Shown here piece after piece: positions 1 through 64,000 of a stretch of DNA of 64,000 nt. Location: NCBI RefSeq assembly GCF_016862975.1, contig NZ_BONZ01000039.1:1-64000 (forward strand). Direction: 5' to 3'. Source of the DNA: Rugosimonospora africana. GTDB lineage: Bacteria; Actinomycetota; Actinomycetes; Mycobacteriales; Micromonosporaceae. Positions within the stretch are counted from its first letter, which is position 1. Every line of letters begins with the position of its first letter. The position numbers and the translations under genes were made by a program. Below the pieces are notes generated by a model. That model was not told the origin of the DNA and made no database searches. It saw only the letters and a list, made by a program, of their open reading frames with translations.

Positions 1-526
1 CGACGACCAAAGCGTGTGTTTCCCTCGCCCGGCGGCCGCCGGGCACCATACCGGGCGACACCTGAGAACCAACCGAGAACGGGATCCACGTCGGTCGGGC
101 CACCGCTTGAGCAATCAAGGCCGGGCTGATGCCGCACCCGCATCGTCGAGCGACGGACGACAGTGGCGAACTCCCCGTATGCGCCGTACTCCGAGGGGGA
201 TCTCGGCGAGGGATGGCAGCACGATGACGGCGATGCTGTGACACCGCTGGTGGCCCAGGTTGCTCGCGCCAATGACGCCCAAAATCCTTCCGTCCGGCGG
301 GCGACCAGCAAGCGGGTCACCCTCGGATCACAGTGCGAAGGAGGTTCCGGGGTCGCAATCGTTCGGCGGAGATGATGAACGGGACGCGGCACACGCGGCG
401 TGAGTCCCCGCGCAGACCCGTGAATCTCTCGGTTTGCGTCATCGATGATTCCTCATGCTGGCGAACGAGGAACAACTGGCGTCCCACGCGTATCGATGGA
501 CACCAGCCCCGCCTCTGCAGGTCACC

Positions 527-539
527 CTACACGTTGTAG
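527..539. promoter_or_regulatory. Distal BlaI-type dyad (CTACA-CGT-TGTAG)
   Basis: Perfect 5-bp inverted repeat with a 3-base spacer, followed by GTGTA. A near copy (CCCTACA-AGA-TGTAGTGTA) lies at 19843-19861 upstream of the third paralogous repressor. The staphylococcal BlaI/MecI operator core is TACA-N2-TGTA, so the resemblance is to the same operator class. Its role here is inferred. Confidence 0.45.
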
Positions 540-732
540 TGTAGCGGTCGAGCCGGCGAACCGGACCGCACCCTCGACAAATTGAGAGCCGGGGCCTGAG
601 GCCGACTACGGGTGATCGGTCCGACGTGTCAGCCGGCGATCGGTCGCGCCCGGACCAGTCCGGCATGCACGCAAGCCGGGAAGATCTCCCCTCGGATTGT
701 TACTGATCGCCGGGTGTGTGGCCGTGGCCGTA

Positions 733-776
733 GTAATACCGCGTTACCACACGAGTAATGCCGCGTCACCGCACAG
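733..776. repeat. 22-bp direct repeat in promoter region
   Basis: Two tandem 22-bp units beginning GTAATACCGCGTTACC (733) and GTAATGCCGCGTCACC (755) differ at only a few positions. They end about 10 bp before the TACTAC dyad, so they could be a second regulator site or part of the promoter of the BlaI/M56 pair. Confidence 0.5.
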
Positions 777-784
777 CATTGATT

Positions 785-805
785 CTACTACAATGCAAGT
801 AGTAG
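785..805. promoter_or_regulatory. BlaI-type operator CTACTAC-N7-GTAGTAG
   Basis: Perfect 7-bp inverted repeat (785-791 and 799-805) with a 7-base spacer, 22 bp before the ATG of the repressor gene. Related dyads sit upstream of both other BlaI paralogues in this window, which supports autoregulation of the pair. Confidence 0.7.
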
Positions 806-827
806 CTTGGCCGGCGAGGAGGTGGAT

Positions 828-1244
828 ATGGAGCAGCGGCGCGGCTACGGCGATCTCGGCCAGGAGATTTTGACCATGATCGGTCGGGCTGGCACCCCGA
901 TGACTCCCGCGCAGGCGCGTGACACCCTCTACCGGCAACTGGCCTATACGACCGTAATGACGGTGATGGCCCGGCTCCACGATCAAGGTCTGCTGACTCG
1001 GAAGCGAGCGGGGCGAGCGTTGGCGTACACCATTCTCGGCGACCCGGCCATGGTCACTGCCCAGCGGATGCGCCGCCTGCTGGACATCGACCAGGACCGC
1101 GCCGAGGTGCTCGCTCGTTTCGTTGCTGGATTGAACGCCGATGACGAACGTCTCCTGCGCGGCCTACTTCACCGGATCACAGCAGGCAGAGGCAACTCGA
1201 CCTCGGCCGACGGCCACGGATCGTGCACCGGGGAGCAACCGTGA
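828..1244 (+). CDS. BlaI/MecI/CopY-family transcriptional repressor (copy 1)
   Basis: Winged-helix repressor of 138 residues, the usual length for the family. The start is the ATG at 828 because GAGGAGG lies six bases upstream; the frame is open further 5' but the extra codons are unsupported. The helix-turn-helix region includes the YTTVMTVMARL segment typical of BlaI/MecI. The last four bases overlap the start of the M56 peptidase gene (GTGA), so the two are a translationally coupled pair, like blaI-blaR1 in beta-lactam sensing. The protein closely resembles the products at 17480-17896 and 20019-20438. The inducing signal is unknown, and no beta-lactamase gene is nearby. Instead the neighbours act on undecaprenyl phosphate and the membrane. 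Confidence 0.9.
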   Translation: MEQRRGYGDLGQEILTMIGRAGTPMTPAQARDTLYRQLAYTTVMTVMARLHDQGLLTRKRAGRALAYTILGDPAMVTAQRMRRLLDIDQDRAEVLARFVAGLNADDERLLRGLLHRITAGRGNSTSADGHGSCTGEQP

Positions 1245-2242
1245 ATAGTGCAGTCATCGCATCCTTCGCTGCGTGCCTGGTTTTCGCCTTGGCCGGTCCC
1301 CACCTGACGCGGGCGCTACCACCCCACCTCGCCGTGCGACTGCTGGTGCCCAGCGTCCTGCTGGCCGCAGGAACCTCGGCGTTCGTCCTGGGCACAGTGG
1401 CATTCACCTGGGTGGGCCAGCTCGCTGAGGTTGCCGAGGTTGGCACCTGGTCGCCAAACAGCCTTCATCTACTCGACCCAATCCCCACGACGCTCGCGGC
1501 AGCGACGGGCGTGATTCTCGTCGCCCTAGCGCTGTGGACCCTACGTAGCGTCCTGCACACCGGCTGGGCGCTGCTGTCCGCCTCCCGCGCCGTGCGGCAT
1601 CTCAACCCTGGTGTTGATACGCCATTCGTGCTCGTGGGTAACGCCCGGCCGGAGGCGTTCACCACCCCGGGACTGCGCCCGCTGACGATCATCACCACGG
1701 GCATGTTCGAAGCCCTCGACGGGCCGGGCCGGCAAGTCCTGCTAGCTCACGAACGCTCCCACCGCATACACCGCCATACCTGGTGGGCCCTCACCGCCGA
1801 TCTGGCCGCCGCGATCAACCCGCTGCTGCACCCCACCGCGTGCGCCCTCCGCGAGGCGACCGAACGGTGGGCCGACGAAGACGCTGCCCTAGTCGGCGGC
1901 CGGCGCCTGGTCGCCGAGACCAGCGCGCACATCGCGCTGCTGGGTCGACACCCGCTCGCATCCAATGTGTTCGCGAGTGCCACCGGCGGTCTGGTACCCC
2001 GTCGGGTCATTGCGTTGCTACAGCCGCCGCCACGTGCCCGCGCCCGCCACCTCGCTGCGGTGGTCGCGCTGGCATTGGCCGTCACGCTCGGCGCGCTCGA
2101 TGTGGAGCACATGGGCGAGAACCTCTTCGAGCATGCCGAGGCGGCGACAGCCGCCAATCACCTTGTCCACCAGTCCCCCCATCGTGCCGAGTCACCTTGT
2201 GATACCGAGGTAGGTCACCCGCACCTCATCGGCGGCATTTGA
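1241..2242 (+). CDS. M56-family membrane metallopeptidase (BlaR1-like, no sensor domain)
   Basis: A 333-residue integral membrane protein starting with the GTG that overlaps the repressor stop. Hydrophobic segments fill residues 1-130. The zinc motif HERSH (HExxH) is at about residue 170, and a downstream E-A-T-E-R-W-A-D-E-D segment probably supplies the third ligand. Another hydrophobic helix lies near residue 275. In BlaR1 this domain cleaves the repressor after a C-terminal penicillin-binding sensor is acylated. Here that sensor domain is absent, so the signal must be read by the membrane part or by a partner. The role as antirepressor of the adjacent BlaI-type protein is inferred from the family and from the coupling. 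Confidence 0.88.
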   Translation: MNSAVIASFAACLVFALAGPHLTRALPPHLAVRLLVPSVLLAAGTSAFVLGTVAFTWVGQLAEVAEVGTWSPNSLHLLDPIPTTLAAATGVILVALALWTLRSVLHTGWALLSASRAVRHLNPGVDTPFVLVGNARPEAFTTPGLRPLTIITTGMFEALDGPGRQVLLAHERSHRIHRHTWWALTADLAAAINPLLHPTACALREATERWADEDAALVGGRRLVAETSAHIALLGRHPLASNVFASATGGLVPRRVIALLQPPPRARARHLAAVVALALAVTLGALDVEHMGENLFEHAEAATAANHLVHQSPHRAESPCDTEVGHPHLIGGI

Positions 2243-2363
2243 TGAGTCTGCTACCCACAACCGAGTCTTCGCGCCCACTCGCGAGCCGGCGTCGGCGGTA
2301 CTGCACTGATCCGGCCCGACAACACTGCCTGAGCATCCCATCCGTGACCGCTGGAAAGCGACC

Positions 2364-2396
2364 ATGAAACACCTGACGTTGCACAAGGTGGGTTGA
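2364..2396 (+). pseudogene. Relic of a uppP start codon region
   Basis: ATG AAA CAC CTG ACG here matches the first codons of the intact uppP at 21313 (ATG ACA CAC CTG ACG). The preceding 60-70 bases also resemble the leader of that gene: an ACACTGCC-GAGC stretch, then CGTGACC and the start. An in-frame TGA comes after ten codons. It looks as if copy 1 of the BlaI-M56-UppP block lost its uppP, leaving only the 5' end next to a perfect hairpin. Confidence 0.55.
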
Positions 2397-2399
2397 CCG

Positions 2400-2448
2400 C
2401 AGTTCCCGTTAGGCAGACGAACGTCCTCCGTCTGCCTAACGGGAACTG
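2400..2448. repeat. Perfect 20-bp inverted repeat with 9-base loop
   Basis: The left arm CAGTTCCCGTTAGGCAGACG (2400-2419) is exactly complementary to 2429-2448, with the loop AACGTCCTC. There is no T-run after it, so it is not a canonical intrinsic terminator, though high-GC actinomycetes often lack the T-run. It lies exactly at the point where similarity to the second BlaI-M56-UppP block ends, which also fits a small mobile element or recombination scar. Confidence 0.7.
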
Positions 2449-2548
2449 TCCTGACAGGGCAACCGGCCGCGCTCAAACCGATCGAAGGAGAGAGAGCGTT
2501 GGTGATACATCACTCGTGCCCACCGACAGCAGCTGTCGTCCACGGCCG

Positions 2549-3736
2549 ATGACGGCCTCGATCCAGCGCGGGCCTTCGTGGATCGCTCGCCATGCGCGCG
2601 GTATTCGCATGCTCGTCCAAGTACTCACGCTCGTCCTGGTGACGTGGCTCCTGGTCCTCCCACAGCTACATGGGTCGTTGAAGTCCCTACACCTACTGTT
2701 CCGCGTCGACGACTCATGGGTGCTGCTGGCACTCACAGCCGAGCTCGCCTCACTGAGCTTCTACACGTTGCTGACACGCGCGATGCTTCCTGAAAACATC
2801 CGCCCCCCGCTACACCGGGTCGTGCGCATCGATCTCAGCGCCATCGCCCTGGGCCACTGCCTACCAGACGGCGGGGCGGCCGGCACCGCGCTGTGCTGGC
2901 GACTTCTTGTCGCCGAGGGCGTGCCATCCACGACGGCGGCCTTCGCCAAACTCGCGCAGGGCCTCGGATCGGCAATCGTCCTGCAAGGGCTGCTACTTGC
3001 GTCCTACGCGATCGGATCCACGACAAGTGGAGCCTCGCGCTGGGAACTGCTGCCCGCCGCCTGTTCGACGGCAATCCTTGCGATGATTGGCCTGACCCTG
3101 CTGGCTGTCCGACGAGTCGGGGTCCGCCGCCGCGTCGGCCGACTGGTAAGCCGAATCCCCTGGTGGGGGCCGAAGCTTGCCCAGGTCCTGTCGAATTTCT
3201 ACCGCCGTCATCTCGTTGACCAACTGCGCTCCGTGCTCGGCAGCCGACGCGCCTTGCTGATCACCGTAGGGTTCGCGGGGGCGAACTGGGCATTCGACGC
3301 GCTCGCACTGTGGGCGTCGTTGCGGGCTTATGGTCCCAGCATTGGCCTTGAGCCGTTGGCCATAGCGTTCGGCATTCAAGCGCTGGCCGCCTGGTTGCCG
3401 ATCACACCGAGCGGACTCGGAATCTCCGAAGCCGCAATAATCCCGGCACTGATCGCGTTCGGCTCGTCGCGAAATGCCATCGTGCTCGGGATCCTCACAT
3501 GGCGGGTGATCGCCTACTGGCTGCCAATCCCTCTCGGGGCCTTGGCCTTTGGCTCTCTGCGTGCCTTCAAACGGTCGGCGGTCAAGCTCCCGCCTGGCGT
3601 AGCAGCACAAGCATTAACACGACCGATGCGTGAGCTGCCGGGACCACGAGCCGAACCCGTTCCTGCTGTCCCGGATTCAGATCCGAAGCCAGCGCGACCG
3701 TCGGGAGGTCCGCAGCTCAAGCAGTGCAGACGATAA
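2549..3736 (+). CDS. Lysylphosphatidylglycerol synthase transmembrane (UPF0104/flippase-like) family protein
   Basis: An integral membrane protein of about 395 residues from the ATG at 2549. The frame is open further upstream, but that part lies across the perfect hairpin and has no ribosome site. It has at least six hydrophobic helices, and the conserved block around WLPITPSGLGISEA (about residue 275 on) is typical of the MprF N-terminal/AglD family. Members move or modify lipids in the cytoplasmic membrane; some support lysyl-lipid display or polyprenyl-linked sugar transport. The C-terminal 50 residues are charged and Pro-rich. Neighbouring genes for undecaprenyl recycling suggest a cell-envelope role. 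The exact substrate cannot be read from the sequence. Confidence 0.75.
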   Translation: MTASIQRGPSWIARHARGIRMLVQVLTLVLVTWLLVLPQLHGSLKSLHLLFRVDDSWVLLALTAELASLSFYTLLTRAMLPENIRPPLHRVVRIDLSAIALGHCLPDGGAAGTALCWRLLVAEGVPSTTAAFAKLAQGLGSAIVLQGLLLASYAIGSTTSGASRWELLPAACSTAILAMIGLTLLAVRRVGVRRRVGRLVSRIPWWGPKLAQVLSNFYRRHLVDQLRSVLGSRRALLITVGFAGANWAFDALALWASLRAYGPSIGLEPLAIAFGIQALAAWLPITPSGLGISEAAIIPALIAFGSSRNAIVLGILTWRVIAYWLPIPLGALAFGSLRAFKRSAVKLPPGVAAQALTRPMRELPGPRAEPVPAVPDSDPKPARPSGGPQLKQCRR

Positions 3737-3965
3737 TCGAAGGCGACTGCACTCACCGACCTCGTCCTCGCACACGCCACCACGCTGCGGGACCAGACAC
3801 TGATCATCCCTTTCCGGCTATCACGCGCTGGACGACAACAGCAGGACGGGGTGTCTGAGTCCCTGAGCCTGAAGTGCCGCAGGCCCCGCCCACGGCCGCG
3901 GCGAGTAGGCCGAAGACAAGCGCCAGCAACGTGCTTCCCGGGCTTAGAGAGCCCGGCAGTAGGCG

Positions 3966-4526
3966 TCACTTCAGGCCCTTGGTGATGGGTCGGCTGTCCC
4001 AGCGGTAGCGTGGTGTCGCACGGCGGATCAGCATACGCAGTGTAACGATTGCAGCGGACAGGTAGAGGTAGAAGTCGACGACAAGGCTGCGCTTTTCGCT
4101 GCAGCGCCGCAGCTTGCCGAATCCGTTCATCCACGCGTGACTGCGCTCGACCACCCACCGTTTGCCAGCCTGGATCGGGGCAGGGACGGCCTTGCGGGCG
4201 ATCTCGCCGGTGAAGCCCAACTCCGCCAAGGCGCACCGGGTCTTGTCGCTGTCGTAGCCTCGGTCCAGGTTCACGTTGACTTGGTCGGGAAGCTCGCCAA
4301 CCTGCTTCATAGCGGCTTCCAGAGTGGGCACAAGCAGCGGGGAGTCGTGGCGGTTGGCCCCGGCCGAGACGATGCCGAGCGGAACACCCCGGGCTTCGGT
4401 GGCCACCGAACGCTTCAGTCCCTGCTTGCCCCGATCGACAGGCGAGCGCCCGGCGGCCTCCCCGCCGCACGGGGCCTTGGTGATACAGCCGTCCACGGAC
4501 AGTTCGTCGAGCTCCAGGCCGATCAT
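3966..4526 (-). CDS. IS5-family transposase, catalytic part
   Basis: The 186-residue frame starts ATG at 4526 and has the conserved DDE_Tnp_1 features. They include the first Asp in LSVDGCITKAPCGGE, the GRSPVDRGKQGLKRS block, the second Asp in NLDRGYDS and the final catalytic region VVERSHAWMNGFGKLRR. A stop follows shortly after, as expected for the C-terminal end. It belongs with the frame at 4523-4855; neither would be active alone. Confidence 0.75.
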   Translation of the reverse strand: MIGLELDELSVDGCITKAPCGGEAAGRSPVDRGKQGLKRSVATEARGVPLGIVSAGANRHDSPLLVPTLEAAMKQVGELPDQVNVNLDRGYDSDKTRCALAELGFTGEIARKAVPAPIQAGKRWVVERSHAWMNGFGKLRRCSEKRSLVVDFYLYLSAAIVTLRMLIRRATPRYRWDSRPITKGLK

Positions 4527-4855
4527 GCGGTCGTACGCCTGCAGGGCGAGCGCGTGGACCTGCTCAGAGCCATCCCCAACTGAGCCCAGTACTTGACGCG
4601 TCGTCTAATCGTGCGGTCCGAGCAGCCGGGGCCGGCGGAGCGCTCATAGCCGGAGCCGTGCACCAAGGCGGCGATCACGTGCTCGAAGACCACCCGGTCC
4701 GAGACGCGTGGGTTGTGACAGCCCAGCGGGTGCGTGTCGACGTGCTCAGGCAGCAGCGCCGCGAACTGGTCCCACAGGGGTTCGAGCAGGCATGACGGCA
4801 GGACGGGCACGAACTCTCCGGGGAACGGGAGCGGGGGACGTAGAACGGTGCCCAT
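4523..4855 (-). CDS. IS5-family transposase, N-terminal part
   Basis: The protein of 110 residues carries the DUF4096-like N-terminal domain of IS5 transposases (W-D-Q-F-A-A-L-L-P, then a conserved R-I/V-K-Y-W-A-Q-L-G type segment). It ends with TGA inside the ATGA shared with the next frame. The natural continuation (E-Q-V-H-A-L-A-L) is in the -1 frame. No obvious slippery run is present at the join, so this is more likely a disabling frameshift than programmed frameshifting, but that is not settled. Confidence 0.7.
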   Translation of the reverse strand: MGTVLRPPLPFPGEFVPVLPSCLLEPLWDQFAALLPEHVDTHPLGCHNPRVSDRVVFEHVIAALVHGSGYERSAGPGCSDRTIRRRVKYWAQLGMALSRSTRSPCRRTTA

Positions 4856-5047
4856 CCGGTCGTGTTGCCACCGCTAATCAGACCGCCTGTCAGAGCCCGG
4901 TCCCGGTCCGGGGTCAGCAAACCGGGGTGAGGGCTGGACTCCTCGTATGTGGTACCGGCTGCACCGACCGGCGCGGGAGCCACCGATGGTCGGGCGGAAG
5001 GTCCCTGGGTCCGGGGGTCTGCAGCCCCCCGGCGGGTGAGCGGTCGG

Positions 5048-5809
5048 TCAGCTCAGCCGGGCATCGGCGTAGACGGCCATCGCATCGCGCTGGTACTCGG
5101 CCAGCCCGGCAGCGACCTTGTCATAGGCCGAACGAAACTGCGGGTCATCAACGTAGGTCTGGCCCAGTCCCTTGTAAGCGGCCGCGTTCGGGGTCCAGAA
5201 CTGGCAGATGCCCCGGTAATGGGCGTCCACCTCAGTCAGCACCGCCGGGTCGGACACGGGTGTACCAGCCGCCATGAACTCCGCCATGCGGACCATCTGC
5301 GCCGTCGTCTCGCGCTGCATCCGCTCCTGGTCTTGGGCGGTGAGCGTGTCGGTAAACTGCCGGGATTGCTCGTACTCGTGCGGCCACCGCTCGCGCGCCT
5401 CAGCTTCGTAGCGCGAGGCGTCGAATCCCTCGAACAGGTTCTCCGGCCTGTTAATCTTTGTCATGTCGCCCTCGTCCTTTCCTTTCTCCAGTTCGGCGAT
5501 GGTGCGGCTGACCGTGCGCGCCAGCGTGGCCAGCCGGTTCTGCTCCACCAGCAGACGTCGGTGGTGCTCCCGGAGCATGGCCACCTGGTCGACCTGGCTG
5601 TCCAGGACCGCTGCGATTTCGCGCAGTCCCAGGCCCAGTTCCCGCATCAGCAGGATCTGCTGCAGGCGCAGCAGATCGGCCTCCTCGTAATAGCGGTGCC
5701 CGTTGCTCCCAATCCACGCAGGCGGGAGCAGACCGATCTCGTCGTAATGCCGAAGCGTCCGGGACGTCACCCCGGACAACCGCGCTACGTCCGCGATAGA
5801 CCAGGCCAT
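5048..5809 (-). CDS. MerR-family regulator with TipAS antibiotic-binding domain
   Basis: The product has 253 residues from the ATG at 5809, which has GGGAGG seven bases upstream; the upstream extension is unsupported. Residues 1-70 are a MerR winged helix (SIADVARLSGVTSRTLRHYDE). A coiled coil covers about 75-110. The rest is the all-helical TipAS domain (PF07739), with the P-W-P/RWPHEYE region and GLGQTYVDDPQF near the C-terminus. TipAL of Streptomyces is induced by thiopeptides and other cyclic peptides. Family members often control multidrug or envelope-stress genes. It stands alone here, convergent with the IS element and followed upstream by the oppositely spaced uppP gene. The covalent drug-binding Cys of TipAL is not clearly conserved. 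Confidence 0.85.
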   Translation of the reverse strand: MAWSIADVARLSGVTSRTLRHYDEIGLLPPAWIGSNGHRYYEEADLLRLQQILLMRELGLGLREIAAVLDSQVDQVAMLREHHRRLLVEQNRLATLARTVSRTIAELEKGKDEGDMTKINRPENLFEGFDASRYEAEARERWPHEYEQSRQFTDTLTAQDQERMQRETTAQMVRMAEFMAAGTPVSDPAVLTEVDAHYRGICQFWTPNAAAYKGLGQTYVDDPQFRSAYDKVAAGLAEYQRDAMAVYADARLS

Positions 5810-6115
5810 TGTCATGCCTCCCATCGCCTGGCCGGTTTCTCCGGCCACACAGACGACCCTAGGAGTTGACGCAGCGGAAACCGCAAGCCCAAACTCCGCC
5901 CGGAGCGCCATCACGCGCGGATACGCACAGTGAGCGCAACCACACGTGTGGACCCCGATACTGATGCTGACTGCCAAAGACGGCGGATACGATCAGGCCG
6001 ATGCCCTTCCTCCCGGGCCGCCAGTGGTGCGGCGACACTGGCGGCGAACAGTCGCCGCGAGCACTACCCGGGCACGAAGCATGTCGCGGAGGAGAGAGTT
6101 GAACGGGTTGCTCGA

Positions 6116-6952
6116 TCATGTGGCGGACAGGAGACCGGTGACCAGCCCGGCAGCCAACAGCGCGCCGAGCGCGACTCGGTACCAGACGAATACCACAATC
6201 GAATGCCTCGACACGTAACGTAGCAGCCAGGCAATCGACGCGTAGGCGACCACGAAGCTGACGATCACCCCGACAGCAGTCGGACCCAATCCGACAGTCG
6301 ATGCCACGTCCTTGTGACCCGATAGAGCTTCAAGGATGCCGGCGGCAGTCAGGGCCGGGATGCCGAGGAAGAACGACATCCGGGTGGCGGTGACCCGGTC
6401 AAGGCCACGCAGGAGACCGGCCGAGATCGTGGCACCCGAGCGGGATACCCCTGGAACCAGCGCGATGCACTGGACCAGGCCGATGATCAGGCCGTCCTTG
6501 GCCGCGACCTCGCCTTCGCGACGTCTCTGGGTGGCCACCCGCTCGGCGACCACCATAACCAGCGACCACAGCAGCAGACCCGCTGCCACCCACCACAGGC
6601 TGCGCAGCGTCGTCTCGATCATATGCTTGAAGACCAGTCCGATCACGGCGATCGGGATGGAGCCGAGCACCACCGCAACCGACAATCGCCACTCGGGCCG
6701 TTGCCGTTCGGCCGCGCTGAAAAGACCCGTCGCGAACGACACGACGATACGCACGATGTCACGCCAGAAATAGATGACGGCCGCGGCGATCGCCCCGACC
6801 TGAATGATCGCGGTGTACGCAGTAACCCCGAGATCACCGGTCCCGAGATGCATCAGGTCTTCAGCGATCGTCAGGTGCCCGGTCGAGGACACCGGAAGAA
6901 ACTCCGTCAGCCCTTCGACGACGCCGAGGACAATGGTCTGCCACCATTGCAT
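6116..6952 (-). CDS. uppP: Undecaprenyl-diphosphatase UppP/BacA (copy A)
   Basis: Integral membrane enzyme of 278 residues, standard length. It removes a phosphate from undecaprenyl pyrophosphate outside the membrane so that the lipid carrier of peptidoglycan synthesis can be reused; extra copies give bacitracin resistance. The family motifs are intact: EGLTEFLPVSSTGH near the N-terminus and PGVSRSGATISAGLLRGL around residue 175. About eight hydrophobic helices are visible. It starts at ATG 6952. I see no BlaI-type dyad directly in front of it, unlike the other envelope genes. A second, longer uppP is at 21313. Confidence 0.95.
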   Translation of the reverse strand: MQWWQTIVLGVVEGLTEFLPVSSTGHLTIAEDLMHLGTGDLGVTAYTAIIQVGAIAAAVIYFWRDIVRIVVSFATGLFSAAERQRPEWRLSVAVVLGSIPIAVIGLVFKHMIETTLRSLWWVAAGLLLWSLVMVVAERVATQRRREGEVAAKDGLIIGLVQCIALVPGVSRSGATISAGLLRGLDRVTATRMSFFLGIPALTAAGILEALSGHKDVASTVGLGPTAVGVIVSFVVAYASIAWLLRYVSRHSIVVFVWYRVALGALLAAGLVTGLLSAT

Positions 6953-8474
6953 CAGATCGACCTGCCAGTCCTGATCGCTGAGACACCTGCGCCGCCTGGC
7001 AACAGACCATGGCGACTGGCGCGAGGGAAACCAACGACGAGGCTGGCCTGTAGCGCCTCAACTCTGTTTTTGAGGATGGTGACGTCGGTCAGTGGCCCGG
7101 ATTCGGCGAAGACCACCGCCGACACGCTGACCCACTCGAAGATCGAGGCCCGCGAGGTTGGGGCAAGACAGCCCGTGGAGGGCATTCGAGATACTCCTTC
7201 GTTCACGCTTCAGTCGGTGAAGTCGTCAGATCAGGTGACGCGTCGACTCCGGCACGGAGCGCGAAACCAGCTGCTGCGCGGCACCGAGTGGACCACGGCA
7301 GCCGCAGACAACCGGACTGGGCTAGACGCGTATCGCGACGCAGATTAGGCGGGCGAAGCTGAGAAAACGATGAAGACGGGTATCCGTGCCTCCACAACGG
7401 CGACGCCCACGAAACGGGCCAGCGCCGACGCCAGGTCCGCCGCCCGCCTCCCACCACAACGTTTGGACTCCAGGAAATACCCGAACCTGAGGATCCTTCG
7501 GGGACATCGAGGATCCACCGGCTCACTCGGGCAACACGGCTGGCTCTTCGCGCGGCAACACTGCGCGCCGCCGGGGTCGCTTTCGACCATGCTCGAATCG
7601 CTGCGCTCGCTCTCTCTCGGGGCGGCAGTCGCCAGACCGCATCCGGGGTGTCTGCGGGATTCATACGTACGTTTCCGGCCCAGTGCAGGGCGGCACCGCG
7701 ATCACCTCGGCCCAGCGCGTGGGCGTCAGTACCGCATCGGGCACTGACGCCCACCAGTGACCGCTCTGGGGAAGACGGTCAGCTAGGACCCTACACTCCG
7801 TAGGAGATGTCGGGTAAGAGGTGGACGGCGCGCCGGCAGCCCATCGAAATCCAGGACGGGCGTGTGCGTTGCTCGAGCGTTTCGATCCGCCACGGGGCTT
7901 CGATCTTCCGGCCCCGCATTGCGACTGTGATACACCGTCGACGCGGCCGGTCAGGCGGAGTCTGCGGCTTCACCCATGGGGATGAGCTGCATTGATTGTG
8001 GGTGGTGCCGTGTCCATGCGCCCCCGGCGTCGGTGGCGACACATGCCAGCCAAGGTCACGGTTTTGGGAGACTGCAGCCGACCGAGAGCGGGGGTCTGCT
8101 CACTCTGCCACTCGTGAAAACCTGCCTGTATCTCTGGGCCCGATGCGGCGGCTCGATCTGCTGACCGACTCGCGGGGTTCTGCGCCGCAGCGAAGCCCGC
8201 CTATCTGGTCGGCTTCATGGCCTTCGACGACGGGGCCATCCCGTCGCCCAGCAACACTTTCACCGTCTCAACGAAGGCAAAGATCCGACTGCGGCTGTCC
8301 ACGAGCCGGCCGCCCGACACAGCAGGCCATCACCCTGAGCCATCTCTGACATAGGTGGGCGCGCACTCCCACGATGCCCGGCAAAGGACCGAGCCGCGTC
8401 CCTCCGAGAGGGCTCTAGCAATCCTACGGCTTGTAGTAGGGTTGCGGGGCTGATCAACGAGAGGGCGGAGTTCG
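6953..8474. other. 1.5-kb stretch without a convincing gene
   Basis: Open frames on both strands here lack family resemblance and contradict one another in codon use. A dyad CCTAC-N5-GTAGG occurs at 7790-7804, and a weaker one, CCTAC-N5-GTAG, at 8423-8436 just upstream of the next gene; both recall the BlaI-type sites. The rest looks like decayed sequence. Confidence 0.5.
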
Positions 8475-9284
8475 ATGCGACCCAGCACCACCGTGACCGG
8501 TACAGGGCGGTTAGCGATGCGGGCGAAGGTACCGGAGATCACCGCCATGTTCTGGCTGATCAAGGTACTGACCACGGGCATGGGCGAGGCCGCCTCCGAC
8601 TACCTCGGCACCGTCAGCCTGGTACTGGCCGGCGCGATCGGGGTCATCGGTCTCGTCGTGGCCCTGGCGCTGCAGTTACGCGCCCGCCGGTACATCGCGC
8701 CGGTGTACTGGTTCGCGGTCGCGATGGTGGCGGTGTTCGGCACCATGGCCGCGGATGCGCTGCATGTGGCATTGGGCGTCCCGTATGCCGGCGCGACCGC
8801 GTTCTACGCCGTGGCCCTGGTCGTCGTGTTCGTGCTCTGGTATCGCGCCGAGGGGACGCTGTCCATCCACAGCATCGTGACCCGGCGTCGGGAGATCTAC
8901 TACTGGGTGACAGTGTTGGCCACCTTCGCCCTGGGAACCGCGGCCGGAGACCTGACCGCGGCCAGCATGCACCTGGGTTACTTCCCCTCGGCCGTGCTGT
9001 TCGGCGTGCTCATCGCGCTGCCCGCCATCGGCCGCCGGCTCGGGCTCAACGGCATCGCCGCGTTCTGGATTGCCTACGTCCTGACCCGCCCACTGGGCGC
9101 CTCGGTCGCCGACTGGCTCGGCAAGCCGCACCACCCCGATGGCGGGCTGGGCTTTGGCGACGGCACCGTGGCGGGCCTCGCGACCCTCGCCATCGTCGCC
9201 CTAGTCGGTTACGTGACTGTCGCTCGCACCGACATCCAGCCGGAAATCGGCACACACCCTGAGCCTGTTGCCGCCGAGGCCTGA
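8475..9284 (+). CDS. COG4705-like integral membrane protein (copy 1)
   Basis: A 269-residue membrane protein with about eight hydrophobic helices. It contains two related halves. A KVPEITAMFWLIKVLTTGMG-type segment near residue 20 is echoed by YYWVTVLATFALGTAAGDLT near residue 140. This internal repeat and the charged residues inside helices are typical of the COG4705 'membrane-anchored' family, whose function is unknown to me. The start ATG 8475 has a GAGGGCGGAG stretch upstream. A close paralogue (18065-18880) is divergent from the second BlaI/M56 pair and shares its operator region, so this copy may respond to the same signal. Confidence 0.75.
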   Translation: MRPSTTVTGTGRLAMRAKVPEITAMFWLIKVLTTGMGEAASDYLGTVSLVLAGAIGVIGLVVALALQLRARRYIAPVYWFAVAMVAVFGTMAADALHVALGVPYAGATAFYAVALVVVFVLWYRAEGTLSIHSIVTRRREIYYWVTVLATFALGTAAGDLTAASMHLGYFPSAVLFGVLIALPAIGRRLGLNGIAAFWIAYVLTRPLGASVADWLGKPHHPDGGLGFGDGTVAGLATLAIVALVGYVTVARTDIQPEIGTHPEPVAAEA

Positions 9285-9589
9285 TCCGACGACGGCCTCC
9301 GTCATCCCGACGCGCTCCGCCGTAATGGTCGGCTCCAGCCTTCTGCCCCCTGCGCACCGGCAACGGTGTGGGCCCTGATCGTCGTCGTCGCGCCATTGAC
9401 GACCGGTTCGAGCACGCACAGCGTTGACCCGGCCGGCGGTCACTGCGCGCTGCGGTGCCGCGCGAAGTCGCTCAGCCTGCTGATCGTCTCGATCCCGCCC
9501 GACTCCGGCCTGAACGCCGGCCGCGCTGACCACAGTCCAGATCTGATACCGATGATCACCTAGATCCTTACCGTCGGGCTGGTGACTCT

Positions 9590-9750
9590 GTCCGCGGCGT
9601 TCCTCGGGTGCGCTGCGCCCACCACCGATCGCCTTGGCGTCCAACAGCGCGCGCCGACCTGCCGCGTCGGGTTGTCCAGTGCCGCGAACGGCCCGCCGTT
9701 GACAGTCACGGCACCGGAGGTGGGCGCGTCCGTGCCTACCAGGGCCGGCG
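9590..9750 (-). pseudogene. Decayed ABC-transporter ATPase fragment
   Basis: Minus-strand peptides G-A-V-T-V-N-G-G-P-F-A-A-L-D-N-P-T-R-Q-V-G-A and, after a frameshift, DAKAIGGGRSA match the middle of the truncated ATPase at 19256-19612 ([11 protein letters not shown]...[10 protein letters not shown] and [13 protein letters not shown]). The nucleotide-binding P-loop and signature are missing. The remaining 9285-10107 region shows no other gene. Confidence 0.65.
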
Positions 9751-10071
9751 TGGGGTCACGGTGAGCGGCCCACGCCGGCGAGCGCATCCGTTGGCTTCCC
9801 GCATTTTGTGCTGAGTGGCCCGTACGGGTCGGCGCGGACACCTCAGGGCAACCACCCAGATCCGCGCCGACCTGTCGCGAACTGTCGACGCCCACTCCAT
9901 CGACGGTGGCCGAAGCGCGAACAGCCGGCGATCCACATATTCGCCGAGGTCATAGCGGAACCCACAAACGCCACGATCGGGCGACAGCAGCTAACGACCG
10001 GCACCCTGAATCGGCTCAGGGTCGCCGCCCGTGCTCGGCGATTTGCGTTGTCCGACAACAGCTATACCCAG

Positions 10072-10090
10072 TATCATCCTCCGCATGATA
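10072..10090. promoter_or_regulatory. Candidate PadR operator TATCAT-N7-ATGATA
   Basis: Perfect 6-bp inverted repeat (10072-10077 and 10085-10090) 17 bp before the start codon of the PadR gene. PadR proteins usually repress their own operon from a palindrome at this place. Assignment is by position only. Confidence 0.5.
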
Positions 10091-10107
10091 TCCGGTTTGG
10101 TACGGTC

Positions 10108-10689
10108 ATGAGCGTCCGCCACGCGCTGCTGGCGCTGTTGACCGAGGGTCCTAAGTACGGCCTTCAACTGCGCGAAGAATTCGTCGCGAGGACGGGCGAG
10201 GTGTGGCCGTTGAACGTCGGCCAGGTGTACACGACACTGCAACGGTTGGAACGCGACGGTCTCGTCGAGTCCGACGACGCCGCTGAACCCGGGCCACAGA
10301 AGGGCTTCCGCATCACCACCGACGGCGAGCAGGAGCTGTCCGGATGGCTGCGCACCCCGCCGGACCTGACCTCGCCTCCGCGCGACGAGCTTGTCATCAA
10401 GGTCCTGGTGGCGCTGCGGGTACCCGGGACCAATGTGCACGAGGTGATCCAGGTACACCGCAGGTACCTGGTCGAGCTCATGCAGCAATGGACCCGGTTG
10501 AAGGAGGACGAAGCCGACTTCGATCTCGGGCTGGCGTTAGTGGTGGACGCGGAATTGTTCCGGCTGGATTCGGTAATCCGGTGGTTGGACGCCGCCGATG
10601 GTCGCCTCAAGCGCGCCGCCGCAGAGCCGGCCACACCGGACCCCGCTGCGACACCGCGGATTCGACTGAAGGTGGGGGTACGGCGGTGA
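10108..10689 (+). CDS. PadR-family transcriptional regulator
   Basis: Regulator of 193 residues from ATG 10108 (MSVRHALLALLTEGPKYGLQL). The N-terminal winged helix has the family pattern H-A-L-L-A-L-L, then YG-QL-EEF, NVGQVYTTLQRLERDGLV. A C-terminal helical dimerisation part follows (to about residue 170), with a short Ala/Pro tail. Its TGA overlaps the GTG of the ABC ATPase gene. The regulator therefore heads a padR-ATPase-permease operon, the LmrR/PadR arrangement in which binding of a toxic compound relieves repression of an exporter. Confidence 0.9.
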   Translation: MSVRHALLALLTEGPKYGLQLREEFVARTGEVWPLNVGQVYTTLQRLERDGLVESDDAAEPGPQKGFRITTDGEQELSGWLRTPPDLTSPPRDELVIKVLVALRVPGTNVHEVIQVHRRYLVELMQQWTRLKEDEADFDLGLALVVDAELFRLDSVIRWLDAADGRLKRAAAEPATPDPAATPRIRLKVGVRR

Positions 10690-11408
10690 CACTCTTGGAG
10701 CTTCGCGACGTGTCGAAGGTCTATGGCACCGGACCGGCGCAGACCCACGCGCTGGACACCGTGAGCCTGTCCGTCGAGGCGGGTTCGATGGTGGCGGTGA
10801 TGGGGCCGAGCGGGTCCGGCAAGAGCACGCTGCTGACTATCGCCGGCAGCCTCGAGGATCCGACCGACGGCGAGGTATTCGTTGACGGCGCCGCTCTGTC
10901 GGGGATGTCCCGCGCCCAGCGCGCCCAGCTGCGCCGGCGCTTCATCGGCTTTGTGTTCCAGGACTACAACCTGCTGCCCGGCCTGACCGCGGCCGAAAAC
11001 GTCGCGCTGCCCTTGGAGTTGGACGGCACAGCGGTCCGCAAGGCGCGCATCGCCGGAATGGCCGCACTCGATGAACTTGACCTCGCCGACCGGGCGGACC
11101 ACTTTCCTGACGAGCTGTCCGGCGGCGAGCGGCAACGGGTGGCCATTGCCCGCGCCATGGTCGGCCAGCACCGGCTCCTGCTGGCCGACGAGCCCTCCGG
11201 CGCACTCGACTCGGTCAACGCGGAGTCCGTGATGCGCCTGATCCACACCGCCTGCAAGCGCGGCATGGCCGCGGTGGTGGTGACTCACGACGCGCAGCTG
11301 GCCTCGTGGGCTGACCGGGTGGTGTTCCTGCGCGACGGACGGGTAGCCGACCAGACCAGGCCTACGCCTGGACCCGAAACGCTGCTGACTCCGGGACCGG
11401 GCCGATGA
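10686..11408 (+). CDS. ABC transporter ATP-binding protein (MacB/LolD type)
   Basis: The 240-residue ATPase starts at the GTG overlapping padR. It has Walker A GPSGSGKST at about residue 39, the Q-loop in FVFQDYNLLPGLTAAENV, signature LSGGERQRVAIARA, Walker B LLLADEPSGALD and the H-loop VVVTHD. The S-G-A-L-D after Walker B and the partner FtsX permease place it in the MacB/BceA/LolD group, which exports or detaches peptides, antibiotics or lipids at the membrane. Its stop overlaps the permease start (ATGA). Confidence 0.93.
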   Translation: MTLLELRDVSKVYGTGPAQTHALDTVSLSVEAGSMVAVMGPSGSGKSTLLTIAGSLEDPTDGEVFVDGAALSGMSRAQRAQLRRRFIGFVFQDYNLLPGLTAAENVALPLELDGTAVRKARIAGMAALDELDLADRADHFPDELSGGERQRVAIARAMVGQHRLLLADEPSGALDSVNAESVMRLIHTACKRGMAAVVVTHDAQLASWADRVVFLRDGRVADQTRPTPGPETLLTPGPGR

Positions 11409-13882
11409 GCACCGTACTGCTGGAACGTCCGGCCGAGGCACACGCTACGGACGGCGGAGCTGCTGCGCGCCGCGCCGTGGTCCGCTGGGCATGGCGGCTG
11501 TTTCGCCGTGAGTGGCGCCAGCAGCTGCTGGTACTGGCGCTGATCACCGTCGCGGTCGCGGCGACCGTTCTCGGCGCCGCCGTCGGGGTGAACACCCCAC
11601 CGCCTCACAACACCGGGTTCGGCACCGCCGACCATCTCGTCACCCTCCCCGGCGCCGACCCGCACCTCACCGACGACATCGCGGCCATCCGGCAGCGCTT
11701 CGGAGCTGTCGACGTCATCGAGGACCAGTCGATAGCCACCGGCATGGTGCAGGGAGCCCGGCTGCGCGCCCAGGATCCGAAGGGCCCCTACGGTTCTCCG
11801 ATGCTCGACCTCGTCTCCGGCCGCTATCCAGCGGGAGCCGGCGAAGTCGCCCTGACCGGCCCGTTGGCGTCCACCCTCGATCTACGCGTCGGCGCTGTGT
11901 GGCACGAATCCACGCGCGCTTTGCGCGTTGTCGGCCTGGTCGAAAACCCGCAGAATCTGCTCGACGAGTTCGCTCTGGTCCCGCCGGGACAGCTCAGCGC
12001 ACCGGATCGGGTCACCATTCTGTTCGATGCGGCACCAGCGCAGGTCGCGGCGTTCACCTTCCCAGCCGACGTGCAGGCCCAGGTCCCCCGTGCGGCGCAG
12101 GGTCTCGACCCGGCCGTCGTCGTGTTCGTCGTCGCGATTTTTGGGCTGGTCTTCGTCGGCCTGGTGGCGGTGGCCGGATTCTCCGTACTGGGCCAGCGCC
12201 GGATGCGCGCGCTGGGCATGCTCTCCTCACTCGGCGCCACCGACCGCAATATCCGCCTGGTCATGGTCGCCAACGGCGGCCTGGTCGGTGCCGTCGCCGC
12301 GCTGATCGGCACGGTCGTCGGCATCGCCGCCTGGATCGTGTACGCCCCGAACCTGCAGAACAGTGCCCATCACCGCGTGGTCTGGTACGCGCTGCCGTGG
12401 TGGCTGATCGCAGCCAACGTGGTTCTCGCGGTCCTGACTCCGGTGCTGGCCTCCGTGCGGCCCGCCCGCGCCGCAGCCAGGCTGTCCATCGTGGCGGCCC
12501 TGTCCGGACGACCGACACCACCGAAACCGACGCACCGTTCAGCGGTACCCGGCATCACGCTGCTCGCCGGCGGCATCCTGCTGCTCGCATTCTCCGGCGG
12601 CTGGGGCGGCTCCGGCGGCAAGGACCTGCTCTTCGAACTCGGCGGGCTGCTGGCCACCGCCGCCGGTCTGCTGCTGCTCGCCCCGGCCGGTACCACGATC
12701 CTGGGCATCATCGCCCGGCGGGCACCGCTGCCGATCCGGCTAGCGCTACGCGATCTCGCCCGTTACCGCGCCCGCTCCGGCGCAGCCCTGGCGGCGATCA
12801 GCTTCGCCGTCCTCATCGCCGTGATGATCTGCCTGATCGCCACCGGCCGCTACGCCGACCCGGTCGACTACTTCGCACCCAACCTCGCGGCCAACCAACT
12901 CGTCGCGTACGTACCAGGGCCCAACCCGGCGAACAACGGCCCTGGACCAGTCACGCCAACACCGCTACCCAGCGCCACCGCGCTCCAAGCGAGCGCGGAC
13001 GAGATCGCCGCCGCCGTCGGCAGCCGCAATGTCTTGGCCCTCGACACCAGTGACGCAAACCTGGGCAAGATGGTCCCCAACCGGGGAGTGTTGGTGTATT
13101 CCGGTCTTGTCTACGTCGCCAGCCCGGCGCTGCTGGCCCACTACGGAATCGATCCGAACACGGTCGACCCGACCGCGATGTTTCTCACCTCACGCTCAGG
13201 CCTGGACCACACCCAGGGACTGCAAATGTTGTACGCGCCACCTACGGCGCCCGGCTGCAATCCCGATAGCTGCATCGCGGACCCGAAAATCCAGGTAATC
13301 CCAGGCCTACCAACGGATTCCTCAGCGCCCAACCTCGTGATCACCACCCACGCCCTGCAGACGCTCAACCTCAAAGCCACTCCTGCGGGCTGGCTGATGC
13401 AGACACCACAACCGTTGACGGCCGGGCAAATCAACGCCGCGCGGCAGGCGGCGGCCGCCGCCGGGATGACCATCGAGACCAAGAGCGACGCCCCCTCGCT
13501 GTCGCAGCTGCGCAATTACGCCACCGGGGTGGGCATCCTGCTCGCCCTGGCCGTACTGGCAATGACGGTCGGGCTGATCCGCAGCGAATGCGCTGCCGAT
13601 CTGCAAACGTTGACCGCGACCGGGGCCAGTGCCCGGACCCGGCGCACCATCACCGCCGCCACCGCCGGTGCGCTCGGCCTGGTCGGGGCACTGCTCGGCA
13701 CGACCGTCGCATACCTGGCCACCGTCGCGTACTTCCGTAGCCAACTCAGCCAACGCATGAGCAACCCACCAGTCCTCGACCTGGTACTCATCGTCATCGG
13801 CCTGCCTCTCGTCGCGACGATCGGGAGCTGGTTGCTCGCCGGCCGGCAACCGCCAACCATCGCGCATCAGCCCATCGGATGA
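11405..13882 (+). CDS. FtsX-like ABC transporter permease
   Basis: An 825-residue permease. It has an N-terminal cytoplasmic stretch and a first helix near residue 40. A large extracytoplasmic domain covers about 60-235. Three helices with the FtsX pattern occupy about 240-360. A middle hydrophobic part at about 380-490 is followed by a second extracytoplasmic domain at about 500-690, then the final FtsX module to the C-terminus. This two-FtsX-domain layout matches BceB/YtrF-like or SalY-like permeases for antimicrobial peptides. It is the third gene of the padR operon. A damaged copy of its last 130 residues lies at 26518-26824, evidence for an earlier duplication. Confidence 0.9.
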   Translation: MSTVLLERPAEAHATDGGAAARRAVVRWAWRLFRREWRQQLLVLALITVAVAATVLGAAVGVNTPPPHNTGFGTADHLVTLPGADPHLTDDIAAIRQRFGAVDVIEDQSIATGMVQGARLRAQDPKGPYGSPMLDLVSGRYPAGAGEVALTGPLASTLDLRVGAVWHESTRALRVVGLVENPQNLLDEFALVPPGQLSAPDRVTILFDAAPAQVAAFTFPADVQAQVPRAAQGLDPAVVVFVVAIFGLVFVGLVAVAGFSVLGQRRMRALGMLSSLGATDRNIRLVMVANGGLVGAVAALIGTVVGIAAWIVYAPNLQNSAHHRVVWYALPWWLIAANVVLAVLTPVLASVRPARAAARLSIVAALSGRPTPPKPTHRSAVPGITLLAGGILLLAFSGGWGGSGGKDLLFELGGLLATAAGLLLLAPAGTTILGIIARRAPLPIRLALRDLARYRARSGAALAAISFAVLIAVMICLIATGRYADPVDYFAPNLAANQLVAYVPGPNPANNGPGPVTPTPLPSATALQASADEIAAAVGSRNVLALDTSDANLGKMVPNRGVLVYSGLVYVASPALLAHYGIDPNTVDPTAMFLTSRSGLDHTQGLQMLYAPPTAPGCNPDSCIADPKIQVIPGLPTDSSAPNLVITTHALQTLNLKATPAGWLMQTPQPLTAGQINAARQAAAAAGMTIETKSDAPSLSQLRNYATGVGILLALAVLAMTVGLIRSECAADLQTLTATGASARTRRTITAATAGALGLVGALLGTTVAYLATVAYFRSQLSQRMSNPPVLDLVLIVIGLPLVATIGSWLLAGRQPPTIAHQPIG

Positions 13883-14093
13883 CCGCGGGTGGCCCCGGTT
13901 GCGCCGTCACGGCCAATCCGGGGCCGCCCGGCCACGGCCCGCAGCGAACAATGCGCCGACGGCCACCCGCTACGGATCCTCCTGAGACCCTGAGCGCGCG
14001 TGACGTTCCCTCATCCTGTGGCGTCGCTGGCCACGACACCATCGGAAGGCGAACAAGGTGCGGCGACTGGGATTCCCGCCCCGTCTACCCCCT

Positions 14094-15695
14094 TCAGAAT
14101 GGTGCGTAGTCAACGCCGCAGTGCGTCCCGGCGGGTGGTGCCTGGGCGGACAGCAGGTACTGGTTTTCTGCCGCCAACGCACACGAGCTTCCGGCATGGA
14201 TCGACATGTGCCCGTAGCCGTCGACGGTGAGAACCCGCGCGTCACCCAGTTCCCGGGCCGCCTGCTCGCCGCCCGAATAGGGCGTGCTCGGGTCGTCGGT
14301 CACGCTGACGAGCAGGATGGGCGTACCCGTGTGACGGTTCCATGGCCCGGTGTAGCGAGCAACGGTCCTCGGCCAAGTGGCGCAGGGCATCTCGGAGTAC
14401 AGGCGTACCGGGCTCATCAGCGGAGCCTGCTGTGCTATCCGATTCTGGATGACGGGCCACGCCGAGGGGTTGCGGGGCATCGCCGTGTCCGCGCAGAAGA
14501 CCGCTTGCGAGGCGTCGCCGGTGTTGTCGTACTCCGCTGCCGGCGGCAGCGCCGCAGGTGGAATGCCGATGGCTTGCAGGGCCCCCACTCCGCCGGGGTC
14601 GCCGGTCGTCAGAGCCTGTAACGCCTGAGCGAGGTTCAGCCAGCTGCCCGGTTCGTCCATCGCACCATCGATCCCACCGACGAGATCCTGGTACGTGATC
14701 GCCTGTGGTGGTTGGCTGCCGGGTACCGTCAGCATTTCCTGACGGGCCCGCGCGAACAGCAGATCCAGCTTCCCGTGCAAGGAACCGTCCGGCTGGGCGG
14801 AGGTGTCCGCGAACGGGCAACGTGATGCTCCGGCGGCCGCGCAGGTGGTGAGGAACGCGTCGAGGGTGTGCTCAGCCGCGACGGCCTCGGAGGCGAGCAG
14901 GTCCACGGTGTCGTCGGCCCAGGCGTGGGGGTCGACGACGCCGTCGAGCACCATGGCCCGCACGCGTCCCGGGAACATGTTGGCGTACACCTCGCCGAGG
15001 TAGCTGCCGTAGGACAGACCCCAGTAGTTGAGGGTGGTGTCGCCGAGCGCGGCGCGTAGCAGATCCATGTCCCTGGCGACGTCCGCGGTGGTCACGTGCC
15101 GCAGCAGATCACCGGAGCGTTGCTCGCATTGGCGACGGTACTCATCGGCCGTGGCTGCGACGGTGCGCTCCTGGTCTCTGGTGATCGGGAAGGTCGGTGT
15201 CCCCGCCCAGAATGCCTGGGCCTGCGCGTCGGTGGCGAAGCACTTCACCGGCGTGCTCGCACCGACCCCGCGCGGATCGAACCCGACGATGTCATATCGG
15301 GCGCGAACGTCGGCGTTGAAGATCTGCTCCGCGCCGCGAGCCACCCCGATCCCGGATATACCGGGACCGCCGGGGTTGATGAAAATCGCGCCGGCACGAT
15401 GGGCCGGATCGCTGGCGGGCAGCCGGATCAGTGCGAGGTCGATCTGTCGCCCGCGTGGTTGCCGGTAGTCCAGCGGTACGCGGGCGGTGGCGCACTGGAA
15501 CCCGTCCGAGCAGTCGGTCCAGGCCAGCGTGGGTGTCGGCGGAGTAGGCGTGGATGCCGCCAGCGCGGGCTGTGCCGGTGCGCTCACCAGCCCGGCGGTC
15601 AGCATGGCGAGCACGGTGGCAGCAGACCAGCGCCAGCGGGCGGTACGGCGGGCGGAGGGCACGGTACCTGAGGTTTGGGTGTTGAAAACCTTCAT
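14094..15695 (-). CDS. Secreted alpha/beta hydrolase, tripeptidyl-aminopeptidase (TAP/SlpD) type
   Basis: Preprotein of 533 residues if started at ATG 15695 (MKVFNTQTSG; ATG 15704 is an alternative). A Sec-type signal (W-R-W-S-A-A-T-V-L-A-M-L-T-A-G-L-V, then A-x-A sites) is followed by the catalytic domain. The oxyanion region is INPGGPGISG. The nucleophile elbow GLSYGSYLG is near residue 230. The C-terminal TAP-like domain (PF08386) ends with an Asp in DDPSTPY and a His in DGYGHM. Streptomyces relatives (Tap, SlpD, SlpE) remove tripeptides from secreted proteins. The promoter holds unusual 14-bp tandem repeats. It is convergent with the ABC exporter operon. Confidence 0.9.
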   Translation of the reverse strand: MKVFNTQTSGTVPSARRTARWRWSAATVLAMLTAGLVSAPAQPALAASTPTPPTPTLAWTDCSDGFQCATARVPLDYRQPRGRQIDLALIRLPASDPAHRAGAIFINPGGPGISGIGVARGAEQIFNADVRARYDIVGFDPRGVGASTPVKCFATDAQAQAFWAGTPTFPITRDQERTVAATADEYRRQCEQRSGDLLRHVTTADVARDMDLLRAALGDTTLNYWGLSYGSYLGEVYANMFPGRVRAMVLDGVVDPHAWADDTVDLLASEAVAAEHTLDAFLTTCAAAGASRCPFADTSAQPDGSLHGKLDLLFARARQEMLTVPGSQPPQAITYQDLVGGIDGAMDEPGSWLNLAQALQALTTGDPGGVGALQAIGIPPAALPPAAEYDNTGDASQAVFCADTAMPRNPSAWPVIQNRIAQQAPLMSPVRLYSEMPCATWPRTVARYTGPWNRHTGTPILLVSVTDDPSTPYSGGEQAARELGDARVLTVDGYGHMSIHAGSSCALAAENQYLLSAQAPPAGTHCGVDYAPF

Positions 15696-15700
15696 GCCAC

Positions 15701-15752
15701 GCATAGTACGCACCGCGTAGTACGCCGCGCGTAGTACGCGGCACGTAATAGT
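15701..15752. repeat. 14-bp tandem repeats at the hydrolase promoter
   Basis: Three full and one partial unit follow each other without spacing: GCATAGTACGCACC, GCGTAGTACGCCGC, GCGTAGTACGCGGC and ACGTAATAGTC. The shared core TAGTACGC contains a GTAC palindrome. The array starts within ten bases of the start codon of the secreted hydrolase. It is probably a cooperative regulator site or a leader structure; the cognate protein is unknown. Confidence 0.7.
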
Positions 15753-15759
15753 CTTCAAT

Positions 15760-16538
15760 CGGGAACACACAGCACCTGATGCAAGACAGGGCACGGCGGC
15801 GGCCGAGCGCTGCACCGCTGCCGCGACAGGCTGGCACTACCCATCGCCGAGGCCAGCAAGCTGATGCCGCACAGGTCGCGCAGCAGCCTGCGGTCGCCGG
15901 CGACCAGGCCGGCCCCGGCCACCCCGGCGGCGAGTGCCCCGTATCCGCAGTAGGTCAGGGCGAGCGAGGCGGCCGGCCGCAGCAGGGGCAGCCGCCGGCC
16001 GGCGGCCCGCTCGGATTCACCGAACGGGGGGTGACCACGCCGGCACAGCCACAAGGCGGCCCGACGGCCGGCAATCTGCCACAGCCAGCCGCCGGGACCG
16101 GCCACCCCGGAACCCCCGGCACCAGGCCGCAAGGAACGTCTCCTGTAGCACGTCCTTCATGTCAGCGGCGGCGCAGCCGGGCAGCCAGCCACGGCGCATG
16201 CCGCGAAAACAGCTCCCGCAGGGCCCCCGTCGTCGCCCGTCATGGCAGCGATCGGCTCATCGTCGTCCATCGCCTTCTCTGTTTCGTCCGACGCCGATTG
16301 GTTCGCTGAGGCCGGGCAGCGTCGTGGCCACTGGCGGCCCTACCGCGTCGTCCAGGTCGTCGTACTCCGTGTTGACGGGCCCCGTCGTGAGAACATCGCG
16401 TTCGAGGCCGCGAGCCTGGCCGACGACGCGGATGCCATCAAGGACGCGCCAATGCTTCGGCCATGTGAGAGGGCTTTGCGAGGGGATCGTTGAGGCGCCG
16501 CGCGGCGGCAGGCGGACTCCATCGGCCACGGTGTCGAG
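15760..16538 (-). pseudogene. Decayed ECF sigma factor (region 2) and following debris
   Basis: Between about 16040 and 16270 on the minus strand, broken frames read MDDDEP, then ALRELFSRHAPWLAARLRRR, then D-V-L-Q-E-T-F-L-A-A-W, then GPGGWLWQIAGRRAALWL. This is the order of sigma-70 region 2 in actinobacterial ECF factors. At least two frameshifts separate the pieces and no region 4 is seen. Further along (15830-15980) a hydrophobic stretch may be the remains of a membrane or anti-sigma protein, which I cannot assign. The remaining 16270-16538 shows no gene. Confidence 0.6.
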
Positions 16539-17483
16539 TTAGCCGGTCCCCACCGGCGGGGCCTGCCTCGCCGAGGCGGTCGGTTCCGCGTGCTCGAACA
16601 GGTTCTCGCCGGTATGTGCCACCGCAAGTGCGCCAGCGGCGACCGCGAGTGTCAGAGCGACGAGCGCGGCCAGATGGCAGGCGCGGGTGCGGGGTGCGGG
16701 CTGCAGCAGCGCGACGACCCGGCGAGTGACCTGGCCGCCGGCTGCGGCGGCGACGACGTTCGGTGCCGGTGTGTGAGTGCCCATCAGTGCGACCTGAGCG
16801 ATGGTGGCGGCGACCTGTCGCCGATCGCTGCTGCGTGCGGCGTCTTCGTCGGCCCACCGTTCGGTGGCTTCACGGACGGCCCGCGCTGTTGGGCGTAGCA
16901 GCGGATTGACCGCCGCGGCCAGGTCGGCGGTCAATGTCCAGCAGGTGTGGCGATGATCGCGGTGGGATCGTTCGTGAGCCATCAGCACCCGCCGCCCCGG
17001 TCCGTCGAGCGCAGCGAGCATGCCGGTGGTGATGACGGTACGAGGGCGTAACCCGGGGGTCGTGAACGCCTGCGGCTGTTCGCTGTCAACGATGACGAAC
17101 GGGGAGCCGTCGGTGTTGTGAAGGTGTCGGCAGGCACGGTGTACGGCTAGCAGCGCCCGGCCGGTGTGCACCGCGTTGCCTAGGGCGCACAGTGCCACGG
17201 GTACCAGCAAGGCCCCGGTGGTGACCGCTACGGGGGCGGGGATCGGGTCGAGCAGGCGCAGTGTGTGGGGGGACCAGGTGCCGTACTCAGCGACCTCGGC
17301 CAGTTGGCCGATCCAGGTGAAGGCGACCGTACCCAGGACGAACACTGTGGCGACGGCGGCCAGCAGGGCGCTGGGTACCAGCAGCCGGACCGCAAGATGT
17401 GGTGCCATCGCGCGGGTCAGGTGTGGGCCGGCCAGCGCGAATGTCAGGCAGGCCATCAGGGAGGCGATCACGGCGATGTTCAA
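16539..17483 (-). CDS. M56-family membrane metallopeptidase (BlaR1-like, copy 2)
   Basis: Full-length paralogue (314 residues) of the peptidase at 1241, with the same N-terminal helices, HERSH zinc motif (LMAHERSHRDHRH) and the downstream E-A-T-E-R-W-A-D-E-D-A-A segment. It starts with TTG at 17483, overlapping the TGA of the repressor gene, where the other two copies use GTG. A final hydrophobic helix and the HTGENLFEHAE tail are kept. No sensor domain is attached. It is expected to inactivate the adjacent repressor when the envelope is damaged; this is an inference from family and gene pairing. Confidence 0.88.
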   Translation of the reverse strand: MNIAVIASLMACLTFALAGPHLTRAMAPHLAVRLLVPSALLAAVATVFVLGTVAFTWIGQLAEVAEYGTWSPHTLRLLDPIPAPVAVTTGALLVPVALCALGNAVHTGRALLAVHRACRHLHNTDGSPFVIVDSEQPQAFTTPGLRPRTVITTGMLAALDGPGRRVLMAHERSHRDHRHTCWTLTADLAAAVNPLLRPTARAVREATERWADEDAARSSDRRQVAATIAQVALMGTHTPAPNVVAAAAGGQVTRRVVALLQPAPRTRACHLAALVALTLAVAAGALAVAHTGENLFEHAEPTASARQAPPVGTG

Positions 17484-17896
17484 GGCCGCTCCCGGCGGGA
17501 CGAACCGCCCTGCTTCGGCGGGGTCGGGGTGTCCTGGTCGGCGGTGATCTGGTCCAGTAGGCCGCGCAGTACCTGTTCGTCGTCTGCGGTGAGCCCGTCG
17601 ACGAAGCGTGCAAGCACCCCGACACGGTCCTGTTCGATGTCGAGCAGACGGTGCATCCTTCGGGCGGTGACGTTGGCCGGGTCGCCGATGGCGGTGTAGG
17701 CGAACGCTCGACCGGCGCGTGTTCGGGTCAGCAGGCCCCGCTCATGCAGCCGGGCCATCACGGTCATCACCGTGGTGTAGGCCAGTTGCCTGTCGAGAGC
17801 GTCGCGCACCTGTGCTGGAGTCATCGCCGTGTCGGCCTGGCCAATCAGCTCCAGGATCGCCTGGGCCAGGTCGCCGTGGCCGCGTCGATGCTCCAT
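17480..17896 (-). CDS. BlaI/MecI/CopY-family repressor (copy 2)
   Basis: The product is 138 residues, starting MEHRRGHGDLAQAIL, and is highly similar to the products at 828 and 20019 (same YTTVMTVMARLHERGLLTR helix region). It is transcribed leftward with the M56 gene and is divergent from the membrane protein gene at 18065. The 168-bp region between them holds two mirror-image BlaI-type dyads, so the protein probably represses both itself and the divergent gene. Confidence 0.9.
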   Translation of the reverse strand: MEHRRGHGDLAQAILELIGQADTAMTPAQVRDALDRQLAYTTVMTVMARLHERGLLTRTRAGRAFAYTAIGDPANVTARRMHRLLDIEQDRVGVLARFVDGLTADDEQVLRGLLDQITADQDTPTPPKQGGSSRRERP

Positions 17897-17920
17897 GTGT
17901 CCCGCCCCATCCTGCCTACC

Positions 17921-17970
17921 TACTACATTATTTCGTCGTAATATGCTGCCTACGACGTGAAAGTGTAGTA
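17921..17970. promoter_or_regulatory. Two mirror-image BlaI-type operators in a divergent promoter
   Basis: TACTAC-N8-GTCGTA (17921-17940) and TACGAC-N8-GTAGTA (17951-17970) are each imperfect dyads and are exact mirror images of one another in their half sites. They lie between the leftward repressor gene and the rightward COG4705-like gene, as if one dimer site served each promoter. The spacing agrees with the 8-base spacer at 19973-20002. Confidence 0.7.
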
Positions 17971-18064
17971 GACATGGAACGGCGCGGCCACCAAATGCGG
18001 ATTAATCCCGCCAAGCGGATCGCCTCGCCAACCCGAATCACACAACCACTGCGAGAGGCCCAAC

Positions 18065-18880
18065 ATGACGATGTCCCCGCCCGCCTTGTCCGGGCAGAGC
18101 CACCGGATGTTGAACAAGGTGCCCGAGGTCACCATCTACTTCTGGATCATCAAGGTTCTGTGTACGACCGTTGGGGAGAGTTTCGCCGACTACATCAACG
18201 AAACCCTGGGCTTCGGGCTCACCAACACCACGCTGCTATTCTGCGCTGCGCTGGCTACGGTCCTGGTCGCCCAGTTCAGGCTGCGCCGGTATGTGCCTGC
18301 GGTCTACTGGCTCGCTGTTGTGCTCATCAGCGTCGTCGGCACGTTGCTGACTGACCAATTGACCGACGGTCAGGGCGTCCCGCTGTGGATCAGCACCACC
18401 GTGTTCGCCGTGCTGCTGGCTATCGTTTTCGCCGTCTGGTACGGCCGTGAACGCACTCTGTCGATTCACTCCATCAACACCAGGGCCCGCGAATCGTTCT
18501 ACTGGTTGACCGTCCTGGTCACCTTCGCACTGGGCACCGCTGCCGGTGACTGGACCCTGGATCTGACCGGTTGGGGCCCCGGCCCCTCGGTGCTGCTGCC
18601 GGCAGGTCTGATCGTCGCTGTTGTGGTGGCATGGCGGTTCGGCGCCGGCCCGGTGCTGTCCTTCTGGCTGGCCTACATCCTGACCCGTCCGTTGGGAGCC
18701 AACATCGGCGACTACCTCGCCTCCTCGCGCGACGAGGGAGGACTGGGCCTGGGCACTCTGGGCACGAGCGTCCTGTTTCTAGCCGGGATCCTGATCGCCG
18801 TCGTCTACCTCACGAAAACCCGCAAGGATCGGACCGAACTGGTCTACCACGGTACCGAGGAGACCCAGTCGATCACGTGA
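18065..18880 (+). CDS. COG4705-like integral membrane protein (copy 2)
   Basis: The 271-residue membrane protein is clearly homologous to the product at 8475. The first motif reads NKVPEVTIYFWIIKVL with GESFADYIN, and the second FYWLTVLVTFALGTAAGDWT, showing the same internal duplication. Another shared block is LAYILTRPLGANIGDYL near residue 215. Hydrophobic helices cover most of the chain. It is divergent from the BlaI/M56 pair and shares its double operator. That makes it the best candidate for the direct target of this repressor. Function of the family is unknown to me. Confidence 0.8.
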   Translation: MTMSPPALSGQSHRMLNKVPEVTIYFWIIKVLCTTVGESFADYINETLGFGLTNTTLLFCAALATVLVAQFRLRRYVPAVYWLAVVLISVVGTLLTDQLTDGQGVPLWISTTVFAVLLAIVFAVWYGRERTLSIHSINTRARESFYWLTVLVTFALGTAAGDWTLDLTGWGPGPSVLLPAGLIVAVVVAWRFGAGPVLSFWLAYILTRPLGANIGDYLASSRDEGGLGLGTLGTSVLFLAGILIAVVYLTKTRKDRTELVYHGTEETQSIT

Positions 18881-19136
18881 CGAATCACGCCGGTCGGTCC
18901 GAACGCAGATTTCTCTACCGTTCGGCAAGATGAGGAGGGCCGTGGCCATCCGCTGCGGCCCTCCTCCACGCCTAGGCCCAGCCGCTGGGCGGCCGTCGAC
19001 TACCGCGCTAGCAAATGAGAGATGCCCACGTCGCCCTGCGGACACGACTACATCGCCACGCTGCTGCGTAAGCGAATGGGCGCCGAAGTGTTGTTCTCTT
19101 ACGAGGCCGGTCGGACGCCGCTGATTGAGCCCACCA

Positions 19137-19250
19137 TCACGCCCAGGACGGCGACGACCATTTGGCTGATGGACACCGGCCCGGCCAGGACGATCTCCAA
19201 CGGATGCACCCACGAAATCGGCCCGTCCACCTGGATCGAAACGGTCCCAG
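19137..19250 (-). pseudogene. Possible relic of an ABC-2 type permease
   Basis: One minus-strand frame reads LAGPVSISQMVVAVLGVMVGS before running into a stop-containing segment. It resembles the hydrophobic 'A-Q-L-x-V-A-V-L-G-V-L-V' helix of actinobacterial ABC-2 permeases, and it lies directly downstream of the truncated ATPase, where a permease gene would be expected. The match is short and only suggestive. Confidence 0.3.
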
Positions 19251-19255
19251 CGGCG

Positions 19256-19612
19256 CTACATCGCCCAGGCGATCAGGGAAACCTCGCCGACCCGCCGCTT
19301 CGGTAGGTTGTTGGTCTGCGCCAGGCACAGCAGGTGGTGGTACGCAGAACGTCCACCATGGATGGCCTTCGCGTCCAGCAACGCACCAACCTCCCGCATC
19401 GGGTTGTCCAGCTGCCGGAATGGCTTGCCGCCAATGGTGACCCGGCCGCCGGTCGGCGTGTCCAGACCCAGGATCATGCGCATCGTGGTGGACTTCCCGG
19501 CCCCGTTGGGCCCCAGGAACCCGGTCACCTGCCCAGGTCTGACAGTGAACGACAGCTGATCGACAGCGACCCGCTCGCCGTACCGCTTGGTGAGGCCAAC
19601 AGCCTCAATCAT
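19256..19612 (-). pseudogene. Truncated ABC-transporter ATPase
   Basis: From ATG 19612 the frame gives 118 residues: [14 protein letters not shown], Walker [17 protein letters not shown], the beta-strand region [14 protein letters not shown] and [20 protein letters not shown]. It then ends at TGA before the ABC signature, Walker B and H-loop. A full DrrA-like ATPase is about 300 residues, so this cannot hydrolyse ATP. The same family left the smaller relic at 9590-9750. Confidence 0.8.
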
Positions 19613-19844
19613 GACTACAGATCCCCTCGATCTCGGGCACGGCGACCGTGCACCAACGATGGTTATGACGACCAGAGACGTGCTTGCGCTCGCCTCGCGG
19701 CATCGCGCACCGTACCGGCCCATTCCTGAGAACCGACGAGAAAGCGACGCCGCACCCGGCGTGGAGCCGTAAGCCCCACGGGCTGTGTGCATCGATTCGT
19801 CCTACATGGATGACCGAGGCCCGTCGCGTCCGCCACCAAGACCC

Positions 19845-19857
19845 TACAAGATGTAGT
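19845..19857. promoter_or_regulatory. Distal BlaI-type dyad (CTACA-AGA-TGTAG)
   Basis: Five-base perfect inverted repeat inside CCCTACA-N3-TGTAGTGTA, matching the element at 525-543 at all positions except the spacer. It is about 160 bp upstream of the third repressor gene, as the first is upstream of copy 1, indicating a conserved two-site promoter layout. Confidence 0.45.
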
Positions 19858-19972
19858 GTATGGGTTCGGCTAGCGGGCGAGGTCGGCATCACCGAGACGG
19901 ATATCAGCCCGATTCATGCTGTTTGGCCCCACCAGTCCCCCAAACCGACAACATGGTTCACGTAGTACGATC

Positions 19973-20002
19973 GAATCTACTACGATGGAATGTAGTAGAT
20001 TC
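19973..20002. promoter_or_regulatory. BlaI-type operator with 11-bp arms
   Basis: GAATCTACTAC (19973-19983) and GTAGTAGATTC (19992-20002) form a perfect inverted repeat with an 8-base spacer, ending 16 bases before the start codon of the third repressor. It is the most extended version of the TACTAC/GTAGTA dyad in this window. Confidence 0.75.
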
Positions 20003-20018
20003 AATATATGGGGTGGAC

Positions 20019-20438
20019 GTGAAGCAGCGGCGTGGCTACGGCGATCTGGCCCAAGAGATCTTGGACCTGGTCGGGCAGTCCGGCACGCCGATGACTCCTG
20101 CCCGGGTGCGTGACGCCCTCGACGGGCGACTGGCCTACACGACCGTCATGACGGTGATGGCCCGGCTCCACGATCAATGCCTGCTGGCGCGCGAGCGGGC
20201 CGGACGGGCGTTCGCGTATACCGTTCTCAGGGATGCGGCCATGGTCACCGCCCGACGGATGCACCGTCTGCTGGATATCGAGCAGGACCGAGCCGGAGTG
20301 CTCGCTCGTTTCGTCGACGGGTTGAACACCGATGACGAACGGCTTCTGCGGGGGCTACTTCAGCAAATCATCGCCGAACGAAGCGGCTCGACCTCGACCG
20401 ACGAGTACGGTTCGTCCACCGGGGAGCAGCGTGAATAG
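20019..20438 (+). CDS. BlaI/MecI/CopY-family repressor (copy 3)
   Basis: The 139-residue protein is nearly identical in layout to copy 1 (KQRRGYGDLAQEILDLVGQSG, YTTVMTVMARLHDQ). The start is GTG 20019 by alignment with copy 1; GTG 20013 is an alternative. It overlaps the start of the M56 gene by eight bases. Because that M56 gene is frameshifted, this repressor may now be constitutively active or may be controlled by one of the other two peptidases. Confidence 0.88.
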   Translation: MKQRRGYGDLAQEILDLVGQSGTPMTPARVRDALDGRLAYTTVMTVMARLHDQCLLARERAGRAFAYTVLRDAAMVTARRMHRLLDIEQDRAGVLARFVDGLNTDDERLLRGLLQQIIAERSGSTSTDEYGSSTGEQRE

Positions 20439-21202
20439 CGCCGTCATCGCTTCGTTGGCCGCGTGTCTGGCCTTTGCCCTGGCCGGTCCGTACCTGGCAC
20501 GGGAGCTGCCGCCGCACCTTGCCGTGCGGCTTCTGATGCCCAGTGCGCTACTGGCCGCAGGCACCTCGGTTTTCGTCCTGACCACCGTGGCGTTCGCCTG
20601 GATAGGTCAGGTCGCCGAGGTCGACACCTGGTCTCCACAAACTCTGCATCTACTGGACCCGATTCCCACGCCTTACACGGTGGCGACGGGAGTGTTGCTG
20701 GTAGCCATAGCGCTGTGGACCCTACGCAGCGTGGTGCGCACCCGCTGGGCAATACTGGCCGCGTCTCGTGCCTGGCAACACCTTGATCCCGGCGATGATG
20801 CACCCCTCGTGCTCGTCGACAGTGTGCAGCCGGAGGCATTCACCACCACGGGGTTACGCCCGCGGACCGTCATCACCACCGGCATGCTCGCGGCCCTCGA
20901 CGGGCCGAGGCGGCAGGTCCTGCTGGCCCATGAACGCTCCCACCGCCTACACCGCCATACCTGGTGGACCCTGGCCGCCGATCTGGCCGCCGCGGTCAAC
21001 CTCCCTGCTGCGCCCCACCGCGCGGGCCATTCGCGAGGCGACCGAGCGGTGGGCCGACGAGGATGCCGCCCGGGACAACGACCGGCGTCTGGTCGCCGAA
21101 ACCATCGCCCAAGTCGCGCTGTTGGGGCGAGACTCGCCCGCGCCCGGCGCGGTCGCCCGCGCCACCGGCGGTCAGGTACCTAAGCCCGTGATCTTTAGCT
21201 GA
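20431..21202 (+). pseudogene. Frameshifted, truncated M56 metallopeptidase (copy 3)
   Basis: The frame from GTG 20431 matches the intact peptidases through the zinc motif (LLAHERSHRLHRH) and ADLAAAVN. At about 21000 an extra base (AACCTCCCTGCTGC here, AACCCGCTGCTGC in copy 1) shifts the frame. The correct sequence (LLRPTARAIREATERWADEDAA) continues in another frame and stops early at 21202. The last 70 residues, including the final helix, are missing. It is probably non-functional unless rescued by frameshifting. Confidence 0.8.
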
Positions 21203-21312
21203 GCAGGACTGGCGTGGCGCTCCCGCGCGAGCCCTCGTCGGCGATCCTCCCCAACGTGTGCGACGCCGAAACACTGCCCGAGCCTCTCTCGTGACCCCTG
21301 AAGGGCTGACCC

Positions 21313-22308
21313 ATGACACACCTGACGTATCTGCAAGCCATCTTCATCGGCGCATTGCAAGGCGTCACCGAACTCTTCCCGGTCTCCAGCCTCGGTCATA
21401 GTGTCCTCATCCCGGCACTGATCGGCGGTTCCTGGGCGGACAACCTGAGCATGACCGCCACGGCCTCGCCATATCTCGCTTTCCTCGTCGCAGTACATGT
21501 CGCCACCGCCATAGCTCTCGTGATCTTCTTCCGTCATGACTGGGTCCGCATCATCATCGGCTTGGTTACCTCCATTCGCGATCGCCGCATCAGCACGACC
21601 TATCAACGACTGGCCTGGCTGCTGATCATCGCGACCATCCCCGTCGGCATCGCCGGTATCGCCTTGGACCACCTGGTCCGCACCACTCTCGGCAGACCCG
21701 TACCAGCAGCGACCTTCCTCATCATCAACGGTGTTGTCTTGCTTGCCGTGGAGCGCCTACGCGGGCGCCGCGACTCCACCGTCGCACGGCCGGTTCCCGT
21801 CGGTAGCCGGGCACACGGTGGTGGGCTTGGTCAGGTCTACGCCGCCAGCGGATACATGGGCGCGTCGACTACCACGTCTGCGCACGACGGGACTAGCAAA
21901 TCCCCGATCGATTCTGACGAGCGTCTGGCCCGGCTGGGCTGGATCGAGGGCACCGCGATCGGGGCCGCGCAGATCCTGGCTCTGCTCCCAGGCATCAGCC
22001 GATCGGGTTCCACCATCGTCGCCGGGCTGATCCGTGGCCTGACTCACGAGGACGCAGCCAGGTTCGCCTTCCTCCTCGCGACTCCGGCCATCGCTGGCGC
22101 CGGCGTGTTCAAGCTTCCAGAGCTTGCCGGGCCGACCGGCCACGGCATCCTCGGTCAGGTACTGGCCGGCAGTCTCGTTGCCGGCGTGGGTGCCTACCTG
22201 TCGCTACGATTCCTCACCCGCTACTTCCAGACCCGCACGCTGACCCCGTTCGCGGTCTACTGCATGGTCGGCGGCATCGCAAGCCTCGTCTGGCTCATCG
22301 CTACCTGA
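21313..22308 (+). CDS. uppP: Undecaprenyl-diphosphatase UppP/BacA, long form (copy B)
   Basis: The integral membrane phosphatase has 331 residues. The first catalytic motif is QGVTELFPVSSLGHS and the second LPGISRSGSTIVAGLIRGL. It is about 50 residues longer than usual because of a polar insertion (residues about 140-205, rich in Gly, Ser and Thr) between helices. It follows the third BlaI/M56 pair by about 110 bp on the same strand and is likely in its regulon. It would recycle undecaprenyl pyrophosphate and protect against bacitracin-like drugs. The first BlaI/M56 pair carries only a relic of such a gene at the same place. Confidence 0.93.
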   Translation: MTHLTYLQAIFIGALQGVTELFPVSSLGHSVLIPALIGGSWADNLSMTATASPYLAFLVAVHVATAIALVIFFRHDWVRIIIGLVTSIRDRRISTTYQRLAWLLIIATIPVGIAGIALDHLVRTTLGRPVPAATFLIINGVVLLAVERLRGRRDSTVARPVPVGSRAHGGGLGQVYAASGYMGASTTTSAHDGTSKSPIDSDERLARLGWIEGTAIGAAQILALLPGISRSGSTIVAGLIRGLTHEDAARFAFLLATPAIAGAGVFKLPELAGPTGHGILGQVLAGSLVAGVGAYLSLRFLTRYFQTRTLTPFAVYCMVGGIASLVWLIAT

Positions 22309-22368
22309 GCATCGGCAGATCGTGCCGAACGTAGGGGCGACCGAACGGGGCCTTCCCGCGCTCGGCCT

Positions 22369-23049
22369 TTACCCTGTGATGTTCCGCTCGCCCGGCCGGA
22401 CCAGTCCGTATTCATAGGCGGCGATGACGAGCTGCGCGCGGTCGTGTGCGTCGAGTTTGGTCATGCCGCGGCTAACGTGGGTCTTGACGGTGGCTGGACT
22501 GAGTCGCAGGTGGGCGGCGATCTCGCCATTGGTCATTCCGCGCCCGACCAGGCCGAGTACCTCGGTTTCCCGTTCGGTGAGGCCGGCCACTGTGGCCGGG
22601 AGCAGACCTGGGCCGGCGGGCTGGCGGGTGTACTGATCGATCAGCCGGCGGGTGATGTTGGGGGTGAGTAGTGCGTCCCCTTCGGCCACGACATGGATGG
22701 CCTTACGGAGATCCGCCGGGTCGGTGTCCTTGAGCAGGAATCCGCTCGCGCCGGCGCGTAGCGCGTCGAAGATGTACTCGTCAGTGTCGAACGTGGTCAG
22801 CATGATGACGCGGAGGTGTGCGGTGTCTGGTGCCGCCAGCAGTTGGCGGGTGGCCTGAATGCCGTCCAGTCCGGGCATCCGGATGTCCATGAGCAGGATG
22901 TCGGGCCGTAGCGAGGGAGCCAGTTGCACAGCATGCTGGCCGGTGACCGCCTCGCCGACCACGGTCAGGTCGGGGTCGCGGTCGACCAGGACGCGCAGGC
23001 CGGCCCGAATCACGGCTTGGTCATCGACGATCATCACCCGGATGTTCAT
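22369..23049 (-). CDS. NarL/LuxR-family response regulator
   Basis: The 226-residue regulator has an N-terminal receiver domain with acidic DD at residues 9-10, phosphoacceptor Asp in DILLMDIRMPG near residue 55, the switch Thr and Lys (LLKD) near 105, and a C-terminal GerE helix-turn-helix (LTERETEVLGLVGRGMTNGEIAAHL). Its ATG overlaps the stop of the kinase gene (ATGA), so the two form a two-component system. Possible targets are the divergent membrane protein and multicopper oxidase genes. Confidence 0.93.
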   Translation of the reverse strand: MNIRVMIVDDQAVIRAGLRVLVDRDPDLTVVGEAVTGQHAVQLAPSLRPDILLMDIRMPGLDGIQATRQLLAAPDTAHLRVIMLTTFDTDEYIFDALRAGASGFLLKDTDPADLRKAIHVVAEGDALLTPNITRRLIDQYTRQPAGPGLLPATVAGLTERETEVLGLVGRGMTNGEIAAHLRLSPATVKTHVSRGMTKLDAHDRAQLVIAAYEYGLVRPGERNITG

Positions 23050-24263
23050 CGACCGGTTCCGGTATCCATACCGATGGGAAGGGCTGCCACCACCTGGAAG
23101 CCGCCCCCGGAACGGTCGCCCGCGAACAGCTGACCGCCCACCGCGGCCGCACGCTCGCGCATGCCGAGGATGCCGAAGCCGCCTTCTGGCGTGGACTGAT
23201 GCGGGCGTCGCACGTTGGTGCCACGGCCGTCGTCGAGAACCGACACGACAATCTCCGCGGGCCGGTAAGCGAGGTCGACGCTGACGGCTCGGGCTGCGGC
23301 ATGCTGAACGACGTTGGTGAGTGACTCCTGGAGGATGCGGTAAGCGGTCAGGTCGACCGCGGGTGGCAGCAGGTACGGTTCGCCCTGGCGGGTCAGGTCC
23401 ACCTGCAGCCCGGCGCGCCGTGCCGTCTCGATCAGCGAGTCCAGCTGCGCCAGGCCGGGCATCGGGGCGCGGTCGGCAGTCCTACGCCTGTCGGCGAGTG
23501 GGGCGGCCCGCAGCACCCCGACGGTGGCAGCCAGCTCGGCCCTGGCCTCACGGCACGAAGCACGGACTGCCTCCACGGCCTGGAGCGTGGTGGCCGGGTC
23601 GTCGGTGAGAGTGTCGGCCGCGACCGATGCCTGGATGGCGGCGCCGGCGAGGGTGTGCGCCAGCACATCGTGCAGTTCCCGCGCGATACGCAGCCGCTCC
23701 TCGGTGACCCGGCGATCGGCCTCCCGCTCGCGGTCGAGGACTGCGTACCGGGCCGCCGAGTCAGCCTCGCGAGCCAGAGCGCGGCGGCCGCGTATTGTCT
23801 CGCCGAGCAGAACCAGCGACCCCAGCAGGGCAGCCTGCGGCAGCAGCTGGATAGCTGACACAGTCACGCCGAGGTGGTCCTGGAACACGGTGAACAGCTC
23901 GGCCGTCGTCATGGCGAGGATGGCCGCGGAAACCGCCCACCGCAGATGACCGGCGACCGCCGCGGCGTACAGGGGCACAGCCAGCGGGATTACCGGCGAA
24001 ATCCCCGGGTTACCCACCGCATGGTAGATGACCAGCAGGATTATCGAGGCGAGCAGCACGCCGAGCGGTGTCCGGCCGCGTAACGGCAGCAGCGCCGCGA
24101 TAAGCACAGCGAACAGATACGCCGGCGCCCCCGGCGGCGCCCCTGGCTCCGCCGACACGAAAATGCGCATGCCGATGGCCAACGCGACCACCGCCGCCAA
24201 TCCGCACTCGGCCAGCACACCGAACACCGACCGGCCCGGGCCAGCTACCCCCACGCCGTCCAT
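23046..24263 (-). CDS. Sensor histidine kinase (HisKA_3 type)
   Basis: Kinase of about 405 residues from ATG 24263 (upstream in-frame starts are possible). Five or so membrane helices occupy residues 15-165, with no large extracellular loop, so sensing is probably within the membrane. The phosphoacceptor His is in RIARELHDVLAHTLAG. The HATPase_c domain has the N-box (LQESLTNVVQHA) and G-boxes (DDGRG, GGFGILGMRERAAAVGG). This is the NarX/DesK-like group. It pairs with the downstream response regulator. Confidence 0.92.
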   Translation of the reverse strand: MDGVGVAGPGRSVFGVLAECGLAAVVALAIGMRIFVSAEPGAPPGAPAYLFAVLIAALLPLRGRTPLGVLLASIILLVIYHAVGNPGISPVIPLAVPLYAAAVAGHLRWAVSAAILAMTTAELFTVFQDHLGVTVSAIQLLPQAALLGSLVLLGETIRGRRALAREADSAARYAVLDREREADRRVTEERLRIARELHDVLAHTLAGAAIQASVAADTLTDDPATTLQAVEAVRASCREARAELAATVGVLRAAPLADRRRTADRAPMPGLAQLDSLIETARRAGLQVDLTRQGEPYLLPPAVDLTAYRILQESLTNVVQHAAARAVSVDLAYRPAEIVVSVLDDGRGTNVRRPHQSTPEGGFGILGMRERAAAVGGQLFAGDRSGGGFQVVAALPIGMDTGTGR

Positions 24264-24305
24264 GGTCACACAGTAGGGCCTGGTCGACCCTGACGCGTCG
24301 ACCAA

Positions 24306-24350
24306 CTGGGGTAGCCGCACCAAGGCGCCTACCCCAGCCAGGGTAGGCGC
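24306..24350. promoter_or_regulatory. Triple GGGGTAG-type boxes in a divergent promoter
   Basis: CTGGGGTAG (24306-24314) and CTACCCCAG (24329-24337) form a perfect inverted repeat. The second box also pairs with 24341-24350 in a perfect 10-bp hairpin (GCGCCTACCC, loop of six, GGGTAGGCGC). The boxes lie between the leftward two-component genes and the rightward membrane protein/oxidase genes and are a plausible response-regulator site. Confidence 0.5.
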
Positions 24351-24404
24351 AAGTGCCATCCGCCAGGCGACGACCGGACGGAGCGAACCGGCAAGCCTGG
24401 CAGC

Positions 24405-24911
24405 ATGAACACCCCTACCGACGCCGACCGACCCGCACAGGGTCGCCCGGCCCCGATTCCGTCACCGGAACCCGCACCACCGCACCTCCCCACGGCGCCA
24501 CGGGTCGGACCGACGTTCTGTGCGTGGTGGCTGTTACGACTGTGGGTCACCCTCCAGGCTCTGGACGCCTTCCTGCAGCCAGTGTTCGAAGGACGATTCC
24601 TGTCCGGCGACTACGCGATGCTCAGCCTGCACCGGACGAACGCAACCTACGTCGGGGTCCTGTCGGTCAGCCTGCCCGTCGTCGCGGTCGTCGCCTGGCG
24701 GGTCTCCCAGGTCCCCGGGCGCATCGTGCTGGGCATGGCGGCGCTCGCGCCGCTCGCGGCGCTGCAGATCGTCCTGGGCTTCAGCCGAACACTGGGCATC
24801 CACGTACCGCTCGGCGTCGCCATCCTCGGGCTGTCCGGCTGGCTGACCGTGTGGATGTGGACCCATCACCCGGCCGGGAAGCGGATGGCTACCACGCCGG
24901 GGCAGCGGTGA
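24405..24911 (+). CDS. Small four-helix membrane protein of unknown family
   Basis: The 168-residue protein has a Pro-rich cytoplasmic N-terminus (residues 1-35) and about four hydrophobic helices (near 40-60, 80-100, 105-125 and 130-150). Its stop overlaps the GTG of the multicopper oxidase (GTGA), so it is coupled to it. I do not recognise the family. By context it may anchor the oxidase, deliver electrons or copper, or act in the same envelope stress response. Confidence 0.75.
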   Translation: MNTPTDADRPAQGRPAPIPSPEPAPPHLPTAPRVGPTFCAWWLLRLWVTLQALDAFLQPVFEGRFLSGDYAMLSLHRTNATYVGVLSVSLPVVAVVAWRVSQVPGRIVLGMAALAPLAALQIVLGFSRTLGIHVPLGVAILGLSGWLTVWMWTHHPAGKRMATTPGQR

Positions 24912-26500
24912 GCGCCCCACCCGGCGAACGCCTGTCACGGCGCCGCCTGCTGGGCCTCGCCGGTGGCGCCGGGATCGCCGCCGCGGTCGGGTTCACCGTC
25001 CCGATCCTGTCCCGACAGGACCAGACCGGAAAGCTGCTACCCAGCCAGATCCCGCTGCCGCGGCCATTCCAGGTACCGCTACCCGTCCCGCCAATGCTCG
25101 CGCCGGGCCGGCATCCGGACTTTCCCGGCGCGGACTTCTTCGAAATCAGGCAGCTGGTCACCCGGCAGGAGATCCTGCCCGGGGTACCGACCGAAATCTG
25201 GGGCTACAACGGCACCTTCCCAGGCCCCACGCTCACGTCCCGCTCCGGCGTGCGTACCGTGGTCCGCCACCACAACAATCTGAACGTACCCACCGTGACT
25301 CACCTGCACGGCGGCCACACCCCGCCAGGCAGCGACGGCTTCCCCACCGACCTGCTCTACCCGCAGACCCACCCCGGCCTACCCATGAACGCCATGCCCG
25401 GCATGGCGACGATGGGAAAACCGGACCCACAGGCACACACCACGACCGGAAAACGGGACTACCACTACCCGATGACGCAACGCGCGGCCACACTGTGGTA
25501 CCACGACCACCGGATGAACTTCACCGCGCAGTCGGTCTACCGCGGACTCGCCGGCTTCCACCTCGTCCACGACGCCGAGGAAGCACGCATCCCGCTGCCC
25601 GACGCCGACCGCGACATCCCCCTCATGATCGCCGACCGGTCATTCGCCGCCGACGGCTCGCTGCTCTACCCGGCGCTCGACCCGACAACCCTGACCACGC
25701 CCGGCACCACCGACCCGTACATGGGCGGAGTACTCGGCGACGTCATCCTGGTCAACGGCGCACCATGGCCAGTGCTGGACGTCGCCGCCGTCCGGTACCG
25801 CTTCCGGCTGCTCAACGCCTCCAACGCCCGCCGGTACCAACTGACACTGTCCCCACCACCGGCAGACGGCACAGCGTTCATCCAGATCGGCTCGGACGGC
25901 GGCCTCCTGGCCAACCCGGTCCACCACACCACCATCGACATCGCCCCTGCGGAACGGTTCGACGTCGTCATCGACTTCTCCCGATACACCACCGGACAGG
26001 AAATAACACTCACCAACCAGCTCGGCTCCGAGACCACGGCACGCGTCATGCGCTTCCGAGTGGCCCGCCGCGAGGCCGACGGAAGCAACGTTCCCGACCA
26101 ACTGTCCACAATGGAGCATATCCCGGTCAGTCAGGCTCAGCAGACTCGTAGCTTCAGCTTCCAAAACCACGACCGCCGCACCTGGACCATCAACAGCAAA
26201 GAATTCGACCCAACGCACCCGATCGCCACACCACGGCTCGATGCCACCGAGATCTGGCGGTTCACCACCGACCTCCATCACTCGATACACCTGCACCTCG
26301 TCCAGTTCCAGGTCATAGCCCGCAACGGGAAGCCACCCGGCGCATACGACGCAGGCTGGAAAGACACCATCGACCTCAAACCAGCCGAGGAAGCCGCCAT
26401 CATCGCCCGGTTCACCGACTACCCCGGCAGGTACGTGATGCACTGCCACAACCTGGAACACGAGGACATGGCGATGATGACGACATTCACCGTCACCTGA
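24908..26500 (+). CDS. Tat-exported multicopper oxidase
   Basis: The enzyme is 530 residues with a twin-arginine signal (ERLSRRRLLGLAGGAG). Three cupredoxin domains carry all four copper-binding motifs: HLHGGHTPP near residue 140, WYHDHRM near 197, HSIHLHLVQF near 457 and HCHNLEHEDMAMM near 512. It therefore has a complete T1 site (Met axial ligand) and trinuclear cluster. The layout resembles CotA/bilirubin oxidase and CueO-like enzymes that oxidise phenols or cuprous copper outside the membrane. No Met-rich CueO insertion is evident. It is coupled to the small membrane protein and divergent from a two-component system, which may sense copper or oxidative stress. Confidence 0.93.
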   Translation: MSAPPGERLSRRRLLGLAGGAGIAAAVGFTVPILSRQDQTGKLLPSQIPLPRPFQVPLPVPPMLAPGRHPDFPGADFFEIRQLVTRQEILPGVPTEIWGYNGTFPGPTLTSRSGVRTVVRHHNNLNVPTVTHLHGGHTPPGSDGFPTDLLYPQTHPGLPMNAMPGMATMGKPDPQAHTTTGKRDYHYPMTQRAATLWYHDHRMNFTAQSVYRGLAGFHLVHDAEEARIPLPDADRDIPLMIADRSFAADGSLLYPALDPTTLTTPGTTDPYMGGVLGDVILVNGAPWPVLDVAAVRYRFRLLNASNARRYQLTLSPPPADGTAFIQIGSDGGLLANPVHHTTIDIAPAERFDVVIDFSRYTTGQEITLTNQLGSETTARVMRFRVARREADGSNVPDQLSTMEHIPVSQAQQTRSFSFQNHDRRTWTINSKEFDPTHPIATPRLDATEIWRFTTDLHHSIHLHLVQFQVIARNGKPPGAYDAGWKDTIDLKPAEEAAIIARFTDYPGRYVMHCHNLEHEDMAMMTTFTVT

Positions 26501-26517
26501 CTTCAGCGACAGTCTGG

Positions 26518-26824
26518 GGCAGCGGACGCCGCGGCCGGAATGACAATCGAAACACAGAGCGGCGCCCCCTCACCGTCCCAGCCACGCAACTACACCACCG
26601 GGTCGGTATCCTCCTCGCTCCTCGTCGGGGCGGCACTCGGTACCGGTGTCGCGTACCTGGCCACTGTCGCCTACTTCCGCAGCCAACTCAGCGAACGCAT
26701 GAGCGACGCACCGGTCCTCGACCTCGTACTCATCGTCGCCGGACTGCCTGTCGCCGCCACCGCCGGAAGCTGGCTGCTCGCCGGACGTGAACCACACCGG
26801 ATGGCCCGTCGACCCATCGGATGA
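26518..26824 (+). pseudogene. Relic of the FtsX permease C-terminus
   Basis: The frame beginning MTIETQSGAPSPSQPRNYTTG matches residues near 690 onward of the permease at 11405-13882. It jumps over about 50 residues (the helix after YATGVGILL) and resumes with L-V-G-A-A-L-G-T-G-V-A-Y-L-A-T-V-A-Y-F to the same C-terminus (R-R-P-I-G). The bases after the stop (TGACCG-GGGTGG) also match. It is a duplicated, internally deleted fragment with no start region. Confidence 0.8.
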
Positions 26825-26836
26825 CCGGGGGTGGCT

Positions 26837-27118
26837 CCGGATAAGTTCTTATTGCCGCCGCCATCGCCAGCGTCGAGGCACGAGAGGCCAACCGGCGCCC
26901 GCCTACACACCGAACTCGCCGACCGGAAGGTCAACCAAGTCAACACCCGGCGCGAATTCTTCTACGCCACCCCAGCCGAAGTCCGTGACATCCTCCAACG
27001 CATCGCCGGCCAGCACCTACTTGAGTACCGCGAAACCCCCGAGGCTGTGGGGTGGCGCGCGAGCCGACGCACGGAGATCCCGCGCGCAAACAACCTCGAG
27101 CCCGATGCGCAGAGATGA
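26837..27118 (+). pseudogene. Probable relic of a GIY-YIG (T5orf172-type) nuclease C-terminus
   Basis: The peptide LADRKVNQVNTRREFFYATP followed by EVRDILQRIAGQHLLEYRETPEA resembles the C-terminal end of actinobacterial GIY-YIG/T5orf172 proteins. There, a R-R-E-F-F-Y-A-T-P-x-E-V motif precedes the end of the chain. The catalytic domain is absent and no ribosome site is visible, so this is a leftover of a longer gene. The family call is by memory of the motif and is moderate at best. Confidence 0.45.
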
Positions 27119-27385
27119 TGCGATGACAGGACTCAATCCAGGAGCGCGGTCGGCCAAATAGAGCGATGTCGCTGTCATCTTGAGGCAGAGCCGGAGGCTG
27201 CGATGACGCGGGCTTCGGCGCAAACGGCGCCCGGCGCACTCCCATGCCAGAAGAAACCGCACGGTCAACCTCCGGGCCCGGGGTCTGGGCGGTCTGAACG
27301 GGCGCCAGCTGCATGGCGACCAGCGCGAGGCAGGGAGCCCGCCACTATCGGAGATCCTTGGACTGCAGGCGCGCGGCAGACAACG

Positions 27386-27408
27386 GCCCCGGTGAGGTCC
27401 ACCGGGGC
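27386..27408. terminator. Hairpin downstream of the secreted hydrolase
   Basis: GCCCCGGTG (27386-27394), loop AGGTC, CACCGGGGC (27400-27408): a perfect 9-bp GC stem about 107 bp beyond the stop of the leftward hydrolase. Stretch 27119-27514 holds nothing else I can name. Confidence 0.5.
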
Positions 27409-27514
27409 TGATGTCTAGACGTTTCCTGGCGTGAATATCAGGCGGGGATGGTTGTCAGGGCAGGTTCATCATCGCCGGCATGGCGGAGCTCGAGGACCCG
27501 TGAGGTCAGAACTG

Positions 27515-29410
27515 TCAGAAGCGCCGCCTGTCCCCGGGTCGGCTGAAGGCAGAGGGACTGTAGTACCGCGTGACGGTGCCATTCGGAGCGACCTCCCAGC
27601 TGTAGTGCTTCAGGAAGTCCCACAGCAGGGGCGGCTCCTCGCACGTCGTGTTGTGCGATCGGTAGGCATTTTTCGTCACCTTGAATATCGGGACGTGGCT
27701 GCCCGGGTCGTACCACGTCCAGGTCTGGAAGCGGTCGTGGAAGCCACTGCGCAGTCCGGCGGCTGTGTCTACATCGGACAAGGCTAGTCCGTCCACGCCA
27801 AGGTGGTACTGCGCCCAGCCGTCCGTAGCGTTTTGCGTGTCGTCCCAGAGCGTGCCCACGAACTGCTGGATGTCGCCGTAGCCGTAGATCATGTAGTTGG
27901 GAATCTTTTGCCCGCTTGCCGGGTACGCGACGCTGTCGATGCTGATGGTCCCCGCAGGGTTCGGGGCCACGGGGAAGGACGTGGTCGCGACTGCGGCGAA
28001 GTACTCGGGGAAGGCAATCGCGAGGTTCTGCGTGACCTGGCTGCCGGCGGAGTGCCCGGTGGAGTAGAAGCGGGTAGGGTCGACATCGTACTGGGCGGTG
28101 ATCGTGTCGCGCAGCTGTCGGAACAAGACCAGCGAGTCGTGATGGCTGACCACCACCGAAGTCCTGCTGTATTGCTCGCAGATGACGACGAGGATGAACC
28201 CCTCGCGCTCAGCGAGCTTCCACCACTGAGTTGCGTCCACGAACACCTTGTCGGTCTGGCTGTCGCCGGGCCAGACGAACACGACGGGTGCCTTGCGCCG
28301 GGCGGATCGGGGTACGTACACGAGGTATTCCCGAACGAAGCCGGCGACCTGCATGGTGTGGACCTCGATGCCGAGACTCTTGTAGTCGGCACGCTCGTAG
28401 AGTGAGTTGCTGTACGCGAAGAAGTTCTCGTACCGGGTGTAGGCGGTGAGGAACTCGACGATCTGGCGGGTGACCACACTGCTGCGTCGGTTGACCGGAT
28501 GGGTCTGGACCGCGACCTTCGAGATCGGTCCGGCGTGCGATGTCATCCACCGGTCCGAGCCGGGGCGCTGGTGGTAGCCAGTGCCGAGGAATCCCTCACT
28601 GATCCCCGTGGCGAGCGTGTCGTTCGCGTGCTTCCAGTACGCAATGCTGGCCGCGGCCGAGGTCGCATCGGGATGGATGTACCAGGTCGGGACCACCACC
28701 TCGTCGTAGCGGATGAGACGGAAGTCGGGCGGGAAGGTCACCGGCGAATATTGGGTGTGGCCGTCGAACTCGCGCGACGCGTACGTGTCGAGGTACGCCG
28801 CGCTGAGGCCGGCGGAGTCGACGTATGCCTGAGCGATGACGAGCAGCGGGTTCGCGACGGCCCATGCCTCCACTGCCGGACCGCCACCGCCGTACCCGAC
28901 GAGATAATGCTCGCCGAAGATGGAGAAGTAGTTGTTGCTCTGGAAGAAGGTCAGCGCCGCCTGGACGTAGGCACCCTCGGCCACGGCGTCGCCCCAGCCG
29001 TCGAGCCCTGGCTCGAGGACGAACAGGCCTTCGTCCCGCTGGTCGGCCACGTCCCGCCACCCCGACGTCTGCAGGAACTCGGCGGTGTCGGCACCGTCCG
29101 GCACAGCGATCACCGTGTAGTAGGACCGGATCGGTGTCTCAGCCGCGATGTACACCTTCGCGGTCCGGGTCGTACCGGCGACGTCGAAGGATTTAGTCCA
29201 GTACCCGGTCATCTCCCTCGGCAGCTTGTTGGCGCGGGTGTAGTCGTACGCGGGGAAGGGGCGGCCGTCGAGGGGCTGAGCTTGCCCGAGGTCGCCGGGC
29301 CGGTGGCCGGCCGCGTAGGCCGGAGTCGTAAAGGCTCCGGTCGTGATCGCGGCGGTCATCGCTACCGCGGCGGTGCCTTTAAGAAGCTGGCGCCGGTCAA
29401 TGTTGGTCAT
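27515..29410 (-). CDS. Tat-exported esterase/PHB-depolymerase-like alpha/beta hydrolase
   Basis: A 631-residue preprotein from ATG 29410 with a twin-arginine signal (NIDRRQLLKGTAAVAMTAA). The N-terminal half (about 45-300) contains a G-Y-G-G-G-G-P segment and may be a degenerate hydrolase or an accessory domain. The C-terminal half (about 330-600) is a LpqC/PHB-depolymerase-like fold with nucleophile elbow YSTGHSAGSQ, Asp in the DTAAG/WTWYDPGSH region and a likely catalytic His in that GSH. It is transcribed leftward like the PQQ dehydrogenase, which lies just upstream. Several GGTCCGC dyads precede it. Its job may be to hydrolyse an ester or polymer whose alcohol groups the PQQ enzyme then oxidises; this is inferred. 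Confidence 0.75.
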   Translation of the reverse strand: MTNIDRRQLLKGTAAVAMTAAITTGAFTTPAYAAGHRPGDLGQAQPLDGRPFPAYDYTRANKLPREMTGYWTKSFDVAGTTRTAKVYIAAETPIRSYYTVIAVPDGADTAEFLQTSGWRDVADQRDEGLFVLEPGLDGWGDAVAEGAYVQAALTFFQSNNYFSIFGEHYLVGYGGGGPAVEAWAVANPLLVIAQAYVDSAGLSAAYLDTYASREFDGHTQYSPVTFPPDFRLIRYDEVVVPTWYIHPDATSAAASIAYWKHANDTLATGISEGFLGTGYHQRPGSDRWMTSHAGPISKVAVQTHPVNRRSSVVTRQIVEFLTAYTRYENFFAYSNSLYERADYKSLGIEVHTMQVAGFVREYLVYVPRSARRKAPVVFVWPGDSQTDKVFVDATQWWKLAEREGFILVVICEQYSRTSVVVSHHDSLVLFRQLRDTITAQYDVDPTRFYSTGHSAGSQVTQNLAIAFPEYFAAVATTSFPVAPNPAGTISIDSVAYPASGQKIPNYMIYGYGDIQQFVGTLWDDTQNATDGWAQYHLGVDGLALSDVDTAAGLRSGFHDRFQTWTWYDPGSHVPIFKVTKNAYRSHNTTCEEPPLLWDFLKHYSWEVAPNGTVTRYYSPSAFSRPGDRRRF

Positions 29411-29427
29411 AGCCGCGAACGTAACAG

Positions 29428-29560
29428 GGTCCGCTTCGCGGTTCATAAAGTCCGCTAGATAGTACGCGATGCAGAGAAACCGGTGCTTGCACGTGGAAAG
29501 TCCTGCTCTCTATATTGATGCTGGATCCGAAGTCGGTACGACAGGTCCGCCTGATGGATC
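29428..29560. promoter_or_regulatory. GGTCCGC-type dyads upstream of the secreted hydrolase
   Basis: GGTCCGC-TTC-GCGGTTC (29428-29444) is 18 bp before the start codon. AGTCCGC-TAG-ATAGTAC (29449-29465) is a weak neighbour, and GGTCCGC-CTG-ATGGATC (29544-29560) lies further up. They follow the pattern of the perfect site in front of pqqA (32147-32163). The 29447-29690 interval has no gene. Confidence 0.5.
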
Positions 29561-29611
29561 GCCATGAACGCGCGCGAGTCGTGCCGTCCCATCCGAGATG
29601 CCTACGCGCGC

Positions 29612-29640
29612 GGCCGAGGGTGGGCTTCCCACCCCCGGCC
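29612..29640. terminator. Hairpin terminator of the PQQ dehydrogenase gene
   Basis: GGCCGAGGGTGGG (29612-29624), loop CTT, CCCACCCCCGGCC (29628-29640): twelve of thirteen pairs match. It is placed 50 bp after the stop of the leftward dehydrogenase and before the hydrolase promoter, so the two genes probably have separate transcripts. Confidence 0.6.
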
Positions 29641-29690
29641 GTCACAGGACCTCATCGACCTAGGTATCGGTCGGCGTTTGTCGGGCTTGC

Positions 29691-31805
29691 TCAGTAGACC
29701 TCGACCTTGCCCGTGGGGCGCGGGCTGTAGCAGTCGTTGAAGAAGTACTCGCCGCGCTTGCGGAAGGTGTACCGGAACGACTCGCCGGGCTTGAGCTTGA
29801 CGTCGAAAAGCCCCTCGAAGAACTGGGTGGCACCGTGGACGTTCACGTTGTCCGCCGGGTTGACGAACGTGACCGTGGTGCCGACCGGTACCCGCAGCCA
29901 GGTCGGGGCCATCCCGTTGACCGCCGTTGACTCCGTGGTGCCGACCTGACCCGTGGTGGCGTTGTAGGTACGGGCCAGTACCACGGTGTTGTTGACCGTG
30001 CTGCCCTCCACCGCCGTACCGGAGACCGGACGGCGGACCACCGGCGGTGCCGGTGTCGGGGCCGGGCGGACGTTCCCGCCAATCTTGAACGCCCACAGGA
30101 AGTCGCCGCGCGGCGCTGAGCTGCCGTACGGGATGTCGGTGCCGCCGGCATACACGGCGAGGTACTGCTCGCCGTCGACCTCGTACATGAGGGGGCTGCT
30201 GCTGATCGCCGCGCCGGTCTGCCACTGCCACAGGCTCTTGCCGCTGTGCGCGTCCAGGGCCAGTAGGTTGCCGTCGGGCTGGCCGATGAAGAGGATATCG
30301 CTCGCAGTACTCAGGACGCCGTTGCCGTGGGCCAGCGAGTACGGCATCCGCTTCTTCCACCGCACCAGATTCGTGCTGGGGTCGACGGCGACGATGCCGC
30401 CGGTCTGGTACTCCCCCGGCGGGCGCAGGCCGTTGCTCGACTCGGTGAGCGAGTGCGCCGCGGCGACGTACCCGAAGCCGGTGTAGACCAGCCCGGTGCT
30501 GTGGCTGTAGGAGTGGTGGTTCCAGCAGGCGCCGCCGCCGTGCCCGGGCGTGGACAGCACCGGCACGTCCCAGTGCGGCGTGTAGAGGGACGCCTGGATG
30601 TAGTTGGGCACGGCTCGGTTCGGGTCGCCCGGCACCTCGGTACCCAGCGGCTGGTTCACCACCCGGTTTTCCGTCCACCCGCCCTGGCGCGGGAACGGCT
30701 GCGTGGGCCAGGTCTTCTGCCGCGCGTCCTGCGGTACCGGGACCTCGTCGATACCCAGCGGCGCGGAGCCGTCGGTGCGATCGAGGATGAAGTACATGCC
30801 GGACTTGCTACCGTAGACGAGTATCTTGCGCACCCGGCCGTGAATCTTCACGTCCGCGAGCACCGGGGGCATGACGTTGTCCATGTCCCAGATGTTGTGG
30901 TGCACCGACTGGAAGTGCCACCGGTACTCGCCGGTCTTGAGGTCCATAGCCACGATCGAGCTGGAGAACAGGTTCTCGCCGGCCCGGCCGGAGCCGTCCT
31001 GCGAGGAGTTGTTACCGCGGGCGTTGCCGAAGGTCCAGTAGACGAGACCGAGTTCGGGGTCGATGGCCGGGTGCTGCCACGGCGTCGCACCACCGGTCTG
31101 CCAGGAGTCGCCCTCCCACGTGTCGTTGCCGAGCTCGCCTTGGCCGGCGGCGCCCCAGAAGTGCCACACGAGGTCACCGTTGCTCGCGTCGAGGGCGAGT
31201 GCGGCGGCGCGGTCGCTGTCGTGGGTTCCAACGTAGAGCATGCCGTCGTGGTATGTGACGGCGACCTTCTCCATGGTGCCGTAGCCGAGGATCTGCCGCT
31301 CCCACACCACGGCACCGGTCTCCTGGTCCAACGCGATGATCCAGTTGCCCTTGCCGTGGGTGAAGACCATGCCCTGACCGACGCCCACACCCCGCCGGGT
31401 GACGGTGCCCCGGGTCTGCGTGTACTGCCACTTGGTAACGCCGGTCCTGCCGTCGACGGCGAACACGTTGCCCAGCGCGGACTCGATGTACAGCACGCCA
31501 TCGACGGCCACCGCCGTGCTCTGGTTGGTACCGGTGGTGATGCCGCCCTCGATCCGGTTGACCCAGGCGCCACCGAGCCGGCGGACGTTGGCACGGTCGA
31601 TGCCGGACAGCGCGGTGTAGTTCTGGTTACCGAGGTTTCCCCCCACCTTGGGGAAGTCCTTGCCGCCGGGCGTGGAGAAGGTCAGCGGGGGCCGCGCCGG
31701 TTGACCGGGATGCGCGCTGGCCGCGGTCGACTCCGTCTCGACCAGGGCGGTACCGACCGCTGCGACGGCCGCGCCCTTCAACAGCTCTCTTCGTTGGATC
31801 GGCAT
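29691..31805 (-). CDS. Tat-exported PQQ-dependent beta-propeller dehydrogenase with C-terminal cupredoxin-like domain
   Basis: A 704-residue preprotein with a twin-arginine signal (QRRELLKGAAVAAVG). Residues about 40-590 form a quinoprotein beta-propeller with W-motif repeats (ALDQETGAVVWERQ, AMDLKTGEYRWHFQ, ALDAHSGKSLWQWQ). The metal/catalytic segment is HHNIWDMD at about 302-309, which looks most like membrane glucose/quinate dehydrogenases; a YWTFGNARGNN segment precedes it. After a Pro-rich linker (about 580-600) the last 75 residues look like a cupredoxin, with His near 657 and Cys near 692. The usual second His and Met are not there (C-Y-S-P-R-P-T-G). It stands divergent from pqqA, which makes its cofactor. 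Substrate unknown; electrons may leave through the tail domain or another carrier. Confidence 0.85.
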   Translation of the reverse strand: MPIQRRELLKGAAVAAVGTALVETESTAASAHPGQPARPPLTFSTPGGKDFPKVGGNLGNQNYTALSGIDRANVRRLGGAWVNRIEGGITTGTNQSTAVAVDGVLYIESALGNVFAVDGRTGVTKWQYTQTRGTVTRRGVGVGQGMVFTHGKGNWIIALDQETGAVVWERQILGYGTMEKVAVTYHDGMLYVGTHDSDRAAALALDASNGDLVWHFWGAAGQGELGNDTWEGDSWQTGGATPWQHPAIDPELGLVYWTFGNARGNNSSQDGSGRAGENLFSSSIVAMDLKTGEYRWHFQSVHHNIWDMDNVMPPVLADVKIHGRVRKILVYGSKSGMYFILDRTDGSAPLGIDEVPVPQDARQKTWPTQPFPRQGGWTENRVVNQPLGTEVPGDPNRAVPNYIQASLYTPHWDVPVLSTPGHGGGACWNHHSYSHSTGLVYTGFGYVAAAHSLTESSNGLRPPGEYQTGGIVAVDPSTNLVRWKKRMPYSLAHGNGVLSTASDILFIGQPDGNLLALDAHSGKSLWQWQTGAAISSSPLMYEVDGEQYLAVYAGGTDIPYGSSAPRGDFLWAFKIGGNVRPAPTPAPPVVRRPVSGTAVEGSTVNNTVVLARTYNATTGQVGTTESTAVNGMAPTWLRVPVGTTVTFVNPADNVNVHGATQFFEGLFDVKLKPGESFRYTFRKRGEYFFNDCYSPRPTGKVEVY

Positions 31806-31965
31806 GCTGTCCTCTCTCCGCTGAGCCTCGGGGTGTGAGCCTTCCGGTCATGTCAGGGGCGAGAGCGGGACTCCGGTGAAGTGTCCGTCCACAGTGTCCT
31901 CATCTCGCTGCGGGCGGTGTGCTCGCGCACCGCTGGGTGAACCGGCATCGGCGATAGGTGAGTGT

Positions 31966-31982
31966 GGTCCGCTAGGCGGATC
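31966..31982. promoter_or_regulatory. GGTCCGC-TAG-GCGGATC operator-like site
   Basis: A 7-bp inverted repeat with one mismatch and a 3-base spacer, in the 395-bp divergent region between the PQQ dehydrogenase (-) and pqqA (+). It is 160 bp upstream of the dehydrogenase start. The same pattern occurs at 32147-32163. Confidence 0.6.
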
Positions 31983-32146
31983 CATCGATCCGCAAGATGG
32001 ACGAAACATAATCCGCGGCCGGCCTCCCCACAACCCCCGGACGGGAATCCACATACGACCCGGCCCCATGGGTGTTGTGCGCGTGACACCCTTGTCCGCC
32101 CGAGGGGCCGAGCGTATGTTGAGTCAGACCTCTAGATGGATCGACC

Positions 32147-32163
32147 GGTCCGCATAGCGGACC
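32147..32163. promoter_or_regulatory. Perfect GGTCCGC-ATA-GCGGACC operator
   Basis: Exact 7-bp inverted repeat (8 bp if the flanking C and G are counted) 37 bp before the pqqA start codon. The sequence just before it, AGATGGATCGA plus two bases plus GGTCCGCA (32134-32154), recurs at 52222-52242 with 19 of 21 bases identical. Short pseudopalindromes of this TCCGC-N3-GCGGA form are typical of IclR-family sites; assigning it to the IclR protein at 46735 is inference. Confidence 0.7.
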
Positions 32164-32200
32164 GCATCCACTAGCCGTCCACGATGGAGGGACACCGCCC

Positions 32201-32347
32201 ATGACACGCACCGAGACATCGCCACCGCCAAGCGCACCGGCCGGCTCGACCCGGCGCAGCTGGACCCGACCACAGGTGCGCGGCTTCGAGACCCGTCCCG
32301 AGGTCACCGCGTACGCCGGAGCCGACGGGCCGTGGAACAACCGCTGA
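32201..32347 (+). CDS. pqqA: PQQ precursor peptide PqqA
   Basis: A 48-residue peptide encoded directly before pqqC, with GGAGGG nine bases upstream of ATG 32201. Its C-terminal part contains the hallmark Glu-x3-Tyr (RPEVTAYAG, Glu34 and Tyr38). Those are the two residues that PqqE joins by a carbon-carbon bond and that become the PQQ skeleton. The N-terminal 25 residues (Thr, Ser, Pro rich) are longer than in typical 23-30 residue PqqA peptides. The stop lies 16 bp inside pqqC, so the two are translationally coupled. Confidence 0.9.
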   Translation: MTRTETSPPPSAPAGSTRRSWTRPQVRGFETRPEVTAYAGADGPWNNR

Positions 32348-33021
32348 CCCCGGCGGAGTTCACCGCCGCGCTGCGCGGGCTCCGCCACCGGTACTGGGAC
32401 CGCCACCCGTTCCACGTGCGGGTGCATGCCGGTGAGGCCTCACCGGAGGACATCCGCAGGTGGGTGGCCAACCGCTGGTACTACCAGCGGTGCCTGGCGC
32501 AGAAGAACGCGGCGATCATCGCCAACTGCCCCGATCCGGAGATACGGCGCCGGTGGCTGGAGCGGATCAGCTTCCATGACGGGCACAGCGGCGGGGAGGG
32601 CGGGCTGGGAGACTGGCTCGCCCTCGGCGCCGCGGTCGGACTCGACGAGACGGAGCTGCTCGACGAGCGGCACGTGCTGCGCGGTACCCGCTTCGCGGTC
32701 GACGGCTACCTCACGTTCTGCCGCACCCGCCCGTGGTGGGAGTCGGCGGCTGCCGCGCTGACCGAACTGTTCTCCCCGGAGCACATGAGCGACCGTATCC
32801 ATGCCTGGCGCGAGCACTACGACTGGATCAAGCCGGACGGCATGGCGTACTTCGAAAAGCGCATCCCGCAGGTGCGCGAGGACGCGTCCTACACGCTGGG
32901 CCTGGTGGTGCGGCACTGCGTCACCCGCGAACAGCAGGAGACCGCGATCGCGGCGCTCGCGTTCAAGTGCGACGTGCTCGGCGCGATGTTGGACGCGATC
33001 GACTACGCGGGGCAGCGATGA
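32332..33021 (+). CDS. pqqC: Pyrroloquinoline-quinone synthase PqqC
   Basis: The 229-residue enzyme starts with GTG 32332. It catalyses the final oxygen-dependent ring closure and eight-electron oxidation of AHQQ to PQQ in the cytoplasm. The all-helical fold is evident, with conserved segments RHRYWDRHPFH, N-R-W-Y-Y-Q, the FHDGHSGGEGG active-site region, H-Y-D-W-I near residue 160, DGMAYFEKR and F-K-C-D-V-L (Lys) near the end. These match the His, Tyr, Arg and Lys residues known for Klebsiella PqqC. It overlaps pqqA and pqqDE, so all four pqq genes form a tight operon. Confidence 0.95.
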   Translation: MEQPLTPAEFTAALRGLRHRYWDRHPFHVRVHAGEASPEDIRRWVANRWYYQRCLAQKNAAIIANCPDPEIRRRWLERISFHDGHSGGEGGLGDWLALGAAVGLDETELLDERHVLRGTRFAVDGYLTFCRTRPWWESAAAALTELFSPEHMSDRIHAWREHYDWIKPDGMAYFEKRIPQVREDASYTLGLVVRHCVTREQQETAIAALAFKCDVLGAMLDAIDYAGQR

Positions 33022-34445
33022 GCACGCCGACCGCAGCGGTCGAGGCTGATACGGCTGGGACCGGCGGTGTGCCCGGTCTGCGCCGCCGCGTTCGGCTGGT
33101 ACACGATCCGGTGCGCGGAGCGCCGGCTCTGCTGTACCCGGAAGGCGTGCTGCTGCTCAACGAGACAGCGGCCGCCGTACTCGGCGAGTGCGACGGGGTA
33201 CGGGGCACCGACGCCATCGCCGCCCATCTGGCCGAGCGGTACGACGGCGTGTCCCGTGAGGACGTCGCCGATCTGCTGGCCGATCTGCACCGGCGGCGCC
33301 TGATCGGGTGGGGCACCGACGGGCACTCGGTGGTCGCGCCGGTCGTCCCCGAACTGCCGCCAGCCGCGGCGCCGCGCGCACCGACGCCGCTCGGACTGCT
33401 CGCCGAGCTCACCTACCGCTGCCCGCTGCACTGCACGTACTGCGCCAACCCGATCAATCTGGCCGGGTACCGCGACGAGCTGGACACGCGGGCGTGGTAC
33501 CGGGTGCTCGACGAGGCGCGGGCTCTCGGCGTCCTGCAGGTGCACTTCTCCGGCGGAGAGCCGCTGCTGCGCCGGGACCTGATCGACCTGGTCCGGCACG
33601 CGCACCGCCTCGGCATGTACGTCAACCTGGTGACCAGCGGCATCCCGCTGGCGGCGGGAGCCCTCGCGGGCCTGGCGGCCGCCGGACTCGACCACCTTCA
33701 GCTGTCCATTCAGGACGCCCGGCCGACCGAGGCGGACGCGGTCGCCGGTATCCCGGCGGCGCATGCGCGAAAACTGGCGGTGGCCGAACAGGCGCGCCTG
33801 CTCGGCCTGGCACTGACCGCCAATGCCGTGCTGCATCGGGGGAACGTCGGCCGGCTGGTGGACATCGCCGCGCTGGCCGCGGCCATGGGCGCCGACCGGG
33901 TGGAGCTGGCCCACACCCAGTACTACGGCTGGGCGCTGCGCAACCGGGCCGCACTCATGCCCACCGCCGAGCAGGTGGCGACCGCCCGGAGCGATGCGGC
34001 GCTGGCCCGGCAGCGCTACGGCGACCAGCTGGAGATCGTGCACGTACTGGCCGACTACCACACCGGCACCGCGAAGCCGTGCATGGACGGCTGGGGTACC
34101 CGGCAGCTGGTCGTCGCGCCGACCGGCGACGTGCTGCCCTGCCTGGCCGCCGCGCAGCTGCCCGGCCTGGTCCCCGTCAGCGTGAGGGACCAACCGCTGC
34201 ACGACATCTGGTACGACTCGCCGGCGTTCAACCGGTTCCGCGGCACCGACTGGCTGCCGGAGCCCTGCCAGAGCTGTGCCCTGCGCGAAGTCGACTTCGG
34301 CGGATGCCGCTGCCAGGCCTACCAGCTCACCGGCGACCCGGGCGCCACCGACCCGGCCTGTCACCTGTCCCCGCACCACGACCGGCTGGTGGCACTGTCC
34401 ACCGCCGATCCGGCTGCTGTCGCGGTACCCCGGCGGATGCGGTGA
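33018..34445 (+). CDS. pqqDE: PqqD-PqqE fusion: peptide chaperone plus radical SAM enzyme
   Basis: The 475-residue protein joins both parts. Residues about 18-100 are PqqD, a winged-helix-like RiPP recognition element that binds PqqA (VRGAPALLYPEGVLLLNETAAAVL...DLHRRRLIG). After a Pro/Ala linker, residues about 125-460 are PqqE. The radical SAM cluster is CPLHCTYC (CxxxCxxC), followed by the FSGGEPLLRRDL SAM-binding motif. The SPASM/auxiliary cluster cysteines are in the C-terminal third (KPCMDGWG, LPCLAA, EPCQSCALREVDFGGCRCQA, DPAC). PqqE links Glu and Tyr of PqqA. The start ATG overlaps the pqqC stop, and the pqqB start overlaps its end. Such fusions are known elsewhere. Confidence 0.95.
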   Translation: MSTPTAAVEADTAGTGGVPGLRRRVRLVHDPVRGAPALLYPEGVLLLNETAAAVLGECDGVRGTDAIAAHLAERYDGVSREDVADLLADLHRRRLIGWGTDGHSVVAPVVPELPPAAAPRAPTPLGLLAELTYRCPLHCTYCANPINLAGYRDELDTRAWYRVLDEARALGVLQVHFSGGEPLLRRDLIDLVRHAHRLGMYVNLVTSGIPLAAGALAGLAAAGLDHLQLSIQDARPTEADAVAGIPAAHARKLAVAEQARLLGLALTANAVLHRGNVGRLVDIAALAAAMGADRVELAHTQYYGWALRNRAALMPTAEQVATARSDAALARQRYGDQLEIVHVLADYHTGTAKPCMDGWGTRQLVVAPTGDVLPCLAAAQLPGLVPVSVRDQPLHDIWYDSPAFNRFRGTDWLPEPCQSCALREVDFGGCRCQAYQLTGDPGATDPACHLSPHHDRLVALSTADPAAVAVPRRMR

Positions 34446-35320
34446 GAGTCCGCGTCCTCGGGACCGCCGCCGGCGGCGGTCTGCCGCAGTGGAACTGCGC
34501 CTGCGACGGCTGCCGGCAGGCCCGGGCCGCCGGCGTCGACCGTACCCAGGACTGCCTGGCCGTCAGCGGCGACGGACGGGCCTGGTACCTGGTCAATGCC
34601 TCCCCCGACCTGCGCACCCAGCTGCTGCGCACGCCGGAGCTGGCGCCGGGGCCGGGCCGCCGGGACACGCCGCTGCGCGGCGTCCTGTTCACCAGCGCCG
34701 AACTCGACCACACATTCGGGCTGTTGAGCCTGCGGGAAGCCGGCCAGCTGACCGTCCACGCCACTGCCCCGGTGCGCCACGCCCTCCGCGGGGCATTCCC
34801 GCTCGAACCGGTGCTGGCGCGGTACACCCGCACGCGTTGGGAGACCGTCGTGTGTGGACAGGCTATCCCGCTCGACGGCGGGCTGAGCGTGACCGCCATC
34901 CGTCTGAGCGAAAAAAGCCCCCGGTACGCGGAGCCACACGCCGGCGACGACTGGGTCATCGGGTACCGGATCGACGATGTCCACAGTGGATCCACGCTGC
35001 TGTACGCGCCGTGCCTGGCAGCATGGACCGACACGCTCTCCACCGCCGTACGCGACGCCGACGCCGTCATCCTCGACGGCACGTTCTACGGCTGCGACGA
35101 GATGGCCACCCGCACCGGTCTCGACCGCCCGGCTGCCGGCATGGGCCACCTGCCCATCCGCGACTCGCTGCCCCACCTGGCCGCCCATGCCGGCCCGCGA
35201 TACCTCTACACGCACCTCAACAACACCAACCCGCTGACCCACCCGGACGCGCCGCAACACGCGGCACTCGCCGAGGCAGGCGCGGCCGTCGCGACCGACG
35301 GTCAACTGCTCTCACTCTGA
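34442..35320 (+). CDS. pqqB: PqqB, metallo-beta-lactamase-fold PQQ biosynthesis hydroxylase
   Basis: The 292-residue protein starts with GTG 34442. N-terminal GTAAGGGLPQWNC with NCACDGC is the PqqB zinc-knuckle signature. The fold continues with ELDHTFGLLSLRE, LLYAPCLAAW, ILDGTF and GHLPIRDSL, and ends with the TH-NNTNPL motif. PqqB is thought to hydroxylate the cross-linked Glu-Tyr intermediate before PqqC acts. It is the last pqq gene of the operon. No pqqF/G protease is present, so trimming of PqqA must use a protease encoded elsewhere. Confidence 0.95.
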   Translation: MRVRVLGTAAGGGLPQWNCACDGCRQARAAGVDRTQDCLAVSGDGRAWYLVNASPDLRTQLLRTPELAPGPGRRDTPLRGVLFTSAELDHTFGLLSLREAGQLTVHATAPVRHALRGAFPLEPVLARYTRTRWETVVCGQAIPLDGGLSVTAIRLSEKSPRYAEPHAGDDWVIGYRIDDVHSGSTLLYAPCLAAWTDTLSTAVRDADAVILDGTFYGCDEMATRTGLDRPAAGMGHLPIRDSLPHLAAHAGPRYLYTHLNNTNPLTHPDAPQHAALAEAGAAVATDGQLLSL

Positions 35321-35383
35321 CCCGCTCTCATCCGTCGCGACCCGCGCCGGATTTCCACACCCTGGAAGGAGCACAACCTCACC

Positions 35384-36367
35384 GTGAAAAGACACTGGTC
35401 GACCATCGTCACGGCGTCCGCGAGCGCCGTCGTGACAGCCCTCGCGATGGTCGGCGTCATGCTGGCCACCGGCCTGCCCAGCGCGGCGCACGACAGCAAG
35501 GTCAAGAACACCGGGGCGCAGAACCTCGGCGACCCCGACTACGGCGTGTGCCGGGGCACCAACCCGGCCTGCTACCACGACTGGGGCAACTTCGACCCGG
35601 CCGACGGGTACAAGGTGCTGCTCTACACCGCCACCGCCGGACCCCGTCACGCCGACCTCGGGCCGGCCCTGGCCCCCGGCATGGACCCGCCGCTGGCCGC
35701 GTCCAACGTGGTACAGAACGCCGTCATCAAACTCGGCCAGCAGAACGGCTTCACGGTCGACTGGACCGAGGACGTCAACCAGCTCGCCTCGCCCAATGAC
35801 CTGTTCAAGTACAACGCGGTCATCTTCTTCAGCACCTCCCGGGACAACCTGAACCTGGCCGCGCAGACGTCGCTGCGTCAGTACATCCGCGGCGGCGGCG
35901 GATTCGTCGGCGTGCACAACGCCTTCGGGACCGAGTACAACTGGCCCTGGTACGAGGGCCTGCTGGGCGGGGCGAACTACTACGACCACGGCCCGGAACA
36001 GACTGGCACGGTCGACATCGTGGATCGCAAAGACGTGTCCACCTCCGGGTTGCCGTCGACGTTCACCTTCAAGGACGAGTGGTACAACCTGGTTCCGTTC
36101 CCGTCCGGTGTCCGTTTCCTGGCGACGGTGGACGAGAAGACACTGCCCAACGGCGCCAAGGGTTCGATGGGCGACCCGGGTGCCGGCGACTTCCACCCCG
36201 TCGCCTGGTGCCAGTACTACGACGGTGGCCGGGCGTTCCTGACCACACTGGGGCATGACGCCGGCGACTTCTCCACCGACGGCTCGTTCCCCGGCGCGCA
36301 GGACTTCCAGAAGCTGCTCGTCGGCGGCATCAGGTCCGCCATGGGGGCCGCACCGTTCTGCAAGTGA
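35384..36367 (+). CDS. Secreted ThuA-domain protein
   Basis: A 327-residue preprotein with an N-terminal Sec signal (I-V-T-A-S-A-S-A-V-V-T-A-L-A-M-V, cleavage around A-A-H-D). The mature part is a ThuA-like domain (PF06283, glutamine-amidotransferase-like fold). It has the pattern KVLLYTATAGPRHADLGPA, the F-F-S-T-S-R-D strand, GGGGFVGVHNAFG and the late HPVAWCQYYDGGRAFLTTLGHD. ThuA domains occur in trehalose-utilisation loci and next to or fused with PQQ sugar dehydrogenases. It starts with GTG 35384, 63 bp after pqqB, and a strong terminator follows, so it is probably the last gene of the pqq transcript. The biochemical role is unknown. Confidence 0.85.
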   Translation: MKRHWSTIVTASASAVVTALAMVGVMLATGLPSAAHDSKVKNTGAQNLGDPDYGVCRGTNPACYHDWGNFDPADGYKVLLYTATAGPRHADLGPALAPGMDPPLAASNVVQNAVIKLGQQNGFTVDWTEDVNQLASPNDLFKYNAVIFFSTSRDNLNLAAQTSLRQYIRGGGGFVGVHNAFGTEYNWPWYEGLLGGANYYDHGPEQTGTVDIVDRKDVSTSGLPSTFTFKDEWYNLVPFPSGVRFLATVDEKTLPNGAKGSMGDPGAGDFHPVAWCQYYDGGRAFLTTLGHDAGDFSTDGSFPGAQDFQKLLVGGIRSAMGAAPFCK

Positions 36368-36379
36368 CGCGCTGACGCC

Positions 36380-36413
36380 ACCGGGCCCGGCATCTCGCGA
36401 TGCCGGGCCCGGT
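36380..36413. terminator. Bidirectional terminator between ThuA and EamA genes
   Basis: ACCGGGCCCGGCAT (36380-36393), loop CTCGCG, ATGCCGGGCCCGGT (36400-36413): a perfect 14-bp stem between two convergent genes. Confidence 0.85.
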
Positions 36414-36472
36414 CTCTGTCCGTGGCGGGGGCGGTGACCGGAGGGCGCGTCACCGCCGCCGGCCGGTCGCTG

Positions 36473-37339
36473 TCACCGGGCCGCCGGCTCCGGCCTGAGC
36501 ACCAGAGCCAGCCCGGCGACGGTGACCAGCATGCCGACCAGGCTGACCGATGGGATCGGCTCGGCCAGCAGCGCCCAGCCCCAGCCCACGCCGAACACCG
36601 GCACCAGGAGGTTGACGTTCGCGGCCCAGGCCGGCCCCTCCCGCCCGATCAGCCAGTAGAACAGCAGGTACGCCAGTGCGCTGCCGAGCAACCCGAGCAC
36701 GGCCAGTACGCCGAGGTCGCTCGTATGGATCCGGGCGGTGGGAGGCACGATCGGGAGCACCGCCAGCAGGAGCGCGCAGCCGGCCAGTTGCTGACCCGCC
36801 GCGACGGCCAGGGGCGGCACCTTCGCGAACCGGTCGGCGGCGAAGAACCCGGCGTACGCGAACACCGCCGCCCCGGCCAGCCCCGCCGCGACACCGTCGA
36901 AATCCGACGTGGACAGGCGTAGCCCGCGGGCGCCCATCACAGTCAGCACACCGGCGGAGGCGAGCCCCAGGCCGGTCAACTGCGCCCAGCGGGGCCTGCG
37001 GCGACGTCGCACCGAGTCAATGAGCAGGGCGAACATCGGCGCGGAGGCGTTGAGCACCGCCGACGTGCCGGCACCCAGGCGCAGCGTGGCCACTGAGATG
37101 AGGCTGAACGGGATCGCCGCGGACAGGGCGCCCAGCATGAGATACGCGAGCGGGCCCGGCCCGCGCAGTGACTGGCGGCGGGCACGGGCCAGGGCGAACA
37201 GGGCGGTGCCACCGACGAGCGTGCGCCCGACCGTGACGCCGACCGGGCCGAGTACCGGGGCGACCAGCCGGACGAGGACGTAGGACAGGCCGAACAGGGC
37301 ACCGCAGCAGGCCAGTGCTGCGAGGGACCGCGTCCTCAT
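36473..37339 (-). CDS. EamA/DMT-superfamily transporter
   Basis: The product is 288 residues with ten hydrophobic helices arranged as two EamA repeats (about 5-135 and 148-280). First-repeat signatures are GLSYVLVRLVAP and LRLGAGTSAVLNASAPMF; the second repeat has G-S-A-L-A-Y-L-L-F-Y-W-L. DMT carriers export amino acids, sugars or metabolites. The gene is 28 bp downstream of livF on the same strand, so it is probably the last gene of the catabolic operon and could export an overflow product. Confidence 0.88.
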   Translation of the reverse strand: MRTRSLAALACCGALFGLSYVLVRLVAPVLGPVGVTVGRTLVGGTALFALARARRQSLRGPGPLAYLMLGALSAAIPFSLISVATLRLGAGTSAVLNASAPMFALLIDSVRRRRRPRWAQLTGLGLASAGVLTVMGARGLRLSTSDFDGVAAGLAGAAVFAYAGFFAADRFAKVPPLAVAAGQQLAGCALLLAVLPIVPPTARIHTSDLGVLAVLGLLGSALAYLLFYWLIGREGPAWAANVNLLVPVFGVGWGWALLAEPIPSVSLVGMLVTVAGLALVLRPEPAAR

Positions 37340-37367
37340 CCGGCGCGGTCCCTCGCCGTACCGGCGG

Positions 37368-38117
37368 TCACAGTCCGAGGTAGATGCGCCGCACCCGGGG
37401 ATCGTGACGCAGCTCGTGCGCGCTGCCGGTCATCGCCACCTGGCCGTTCTCCATCACCAGGCAGTCGGTGGTCGCCTCGAAGGTGAGCTTCGCGTTCTGC
37501 TCCACCAGCAGCAGGCTCATCCCCTCCCCGCTCAACCGCTGCAGCACCGCGAGGATGTCCTCGACCAGCTTGGGCGACAAGCCCATCGAGGGCTCGTCGA
37601 GCAGCAGCAGCCGGGGACGGGACATCAGCGCCCGGCCGATGGCGAGCATCTGCTGCTGCCCGCCGGACAGCGCCCCGGCCAGCCGGGCGCGCATCTCGCC
37701 CAGTACCGGGAACAGCTCGTACACCTCGGCGAGGCTCTGCTGGCTGTGCCTGCGCCATCCCCGCGCGTACGCGCCGAGCATCAGGTTCTTCTCGACGCTC
37801 AAGCCGGCGAACACCTTACGTCCCTCGGGCACGTACCCGACGCCGTGCCGGACCATGTCCCGGGCCCGGACCCGGGTCAGGTCGATGTCGCCGAGGCGCA
37901 GCGCGTCCACGGCACGGGGCACCAACCCCATCAGCGCCTTGAGCGTGGAGGACTTTCCGGCGCCGTTCGCGCCGACGATGCCGACGGCCTGTCCGGCACC
38001 GACGGTGAAGTCGACCGACCGCACCGCGCAGACTCCTCCATAGTGGACGGTCAATCCGCGAACCGACAGAGTCAGTCCGGAGCCGGTAGTGGTCGGTGCG
38101 GGCGAGGTCTGCGTCAC
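37368..38117 (-). CDS. livF: Branched-chain-type ABC transporter ATPase LivF
   Basis: A 249-residue ATPase starting with GTG 38117, which overlaps the stop of the livM-livG fusion. Walker A is GANGAGKSS near residue 45, the Q-loop lies before GYVPEGRKVFAGLSVEKNL, signature LSGGQQQMLAIGRALM, Walker B RLLLLDEPSMGLSP and VEQN replaces the H-loop region as in LivF. The Y-V-P-E-G-R motif is diagnostic for LivF. It powers uptake with LivG, the LivH/LivM permeases and the lipoprotein encoded upstream. Confidence 0.94.
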   Translation of the reverse strand: MTQTSPAPTTTGSGLTLSVRGLTVHYGGVCAVRSVDFTVGAGQAVGIVGANGAGKSSTLKALMGLVPRAVDALRLGDIDLTRVRARDMVRHGVGYVPEGRKVFAGLSVEKNLMLGAYARGWRRHSQQSLAEVYELFPVLGEMRARLAGALSGGQQQMLAIGRALMSRPRLLLLDEPSMGLSPKLVEDILAVLQRLSGEGMSLLLVEQNAKLTFEATTDCLVMENGQVAMTGSAHELRHDPRVRRIYLGL

Positions 38118-39934
38118 TGGGCCACCTCCGTGGCGATCACCGGGGGAACGTCCTTGCTCATCGCCGAATCGCCCAGGTACGCCTCGATGACCCGCGGGGT
38201 TGCGGCCACCTCCGCCGGGCCGCCCTCGGCGATCACCTCGCCGCTGGCCAGCACGGTGATGCGCTCGCACAGCGACATCACCAGACCCATGTTGTGCTCG
38301 ATGATGACGACGGTCACTCCGCTGTCGCGGATGGATCGGACGATCTCGCCGAGCTGCCGTACCTCTTCGCCGTTGAGCCCGGCGGCCGGTTCGTCCAGCA
38401 GCAGGAGCCTGGGCCCGCTGACCATGGCCCGGGCGATTTCCACCCGGCGCTGGATGCCGTAGGGCAGCGATCGGGGCAGCGCGTCGGCGAAGGCGCTCAG
38501 CCCGAACTGGTCGAGCATGGCATCGGCCCGCGCGCGCAACGCCCGGTCCCGCCGCACCACGCCGACCTGCCACACCGCGTACCGCCAGATCCCGCGGGTA
38601 CGGCTGCGGTCGGCGGCGACCAGGACATTCTCCCGCACCGTCAGGTTGTTGAACAGCCGCAGATTTTGGAAGGTCCGGGCGAGGCCGGCGTGGGACAACT
38701 GGTAGGGTCGGCGGCCCCCGACCGGCGCGCCGCCAAGCCGGACTGTTCCACCGCTCGGCCGGTAGAGGCCGCTGATGACGTTGAACAGTGTGGTCTTGCC
38801 GGATCCGTTCGGGCCGACGATGCCGCGGATCTCACCGGCCCCGACCGACAGCGAGACCTCGCGCAGCGCCCACAGGCCGCGAAACCGCTTGCTGATCTGC
38901 TGGACCTCCAACAGCGGCCCCGGCCCCACCGGCGCGGACGCCTGCGGCGCGGCCGGGAACGGACGGAACGGTCCGAGCACGGCCGCGCTCGCACCCTCGC
39001 CCCGCCGTTTGCGCCAGCCCGAGCGCAGCCGCGCCGGCAGGCCGGCCAGCCCGGTCGGAGCGAACACCACGGCCAGCACGACTACGACGCCGTACCCCAG
39101 TTGGGCGTACGTCGACGCGTCACTCAGCGCCTCGCGCAGCAGGGACAGGGCCAGCGCCCCGACGACACAGCCGACCAAGCTCTGCCGGCCGCCGATGATG
39201 ACCATGGCGAGCAGCAGGAACATGTTTGTCATGCTGAACGTATCCGGGGACACGTACCGGATCAGCCCGGCGTACAGCACGCCGGCCAGACCGCCGTACA
39301 CACTGGCCAGGCCGAAGGCCGCCATCCGCAGCATCGGCACCTCGGCACCGACCGCGCCGGCGGCCAGCGAGTCGTCGCGCATCGCGCGCATGCGCCGGCC
39401 CAGCGGGGTACGCACGACGAACAGCCCGAAGGCCAGCGCGGCGGCGAACACAACCACCTCGACATACCAGTACAGGTAGTCGGAGGACAGGTCGACGCCG
39501 CCCAGCGGTGGTACCGGGATCCCGGAGATGCCCGACGCGCCACCGGCGAGGGCGGCGTTGGTGACCCAGTTGGTGAACGCGACCGCCAACCCCAGCGTCA
39601 CGATGCCCAGATAATGCGACTGCACGCGCAGTGCCGGGGTGCCGACCAGCAGGCCGATCACCACGGTCGCCACCAGCGACAGCAGCGCCGCCGGCCAGAA
39701 TCCGTACCCGTAATGGGTGGTGAGGATCGCCACGGCGTACGAGCCGACTCCGAAGAAGGCCACCTGCGCCAGGTTCACCTGACCCGCCACGCCCATCGCC
39801 AGGCCCAGCCCGATGGCCAGCACGGCGAACACCAGCGCCACGTCGGCCACGTGCATGGCGTACAGGTTCAGTCCGTACGGCAGCCCCCACGCGACGACGG
39901 CGAGCAGGGCGACCAGACCGATGCGGTACCTCAC
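38114..39934 (-). CDS. livM: LivM-LivG fusion: ABC permease joined to ATPase
   Basis: The 606-residue polypeptide combines two subunits. Residues 1-300 are the LivM permease (BPD_transp_2) with about nine helices and the loop GRRMRAMRDDSLAAGAVG. After a basic, Ala/Pro-rich linker (about 305-345), residues about 350-595 are the LivG ATPase. It has Walker A GPNGSGKTTLFN, the ARTFQNLRLFNNLTVREN Q-loop, LPYGIQRRVEIARAM signature region, Walker B LLLLDEPAAGLN and VIIEHNM. The start ATG 39934 overlaps the livH stop. Fusions of these two are seen in some actinobacteria. They import branched-chain amino acids or, often, aromatic or other carboxylic acids. Confidence 0.94.
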   Translation of the reverse strand: MRYRIGLVALLAVVAWGLPYGLNLYAMHVADVALVFAVLAIGLGLAMGVAGQVNLAQVAFFGVGSYAVAILTTHYGYGFWPAALLSLVATVVIGLLVGTPALRVQSHYLGIVTLGLAVAFTNWVTNAALAGGASGISGIPVPPLGGVDLSSDYLYWYVEVVVFAAALAFGLFVVRTPLGRRMRAMRDDSLAAGAVGAEVPMLRMAAFGLASVYGGLAGVLYAGLIRYVSPDTFSMTNMFLLLAMVIIGGRQSLVGCVVGALALSLLREALSDASTYAQLGYGVVVVLAVVFAPTGLAGLPARLRSGWRKRRGEGASAAVLGPFRPFPAAPQASAPVGPGPLLEVQQISKRFRGLWALREVSLSVGAGEIRGIVGPNGSGKTTLFNVISGLYRPSGGTVRLGGAPVGGRRPYQLSHAGLARTFQNLRLFNNLTVRENVLVAADRSRTRGIWRYAVWQVGVVRRDRALRARADAMLDQFGLSAFADALPRSLPYGIQRRVEIARAMVSGPRLLLLDEPAAGLNGEEVRQLGEIVRSIRDSGVTVVIIEHNMGLVMSLCERITVLASGEVIAEGGPAEVAATPRVIEAYLGDSAMSKDVPPVIATEVAQ

Positions 39935-40800
39935 GCGCGGTTCACCGTCCTCTCGCCGAACACACCGGTCGGGCGGACCATGATGATGACGGTGAACACG
40001 AGGAACGTCACCAGGTCCGAGTAGCCCTGGAAATGCCCGGCGCTGAACGAGTCGAGCACGCCGATGGCAAGGCCGCCCAGGATCGCGCCGGGGATGCTGC
40101 CGAAGCCGCCGAGGATCGCCGCGGCGAATCCCTTGATGCCCAGGGAGCCGCCCATCGAGGCGTTGACGTACAGCAGTGGGCCGACCAGGCCGCCGCCGAG
40201 CGCGGCGAGGCCGGCGCCGATGGAGAAGGACAGCGCGTTGCTGCGCCCGACGTGGATACCGACCGCGGTGGCGGCCTCGTAGTCCATCGCGACCGCCTGC
40301 ATGGCCGCACCCCGCTTGGTGCGTTGCAGGAAGAGCACCAGGGCGACCATCGCCAGTGCTGCGATGGCCAGCACGACGAGGTTGTAGGTGCGCACCCGGA
40401 TACCGAAGATGTCCAGCGGTGCCGCCGGGACCGGGGACGGCACCGCCCGGCCGGTCGCGCCCCAGATCAGGGTGGCGACCGCCTCCAGCACGATGCCGAA
40501 GCCGATCGTACCGATCAGCATCAGGTCGAAGTCCTTGTTCTCCAACGGGCGCAGCACCCGTTCGATGATGACCCCGATCAGCCCGGTCACGACGATGGCC
40601 GCGACGATGGCCAGGGCGAAAGGCAGCTTGGCGGACATGTAGAAGGTGGACGCGACGTACGCGCCGATCATGACAACGTCGCCGTGCGCGAAGTTGACCA
40701 GGCCCATGGTTCGGTATACGAGCGAAAAGCCCATGGCGACCAGCGCGTAGACCGCACCGAGGCTCAGCCCGCCGATGAGCGTCTGAAAGAAGACTTGCAT
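39931..40800 (-). CDS. livH: Branched-chain-type ABC permease LivH
   Basis: A permease of 289 residues with about eight helices: FFQTLIGGLSLGAVYALVAM at the N-terminus, the NFAHGDVVMIGAY motif near residue 37, the EAA-like cytoplasmic loop RGAAMQAVAMDYEAATAVGI near 180, and SIGAGLAALGGGLVGPLLY. This is the LivH/BraD family. It is cotranscribed with the other importer genes; a strong stem-loop lies between it and the substrate-binding protein gene. Confidence 0.94.
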   Translation of the reverse strand: MQVFFQTLIGGLSLGAVYALVAMGFSLVYRTMGLVNFAHGDVVMIGAYVASTFYMSAKLPFALAIVAAIVVTGLIGVIIERVLRPLENKDFDLMLIGTIGFGIVLEAVATLIWGATGRAVPSPVPAAPLDIFGIRVRTYNLVVLAIAALAMVALVLFLQRTKRGAAMQAVAMDYEAATAVGIHVGRSNALSFSIGAGLAALGGGLVGPLLYVNASMGGSLGIKGFAAAILGGFGSIPGAILGGLAIGVLDSFSAGHFQGYSDLVTFLVFTVIIMVRPTGVFGERTVNRA

Positions 40801-40843
40801 GGCTCCCCCTGCCGCGACGGCGCGACGGCGACGGTAACGGGTA

Positions 40844-40873
40844 CCCGGGCCGGCAGAACTGCGCCGGCCCGGG
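40844..40873. terminator. Stem-loop between binding-protein and permease genes
   Basis: CCCGGGCCGGC (40844-40854), loop AGAACTGC, GCCGGCCCGGG (40863-40873): perfect 11-bp stem in the 115-bp gap. In ABC operons such hairpins protect or partly terminate the upstream mRNA, raising binding-protein levels over permease levels. Confidence 0.65.
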
Positions 40874-40915
40874 AGGATGGCTGCGTCAGCTGGCCACGGC
40901 CAGCCGGCCGCCGGC

Positions 40916-42073
40916 TCAGCTGGCCGCGGCCAGCTTGCCGTTGCTGATGACGCCGATCGACGTGGCGAAGATGCCCACGCCGGTGCTGTCGAACGCGAAG
41001 CTGCCCAGCAGGCCGTTGTACTTCGTGGCCCGGATCGCGTCGGCCAGCTTCTTGCCGGTCGCCACGTTGCTGGTCTTCAACGCGGTCAGCACGATGCTCG
41101 TTCCGTCGTAGGCCTTCGCCCCGTGCAGCTCGGCGTCGTCACCGTACGCGGCCTTGTAGGCGGCGGCGAACGTGCGGGACGCGTCGCTGATGTCATTGCC
41201 CAGGTACGGCGAACTGACGATGGTGTTCTCGACGTTGGCCGCGCCGGCGGTCTCGGCGAACACCGGCGTGCCCTGCGGAGCGCTGCCGGCGAATGGCACG
41301 GTGATGCCCAGATCGCGGGCCTGCTTGACGATGAGCCCCGCCTCTACCTCTTCGGAGCCGATGAAGACCAGCTGCGGGTTCTTCTGCCGGATCGTGGTCA
41401 GCGCGGCGCTGAAGTCCTTCTGGTCGGTCGTGACCACCTGGTCGGTCAACGGGGTGACGCCGCGCTTGGACAGCGAGGCGAGGAACGCGTCATGCTCGCC
41501 CTTGCCGTACCCACCGTTGTTAGTGATCATGGCGATGCTCTTGATGCCCTTGGTGTCGACAACGTACTTCGCCAGCGTCTCGTCGTAGGTGGTGCTGGTC
41601 GGCCCGTTGAGGAACAGGAACGGGCTGCCCAGCTTCACCATCGAGTCGGCCTGGCCGGAGGTGATGTTCGGGATCTGCTCCTGTTGCAGGATCGGAGCCA
41701 TCGCCTGGGTCACCGCGCTCTCGGAGGTGCCGATCATCGCGATGTACCCGTCACTGGCGATCTTCCTGGCCAGATTGGTACCCACCGTCGGGTCGCCCTG
41801 GTCGTCGAACACGTCCAGCTGTATCTTGCGGCCGTTGATGCCGCCCTTGGCGTTCCACTGGTCGACGGCGAGCTTCGCGCCGTTGGACTCCCAGTGGCCG
41901 AGCGAGCTGAGCTGGCCGCTCTGGGCGTCGACGACCGCTATCTTGATCGGGCCCTTGCCGCTTCCGGACGATGACGTGCTGGACTTGCCGGGGGCGCTGC
42001 ACGCGGTGGCGAGGATGGTGGTGAGGACGGCGGCGCCGATCAGGGCGCCGCGGATGTGCCGTGGGGTGTGCAT
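40916..42073 (-). CDS. livK: Lipoprotein substrate-binding protein, LivK/Leu-Ile-Val-binding family
   Basis: The 385-residue precursor starts at ATG 42073. A lipoprotein signal ends in LATACSAPG (Cys near residue 25), followed by a Ser/Gly linker. The periplasmic-binding fold (Peripla_BP_6) shows I-K-I-A-V-V-D-A-Q-S-G, WNAKGGINGRKIQLDVFDDQ, IGTSESAVTQAM, DFSAALTTIRQKNPQLVFIG and HGAKAYDGTSIVL. Ligands for this family include branched-chain amino acids, amides, aromatic acids and dicarboxylates. The catabolic enzyme genes immediately upstream on the same strand suggest an organic acid rather than leucine. GAGGTG precedes the start. Confidence 0.92.
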   Translation of the reverse strand: MHTPRHIRGALIGAAVLTTILATACSAPGKSSTSSSGSGKGPIKIAVVDAQSGQLSSLGHWESNGAKLAVDQWNAKGGINGRKIQLDVFDDQGDPTVGTNLARKIASDGYIAMIGTSESAVTQAMAPILQQEQIPNITSGQADSMVKLGSPFLFLNGPTSTTYDETLAKYVVDTKGIKSIAMITNNGGYGKGEHDAFLASLSKRGVTPLTDQVVTTDQKDFSAALTTIRQKNPQLVFIGSEEVEAGLIVKQARDLGITVPFAGSAPQGTPVFAETAGAANVENTIVSSPYLGNDISDASRTFAAAYKAAYGDDAELHGAKAYDGTSIVLTALKTSNVATGKKLADAIRATKYNGLLGSFAFDSTGVGIFATSIGVISNGKLAAAS

Positions 42074-42119
42074 CACGATCACCTCGAATCAGGGTATGGG
42101 TATGTCGTGTTGCGGTGGT

Positions 42120-43910
42120 TCACTCGAAGACACCGTGGTAGATGTCCTTGATGTTCCAGTGACCCGGAGTGGGTACCGGCTCGTTGACCATCGGTACGTC
42201 CAGCACCGCCGGGCGGCGACGCGAAATCGCGGTACGCAGCGCGCTGGCCAGATCCTCGGCCCGTTCGATGAGGTAGCCGTCGGCCCCGCAGGCGCGGCCG
42301 AGCGCCGCGAAGTCGGGGCTGTACGGACGGCCCTGCGGATCCACGAACTCGCAGCCGTAGCTGGCGCCGAAGTTGGCGGCCTGCAGGTCGGCGATCGTCC
42401 CGTGGGCCCGGTTGTTCATCACCAGGAAGATGACCGGCAGGCCCTGCTCCACCGCCATCGGCACGGCCGGCAGCTGCGCGCTCATCCCGCCGTCGCCGAC
42501 CAGGGCGACGACCACCCGGTCCGGCTCGGCGATCTGCACGCCCAGCGCGGCGGCGGGCCCGAAGCCCATCGTGGAGGCGCCACCCGGGGTGATGAAACGG
42601 CCCTGCGCCGGCAGCGGATAGCACTGCGCCACGCCATTCTTGTTCCAGCCCACATCGGTGACGAGCACGGCGTCCGGTGGCAGGACGTCGCGCACGTCGG
42701 CCAGGATGCGCTCCGGGCGCAACGGGAAGTCCGCACTGCGGCCCCGTTCGCGGCTGCCCTCGAACAGTCCGGTGCGCGCCGCGTGGATCTGGTCGCGCAG
42801 CGCCTGGCGCACCACCGGCTGCGGCGCCCGCTCGCGTACCGCCGCGTCGATGGCCCGCACCGCGCGGGTCGCGTCGGCCACCGCGCCGATCTCCACCGGG
42901 TAGTTGCGGCCGATCTCGGCCGGGTCGATGTCGATCTGGATCAGCCGGGTCGGCGGGAACTGCCAGGTGTAGCGCGGATTCCAGGAACTCGCGTCGGTCT
43001 CGGCGAACCGGGTCGCCACGGCCAGCACGAGGTCGGCCTCCAGCGCGTAGGTGTTGGTCACCTCCAGTCCCCAGAACCCGGTCATGCCCAGCACCAGCCG
43101 ATGCTCATCGGGCAGCGTCCCCTTGGCCATCAACGAGTGCGCCACCGGCAGATCGAGGTGCTCTACCAGGGACGCGAGCGCGGCCCGGCCCTCCGCGCCG
43201 TGCAGCCCACCGCCGACGTACACCAGCGGGCGCTGCGCGCCGATCAGCGCCCGGGCGATGTCCGCCGCCGTGGAGGCCGGCAGGTCCGGCGCCGCGCTGT
43301 GCGCCGCCAGCGGGTACGCCGAGGCGAGGCGGGCCGGTACCGTCCGGGAGAACAGGTCCATGGGGACGTTGAGCAGCACCGCTCCCGGGCGGCCGGAGGT
43401 CGCCGTCCAGAACGCCCGCTCGGTGAACCGCGGCAGGTCCTCCACCCGGTGCACGTGCCAGGCCCGCTTCACGAACGGCCGGTAGATCGCGGTCTGGTCG
43501 GCGTCGGCGTGGAGGTTGACCTCCTGGTGCGGGTGGCGCCCGTAGAAGTAGGACGGGATGTCACCGGCGATGGCGATCAGCGGCACCGAGTCCAGCGCGG
43601 CGGTGGCCACGCCGGTGACCGCGTTCATCATGCCCGGCCCGACGTGCAGCAGTACGACCCCGGGCTTGCCGGAGGCTCGGGCGTACCCGTCCGCGGCGTG
43701 CGCCGCCGCCTGCTCGTGCCGGGCGATGACGAACCGGATGGTGCTGCGCCCCATCGCGTCCAGCAACGCGATGTTGGTGTGCCCGCAGGTGCCGAACACG
43801 TACTCGACCCCGTAGGACTCCAGCTGGGCGACCAGCGCCTCGGCGGCCGAGCGCTCACCGGCCCCGGCCGCTCCCGTGACCGTTGCCGCCGGTGTTGCGT
43901 CGACTGTCAT
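42120..43910 (-). CDS. Thiamine-diphosphate-dependent enzyme (acetolactate-synthase-like superfamily)
   Basis: The protein has 596 residues in three domains: ThDP pyrimidine-binding (about 20-190), central (205-340) and ThDP pyrophosphate-binding (370-565). The catalytic Glu is in R-H-E-Q-A-A-A-H-A-A-D-G-Y-A-R (Glu66). The Mg/ThDP motif is GDGGMSAQ followed by an NN pair about 25 residues on. Family members decarboxylate 2-oxoacids, join or split 2-hydroxyacyl compounds, or act on CoA thioesters (oxalyl-CoA decarboxylase, 2-hydroxyacyl-CoA lyase). The exact reaction is not determinable. It overlaps the zinc dehydrogenase gene by ATGA and belongs to the aldehyde/alcohol dehydrogenase operon, so formation or cleavage of an aldehyde is plausible. 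Confidence 0.88.
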   Translation of the reverse strand: MTVDATPAATVTGAAGAGERSAAEALVAQLESYGVEYVFGTCGHTNIALLDAMGRSTIRFVIARHEQAAAHAADGYARASGKPGVVLLHVGPGMMNAVTGVATAALDSVPLIAIAGDIPSYFYGRHPHQEVNLHADADQTAIYRPFVKRAWHVHRVEDLPRFTERAFWTATSGRPGAVLLNVPMDLFSRTVPARLASAYPLAAHSAAPDLPASTAADIARALIGAQRPLVYVGGGLHGAEGRAALASLVEHLDLPVAHSLMAKGTLPDEHRLVLGMTGFWGLEVTNTYALEADLVLAVATRFAETDASSWNPRYTWQFPPTRLIQIDIDPAEIGRNYPVEIGAVADATRAVRAIDAAVRERAPQPVVRQALRDQIHAARTGLFEGSRERGRSADFPLRPERILADVRDVLPPDAVLVTDVGWNKNGVAQCYPLPAQGRFITPGGASTMGFGPAAALGVQIAEPDRVVVALVGDGGMSAQLPAVPMAVEQGLPVIFLVMNNRAHGTIADLQAANFGASYGCEFVDPQGRPYSPDFAALGRACGADGYLIERAEDLASALRTAISRRRPAVLDVPMVNEPVPTPGHWNIKDIYHGVFE

Positions 43911-45037
43911 CGTGGCTCCTCCTCTACGTGCGCGGTTTCAAACGGCTGCGCTGCCGCCATCGACGGGTGCGCTGGCGCCGCAGCCGGCCGCGCTGCCGCC
44001 GAGGGCGATTGCGCTGTGACCGTGGACGATTGCTGCGGGGGCGCCGGCGGTTGCTCCGAGCGCGGCAGCGCGATCCAGGACTTGCCGGCCACCTGGCCCG
44101 CCTCGCGCAGTGCCCGGGCCGCCTCCGCCAGCGGGTACCGCGCCCCCACGACGCTGCCCGGCCGCGCCGGAGCCTGCGACAACGCCCGGATCGTGCTCGC
44201 GAAGTCGTCCGGGTGGTCGTAGATCAGGCAGCCGCGCAGGGTCAACCGGCGCTGCACGATGGGGAAGCTGGCCAGTCGGGCGGGTACGCTGCTCTGCCCG
44301 ATCAGCGCGACGCAGCCGTCCGGCGCGGCACGGAACACGGCCAGCTCCAGCGCCTCCGGCGCCCCGGATGTCTCGATGACCACCGGGAACATCGCCGCGT
44401 CGTCCAGCTCGGCCAGGTCGCGGGCACCCAGCCCGCGGGCCAGTCGCGCCCGGCCCGGGTTCGGGTCCGTCACGTACGGGACGGCTCCGGCCGCCAGCAG
44501 GGTCTGGCAGACCAGCAGGCCCTGCGCTCCGGCGCCGACGACCAGGCACCGTACGCCGGCCCGGGCTCCGCTGCGGACCACCGCGGAACGGGCTACCGCC
44601 ATGGGCTCCACGCACACCAGATCCTCGTCCGGCCAGCTCGCCGGTACCGGCCAGGCAAAACGCGCGGGCACCGCGAGCCGCTCGACCAGCGCGCCCGGTT
44701 CGGAGATGCCCACAGCGCGCCGCCGCGGGCAGGTCGCGGTCGCCCCGGCGAGGCAGGAAGGGCAGTCCAGGCACGGGTAGTTCGGCTCGACGACGACCCG
44801 CTGCCCGACCTCCCGGCCAGCGACCCGGTCGCCGACCGCGACGATGTCCCCGACCGCCTCGTGCCCCAGCACCCAGGGCAGCGTGGGCACCGCCCGCTTG
44901 CCGGTGAACACGGCCAGGTCCGAGCCGCACAGGCCGACCGCGCGTACGGCGACGATCACCTCGTCCGGGCCGCAGGACGGCTCGGGCCAGTCGTAGCGCA
45001 CGTCGACGGCACCCGGCTCGCGCAGCACCGCGGCCAT
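43907..45037 (-). CDS. Zinc-dependent medium-chain alcohol dehydrogenase
   Basis: A 376-residue MDR enzyme. The catalytic zinc site is GLCGSDLAVF (Cys) with GHEAVGDIV. The four-Cys structural zinc lobe is PCLDCPSCLAGATATC. The NAD(P)-binding motif is VVGAGAQGLLVCQTLLAAG with an acidic residue (TDPN) that favours NAD. The core ends about residue 325; a 50-residue Ala/Pro/Gln tail is unusual. It starts one base into the stop of the aldehyde dehydrogenase gene (TGATG) and overlaps the ThDP gene, so the three enzymes are made together. It resembles threonine/sorbitol-type dehydrogenases; the substrate is unknown. Confidence 0.92.
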   Translation of the reverse strand: MAAVLREPGAVDVRYDWPEPSCGPDEVIVAVRAVGLCGSDLAVFTGKRAVPTLPWVLGHEAVGDIVAVGDRVAGREVGQRVVVEPNYPCLDCPSCLAGATATCPRRRAVGISEPGALVERLAVPARFAWPVPASWPDEDLVCVEPMAVARSAVVRSGARAGVRCLVVGAGAQGLLVCQTLLAAGAVPYVTDPNPGRARLARGLGARDLAELDDAAMFPVVIETSGAPEALELAVFRAAPDGCVALIGQSSVPARLASFPIVQRRLTLRGCLIYDHPDDFASTIRALSQAPARPGSVVGARYPLAEAARALREAGQVAGKSWIALPRSEQPPAPPQQSSTVTAQSPSAAARPAAAPAHPSMAAAQPFETAHVEEEPR

Positions 45038-46518
45038 CACGACTGGGTCCCCCAGATCGACATGCCGCGCAGCATCAGCGTCTTGACGACGGTGTAGTCC
45101 TCGATCATCGGGCGCGGCGACTCTCTGCCGAATCCGGAGTCCTTCACCCCGCCGAACGGCACGTGGTCGAGGCGGAAGTTGGACGAGCCATTGACCACCA
45201 GACCGCCGACCTGCAGGTCGCGCCACGCGGTGAGGATGCGGGCGATGTCCCGGGTGAACAGTCCGGCCTGCAGGCCGTAGTCGCTGGCGTTGCAGGCGGC
45301 CACCACGTCGGCGAAGTCGTCGTAGGGCAGCACCGCGACCAGTGCGCCGAATACCTCCTCGGTGACCACCCTGGCGTCGGCCGGCGGATGCGCGACGATC
45401 GTCGGCGCGACGGTCGCGCCGTCCCGGGTACCGCCGATAGCCACGGTCGCTCCGGCCGCCGCAGCTTGCTCGGTCCACGTGACCACCCGGTCGGCGGCCT
45501 GCTCGTCGACCATCGACCCGACGTCGGTGGCGGGGTCCAGCGGGTCGCCGACCTTCAGCGCGGCGACCGCGTCGGTGAACCGGGCCAGGAACTCCTCGAA
45601 CCGCGACCGGTGCACGTAGACCCGCTGCACGGAGATGCAGCTCTGCCCGGAGTTGCTGTACCCGGTGCGGGCGCAGATCCCAGCCGCCTCGGCGACATCG
45701 GCGTCCTCGCACACGATGGTGGCGGCGTTGCCGCCCAGTTCGAGGACGAGACGCTTCGCGCCGGCCGCGCGAGCCACCGCCGCCCCGGTCGCCGCGCTGC
45801 CGGTAAAGCTGATCACGCTGACTTCGCGCGCCGCACACAGCGCCGCGCCGACCTCGCCACCGCCGTGCAGCAGTTGTACCGACTCGACCGGCGCGCCCGC
45901 GGCCAGCAGCAGAGCCACCACGGCCGCCGAGGTCGCCGGCGCCTGTGGTGGCGCCTTGACGATGGTGGTGTTCCCGGCGGCGAAGGACGCGCCGAGCTTG
46001 TGTGCCAACAGATTCGCCGGAGCGTTGAACGGCGTGATGGCAAGCGCCACTCCGGCCGGGGCGCGGTAGGTCAGGGCCGTGTTGCCCACTCCCCTGGACC
46101 AGCCGGCGACCGGCAGCACCTCTCCACCGATCTGGCGGGCCTCGGCGGCGCAGACGTGCAGGGTGTCGGCCACCCGGTCCAGTTCGCCGCGGCCGTCCTT
46201 GAGCGGCTTGCCGAGTTCCCGCGCAATCATGCGCGCGAAGTCGTCGCGGTACTCCACCGCCAGGTGGGCCGCGCGGTCCAGAATTTCGGCCCGGGCCGCA
46301 GGCGCCAGCGCGGCGATGGCGGGAGCCGCGCGGCGCGCGTACGACGCGACCGCGGACACGTCCGCCGGTTGCGCCTGCGGAGCCCGACTGACCACCCCAC
46401 GCAGGTACGGTCCGAACCGTTCGGCAGTGGTTCCCCGATTGGACCAGGCGCCGGCGATCAAAGCAGGTGCCTGTGCCACTGCCCCGTCAGCGGAAGACCT
46501 GAGGATGGCATCGAGCAT
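45037..46518 (-). CDS. NAD(P)-dependent aldehyde dehydrogenase
   Basis: The 493-residue ALDH starts at ATG 46518, with TTGGAGGAA seven bases upstream. Conserved features in order: APAGVALAITPFNAP with the cofactor Lys segment VKAPPQAPATS; the F-T-G-S-x-x-T-G turn; general base Glu in LELGGNAATIV; nucleophile Cys in S-G-Q-S-C-I-S; and the C-terminal EVFGALVAVLPY, VPFGGVKDSGFGRE. Sequence flavour is like succinate-semialdehyde/lactaldehyde-type ALDHs. It is the first gene of a leftward operon (ALDH, zinc ADH, ThDP enzyme, importer). It is divergent from the IclR gene, with a GGWCCGC-type dyad in between. Confidence 0.94.
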   Translation of the reverse strand: MLDAILRSSADGAVAQAPALIAGAWSNRGTTAERFGPYLRGVVSRAPQAQPADVSAVASYARRAAPAIAALAPAARAEILDRAAHLAVEYRDDFARMIARELGKPLKDGRGELDRVADTLHVCAAEARQIGGEVLPVAGWSRGVGNTALTYRAPAGVALAITPFNAPANLLAHKLGASFAAGNTTIVKAPPQAPATSAAVVALLLAAGAPVESVQLLHGGGEVGAALCAAREVSVISFTGSAATGAAVARAAGAKRLVLELGGNAATIVCEDADVAEAAGICARTGYSNSGQSCISVQRVYVHRSRFEEFLARFTDAVAALKVGDPLDPATDVGSMVDEQAADRVVTWTEQAAAAGATVAIGGTRDGATVAPTIVAHPPADARVVTEEVFGALVAVLPYDDFADVVAACNASDYGLQAGLFTRDIARILTAWRDLQVGGLVVNGSSNFRLDHVPFGGVKDSGFGRESPRPMIEDYTVVKTLMLRGMSIWGTQS

Positions 46519-46556
46519 CACGCGTTCCTCCAACGAAACCGCTTGATGGTACATCT

Positions 46557-46573
46557 GGACCGCTCTACGGACT
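46557..46573. promoter_or_regulatory. GGACCGC-TCT-ACGGACT operator-like dyad
   Basis: Imperfect version of the GGTCCGC-N3-GCGGACC site, 39 bp before the aldehyde dehydrogenase start and in the region shared with the divergent IclR gene. Its position is ideal for autoregulation by IclR and control of the operon. Confidence 0.5.
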
Positions 46574-46734
46574 GGGTGTAACGTACGGGCGTCCCACAGC
46601 TTCTGGCAATAGGCGGCGTCGAAGAAGTTGCAGACACACGAAGCCGGCGGGCCGCGCGAGAATCGGCGACCAGAAGCGGCACGGTGGTGAAGACGAACAT
46701 CGGCCACCCGGACACGACGGAAAGAGGAACCGCG

Positions 46735-47544
46735 ATGCCCGCGAGCAACCACAGCAAGCGCACCGAGGCTGTTGCCGCCCCCGCCGTCGACACCGGGGAG
46801 TCGCAGGGAGTGCGCAGTGTCCAGCGGGCATTGGACATCCTGTCCCTGCTGACCGAGGAGCGACCCCTGGTCGCCATCCGGGACATCGTCGAGGCGACCG
46901 GGCTGGCGAAGACGACGGTCATCCGTCTGGTGCAGACCCTGGAGCAGAGCGGCCTGCTGTGGGCCACCTCCAGCGGGTACATGGCGGGGCCGGGGCTGTG
47001 GCGCTGGGCCCACCTGGCCCGGCGCAGCTGGGAACTTCCGCCCGAGACCCAGCGCCTGATGCGGGAACTGGCCGCCCGCCAGCGGGAGACGGTCAACCTG
47101 TACGTGGCGCGTGACATCTACCGGGTCTGCATCGCCCAGCAGGAGAGCCCGCAACCGCTGCGGCACGTCGTGCACATCGGCGACGAACTGCCGATGTGGG
47201 GCGGCGCGTCGGCCAAGGTGCTGCTGCGCGACGCGTCGACGAGCCTGCTTGCCCGGGTGGCCCGCAGCTCGCCGTACGGTGAAGGGCACCTCAAGCGGCT
47301 GCAGGAGTGGATCGACGAGGCGGCGCAGAACGGCTTCGCGGTCAGCCATGGCGAGCGCGAGGACGGGCTGACGGCGGTCGCGGTACCCATCACAGGCCGG
47401 TCCGGCGCCGTGGTCGCCGCACTGTCGCTCAGCGGGCCCACCATGCGCTTTCCCGACCAGCGCATCGCCGAGTTCGCCGCCGACCTCGCCAGCGTCGCGA
47501 AACACATGTCCGACCGAGGGTTCGACCATCCCCTCGGCTCCTGA
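46735..47544 (+). CDS. IclR-family transcriptional regulator
   Basis: A 269-residue regulator from ATG 46735, which has AGAGGAA six bases upstream. Residues about 20-80 are the IclR winged helix (VQRALDILSLLTEERPLVAIRDI with ATGLAKTTVIRLVQTLEQ). Residues about 95-260 are the effector-binding GAF-like domain, with RETVNLYVARD, H-I-G-D-E-L-P-M-W-G-G-A-S-A-K-V-L and GLTAVAVPITGRSGAVVAALSLSGP. It is divergent from the ALDH operon and followed by the CoA-transferase and lyase genes. IclR proteins usually sense a catabolic intermediate of the pathway they flank. It is the leading candidate to bind the GGTCCGC dyads found through this region. Confidence 0.92.
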   Translation: MPASNHSKRTEAVAAPAVDTGESQGVRSVQRALDILSLLTEERPLVAIRDIVEATGLAKTTVIRLVQTLEQSGLLWATSSGYMAGPGLWRWAHLARRSWELPPETQRLMRELAARQRETVNLYVARDIYRVCIAQQESPQPLRHVVHIGDELPMWGGASAKVLLRDASTSLLARVARSSPYGEGHLKRLQEWIDEAAQNGFAVSHGEREDGLTAVAVPITGRSGAVVAALSLSGPTMRFPDQRIAEFAADLASVAKHMSDRGFDHPLGS

Positions 47545-47561
47545 GCCACCGACCCCGGACC

Positions 47562-47584
47562 GGCGCCGCACGCGACGCGGCGCC
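47562..47584. terminator. Short hairpin in the IclR to CoA-transferase gap
   Basis: GGCGCCGC (47562-47569) and GCGGCGCC (47577-47584) form an 8-bp stem with a 7-base loop just before the AGAAGGAG ribosome site. It could be a weak terminator, an attenuator or simple processing signal. Confidence 0.35.
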
Positions 47585-47601
47585 ACAGAAGGAGTAGGCG
47601 A

Positions 47602-48834
47602 ATGCACGACCGTCCGCTCACCGGCATCCGTGTACTGGATCTGACCAACGTTCTCGCCGGGCCCTACTGCAGCTACCAGCTGATGCTGCTCGGCGCCGAG
47701 GTAATCAAGATCGAGTTGCCCGGGCACGGTGACCTGGCCCGGCACCTCGGTCCCGACCCGGAACTGAACGACGCCGGCATCGGCGCGTCGTTCCTGGCGC
47801 AGAACGCCGGGAAGATGTCCGTCGAGCTGGACCTCAAGGATGCCGGCGACCGGGCCGCCTTCGAGAGGCTGCTCGGCGACGCGGACGTACTGCTGGAGAA
47901 CTTCCGGGCGGGGGTACTGGCACGCATCGGCTACGACTGGCCCCGGCTGCGCACGCTCAATCCGGCGCTGGTCTACTGCGCCATCTCCGGCTTCGGCCAG
48001 ACCGGGCCGATGAACCAGGCGCCCGCCTACGACCAGATCATCCAGGGCCTGTCCGGGATGATGAGTGTCACCGGTACCCCGGAGACCGCGCCGCTGCGGG
48101 TCGGTTTCCCGGTCAGCGACAGCGTCGGGGGATTGTCCGCCGCGCTGGCCATCACCGCCGCGTTGCACGCCCGGCATCGGACCGGCGAGGGTTGTTTCCT
48201 GGACGTGTCGATGCTCGAGGCGTCGATGTCGGCGATGGGCTGGGCGATCTCCAACTATCTCGTCAGCGGCGTGCCCCCGGAGCCCATGGGCGACCAGAAC
48301 GCGACCGCCGCCCCGTCCGGTACATTCCACGCCGGCGACGGCCCGCTCAACATCGCGGCCAACCGGCAGGAGCAGTTCGAGACCCTGTGCCGGCTGATCG
48401 ACCGGCTGGACCTGCTCACCGACAGCCGGTTCGCCGACCGGGAGGCACGCAAGCGCCACCGCGACGAACTCAACCACGAACTCAACGTGGCACTGGGCGG
48501 CCGTACCGCGCTGGAGTGGGAACTGTTGCTGTCCCCCGCCGGAGTACCCGCCGCACGGATCCTGACCGTGCCCCAGGCCGTGGAGTCCGGCCAACTGGCC
48601 CACCGGGGCTTCTTCACCGACCTGCCGTTCCCCGACTCGTCGGGCCGGGTACTGCGCGTCAGCGGCAGCGGCGTGCTGTTCAACGGGACCCCACTCAAAC
48701 CGACCACCACGCCACCCCTGCTCGGCGAGCACAACGCGCTGGTGCCCGAGCTCACCGAGCGCTGGCGAAGCGCTGGGTACCCCGCCGACTCGCGGCTCGC
48801 GAGCCTGACCCCAGCCGAGGAGCGCAACGCATGA
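47602..48834 (+). CDS. Class III CoA-transferase (CaiB/BaiF family)
   Basis: The 410-residue enzyme has the family N-terminus (LTGIRVLDLTNVLAGPYCSYQL, GAEVIKIE), then N-A-G-K-M-S-V-E-L-D-L-K, the LLENFRAGVLARIGYD block and the catalytic Asp region PAYDQIIQGLSGMMS. The rest includes D-V-S-M-L-E and the C-terminal H-R-G-F-F and LLGEHN. It moves CoA between carboxylic acids (for example from succinyl-CoA). The gene overlaps the next one by ATGA. That partner is a citrate-synthase-like lyase, so the pair probably activates a hydroxy-polycarboxylic acid to its CoA ester and splits it. Confidence 0.93.
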   Translation: MHDRPLTGIRVLDLTNVLAGPYCSYQLMLLGAEVIKIELPGHGDLARHLGPDPELNDAGIGASFLAQNAGKMSVELDLKDAGDRAAFERLLGDADVLLENFRAGVLARIGYDWPRLRTLNPALVYCAISGFGQTGPMNQAPAYDQIIQGLSGMMSVTGTPETAPLRVGFPVSDSVGGLSAALAITAALHARHRTGEGCFLDVSMLEASMSAMGWAISNYLVSGVPPEPMGDQNATAAPSGTFHAGDGPLNIAANRQEQFETLCRLIDRLDLLTDSRFADREARKRHRDELNHELNVALGGRTALEWELLLSPAGVPAARILTVPQAVESGQLAHRGFFTDLPFPDSSGRVLRVSGSGVLFNGTPLKPTTTPPLLGEHNALVPELTERWRSAGYPADSRLASLTPAEERNA

Positions 48835-49691
48835 CCGCCTCACCGCCCAGCCCTGAAGCGTCCGCGGCGCCGGCTGTCCGCACCCTGGGCGAGACCACCA
48901 CCGCCGACGTGGCCGACTGGTGGGCCACCGGCGTGTCCCGGATGGCACCCGGCGAGCTCGAACTGCGCGGCCGGCCGGTTCAGGAGCTGATCGGCACCAC
49001 CGGATTCGCGGCAACCATCTGGCTGATGTTGCGCGGCGAGCTGCCCAGCCCGCAACAGGCGCAGCTGCTGGAGGCCGCCCTCGTCGCCTCCGTCGATCAC
49101 GGTCCACAGGCACCCTCCATCGCGGTGGCACGAATGGCCATCACGTGCGGCGTCGGCCTGAACAACGCCATGGCGACCGGCGTCAACCTGCTCGGCGACG
49201 TGCATGGCGGAGCCGGCCAGCAGTGCGTCGAACTGCTCACCGAAATTCGCGACCGCGGCGCCGAGAACGGCGACATCGATGTGGCCGCCACCGAGGTCGT
49301 GGCACGGTGGCGCGCCCAGTCCCGGTACCTACCGGGCTTCGGACACCGGTTCCACCCGGTCGATCCGCGCCGGCAACCCCTGCTGAGCCTGGTGGAGACC
49401 GCCGTCGCCGCCGGGACAGTGCCCGGCGAACACCTGCGGGCCGCGTACGCCATCGAGAACCTCCTCGCCGGGCGCAGCCGCCCGGTACCGATGAACATCG
49501 ACGGCGCGACGGCGGTCATCTACGCCGAACTCGGCTTCCCGGCCCCGCTCGCTCGCGGGCTGTTCGTCCTGAGCAGAAGCGTCGGCATCCTCGCCCACGC
49601 CTGGGAGGAGAGCCAGCAGGGCCGGCGCAACAAAGGCCCCATGCCACCGGCCATCCTGCCCAGTTACGTCCCACCCGCTGCCGCTGGCTGA
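48831..49691 (+). CDS. Citrate-synthase-like protein, probable citryl-CoA-lyase type
   Basis: A protein of 286 residues, much shorter than citrate synthase (about 430) but the usual size of citryl-CoA-lyase-like proteins. It keeps the catalytic elements: His in GDVHGGAGQQ, LPGFGHRFHPVDPR, and the Asp in NIDGATAVIYAELGFP. The chain ends after E-E-S-Q-Q-G-R-R-N-K-G-P-M-P-P. The preceding CoA-transferase and the translational overlap support cleavage of an acyl-CoA in which the CoA ester is made by the partner rather than by ATP. The substrate could be citrate or an analogue; the reaction direction is unproven. Confidence 0.85.
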   Translation: MTASPPSPEASAAPAVRTLGETTTADVADWWATGVSRMAPGELELRGRPVQELIGTTGFAATIWLMLRGELPSPQQAQLLEAALVASVDHGPQAPSIAVARMAITCGVGLNNAMATGVNLLGDVHGGAGQQCVELLTEIRDRGAENGDIDVAATEVVARWRAQSRYLPGFGHRFHPVDPRRQPLLSLVETAVAAGTVPGEHLRAAYAIENLLAGRSRPVPMNIDGATAVIYAELGFPAPLARGLFVLSRSVGILAHAWEESQQGRRNKGPMPPAILPSYVPPAAAG

Positions 49692-49791
49692 CCCCCCAGC
49701 AAGGACGCCAGCCGCGCCGGGGCAACACCGCCATGAGCGCGGCCCTGCCGGCGTACCTACTCGTGCCACCTCGCGGGCGAGTTCGCTAATG

Positions 49792-49811
49792 AACGAACTG
49801 GTACGTTCGTT
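49792..49811. promoter_or_regulatory. TetR-type operator AACGAAC-N6-GTTCGTT
   Basis: Perfect 7-bp inverted repeat with a 6-base spacer, 124 bp before the TetR start codon. The half site GTTCGTT recurs at 52571-52577 upstream of the dehydratase fusion gene, a possible second target. Confidence 0.6.
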
Positions 49812-49934
49812 AGGATACTCGCCGTGCCCTAGAGGGCAAGGGCCTCATCCGGGATGGCGGCAACGTGCGGCGAGATGGCCCAGCACGGCCCGCTTGAGGT
49901 TTCATAGTCGTAGTCGAGGAACAGGAGCCCACCG

Positions 49935-50612
49935 GTGACAACAGCTGATCGGATCGCTCAATCAGCGTTCAGCGACGCGCCGGCCAAGCAACGGGACGCG
50001 GACCGCACCCGCGCGCAGATACTCGACGTGGCCACCGCCGACTTCGCGAATCTGGGCTACGACGGTGCCCGCGTGGACGATATCGCCGCGAAGACGAGCA
50101 CCACCAAACGCATGATCTACTACTACTTCGGCGGCAAGGAAGGCCTTTACATCGCCGTGCTCGAACGCGCCTACGCGGGCATCCGGGCGCTGGAGGCGGG
50201 TCTGGACGTCGAGGGCCTGGAGCCGGCCTCGGCCATCCGCCGGCTGGCCGAACTGACCTTCGACCATCACGACAGCCATCCCGACTTCGTCCGGTTGGTC
50301 GCGATCGAAAACATTCATCGAGGCGAGCACCTGCGCCGCTCCACGGCGCTGGCCGGACTCGCGACGCCCGCGCTCGACGTGCTGAGCACGATCCTTGAGC
50401 GCGGGCGCAAGGCCGGCGTCTTCCGCGAGGATGTCGACAGTCTCGATGTGCACATGGTGATCAGCGCGTACTGCATCTTCCGGACCGCGAACCGGTACAC
50501 CTTCGAGGCGATCTTCAACCGGGACCTCCTCGATCCCCGGCGCCGCGCACACCAGCGCCGGCTGCTCGGCGACCTGGTACTCGAGTTCCTGACCGCACCG
50601 GCCTCCGCCTGA
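49935..50612 (+). CDS. TetR-family transcriptional regulator
   Basis: The 225-residue regulator starts with GTG 49935, preceded by AGGAG. The DNA-binding part (residues 24-70) reads RAQILDVATADFANLGYDGA, DDIAAKTSTTKRMIYYYFGGKEGLY, the classical TetR helix-turn-helix. The ligand domain follows, with H-P-D-F-V-R-L-V-A-I-E-N-I-H-R-G-E-H typical of actinobacterial regulators of aromatic or quinate/shikimate catabolism. A GTTCGTT palindrome lies upstream. It ends before a strong terminator facing the secreted Asp-box gene. A role in controlling the dehydroshikimate-dehydratase-like gene at 52743 is inferred. Confidence 0.92.
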   Translation: MTTADRIAQSAFSDAPAKQRDADRTRAQILDVATADFANLGYDGARVDDIAAKTSTTKRMIYYYFGGKEGLYIAVLERAYAGIRALEAGLDVEGLEPASAIRRLAELTFDHHDSHPDFVRLVAIENIHRGEHLRRSTALAGLATPALDVLSTILERGRKAGVFREDVDSLDVHMVISAYCIFRTANRYTFEAIFNRDLLDPRRRAHQRRLLGDLVLEFLTAPASA

Positions 50613-50640
50613 GGAACTCCTTCGGCTCCGTGCTGCCGGA

Positions 50641-50684
50641 GTCGCCTCACCGCGACGGCGGAACCCTCGTCGCGGGGAGGCGAC
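50641..50684. terminator. Bidirectional terminator between TetR and Asp-box genes
   Basis: GTCGCCTC-A-CCGCGACG (50641-50657), loop of ten, CGTCGCGG-G-GAGGCGAC (50668-50684): sixteen base pairs with one internal mismatch, between two convergent genes. Confidence 0.85.
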
Positions 50685-50694
50685 CACCCTTACG

Positions 50695-52140
50695 TCACTT
50701 CAGCGACGACAGCGGGACCCTCGCGAGGTAGGTGTCCTCGACCAGCGCACCCGGGCTGTATGGGAACGCGATGTAGGCGTACTCGCGGTTGCCGGTGATC
50801 CAGGTCGTGAAGTCACCCGCGCCGTTGCCGTCACCGTAGTTGCCCAGGTACGTCAGCGGTGGGTACACCGAGCGCTCGGGACTGACCTTCACCGTCGTCC
50901 CCGCGTGGCCGTTGTCGACCAGCGCCGCGTACGTGTCGAAGGCACCCTGGTCGCGGTGGAAGCCGCGCCACACCACGAGGACGCGACCGTCGGCCGTGTA
51001 GCCGACGCTGACCTGGTTCGCGTTGACCACCGGCTCGCCGGCCGGCGTCCTGGGGGTGACCGTCTTCCAGGTGCGGCCGGCGTCAGTGGTGATGTATACC
51101 CGGACCGACAGGTGATCGGCGGTGTACGCCACGACCGCGAAATGGCCGGCGCGCGAGCGGTCGGCTGCGGCCACCGGGTACCGCGTGGTGCCGGTAGTGC
51201 TGAAATCGGCCGCCTGCGCGATCAGGTGCGCGGTGAATGTCTTGCCCTCATCGGTACTGGTCGCCAGCGCCAAGCACGGACAGTGGGTGCCGGCGACGGT
51301 AGTGGCGCTGGCAACGAACGGCTCGGCGAGGATGCCCGACGCCGCGGTCATCGTGCCTCCGGCCGAACGTGGCCAGCCCGCCACGTTGGGCTGGTTGACC
51401 GTGCCGAAGGTGCCGGCGTGGTCGTCGGACGCGACCACGTAAACGCCGGCGGTCGAGTAGAACGTGCCGGTCGTCGGGTCCGTGAAGCCGTTCGAGCCGT
51501 CCCATGGCGTGTCTTGCGGCGCCATGCCGCCGTTCAGGCCGGTCAGTCCGGGTGCCAGCTTTGCCAGGTCGATGCCCCAGATGCCCTGAGCCCAGGTGGT
51601 GCCGTTGTCGGTGGAGACCGTGACCATCGCCCGGCCCTGCTTGGGCAGCGCGCCGGTTGTGCCGTTGGCGGTGAACACCGAGCCGCCGGCGTAGATGCGC
51701 CCGTCGGGGCCGAACGTCACCCAGGGCGCATTGCAGTAGTACAGGCCGAGGGCGGTGGCATCGGGGTCGGCCCGGAAGTACGGGGTGATGTCGGTGTCCT
51801 TGAACGTCCTGCCCGCGTCGGTGGAGACGGACACGTGGCACGCGGCCGTCCGGGCGTCCTTGGGCGCGTTGGTGTCCACCGGCAGGGTGTACTGGCGCCA
51901 TGCCACCGCTACCGTGTCGTCATCCACCGGGCTGACGGCGACTTGCGGAAACACCGAGCCGAACTTCGCACTGTTTCCACTGATGTTGACCAGCACGTTT
52001 TGCGCGGAGCCGTGGTCGCTCGCGGTGGCCACGGTGGTGTGAGTGCCCACGCCCAGCGTCGTCAGGGCGACGGCAACGCCCGCGGCCACGGCAAGCGGGG
52101 TCGGTCGGATGAGCCAGCGTAGTGCTCGCTGTCTGTCCAC
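50695..52140 (-). CDS. Secreted Asp-box (BNR/sialidase-like) beta-propeller protein
   Basis: A preprotein of 481 residues starting with GTG 52140. The N-terminus has a signal anchor or signal peptide (LAVAAGVAVALTTLGVG). At least four Asp-box motifs are visible: SVSTDAGRTF, TVSTDNGTTW, ATSTDEGKTF and YITTDAGRTW. They mark the outer strands of a sialidase/exo-alpha-like propeller. I do not see the Arg triad and FRIP motif that would prove sialidase activity. Function unknown, possibly a carbohydrate or polymer-binding exoenzyme. Its promoter carries GGTCCGC dyads almost identical to that of pqqA, which ties it to the PQQ system. Confidence 0.8.
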   Translation of the reverse strand: MDRQRALRWLIRPTPLAVAAGVAVALTTLGVGTHTTVATASDHGSAQNVLVNISGNSAKFGSVFPQVAVSPVDDDTVAVAWRQYTLPVDTNAPKDARTAACHVSVSTDAGRTFKDTDITPYFRADPDATALGLYYCNAPWVTFGPDGRIYAGGSVFTANGTTGALPKQGRAMVTVSTDNGTTWAQGIWGIDLAKLAPGLTGLNGGMAPQDTPWDGSNGFTDPTTGTFYSTAGVYVVASDDHAGTFGTVNQPNVAGWPRSAGGTMTAASGILAEPFVASATTVAGTHCPCLALATSTDEGKTFTAHLIAQAADFSTTGTTRYPVAAADRSRAGHFAVVAYTADHLSVRVYITTDAGRTWKTVTPRTPAGEPVVNANQVSVGYTADGRVLVVWRGFHRDQGAFDTYAALVDNGHAGTTVKVSPERSVYPPLTYLGNYGDGNGAGDFTTWITGNREYAYIAFPYSPGALVEDTYLARVPLSSLK

Positions 52141-52213
52141 ACAGTCCTCGTTTCGGTTGGGAGCGGAGCGGACCGGAATCGCCGTCGAGCGGGTATCAAG
52201 GCAACGAACACGC

Positions 52214-52251
52214 GGTCCGTCAGATGGATCGATAGGTCCGCACTACGGCCG
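52214..52251. promoter_or_regulatory. Two GGTCCGY dyads upstream of the Asp-box gene
   Basis: GGTCCGT-CAG-ATGGATC (52214-52230) and GGTCCGC-ACT-ACGGCCG (52235-52251), 74-111 bp before the start codon of the leftward gene. The stretch AGATGGATCGA, TA, GGTCCGCA (52222-52242) matches 32134-32154 at 19 of 21 positions. Confidence 0.6.
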
Positions 52252-52397
52252 AACCATAGTGTCCAGCTGGACGCCGCCACAAGGCGGAAACGAGGTTCGA
52301 CGGCCCGGCATTCAGAAGCTGAACGCCTCAGCGTCGCCGCATTGTCTCGCTCGACTACGGAGCCTATGCTGCGACGGACTATGTAAATGGTTCGATC

Positions 52398-52414
52398 GGT
52401 CCGTCTAGCAGATC
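52398..52414. promoter_or_regulatory. GGTCCGT-CTA-GCAGATC site
   Basis: Weaker member of the GGTCCGC-N3-GCGGACC set, preceded by TTCGATC. It lies in the 600-bp region shared by the Asp-box gene (-) and the dehydratase fusion gene (+). Confidence 0.4.
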
Positions 52415-52517
52415 AGCAGACCTCAACGGAGCAGCGGAACCCGATCCTGACCCACCCCGGGATGGCCCGCTCGATCGGGCTGTCCTCCGTTGGTCCGGCC
52501 CCGAGATTCCCAGGCGA

Positions 52518-52553
52518 GCCGCCCGGGCGCCTTCCCCTCGGCGCCCGGGCGGC
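52518..52553. terminator. Perfect 14-bp stem in the leader of the dehydratase fusion gene
   Basis: GCCGCCCGGGCGCC (52518-52531), loop TTCCCCTC, GGCGCCCGGGCGGC (52540-52553). There is no rightward gene upstream for 1.9 kb, so it does not end a known transcript. It may be an attenuator, or the end of a small RNA started near the site at 52398-52414. Confidence 0.55.
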
Positions 52554-52742
52554 GTATAAGTAACTATCTAGTTCGTTCGTAGACGCGCCTGGAGTTGTGC
52601 AGGTTCCTCTGAGCCGGGCCGCATCCTCGCCGACCCGATCGAATCGGGACCGGTCCCGGCTGTTCTCCGGTCTCAGGTCCGAACCTGACCGGGTGCTGCG
52701 CAACGTCGACGCGTGTCCGAGAGCACGAAGGGCGGGATGTTC

Positions 52743-55520
52743 ATGCGCACCACTGACGTCATGACCGCTGCCGATTCCGGCGAGACGCCGGCGAATCCGC
52801 GCTTGGGCATCGCGACCGTCTGTCTGTCGGGCACGCTCGAAGACAAGCTCGCCGCGGCATCCGCGGCTCGGTTCCAGACCGTAGAGATCTTCGAGAACGA
52901 CCTCATCGCATCGCCGTGGCCGCCGCGGCAGGTCCGGGAGGAATGCGCACGCAGGGGCTTGACGGTTGACGTCTACCAGCCGTTCCGCGACTTCGAAGCG
53001 GTACCGCCCGACCTGTTCGCGGCCAACATGCGCAGGGCTGAGCGGACGTTCGACGTGTTGGAACAACTAGGCGCCAGCACGATGCTGGTCACCTCGTCGG
53101 TCTCCCCCGATGCCGTGGACGACGACGACCTCGCGGCCGAGCAGCTGCATGCGCTAGCCAGCAGCGCCGAGCGCCGCGGCCTGCGAATCGCCTATGAGCC
53201 CCTGGCATGGGGCAGGTTCGTCAGGACCTGCGCACATGCCTGGCGCATCGTGCGACACGCCAACCACCCCGCACTCGGTCTGTGTCTGGACAGTTTCCAC
53301 CTTCTGTCCGGTGGGGACGATCTGGCGAGTATCGGTGTGGTGCCCGGGTCAAAGGTGTTTCACGTGCAGTTGGCCGACGCGCCGCGCCTGAACATGGACC
53401 TGGTCGAGTGGAGCCGACATCACCGGTTGTTCCCCGGGCTGGGCTGCTTCCCACTCACAGAGTTCGTGAGCCGCGTGCTGTCCACCGGCTATGTCGGGCC
53501 CTTGTCGCTCGAGGTCTTCAACGACGTCTATCGTCAGGCCGACCCGCGACTGGCGGCAATCGACGGGATGCGTTCGCTTCTGGCTCTACAGGAGGCGGTC
53601 AGCGTCTCAGGCCCACCGGCCGTGCGGGAGCGCCTGCAGACGGTCGGCTTGCCGCCGGCACCTCGACTCGGCAATCACGCATTCACCGAGCTCGCCGTGG
53701 ACGATCTGTCCGGCCCGGTCGTGGCGCGTGCGTTGAGCGCGCTCGGCTTCGTCCACACGGGCCAACATCCGTCAAAGCCGGTACAGCTATGGCAACAGGG
53801 CCAGGCCCGAGTCCTCCTGAACTTCGCACCACAGACGACCGTCGCTCCAGGTACGGCCGCAATCTGCGCTCTCGGTGTGGAAAGCGCCGACCCGGCCACG
53901 TCCGCCCAGCGGGCAGAAGCACTGCTCGCACCTGTATTGCCGCGCACCCGCCAGTCGGAGGAAGCCGACCTCACGTCCATCGCCGCGCCGGACGGGCTGG
54001 CGGTGTTCCTGCTGCGCGGCGGAGCCGAGCCCAACACCTGGTTGAAAGACTTCCGGCCCACCGGCACGAGTCCCCGCCCCGACGGCCTGGTGACGAAGAC
54101 GGACCACATCTCCCTCACCCAAACCGTCGACGACTTCGACGAAACGGCCCTGTTCTACCGGACGGTTCTCGGCCTCCAGATGGACGAGACCACCGAGATC
54201 GCCGCACCGTTCGGTCTTGTCCGAAGCAGAGCTTCCGCCGACCCATCCGGTGATTTACGCATCACCTTCAACACCGCTCCGCTGCGCCGCGGGGACTGGG
54301 CACCCGCGGTCCCCAGCCCCCAGAACGTCACGTTCACGACGGACGACGCCATAGCCAGCGCCAGGGCGATGCGCTCGCTCGGCGCGCCGGTCCTGAAAAT
54401 CCCCGACAACTACTACGTTGAGCTCGACGCGCGCCTGGCCCTGCCACCGCAACGCCTGGCCGCGCTGCGGGAGTACTCCATCCTCTACGACCGGGACGAG
54501 CACGGCGAGTTCTTGCACTTCTACACGGAGATGCTCGGATCTCGCGTGTTCTTCGAAGTCGTGCAACGCGTCGGCGGATACACCGGCGTGGGCGACCCCA
54601 ACAGCGCTCCGGTCCGTATGGCCGCTCATCGTCAGCGACGACTCATCAACCTCCGGAACGCGCCTGCGCCCGTAGGAGAACTTCGGCATGACTATTCACT
54701 GGCCCACCTCACCGCGCTGAGCCTGTCACCGCCGCAACTCGTCGACGCCGCGGCCGATGCCGGCTACCGGTACGTTGGGCTACGGCTGACCCGGGTAACG
54801 CCCCAGGAACCCCACTACCCGTTGGCCACCGACCCAGCGCTGATGCGCACAACCAAGGTGCATCTAGCAGCCACCGGGATCGAGGTGCTCGACGTGGAAC
54901 TAGCCCGGATCAGCCCACAAGACGATCCACGCGACTTCCTCCGGTTCTTGGACGCAGCCGCGGAGCTAGGGGCGCGCCACGTCATCACCCAACTGCCCGA
55001 CCCTGACCGGGTACGGAAAATTGATCGATTCGCGCAACTGTGCGAGATGGCTTGGCCACTCGGACTCACCATCGACCTGGAGTTCCCGTCCTGGACGGAG
55101 ACACCCGACCTGGGTGAGGCCACCCGTGTCCTTCGCGCGGCGCAGCAGCCCAACGCGGGCATCCTGGTCGACGTGCTCCACTTCGCCCGCTCGGGATCGA
55201 GCGTGGCCGACCTCCGCCAGCTACCCAGCGAGTGGTTTCACTTCGCCCACGTGTGCGACGCCCCCGCCGGGGTGCCATCCACCAATGAGGGTCTGATCTA
55301 CACGGCACGGTTCGAACGACTCTTTCCCGGAGAGGGCGGTATCGACGTTCATGGCGTCCTGGACGCACTGCCTGCCGGAATCCCATACGCGCTGGAGATC
55401 CCTCGTGCGATGCTTATCGCCCAGGTTGGCGCGAGGGAACATGCTCGATTGGCGATAACTGCCGCCCGCCGCTTCCTCGATCACGCGCCCAACTCGTCAT
55501 CGACGACCGCTGCGGCCTAG
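52743..55520 (+). CDS. Three-domain protein: dehydroshikimate-dehydratase-like TIM barrel, HPPD-like VOC domain, second TIM barrel
   Basis: The protein is 925 residues from ATG 52743 (GGGCGGG six bases upstream; GTG 52713 is an alternative). Residues about 20-275 are a xylose-isomerase-like barrel of the AsbF/QsuB 3-dehydroshikimate dehydratase type. It has a Glu in RIAYEPLAWGRF, Asp and His in LCLDSFHLL, HVQLADAP and the final Glu in SLEVFND. Residues about 300-600 are a HPPD-like VOC region with metal His in KTDHISLTQ and Glu in FFEVVQRVGG, but N replaces the usual second His (P-Q-N-V-T-F). Residues about 640-910 are another xylose-isomerase-like barrel with its own ligands (TIDLEFPSW, LVDVLHFARSG, HVCDAP, YALEIP). 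Two-domain forms are known; the extra barrel is unusual. Product likely protocatechuate. Confidence 0.85.
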   Translation: MRTTDVMTAADSGETPANPRLGIATVCLSGTLEDKLAAASAARFQTVEIFENDLIASPWPPRQVREECARRGLTVDVYQPFRDFEAVPPDLFAANMRRAERTFDVLEQLGASTMLVTSSVSPDAVDDDDLAAEQLHALASSAERRGLRIAYEPLAWGRFVRTCAHAWRIVRHANHPALGLCLDSFHLLSGGDDLASIGVVPGSKVFHVQLADAPRLNMDLVEWSRHHRLFPGLGCFPLTEFVSRVLSTGYVGPLSLEVFNDVYRQADPRLAAIDGMRSLLALQEAVSVSGPPAVRERLQTVGLPPAPRLGNHAFTELAVDDLSGPVVARALSALGFVHTGQHPSKPVQLWQQGQARVLLNFAPQTTVAPGTAAICALGVESADPATSAQRAEALLAPVLPRTRQSEEADLTSIAAPDGLAVFLLRGGAEPNTWLKDFRPTGTSPRPDGLVTKTDHISLTQTVDDFDETALFYRTVLGLQMDETTEIAAPFGLVRSRASADPSGDLRITFNTAPLRRGDWAPAVPSPQNVTFTTDDAIASARAMRSLGAPVLKIPDNYYVELDARLALPPQRLAALREYSILYDRDEHGEFLHFYTEMLGSRVFFEVVQRVGGYTGVGDPNSAPVRMAAHRQRRLINLRNAPAPVGELRHDYSLAHLTALSLSPPQLVDAAADAGYRYVGLRLTRVTPQEPHYPLATDPALMRTTKVHLAATGIEVLDVELARISPQDDPRDFLRFLDAAAELGARHVITQLPDPDRVRKIDRFAQLCEMAWPLGLTIDLEFPSWTETPDLGEATRVLRAAQQPNAGILVDVLHFARSGSSVADLRQLPSEWFHFAHVCDAPAGVPSTNEGLIYTARFERLFPGEGGIDVHGVLDALPAGIPYALEIPRAMLIAQVGAREHARLAITAARRFLDHAPNSSSTTAAA

Positions 55521-56332
55521 CCGGTCGGCATGTCCGGGGCCGGATCGGGGCAGCGGAAGACTTCGGAATGCACCAGCTGGGCTGGGCGGTAGGCCCGGTG
55601 GCTGCCGTTGACTCGGACAGCGAACTGGGAGGGAGACCGCGTCCGCAAGTCCACTCGAGGGTCGGTCCCTGTGCTTCGCGCCACCGAAGTCGACGAATCG
55701 CCAGGCAATGGTCGGCCCACCAGGAGTTCGATGAGCTCGGGAAGCACGGCCGCTGGTGACGTCGAGAGCGACGCCGTTGGGCGGAAGAGCGCGAACTCGC
55801 TCGACATGCCGGCCCGATGCGCCGCCGTCGAGAAGCAGCAGGTCGCGTTCGCGGCAATCGGCCCGCAGTTGCTGGGCGGTGCTACGGAAGCGAAACGAGT
55901 TCGGCCGACCACCGGACCGACCGGACGCACAACGGCCACGACGACAACGACAGCGCGAACGGGTGCGGGTGCCGGACGAATCCGGCACCGCCACCCCGGG
56001 TTCATCGGCCGGGAATCAGGCGTCCCGGTCGGGGGCCGTCAGGGCGCTCCACTCCTCGGCGGAGAGGTCCTGTCCGGCCACCAGGTAGAACGGCCGGCGT
56101 GGCGGGTCGGCCACGGCGTGAACCCACGCTGGGTCACTCCAACCCGGAGAGTCTGTTCCGCCTGGCTGGTGGCCGTGCAGTTGCAGTGACGTAAGGAGGG
56201 CCGCAAGTTGGGGGTCCGCGTCGAAGCTCTGTCGGTCCCGGGGGCCCGACACGCGCGACCTCGCGACATGTGCGTGCGCCCCGGCGGGTAGGGCCGCGTC
56301 TCAAGACCCGCACCACCAGCTCGTCGTACGCT
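55521..56332. other. 0.8-kb region with only weak coding evidence
   Basis: Several long frames overlap here on both strands, none matching a family. A fragment reading QLRADCRERDLLLLDGGA on the minus strand is followed by disrupted frames and may be a decayed gene. A small minus-strand frame at 56016-56252 is listed separately. Confidence 0.4.
56016..56252 (-). CDS. Possible small protein of unknown function
   Basis: A 78-residue frame (MSGPRDRQSFDADPQLAALL to D-L-S-A-E-E-W-S-A-L-T-A-P-D-R-D-A) with amino acid composition like a real protein and third-position GC. It has no recognised family, no clear ribosome site and no coupled neighbour. It could also be the remaining C-terminus of a broken gene. 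Confidence 0.3.
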   Translation of the reverse strand: MSGPRDRQSFDADPQLAALLTSLQLHGHQPGGTDSPGWSDPAWVHAVADPPRRPFYLVAGQDLSAEEWSALTAPDRDA

Positions 56333-57550
56333 TCATGTCGTGGTCCCTGCCAGTGCTGCCGGAGTCGGGGCCGGGGTGATGTTGTGGTTGACGTGAAAGA
56401 AGTTTGTCGGGTCATATGCTCGCTTGACTCCTTGCAGCCGGCGCAGGTTCTCCCTCGTGAAGGCGTCCTCAACTCGTGACGGGTCGCAGAGGAAGTTGTA
56501 GAAGACCGCACCGATACCGGTTGGCAAGTTGCTGCCCGGGTTGTCCAGCGTGACGGAGAAGGGGGCGCCGCGATGCCCGGCCGGGCCGGCGTCGGCTGCG
56601 GCGGTGGCGATAGCGCCGCCCCAGTGACGGATCTCCACCGTCGTCCCGTTCTCCCGATGGGCCGCAACGATGGTGGCGATATCCCCGTCGGTGAGGTGCT
56701 GGAAGAAGTCCTGATACCTCGGCGAGATCCCGCCCATCTTCGCCTTGGCGTAGCTCGCGACCCTCCGGTCGATCCGTGCAGCGCCCCGCCAGAGCGGACG
56801 CAGGGCGCGGCCGGTGAGGTCCGTGGACATCGCCTTGACCACGACACCCTCGCTGCCCAGCAGAACGGCGGTGCTCGCCGAGTCCGGCGCCGCGTCCGCC
56901 CAGCCGCGATAGTGGTCGAGCACGTCGGCCGCAGCCTCGATCGGGAACGTCGCCACGGCGGTGACCACCTGCGATACCGGGTAGAGCCGGAACTCCAGGC
57001 TGGCTACCACGCCGAAGTTGCCGCCGCCGCCGCGAACTGCCCAGAACAGGTCGGGGTGCCGATGCGGTGTGACGGTGACGGTCTGCCCGTCGGCGGTGAC
57101 CACCTCGGCTCGCAGCACGCTGTCCGCGGCCAGACCGTAGCGGCGGGCCAGCCATCCCATGCCACCGCCGAGGGTGTACCCGACAACCCCGACATCCGGC
57201 GAGGAGCCCGACAGCGGCGCCAGGCCGTACGGGGCCGCCGCCGAGAGCACTGCGCCCCAGCGCGTGCCCGGCCCTACGGTCGCGATGCGGCGATCCGGAT
57301 CGATCAGGACATCTGCGAGGCTACCCGTCTTAAGCAGAACACCATGGTCAACGGGCTGCCAGGTGCCATGCCCGGTGGCCTGCACGGCGAACGGTAGGTC
57401 GAGGTCGCGGGCAGTGGTCACGGCCAGGCCGATGTCGGCCGGTTCCATCGCCTCCATGATCATGGCGGGACGGGAGTCCACGGTGGGTGACAGTGCGGCT
57501 CGATGCAGGTCGTAGCCGGGGTCACCGGGAAGATGCAGCTTGGTCGTCAT
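56333..57550 (-). CDS. FAD-linked oxidase of the berberine-bridge (BBE) type
   Basis: The oxidoreductase has 405 residues from ATG 57550. The FAD_binding_4 domain has A-T-G-H-G-T-W-Q, whose His is the usual 8-alpha flavin attachment point, and TVGPGTRWGAVLSAAAPYGLAPLSG and VGYTLGGGMGWLARRYGLAAD. The second covalent Cys of bicovalent members is absent. A BBE motif closes the chain (YDPTNFFHVNHNI). Such enzymes oxidise sugars, alkaloids or polyketides with oxygen. It is about 90 bp from the divergent LuxR-STAND regulator gene, which probably controls it. Confidence 0.92.
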   Translation of the reverse strand: MTTKLHLPGDPGYDLHRAALSPTVDSRPAMIMEAMEPADIGLAVTTARDLDLPFAVQATGHGTWQPVDHGVLLKTGSLADVLIDPDRRIATVGPGTRWGAVLSAAAPYGLAPLSGSSPDVGVVGYTLGGGMGWLARRYGLAADSVLRAEVVTADGQTVTVTPHRHPDLFWAVRGGGGNFGVVASLEFRLYPVSQVVTAVATFPIEAAADVLDHYRGWADAAPDSASTAVLLGSEGVVVKAMSTDLTGRALRPLWRGAARIDRRVASYAKAKMGGISPRYQDFFQHLTDGDIATIVAAHRENGTTVEIRHWGGAIATAAADAGPAGHRGAPFSVTLDNPGSNLPTGIGAVFYNFLCDPSRVEDAFTRENLRRLQGVKRAYDPTNFFHVNHNITPAPTPAALAGTTT

Positions 57551-57641
57551 GTGATCGAGCCTCGTCGCGTACCCGGTGGTCGACATCCGTGGAAACCACG
57601 TAGCCTCCACGGGTCCGCAGCACGTAGGTATCCTCAGAGCG

Positions 57642-60377
57642 GTGGCACCGCATGTGGAGATCTCCGAACGGGAGGCCGAGATTCTGCAGGCCCTCCGTGA
57701 CCGGCTGACCAACGCGGAGATCGCCAAGAAGTACTTCATCTCGGTGCGTACGGTCGAGACCCACGTGTCAAACCTGCTGCGCAAGTACGGTGTCGCCGAC
57801 CGGCGGGCGCTGGCCGGGGTCGCCGTCTCCGGCCCGCATACCGCGACCGTTTCGCCCGGATTTCGCGGTCTGCCGATCGCCCGTACACCGCTGATCGGCC
57901 GCGGGCGGGAACTGGACGCGGTCGACGCCGCCCTCGCTGCTGCGCGGCTGGTGACCCTGGCGGGTCCGGGAGGTGTGGGAAAAACCAGGCTCGCCACCCA
58001 GCTCGCGCTCGGCGCGGATGACGGAGCATTCATCGATCTGGTGCCGGTCAGCGACGCCTTCCTGGTCGAATCCGTCGCCGCGGTCCTAGGTGTATCGCAG
58101 TCGCCGGGCCAGGCGCTCGACGATGCGGTACTCGACCACCTGAGCCGCCGCGAGACCCTGCTCGTCCTCGACAACTGCGAGCACGTCATCGACGCCGTCG
58201 CCCGACTGGTCGAGCAGGTCCTCAATCGTTGTCCGGAAGCGAGGATCCTGGCCACCAGCAGGGAACAGCTCGACGTCCCGGGCGAACAGGTAATCCCGTT
58301 AGGACCGCTGCGCCTAGCTTCCGAGGCCGAGGAGCTGTTTGTTGCGCGGGCCCGGGCGGCCGACCCTGACTTCATCGCCGATCCCACTGTCGTCGCCGAG
58401 ATCTGCCAGCGCCTGGACGGTCTGCCGCTGGCCCTTGAGCTGGCCGCCGCCCGCAGCGCATCGCTGGGCGTCCCTGGGCTGCTCGCCGCGCTCGACGACC
58501 AGCTGCGGTTGCTCCGCGGCGGCCGCGGGGGCGACGAGCGCCACCGCTCGCTGCGCGACGTGATCGACTGGAGCTACCAGTTGCTCGACGACGACGAACG
58601 GAGCCTGTTCCGGACGCTGGGTGTGTTCGCCGGAGGCTTCGACCTGGCTGCGGTGATCGCGGTGGCCTCCAGCGAGGACCGCGCTGCGGTCATCGACTTG
58701 TTGGGCCGGCTGACCTCCAAGAGCCTGGTCACCCGCGAACGGACCGGGCATGCCCGGTGGCGGTTGCTGGAGACGGTACGCGTATTCGCCGCGGACGAGC
58801 TGCGTACCGAGGGCGAATGGGAAGCAGTTCGCAGGCGGCACCTACACTGGGCGGCCGGTACCGCGTCCCGGCTGGGGTTGACACAGGTCGGGTCTGGCGG
58901 CACCGATTCCGGCTGGCGTGACGAGTTCGACCTCGTGGTTGACGACCTTCGAGCGGCGCTCACCTACTGTCCACAGCAGACAGACGCATCGGCACACCGG
59001 CTGGCACGTACACTTGGCGCGCTGACGTACGCCCGCCGGTTCCTCAACGAGTCGAGCGCCCACTACCGCCGCGCGGCCGCGCTGGCCCCGGATGCGGCAC
59101 AGGCCGCCGCCGACCTCGACCACGCGGCCGCCGGCGTGTTGATGACTACGAACCTCGGTGTACGTGCCGCCCCGGTGCTCGTCGAAGCCGCCGACCGGGC
59201 GCGGCAGGCCGGTGACGGCACCGCCGAAGCCATCGCGCTCGGGCGGGCCGTCGAAGTGATCACCAGGTTCTCCGGCGGCCTGCCCGTCGACACCGAGCCG
59301 CAGTGGCGGAAGGACCTGCTGGCCAGGGCCGCCGGCGCTGGTAACCCGGCCGACCCGCGGGTGGCCGCGCAACTGGCCATCGCGGCGGCGTGGGATCGGC
59401 GCGGTCGGCGTCACGATCCCGATCCCGAGCTGGCAGGGCAAGCGCTGACCGCGACGCGGGCCAGCGACGAACCGCTGCTCGCCAGTGCCACGCTGGATCT
59501 GATGGCGACCGTCGCAGTCAGTGCGGGCAGGCTGCGGGAAGCACACCTGATCAGCACGGAGCGCGCCAAGGTGTTGGCGCACCTGGACCGCGACGACCCG
59601 CTTGCCGGGCCGGAGATCGTGGACGGCCTACACATGGTCGCCGTCTACGCCATCGCCGCCGGCGACCTGCCCACGGCGCTGAGCGCCGGGTGGAGCGTTC
59701 GCGACGACAACCTCACCGGCGGGGACTACTCCTCGCCGAGCAAACTGGTCATCGCCCTGGCACTGACCGGCGACATAGCGGCGACGCGGCATCAAGCCGC
59801 GGAGATGCACGCCGGCTGGAAACGCGCGGGAACCCCGCGGGCACCATGGATCGCCGCGGGGATGCTCTCCGCCGGACTGGCCGAGGGGCTACACGGTGAT
59901 CTCGAGCGCAGCCGGTGGTGGCGCGAGCAGGCCCTGATCGCCGCCGGTGACGCCGCGGCGCCCAGCTACGCCTCGTTCGCCGCGTTCGTGGAGGCCCGCC
60001 TGATCCTCCACATCGGACAGTTCGCGGACGCGGCCGGGGCGGTCGACCGGGCGTTCGCCGGCTTTCCCGGCGGCCGCAACCAGACGTACGCCCAAGCGGC
60101 CGGTGCCGAACTCGCCGTCGCCGCCGGTCTGCCCACGGCGGCCGCCCTGATCCGCCGGGCACGGTCGGCAGCGTACGAGAACCATTGGGCCGAGGCGTGC
60201 CTGGCCCGCGCCGAAGGCCGCCTGGGCGCCGACCCAGAGCGCCTGGCCGAGGCGGTCGCGGTGTGGGAGCGCATCGAAGCGCGTGCCGAGCGCGCCCTCA
60301 CTCTGCTGCTGCTACCCGACCGCGTGGAGGAGGGCCGAGCGGAGCTCGCCGCGATGGACATAACTCATCCTCAATAG
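57642..60377 (+). CDS. LuxR-HTH plus STAND/NB-ARC ATPase regulator
   Basis: A large regulator of about 911 residues, taking GTG 57642 as start because the preceding open codons have no support. Unusually the GerE helix-turn-helix is N-terminal (residues 5-65: ISEREAEILQALRDRLTNAE, VRTVETHVSNLLRKYGV). An NB-ARC-like ATPase follows (P-loop LAGPGGVGKTRLATQ near 110, Walker B LLVLDNCEHV, GLPLALELAAARS), and a long helical, TPR-like sensor part fills residues 400-900. This is the AfsR/LAL-like STAND class. It is divergent from the FAD oxidase. Its stop overlaps the 3' end of the convergent SUKH gene by seven bases. Confidence 0.9.
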   Translation: MAPHVEISEREAEILQALRDRLTNAEIAKKYFISVRTVETHVSNLLRKYGVADRRALAGVAVSGPHTATVSPGFRGLPIARTPLIGRGRELDAVDAALAAARLVTLAGPGGVGKTRLATQLALGADDGAFIDLVPVSDAFLVESVAAVLGVSQSPGQALDDAVLDHLSRRETLLVLDNCEHVIDAVARLVEQVLNRCPEARILATSREQLDVPGEQVIPLGPLRLASEAEELFVARARAADPDFIADPTVVAEICQRLDGLPLALELAAARSASLGVPGLLAALDDQLRLLRGGRGGDERHRSLRDVIDWSYQLLDDDERSLFRTLGVFAGGFDLAAVIAVASSEDRAAVIDLLGRLTSKSLVTRERTGHARWRLLETVRVFAADELRTEGEWEAVRRRHLHWAAGTASRLGLTQVGSGGTDSGWRDEFDLVVDDLRAALTYCPQQTDASAHRLARTLGALTYARRFLNESSAHYRRAAALAPDAAQAAADLDHAAAGVLMTTNLGVRAAPVLVEAADRARQAGDGTAEAIALGRAVEVITRFSGGLPVDTEPQWRKDLLARAAGAGNPADPRVAAQLAIAAAWDRRGRRHDPDPELAGQALTATRASDEPLLASATLDLMATVAVSAGRLREAHLISTERAKVLAHLDRDDPLAGPEIVDGLHMVAVYAIAAGDLPTALSAGWSVRDDNLTGGDYSSPSKLVIALALTGDIAATRHQAAEMHAGWKRAGTPRAPWIAAGMLSAGLAEGLHGDLERSRWWREQALIAAGDAAAPSYASFAAFVEARLILHIGQFADAAGAVDRAFAGFPGGRNQTYAQAAGAELAVAAGLPTAAALIRRARSAAYENHWAEACLARAEGRLGADPERLAEAVAVWERIEARAERALTLLLLPDRVEEGRAELAAMDITHPQ

Positions 60378-61753
60378 CCAGGCCAACCCAGTGCGCCGAG
60401 AGCAGACGACCTATGGGCGCGCAGAGGTCTCACGAAGAGCCTCGACATCCCAACGCATTCGAACTCATCCAACGCAACCGGGAGATCCCCGATGCCCAGG
60501 ATCCGCAGGCATGAGCGCAGGATTCGGCGGGTACCGCTCGAAGATTGGCGGCGCGAAGAGGCTGGCAGGTGACCAGGGCGCGCCCCGCAGAAAGGGAGCC
60601 AGGACCTCCCGCGGTGCTTCGACGGCGGTCGTGAGCCGACCTGGCGGCCGACCTCCCGCAACGAGAACCTCGCAGATGCTTGACGACCAGGGCGTGTCAC
60701 GTCAGGCCACCGCGACGCCGTGGGAACGAACAGGGGATCCGGATCGACGAGAAGTCGCCCAACCACCCTGTCGAGCACGTCTCGCGGCGGCTTCTCCCGT
60801 CGAGTTTTTCCGGGGTTCCAGTCGAGCAGGTAGGCCGCCTTCCGGCGTCGCTCGAGATCGTAGCTCGCGAGTTCCGGCAGAAGGTCGTCGAGGGTGAGCT
60901 TGTGGAGCACGGCGAGCGCCCTGAGCCCGATCGGAGTGCGCGATCTGGCGTACTGTGCGACCTTATCCGCGGCGGCCTCGGGATGCTCCGGCCGGCGTTG
61001 ACGGTCATAGCTCTGCCACGTCAGCTCGTGCAGCAACTCTGCCCGCACGTTCGGGTCGATGTCAGTGGCCACGGCACGAGCCAGAGCCGTCCACGCGGCG
61101 TCGCTGACCATCGGCAAGGACAGCAGGGATTCCCCAGCGCGGGCACCCCGCTGCGGCGACGGATCGTCGGCGAGCACGGCGATCAGCGTCGGTTCGTCCA
61201 GCGGCAGCCGCTCACCGAACCAGCCGCAGTCGTATCCGGCGACGGCCTCGTCCAGCCACCGCTCGTACCAGGCCAGGAAGTCGGAATCCTCAACCACGTA
61301 TGGCCCGACCGGTCCTTCATCGTCGAGGTTGAACAGTCTGCCGCGCGCCGGTCCCGTCACGACCAGCTGCGTGAACAGCGAGCACCCCTGATCGGCGATT
61401 CGCAGAGTGCCCCCTAGGAAGGTGCGATCTGGGCCGGGCGGTTCCTCATACCGCTGTTCCCAGTCATCGAGGTAACGAGGTCCGAGAAGGTACTGACTGG
61501 CTTTCGCCAGGTGCCCCGGCCGGCAGACGCCGCCACACGAATCGGCGAGGCGGCGCAGCTTGTAGCCGGGCCCGGCGCCCCCGTCCCCGAGCTCGGTGAG
61601 AAACCACCGACATCCCCGTGGGAGCGTAATCTCGTGCCTCGCCTCGAACTCTGCGACTACGGTCTCGGACAACGGCGCCCCGAGTTCGAACCCGTGCTCC
61701 TGCACGTCAAAGGGCCTCGGTGGAACAGTCCGCCGTCGCGACCACCGCATCAA
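60371..61753 (-). CDS. SMI1/KNR4 (SUKH) domain protein
   Basis: Protein of 460 residues. The N-terminal 190 residues have the SUKH pattern: LSETVVAEFEARHEITLPRG, W-F-L-T-E-L-G-D-G-G-A-G-P, L-F-N-L-D-D-E-G-P and D-F-L-A-W-Y-E-R-W-L-D. Residues about 190-350 are helical, HEAT-like (LIAVLADDPSPQRGARAGES, NVRAELLHELTWQ). The last 110 residues are basic and of poor quality, and may be read-through after a frameshift near 60720. SUKH domains are common immunity proteins against secreted nuclease or contact toxins; here no toxin gene is adjacent. Confidence 0.7.
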   Translation of the reverse strand: MMRWSRRRTVPPRPFDVQEHGFELGAPLSETVVAEFEARHEITLPRGCRWFLTELGDGGAGPGYKLRRLADSCGGVCRPGHLAKASQYLLGPRYLDDWEQRYEEPPGPDRTFLGGTLRIADQGCSLFTQLVVTGPARGRLFNLDDEGPVGPYVVEDSDFLAWYERWLDEAVAGYDCGWFGERLPLDEPTLIAVLADDPSPQRGARAGESLLSLPMVSDAAWTALARAVATDIDPNVRAELLHELTWQSYDRQRRPEHPEAAADKVAQYARSRTPIGLRALAVLHKLTLDDLLPELASYDLERRRKAAYLLDWNPGKTRREKPPRDVLDRVVGRLLVDPDPLFVPTASRWPDVTRPGRQASARFSLREVGRQVGSRPPSKHRGRSWLPFCGARPGHLPASSRRQSSSGTRRILRSCLRILGIGDLPVALDEFECVGMSRLFVRPLRAHRSSALGALGWPGY

Positions 61754-61871
61754 GAGGCGACCGCACCTTCGACTACCTGTACGGCGAGTTCAGCGCCCAA
61801 CACCGGATCGTCGGAATGTCCGCGCCGCTGCCCCTACCGGAAACCGGGCGGCCGCCGGCCGTCGCGCACGC

Positions 61872-62759
61872 TCATCGCACCCGCAGTTCACCACTGCCGC
61901 TGACGATGCCGGAGCCGGACAACCGGACCTGGCCACCGTCGACATCCACCCGGACGCGGCTCGGCCGTCCGAGGGCGCGACCCTGCTCCAGATACACCGG
62001 CCGCCCGGCGGGCACCCTGGCCCACTCGACGAGAGCGGCGGCGAGCGGGCCCGCCGCCGTGCCGGTGGCCGGATCCTCGACGATGCCCACGGTCGGGTTG
62101 AAGAACCGCGCGTACGCGGCGACATCATCGCCGGTACCCCCGGAGAGGGTGTAGAGGTAGCAGCCCTCCGCCGCCGCCCCGGCCAGGATCGCGGCGAGGG
62201 CGCGCGAATCGGGCTCGGCCCGGTCCACCGCCTCCCGGTCGACCAGCGGCACGTGCATGTGCGAGACGCCCGTCGCTATCGCCTGTGCCGGGCCGGCCAG
62301 GTCGGCGACGGACAGCCCGAGCGCCGTAGCGAGCGGCGGATCGGCCTCGACGAGTCCACCGAACCGAAGGCCGCCCTGGTCCATGACGACGCGGACCGGC
62401 CCACCCGGCGCGCGGACCACCTCGACGGCCAGCAGTTCGCCACCGATCTGTTGGGTCAACCGGCTCGACGGCCCGGTACCGGCGAGCCCCTGCCCGTCGA
62501 GCCAGAGCCAGGCACCGAGAGCGTTGTGTCCGGCCCCGCCCACCTCGACGCCGCGAGGCGTGAACGAGCGCAGCCGCCAGGCCGCGGCCGGATCGGACGG
62601 TCGGCAGAGGAACGTCGTCTCCGACTGGTTGAACTCCCGGGCGATCGCACGCATCTGCTCTTCGGTGAGCTCGTCGGCGTCGGGTACCACGGTGAGGGGG
62701 TTGCCCGTCAGCGGCCGCTCGGCGAACACGTCGACGAAGAAGAACCTGATGCTACTCAC
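61872..62759 (-). CDS. PhzF-family isomerase/epimerase-like protein
   Basis: The protein has 295 residues from GTG 62759, with AAGGAG upstream. It has the PhzF/diaminopimelate-epimerase-like double fold. Diagnostic segments are FFVDVFAERPLTGNPLTVV, the active-site Glu in NQSETTFL, SFTPRGVEVGGAGHNALGA, and the second-half FFNPTVGIVEDPATGTAAGPLAA. PhzF isomerises a dihydro-hydroxyanthranilate in phenazine synthesis, but most family members act on unknown substrates. No phenazine genes are nearby. Confidence 0.92.
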   Translation of the reverse strand: MSSIRFFFVDVFAERPLTGNPLTVVPDADELTEEQMRAIAREFNQSETTFLCRPSDPAAAWRLRSFTPRGVEVGGAGHNALGAWLWLDGQGLAGTGPSSRLTQQIGGELLAVEVVRAPGGPVRVVMDQGGLRFGGLVEADPPLATALGLSVADLAGPAQAIATGVSHMHVPLVDREAVDRAEPDSRALAAILAGAAAEGCYLYTLSGGTGDDVAAYARFFNPTVGIVEDPATGTAAGPLAAALVEWARVPAGRPVYLEQGRALGRPSRVRVDVDGGQVRLSGSGIVSGSGELRVR

Positions 62760-62837
62760 ACTGCTCCTTGAGGCTGGGAGCGGGCACGGCCGGGGTGCCC
62801 GCGACGCACGGGTCCGCCGAATGTAACCCAGACGCTG

Positions 62838-63300
62838 TCAGCTCTGGGCGTTGAGATAGGCCAACACGGTGAGTACCCCGGCGGTGTCCACTGTCGGTGG
62901 GGGCGAGGCCGAGCTTGCTGAAGATGTTGCCGATGTGCTTGTGGACGGCGTTGTCGGTGATGACCAGCCGGGAGGCGATGGTGGCGTTGCCGTGCCCCTC
63001 GGCCATGAGCGCGAGGATTTCGCGTTCGCGGCGGGTGAGCGCGGCCAACGGGTCACTGCGGTGAGTCAGCAGCCGCACGACCACCTCCGGATCGAGGGCG
63101 GTACCGCCGGACGCGACGCGATTCAGCGCGTCGACGAACTCGTCCACCCGCCTGACCCGATCCTTCAGCAGGTACCCGATCCCGCTGGGCTTTTCGAGCA
63201 GCGCGGTGGCGTACACCACGTCGACGTACCGGGAAAGCACCAGCACCGGCAGGTCGGGGTGGTCGCGGCGAGATGGTCCACGAGGTCTTCGGCTGGGACG
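62838..63300 (-). pseudogene. Broken LuxR-type response regulator
   Basis: Minus-strand frames give the second half of a receiver domain (H-P-D-L-P-V-L-V-L-S-R-Y-V-D-V-V-Y-A), the linker EKPSGIGYLLKDRV and the GerE domain (LTRREREILALMAEGHGNAT...NAVHKHIGNIFSKLGL). The final part (VLTVLAYLNAQS) is in another frame, so a frameshift lies near 62895. The first half of the receiver, with the phosphoacceptor Asp, is missing; the sequence abuts the end of the SIS gene. Confidence 0.75.
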
Positions 63301-63343
63301 CGGCACCAGCGCATGAGGTCCCCGATCGGGACGGTGCCGCTCA

Positions 63344-63800
63344 TCAGCGCACGTCCGGCAGCCACTGCAGTGTGAGAGCAGTGGTGGCGAAGCGTGTCTG
63401 GACCACCGAACGTTCATCGGCGAAAGGCAGCGCGATGACGCCGTCCGCGGCCGCCGCTACCGGACCATCGGGGACCGCGGTGATCAGGACAGAGCGCGGC
63501 GTGGCCGCGGCTCAAGACGTTCGCGACCTCTGATGTCATGCCTGAGCGGGAGATTGCCACGATGACGTCGTAACGGCGTGCGTGCGGCATCTCGGCCGCC
63601 GCGAACGCGTCGGTCCGGCCGTGCCCGGCAGTCTCCCGCAGACTCGCCGCCGCTTGTGCCATGTACAGCGACGTACCGCAGCCGACGATGAACACGTCCT
63701 GGCCAGGTGCCGGCAGTAGGTCCGCGACCTCCTGCAAGAGCCGCCGGGCGCGGCGCCAGAGTTCGGGCTGGGTTGCGATCTCATCTGCCGTGGTGCTCAT
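63344..63800 (-). pseudogene. Frameshifted SIS-domain sugar isomerase-like gene
   Basis: From ATG 63800 the frame reads like the N-terminus of an AgaS/FrlB-type SIS protein (LLQEVADLLPAPGQDVFIVG, GTSLYMAQAAASLRETAG, VIVAISRSGMTSEV). It then shifts frame near 63505. The correct continuation (SVLITAVPDGPVAAAADGVI, ALPFADERSVVQTRFATTAL) is in another frame and stops at 63344. At about 140 residues it has only one SIS half, whereas relatives have two (about 300). It is likely non-functional. Confidence 0.75.
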
Positions 63801-64000
63801 CGCAAGACACTGGGACGGTGCTTCGTGCGCTGTCAAGCGTTTCTTCTAGGCATTCACGCAGATTCGAGCAAACCCGCGCAGTATTTGTGCAACATGAGCG
63901 TGTCGCGATGCTCATGCGGTGGCCGACTTCGCCAGCCCCTGCCCCACGACACCCGACCCGAGACAGTGGACACCTCGCGTACCCCGGCTGGCCGGAGGCG

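Follow-up and report, generated by a model that had tools for sequence, protein, structure and literature searches.

Bacterial breakdown of quinate and shikimate, two abundant plant acids, is usually described as passing through protocatechuate and an oxygenase. Hydrolytic ring cleavage by ThDP enzymes is known from IolD and from cyclohexane-1,2-dione hydrolase, and enzymes of the citryl-CoA lyase and HMG-CoA lyase families split beta-hydroxy tertiary acyl-CoA compounds into acetyl-CoA and a keto compound. The described proteins that come closest to the one considered here are QuiC1 of P. putida and QsuB of C. glutamicum, whose set of dehydratase residues is taken from PMC7442255; according to the same work, the C-terminal domain of QsuB is inactive on protocatechuate and has been proposed to aid oligomerisation.

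I compare with these a protein encoded in a window of 64,000 nucleotides (the whole stretch of DNA that was analysed) of Rugosimonospora africana. The protein is a variant of the QuiC kind, and its additional barrel, which I will refer to as barrel C, is the main finding. The reading I favor, with a probability of roughly 55%, is that of a bifunctional enzyme of hydroaromatic acids, in which barrel A would act as dehydratase, domain B would be mainly structural, and barrel C would provide the entry to a second, oxygen-independent branch that runs via homocitryl-CoA.

Table 1. Positions within the window of the fusion protein, its domains and neighboring genes.
Feature	Coordinates	Strand	Remarks
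Three-domain fusion protein, 925 aa	52743..55520	+	Single open frame; GTG start at 52713 possible
Barrel A, QuiC/QsuB-type dehydroshikimate dehydratase barrel	52800..53612	+	5hmq alignment, residue check
Domain B, HPPD-like	53658..54650	+	5hmq alignment, Pfam; H455, N528 (codon 54324-54326), E605
Barrel C, second xylose-isomerase-like barrel	54690..55487	+	Ligands E780, D810, H836, E885; invariant H813, R681, R856, R859
Branched-chain-amino-acid-type ABC uptake system (binding protein, two permease ORFs, ATPases)	37368..42082	-	
ThDP enzyme, acetolactate-synthase superfamily, 596 aa	42120..43910	-	Conserved partner of barrel C
Zn-dependent alcohol dehydrogenase	43907..45037	-	Overlaps both neighbors
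NAD-type aldehyde dehydrogenase	45037..46518	-	Family models, neighborhood
IclR-type regulator	46735..47544	+	Family models, neighborhood
CaiB-type (class III) CoA-transferase	47602..48834	+	Family models, neighborhood
Citryl-CoA-lyase-like enzyme (citrate synthase domain)	48831..49691	+	4-base overlap with CaiB gene
TetR regulator	49935..50612	+	Also beside QuiC genes elsewhere

Domains of the fusion protein

The original prediction described two isomerase-like barrels around an HPPD-like domain, with a part that resembles the two-domain QuiC and QsuB proteins, and this description holds. Residues 21-633 align from end to end with the structure of P. putida QuiC1 (5hmq; 613 residues, E 1e-134), and Pfam finds AP_endonuc_2 (PF01261) twice, with glyoxalase domains of the HPPD type in between. 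The full-length protein was also modelled with AlphaFold (mean pLDDT 87, pTM 0.66), and in Foldseek the model matches 5hmq with a TM score of 0.89 on the target (TMt). At 925 residues, barrel C included, versus about 630 for two-domain QuiC and QsuB, the protein lies outside the two-domain format, and the NCBIfam QuiC model NF042435 gives it 521.7 bits, below the 1200-bit equivalog cut-off. A search of the Rugosimonospora africana genome turned up no second QuiC.

The active-site residues of barrel A are intact in the window protein (R82, E152, D183, H186, Q209, S224, R228 and E257), and it is predicted to convert 3-dehydroshikimate to protocatechuate, as a dehydroshikimate dehydratase. Parts of this residue set have been lost from barrel A in several species (L024, L035, L041), and at two loci (L074, L090) there are two-domain QuiC-like neighbors with changed ligands. 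The aromatic branch is probably alive in the window genome as well, since pcaGH-like genes are present elsewhere in it, the genome's own dioxygenases lying on other contigs; the PcaH sequence from this genome, used as query, found no match in the barrel-C loci.

Domain B departs from the His-His-Glu metal site of 4-hydroxyphenylpyruvate dioxygenase, having H455, N528 and E605 at the three positions. It scores 80.9 bits with TIGR01263, whose cut-off is 277, and is probably not a standard dioxygenase. The Asn noticed earlier in place of the second metal His is thus correct for the window genome, but it is particular to that genome and does not define the fused family: in the 53 other fused proteins the position is held by His in 36, by Leu in 9 and by Tyr in 4, and 18 of the 53 have Ala in place of the Glu ligand. 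By these counts the metal site is eroding in different ways, lineage by lineage. A mainly structural role for domain B, which had been proposed on the strength of the Asn, is still reasonable in this lineage, because the metal site varies and because the corresponding domain of QsuB showed no activity on protocatechuate (PMC7442255).

Barrel C is the second complete barrel with metal ligands of its own that had been predicted. It belongs to the superfamily of xylose-isomerase-like TIM barrels, judged by the second PF01261 stretch, by fold, and by the four metal ligands. E780, D810, H813, H836, R856 and R859 are kept in all 68 sequences compared, while E885 and R681 are kept in all except one truncated sequence each. 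Identity to the window protein across genera is 71-85% for barrel C, as compared to 54-80% for barrel A and 56-72% for domain B; barrel C is the conserved core of the fusion, and the other two domains drift. The best match to its fold is IolI (1i60); other isomerases and the dehydratase 5hmq come next, IolE (3cny) and AsbF further down, and the aligned third ligand, a His, and the DxxH motif are as in IolI. Taken alone, barrel C matched no curated IolE or IolI model at E 1e-5 and the QuiC model weakly (E 4e-8). Neither NCBIfam nor Pfam has a model specific to barrel C.

Distribution of the fusion and gene partners of barrel C

Barrel C, used as the query against contigs of one genome per species, found 70 loci. 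At 54 of the loci with sequence available, counting that of the window, a single frame encodes all three domains, so that the architecture does recur in other genomes, across Actinoplanes, Asanoa, Catellatospora, Jiangella, Kribbella, Nonomuraea, Amycolatopsis, Actinophytocola, Agromyces, Microbacterium and other actinobacterial genera. Within the window's own family, barrel C is present in 46 of the 355 genomes, and 44 of its 47 strong matches there fall in open frames of 849-1142 aa. Four phyla other than Actinobacteria have barrel C as a gene by itself: it stands alone in Rhodoferax and further Proteobacteria, in Desulfosediminicola, in Aneurinibacillus and Domibacillus, and in one Acidobacteria MAG. 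The fusion joint coincides with the start of these standalone proteins (MKHxYSLAHLTALSL).

It had been feared that a frame error near residue 640 might have made one gene out of two. Nothing speaks for such an artefact, or for an assembly join, besides the unusual length of the protein. The recurrence of the fusion at 54 loci, and in almost every one of the 46 family genomes with barrel C, together with the long frames and the position of the joint, rules it out for practical purposes; I give it a vanishingly small chance. The other concern, that the architecture might prove widespread and already have an assigned function, was half right: it is widespread, but no NCBIfam or Pfam model, and no paper found in the open-access literature, gives barrel C a function.

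The genes around barrel C were surveyed within about 10 kb on each side at 71 loci in Actinobacteria, Proteobacteria, Desulfobacterota and Bacillota. Its most frequent neighbor is the ThDP enzyme (57 loci), followed by a citryl-CoA-lyase-like gene (38), a PQQ dehydrogenase (35), an aldehyde dehydrogenase (31), CaiB (27), a divergent aldehyde dehydrogenase that I will call ALD4 (22), quinate/shikimate dehydrogenase (19), AroD (7) and an HMG-CoA-lyase-like gene (4); transporters of the TRAP or branched-chain type also occur. The partnership with the ThDP enzyme extends beyond adjacency. In the 355 genomes of the family, an orthologue of the enzyme is found in 45 of the 46 that have barrel C and in 7 of the 309 others (both genes in 45, neither in 302, ThDP alone in 7, and barrel C alone in one, a fragmented assembly; Fisher p 2e-48, uncorrected for shared descent), and the two co-occur even when far apart, by about 600 kb in genome G062. 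Two-domain QuiC genes from genomes without barrel C served as a control: they lie beside TetR and nearly all beside quinate/shikimate dehydrogenase, and the ThDP module never adjoins them. The seven genomes with ThDP but no barrel C (L142-L148) have the aldehyde dehydrogenase, CaiB and lyase genes too where enough sequence is available, and six of them, those with sufficient sequence, also have the PQQ dehydrogenase and a ThuA-like protein. The module can therefore be fed in another way.

The partners come in alternative sets. ALD4 has its closest solved relatives among CoA-acylating enzymes (8cei, an acetylating succinate-semialdehyde dehydrogenase; 5j78; AdhE), with hydrolytic aldehyde dehydrogenases behind, and there is no locus at which it occurs together with CaiB. 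Nor do the citryl-CoA-lyase-like gene and the non-homologous HMG-CoA-lyase-like gene share any locus. Barrel C is thus surrounded by two interchangeable activation modules and two interchangeable lyases, an arrangement from which the order of the route is probably aldehyde, acyl-CoA, and then retro-Claisen or aldol cleavage. In the window, the lyase-like protein scores 423.5 bits with NF004864, above the cut-off of 261. The ThDP enzyme of the window matches cyclohexane-1,2-dione hydrolase (2pgn) with E 7e-46, and acetolactate synthases and BbmA score higher; a search of the literature on BbmA and CsmA relatives found nothing useful. The Zn-dependent alcohol dehydrogenase is possibly the quinate-oxidising enzyme here. 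A gene related to it is found in the Domibacillus cluster (L088).

Several loci carry signs of hydroaromatic input. Near barrel C, quinate/shikimate dehydrogenase (NF009201, 377 bits, cut-off 235) and the type I dehydroquinate dehydratase AroD (TIGR01093, 185 bits, cut-off 139) score above their curated thresholds. The order in the Rhodoferax operon is ThDP, barrel C, ALD4, AroD; two further Rhodoferax genomes (L153, L154) have the HMG-CoA-lyase-like gene directly after quinate/shikimate dehydrogenase on the contig with barrel C; and a single locus, L074, unites AroD, barrel C, the HMG-CoA-lyase-like gene, ALD4, ThDP and quinate/shikimate dehydrogenase. In Amycolatopsis, a two-domain QuiC adjoins the barrel-C cluster. 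The sulfate reducer Desulfosediminicola flagellatus has on one strand, in one block, barrel C, ALD4, ThDP, a transporter, three subunits resembling 2-oxoglutarate:ferredoxin oxidoreductase, SucC, SucD, DctPQM (TRAP) and a dehydrogenase of the quinate/shikimate type; a divergent HMG-CoA-lyase-like gene adjoins the block. Four of these proteins exceed curated cut-offs (SucC, SucD, the HMG-CoA-lyase-like protein and the alpha subunit); the other two subunits, beta and gamma, and the dehydrogenase have the named models as their best matches but score below cut-off. These KorABC and SucCD genes could belong to general metabolism and merely be placed nearby. Neither a PF00775 intradiol dioxygenase nor QuiC was found in the genomes of Desulfosediminicola, Domibacillus, Aneurinibacillus and Rhodoferax, in a search confined to intradiol enzymes and QuiC and in which the Rhodoferax genomes are MAGs that may be incomplete.

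A proposed branch through homocitryl-CoA and its alternatives

It had been suggested that the additional barrel could carry out a step before or after that of the dehydratase. It probably does carry out another step, but the gene neighbors point to a separate, ring-opening route that leaves from 3-dehydroquinate. Computation establishes that the fusion is real, that the metal site of barrel C is invariant, that its gene partners are constant, and that modules and lyases are interchangeable; from the gene set I infer the substrate, each intermediate and the product.

Given its ThDP, aldehyde dehydrogenase and lyase partners, barrel C may play a role like that of IolE, turning a cyclic keto-polyol into a 1,2-dione by dehydration. 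With 3-dehydroquinate it would abstract the proton at C4 and expel the C5 hydroxyl, yielding 1-hydroxy-3,4-dioxocyclohexane-1-carboxylate; this would be the chemistry of barrel A on a saturated substrate, as performed by the inosose dehydratase IolE in inositol breakdown. The ThDP enzyme would then hydrolyse the C3-C4 bond of the dione to a C7 aldehyde-diacid, by the logic of IolD and cyclohexane-1,2-dione hydrolase. The aldehyde would be taken to homocitryl-CoA by the aldehyde dehydrogenase and the CaiB CoA-transferase encoded in the window, or at other loci by a CoA-acylating aldehyde dehydrogenase acting alone, and the citryl-CoA-lyase-like or HMG-CoA-lyase-like enzyme would release acetyl-CoA and 2-oxoglutarate. 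The carbon balance agrees: addition of water to the C7 hydroxy-dione and a single oxidation give homocitrate, and the formulas balance without O2.

In my estimate it is an even bet that barrel C, whether fused or standing alone, is the marker of a so far undescribed pathway that leads without oxygen from quinate and shikimate to acetyl-CoA and 2-oxoglutarate via homocitryl-CoA. Its organisation would be that of the inositol pathway, with a reversal of homocitrate synthesis as the last part, and it would be common to aerobic actinomycetes, Rhodoferax, Bacillota and a sulfate reducer. Searches of the open-access literature, the subscription journals lying largely outside it, found no paper on a homocitrate or ThDP route for quinate, on homocitryl-CoA lyase or on a three-domain QuiC, and to that extent the pathway is apparently new.

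Barrel C may instead resemble IolI in function as it does in fold, third ligand and DxxH motif, and act ahead of the ThDP step as an isomerase or epimerase on 3-dehydroquinate or a similar keto-cyclitol acid, shifting its ketone or inverting one of its hydroxyls, the remaining route being unchanged or leading to other end products. The gene neighborhood is also compatible with this. I consider it doubtful all the same, because the C5 hydroxyl would stay in place after ring opening: with no dehydration there would be no homocitryl-CoA, and so the citryl-CoA and HMG-CoA lyases and the 2-oxoglutarate genes of locus L156 would be left with no rationale. As for the substrate of a dehydrating barrel C, it may conceivably be dehydroshikimate, a compound that is missing the tertiary hydroxyl needed at the lyase step.

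The input might also be some other cyclitol or sugar acid, with the quinate and shikimate genes present as neighbors sharing a regulon. Many barrel-C loci are indeed without quinate/shikimate dehydrogenase within 10 kb, and the module persists without barrel C in the seven genomes mentioned, mostly next to the PQQ dehydrogenase and ThuA-like protein, but AroD sits inside the Rhodoferax operon, barrel C is fused to QuiC in Actinobacteria, and quinate/shikimate dehydrogenase lies in the same block at L156 and L074, all of which makes this reading unlikely. I find it quite improbable that the role of barrel C is that of another dehydroshikimate dehydratase, or of a helper that boosts protocatechuate, the ThDP module being an unrelated neighbor. 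Its dehydratase fold and weak similarity to QuiC would fit, but barrel C occurs with neither QuiC nor a PF00775 dioxygenase in Desulfosediminicola, Domibacillus and Rhodoferax, and it keeps company with ThDP in 45 of 46 genomes, distant pairs included.

If the homocitryl-CoA branch exists, it would explain how quinate and shikimate could be used by bacteria that lack the oxygenases of the protocatechuate route, and would assign a role to a conserved family of barrels as well as to several genes known as acetolactate synthase-like or citryl-CoA lyase-like. It would also predict a catabolic source of homocitrate, and place the fused protein at the point where the aromatic and non-aromatic routes part.

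Comparison with known systems

The window protein is like QuiC1 and QsuB in the aligned barrel A and HPPD-like domain and in the intact dehydratase residues. It differs from them by a third domain with its own ligand set and by the Asn at the second ligand of the HPPD-like domain, and it falls well short of the QuiC equivalog model (521 vs 1200 bits).

With the IolE/IolI and IolD enzymes of myo-inositol breakdown, the barrel-C system would share its logic, a metal-dependent barrel of the isomerase fold combined with a ThDP enzyme of the acetolactate synthase type and an aldehyde dehydrogenase. Unlike them, it has genes for hydroaromatic acids as its input and a final lyase of the citryl-CoA or HMG-CoA type, and barrel C does not match the family models of IolE and IolI. 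Cyclohexane-1,2-dione hydrolase belongs to the same ThDP superfamily as the window enzyme, whose hydrolytic activity is predicted and whose scores lie closer to acetolactate synthases and BbmA. The protocatechuate or beta-ketoadipate route likewise starts from quinate and shikimate, by way of 3-dehydroquinate and 3-dehydroshikimate, whereas the proposed branch would depart at 3-dehydroquinate and proceed with no aromatic ring and no oxygenase.

ThDP module and barrel C

The ThDP module (ThDP enzyme, ALDH, CaiB CoA-transferase and citryl-CoA-lyase-like enzyme) is kept in seven genomes where barrel C, the second xylose-isomerase-like barrel, is absent (loci L142-L148). In six of these seven the module comes with a PQQ dehydrogenase and with a protein resembling ThuA (PF06283); this ThuA-like protein also occurs at 18 barrel-C loci. 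In two genomes, G048 (contig C61, L137) and G060 (contig C111, L138), the module adjoins a two-domain QuiC, made of barrel A and the HPPD-like domain, and the fused gene lies on a different contig.

Neighboring genes in the window

The BNR/sialidase-like gene lies outside the conserved barrel-C cluster, and the LuxR/AAA regulator and the PhzF-like protein are unrelated to the three-domain fusion.

Features discussed in this section
Feature	Locus	Position	Strand	Context
BNR/sialidase-like secreted protein	window	50695-52140	-	between TetR and fused gene
LuxR/AAA large regulator	window	57576-60377	+	3' of fused gene
PhzF-like protein	window	61872-62759	-	beyond fused gene, downstream side
Two-domain QuiC-like protein	L074	8409-10304		beside free-standing barrel C
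Two-domain QuiC-like protein	L090	1946-3841		beside free-standing barrel C
Separate barrel A and HPPD-like genes	L152	17115-19901		Rhodoferax MAG
Separate barrel A and HPPD-like genes	L154	12489-15534		Rhodoferax MAG

Altered and split relatives of QuiC

The QuiC-like proteins of L074 and L090 carry changed barrel-A ligands (Asp to Asn, Gln to His, and the substrate Arg to Cys) and, judging from these residues, are therefore probably not dehydroshikimate dehydratases. In the two Rhodoferax MAGs, separate neighboring genes encode barrel A and the HPPD-like domain, beside a gene resembling PcaB (3-carboxymuconate cycloisomerase). A search of these genomes for PF00775 intradiol dioxygenases gave none, and the separate HPPD-like protein could be the protocatechuate ring-cleaving enzyme.
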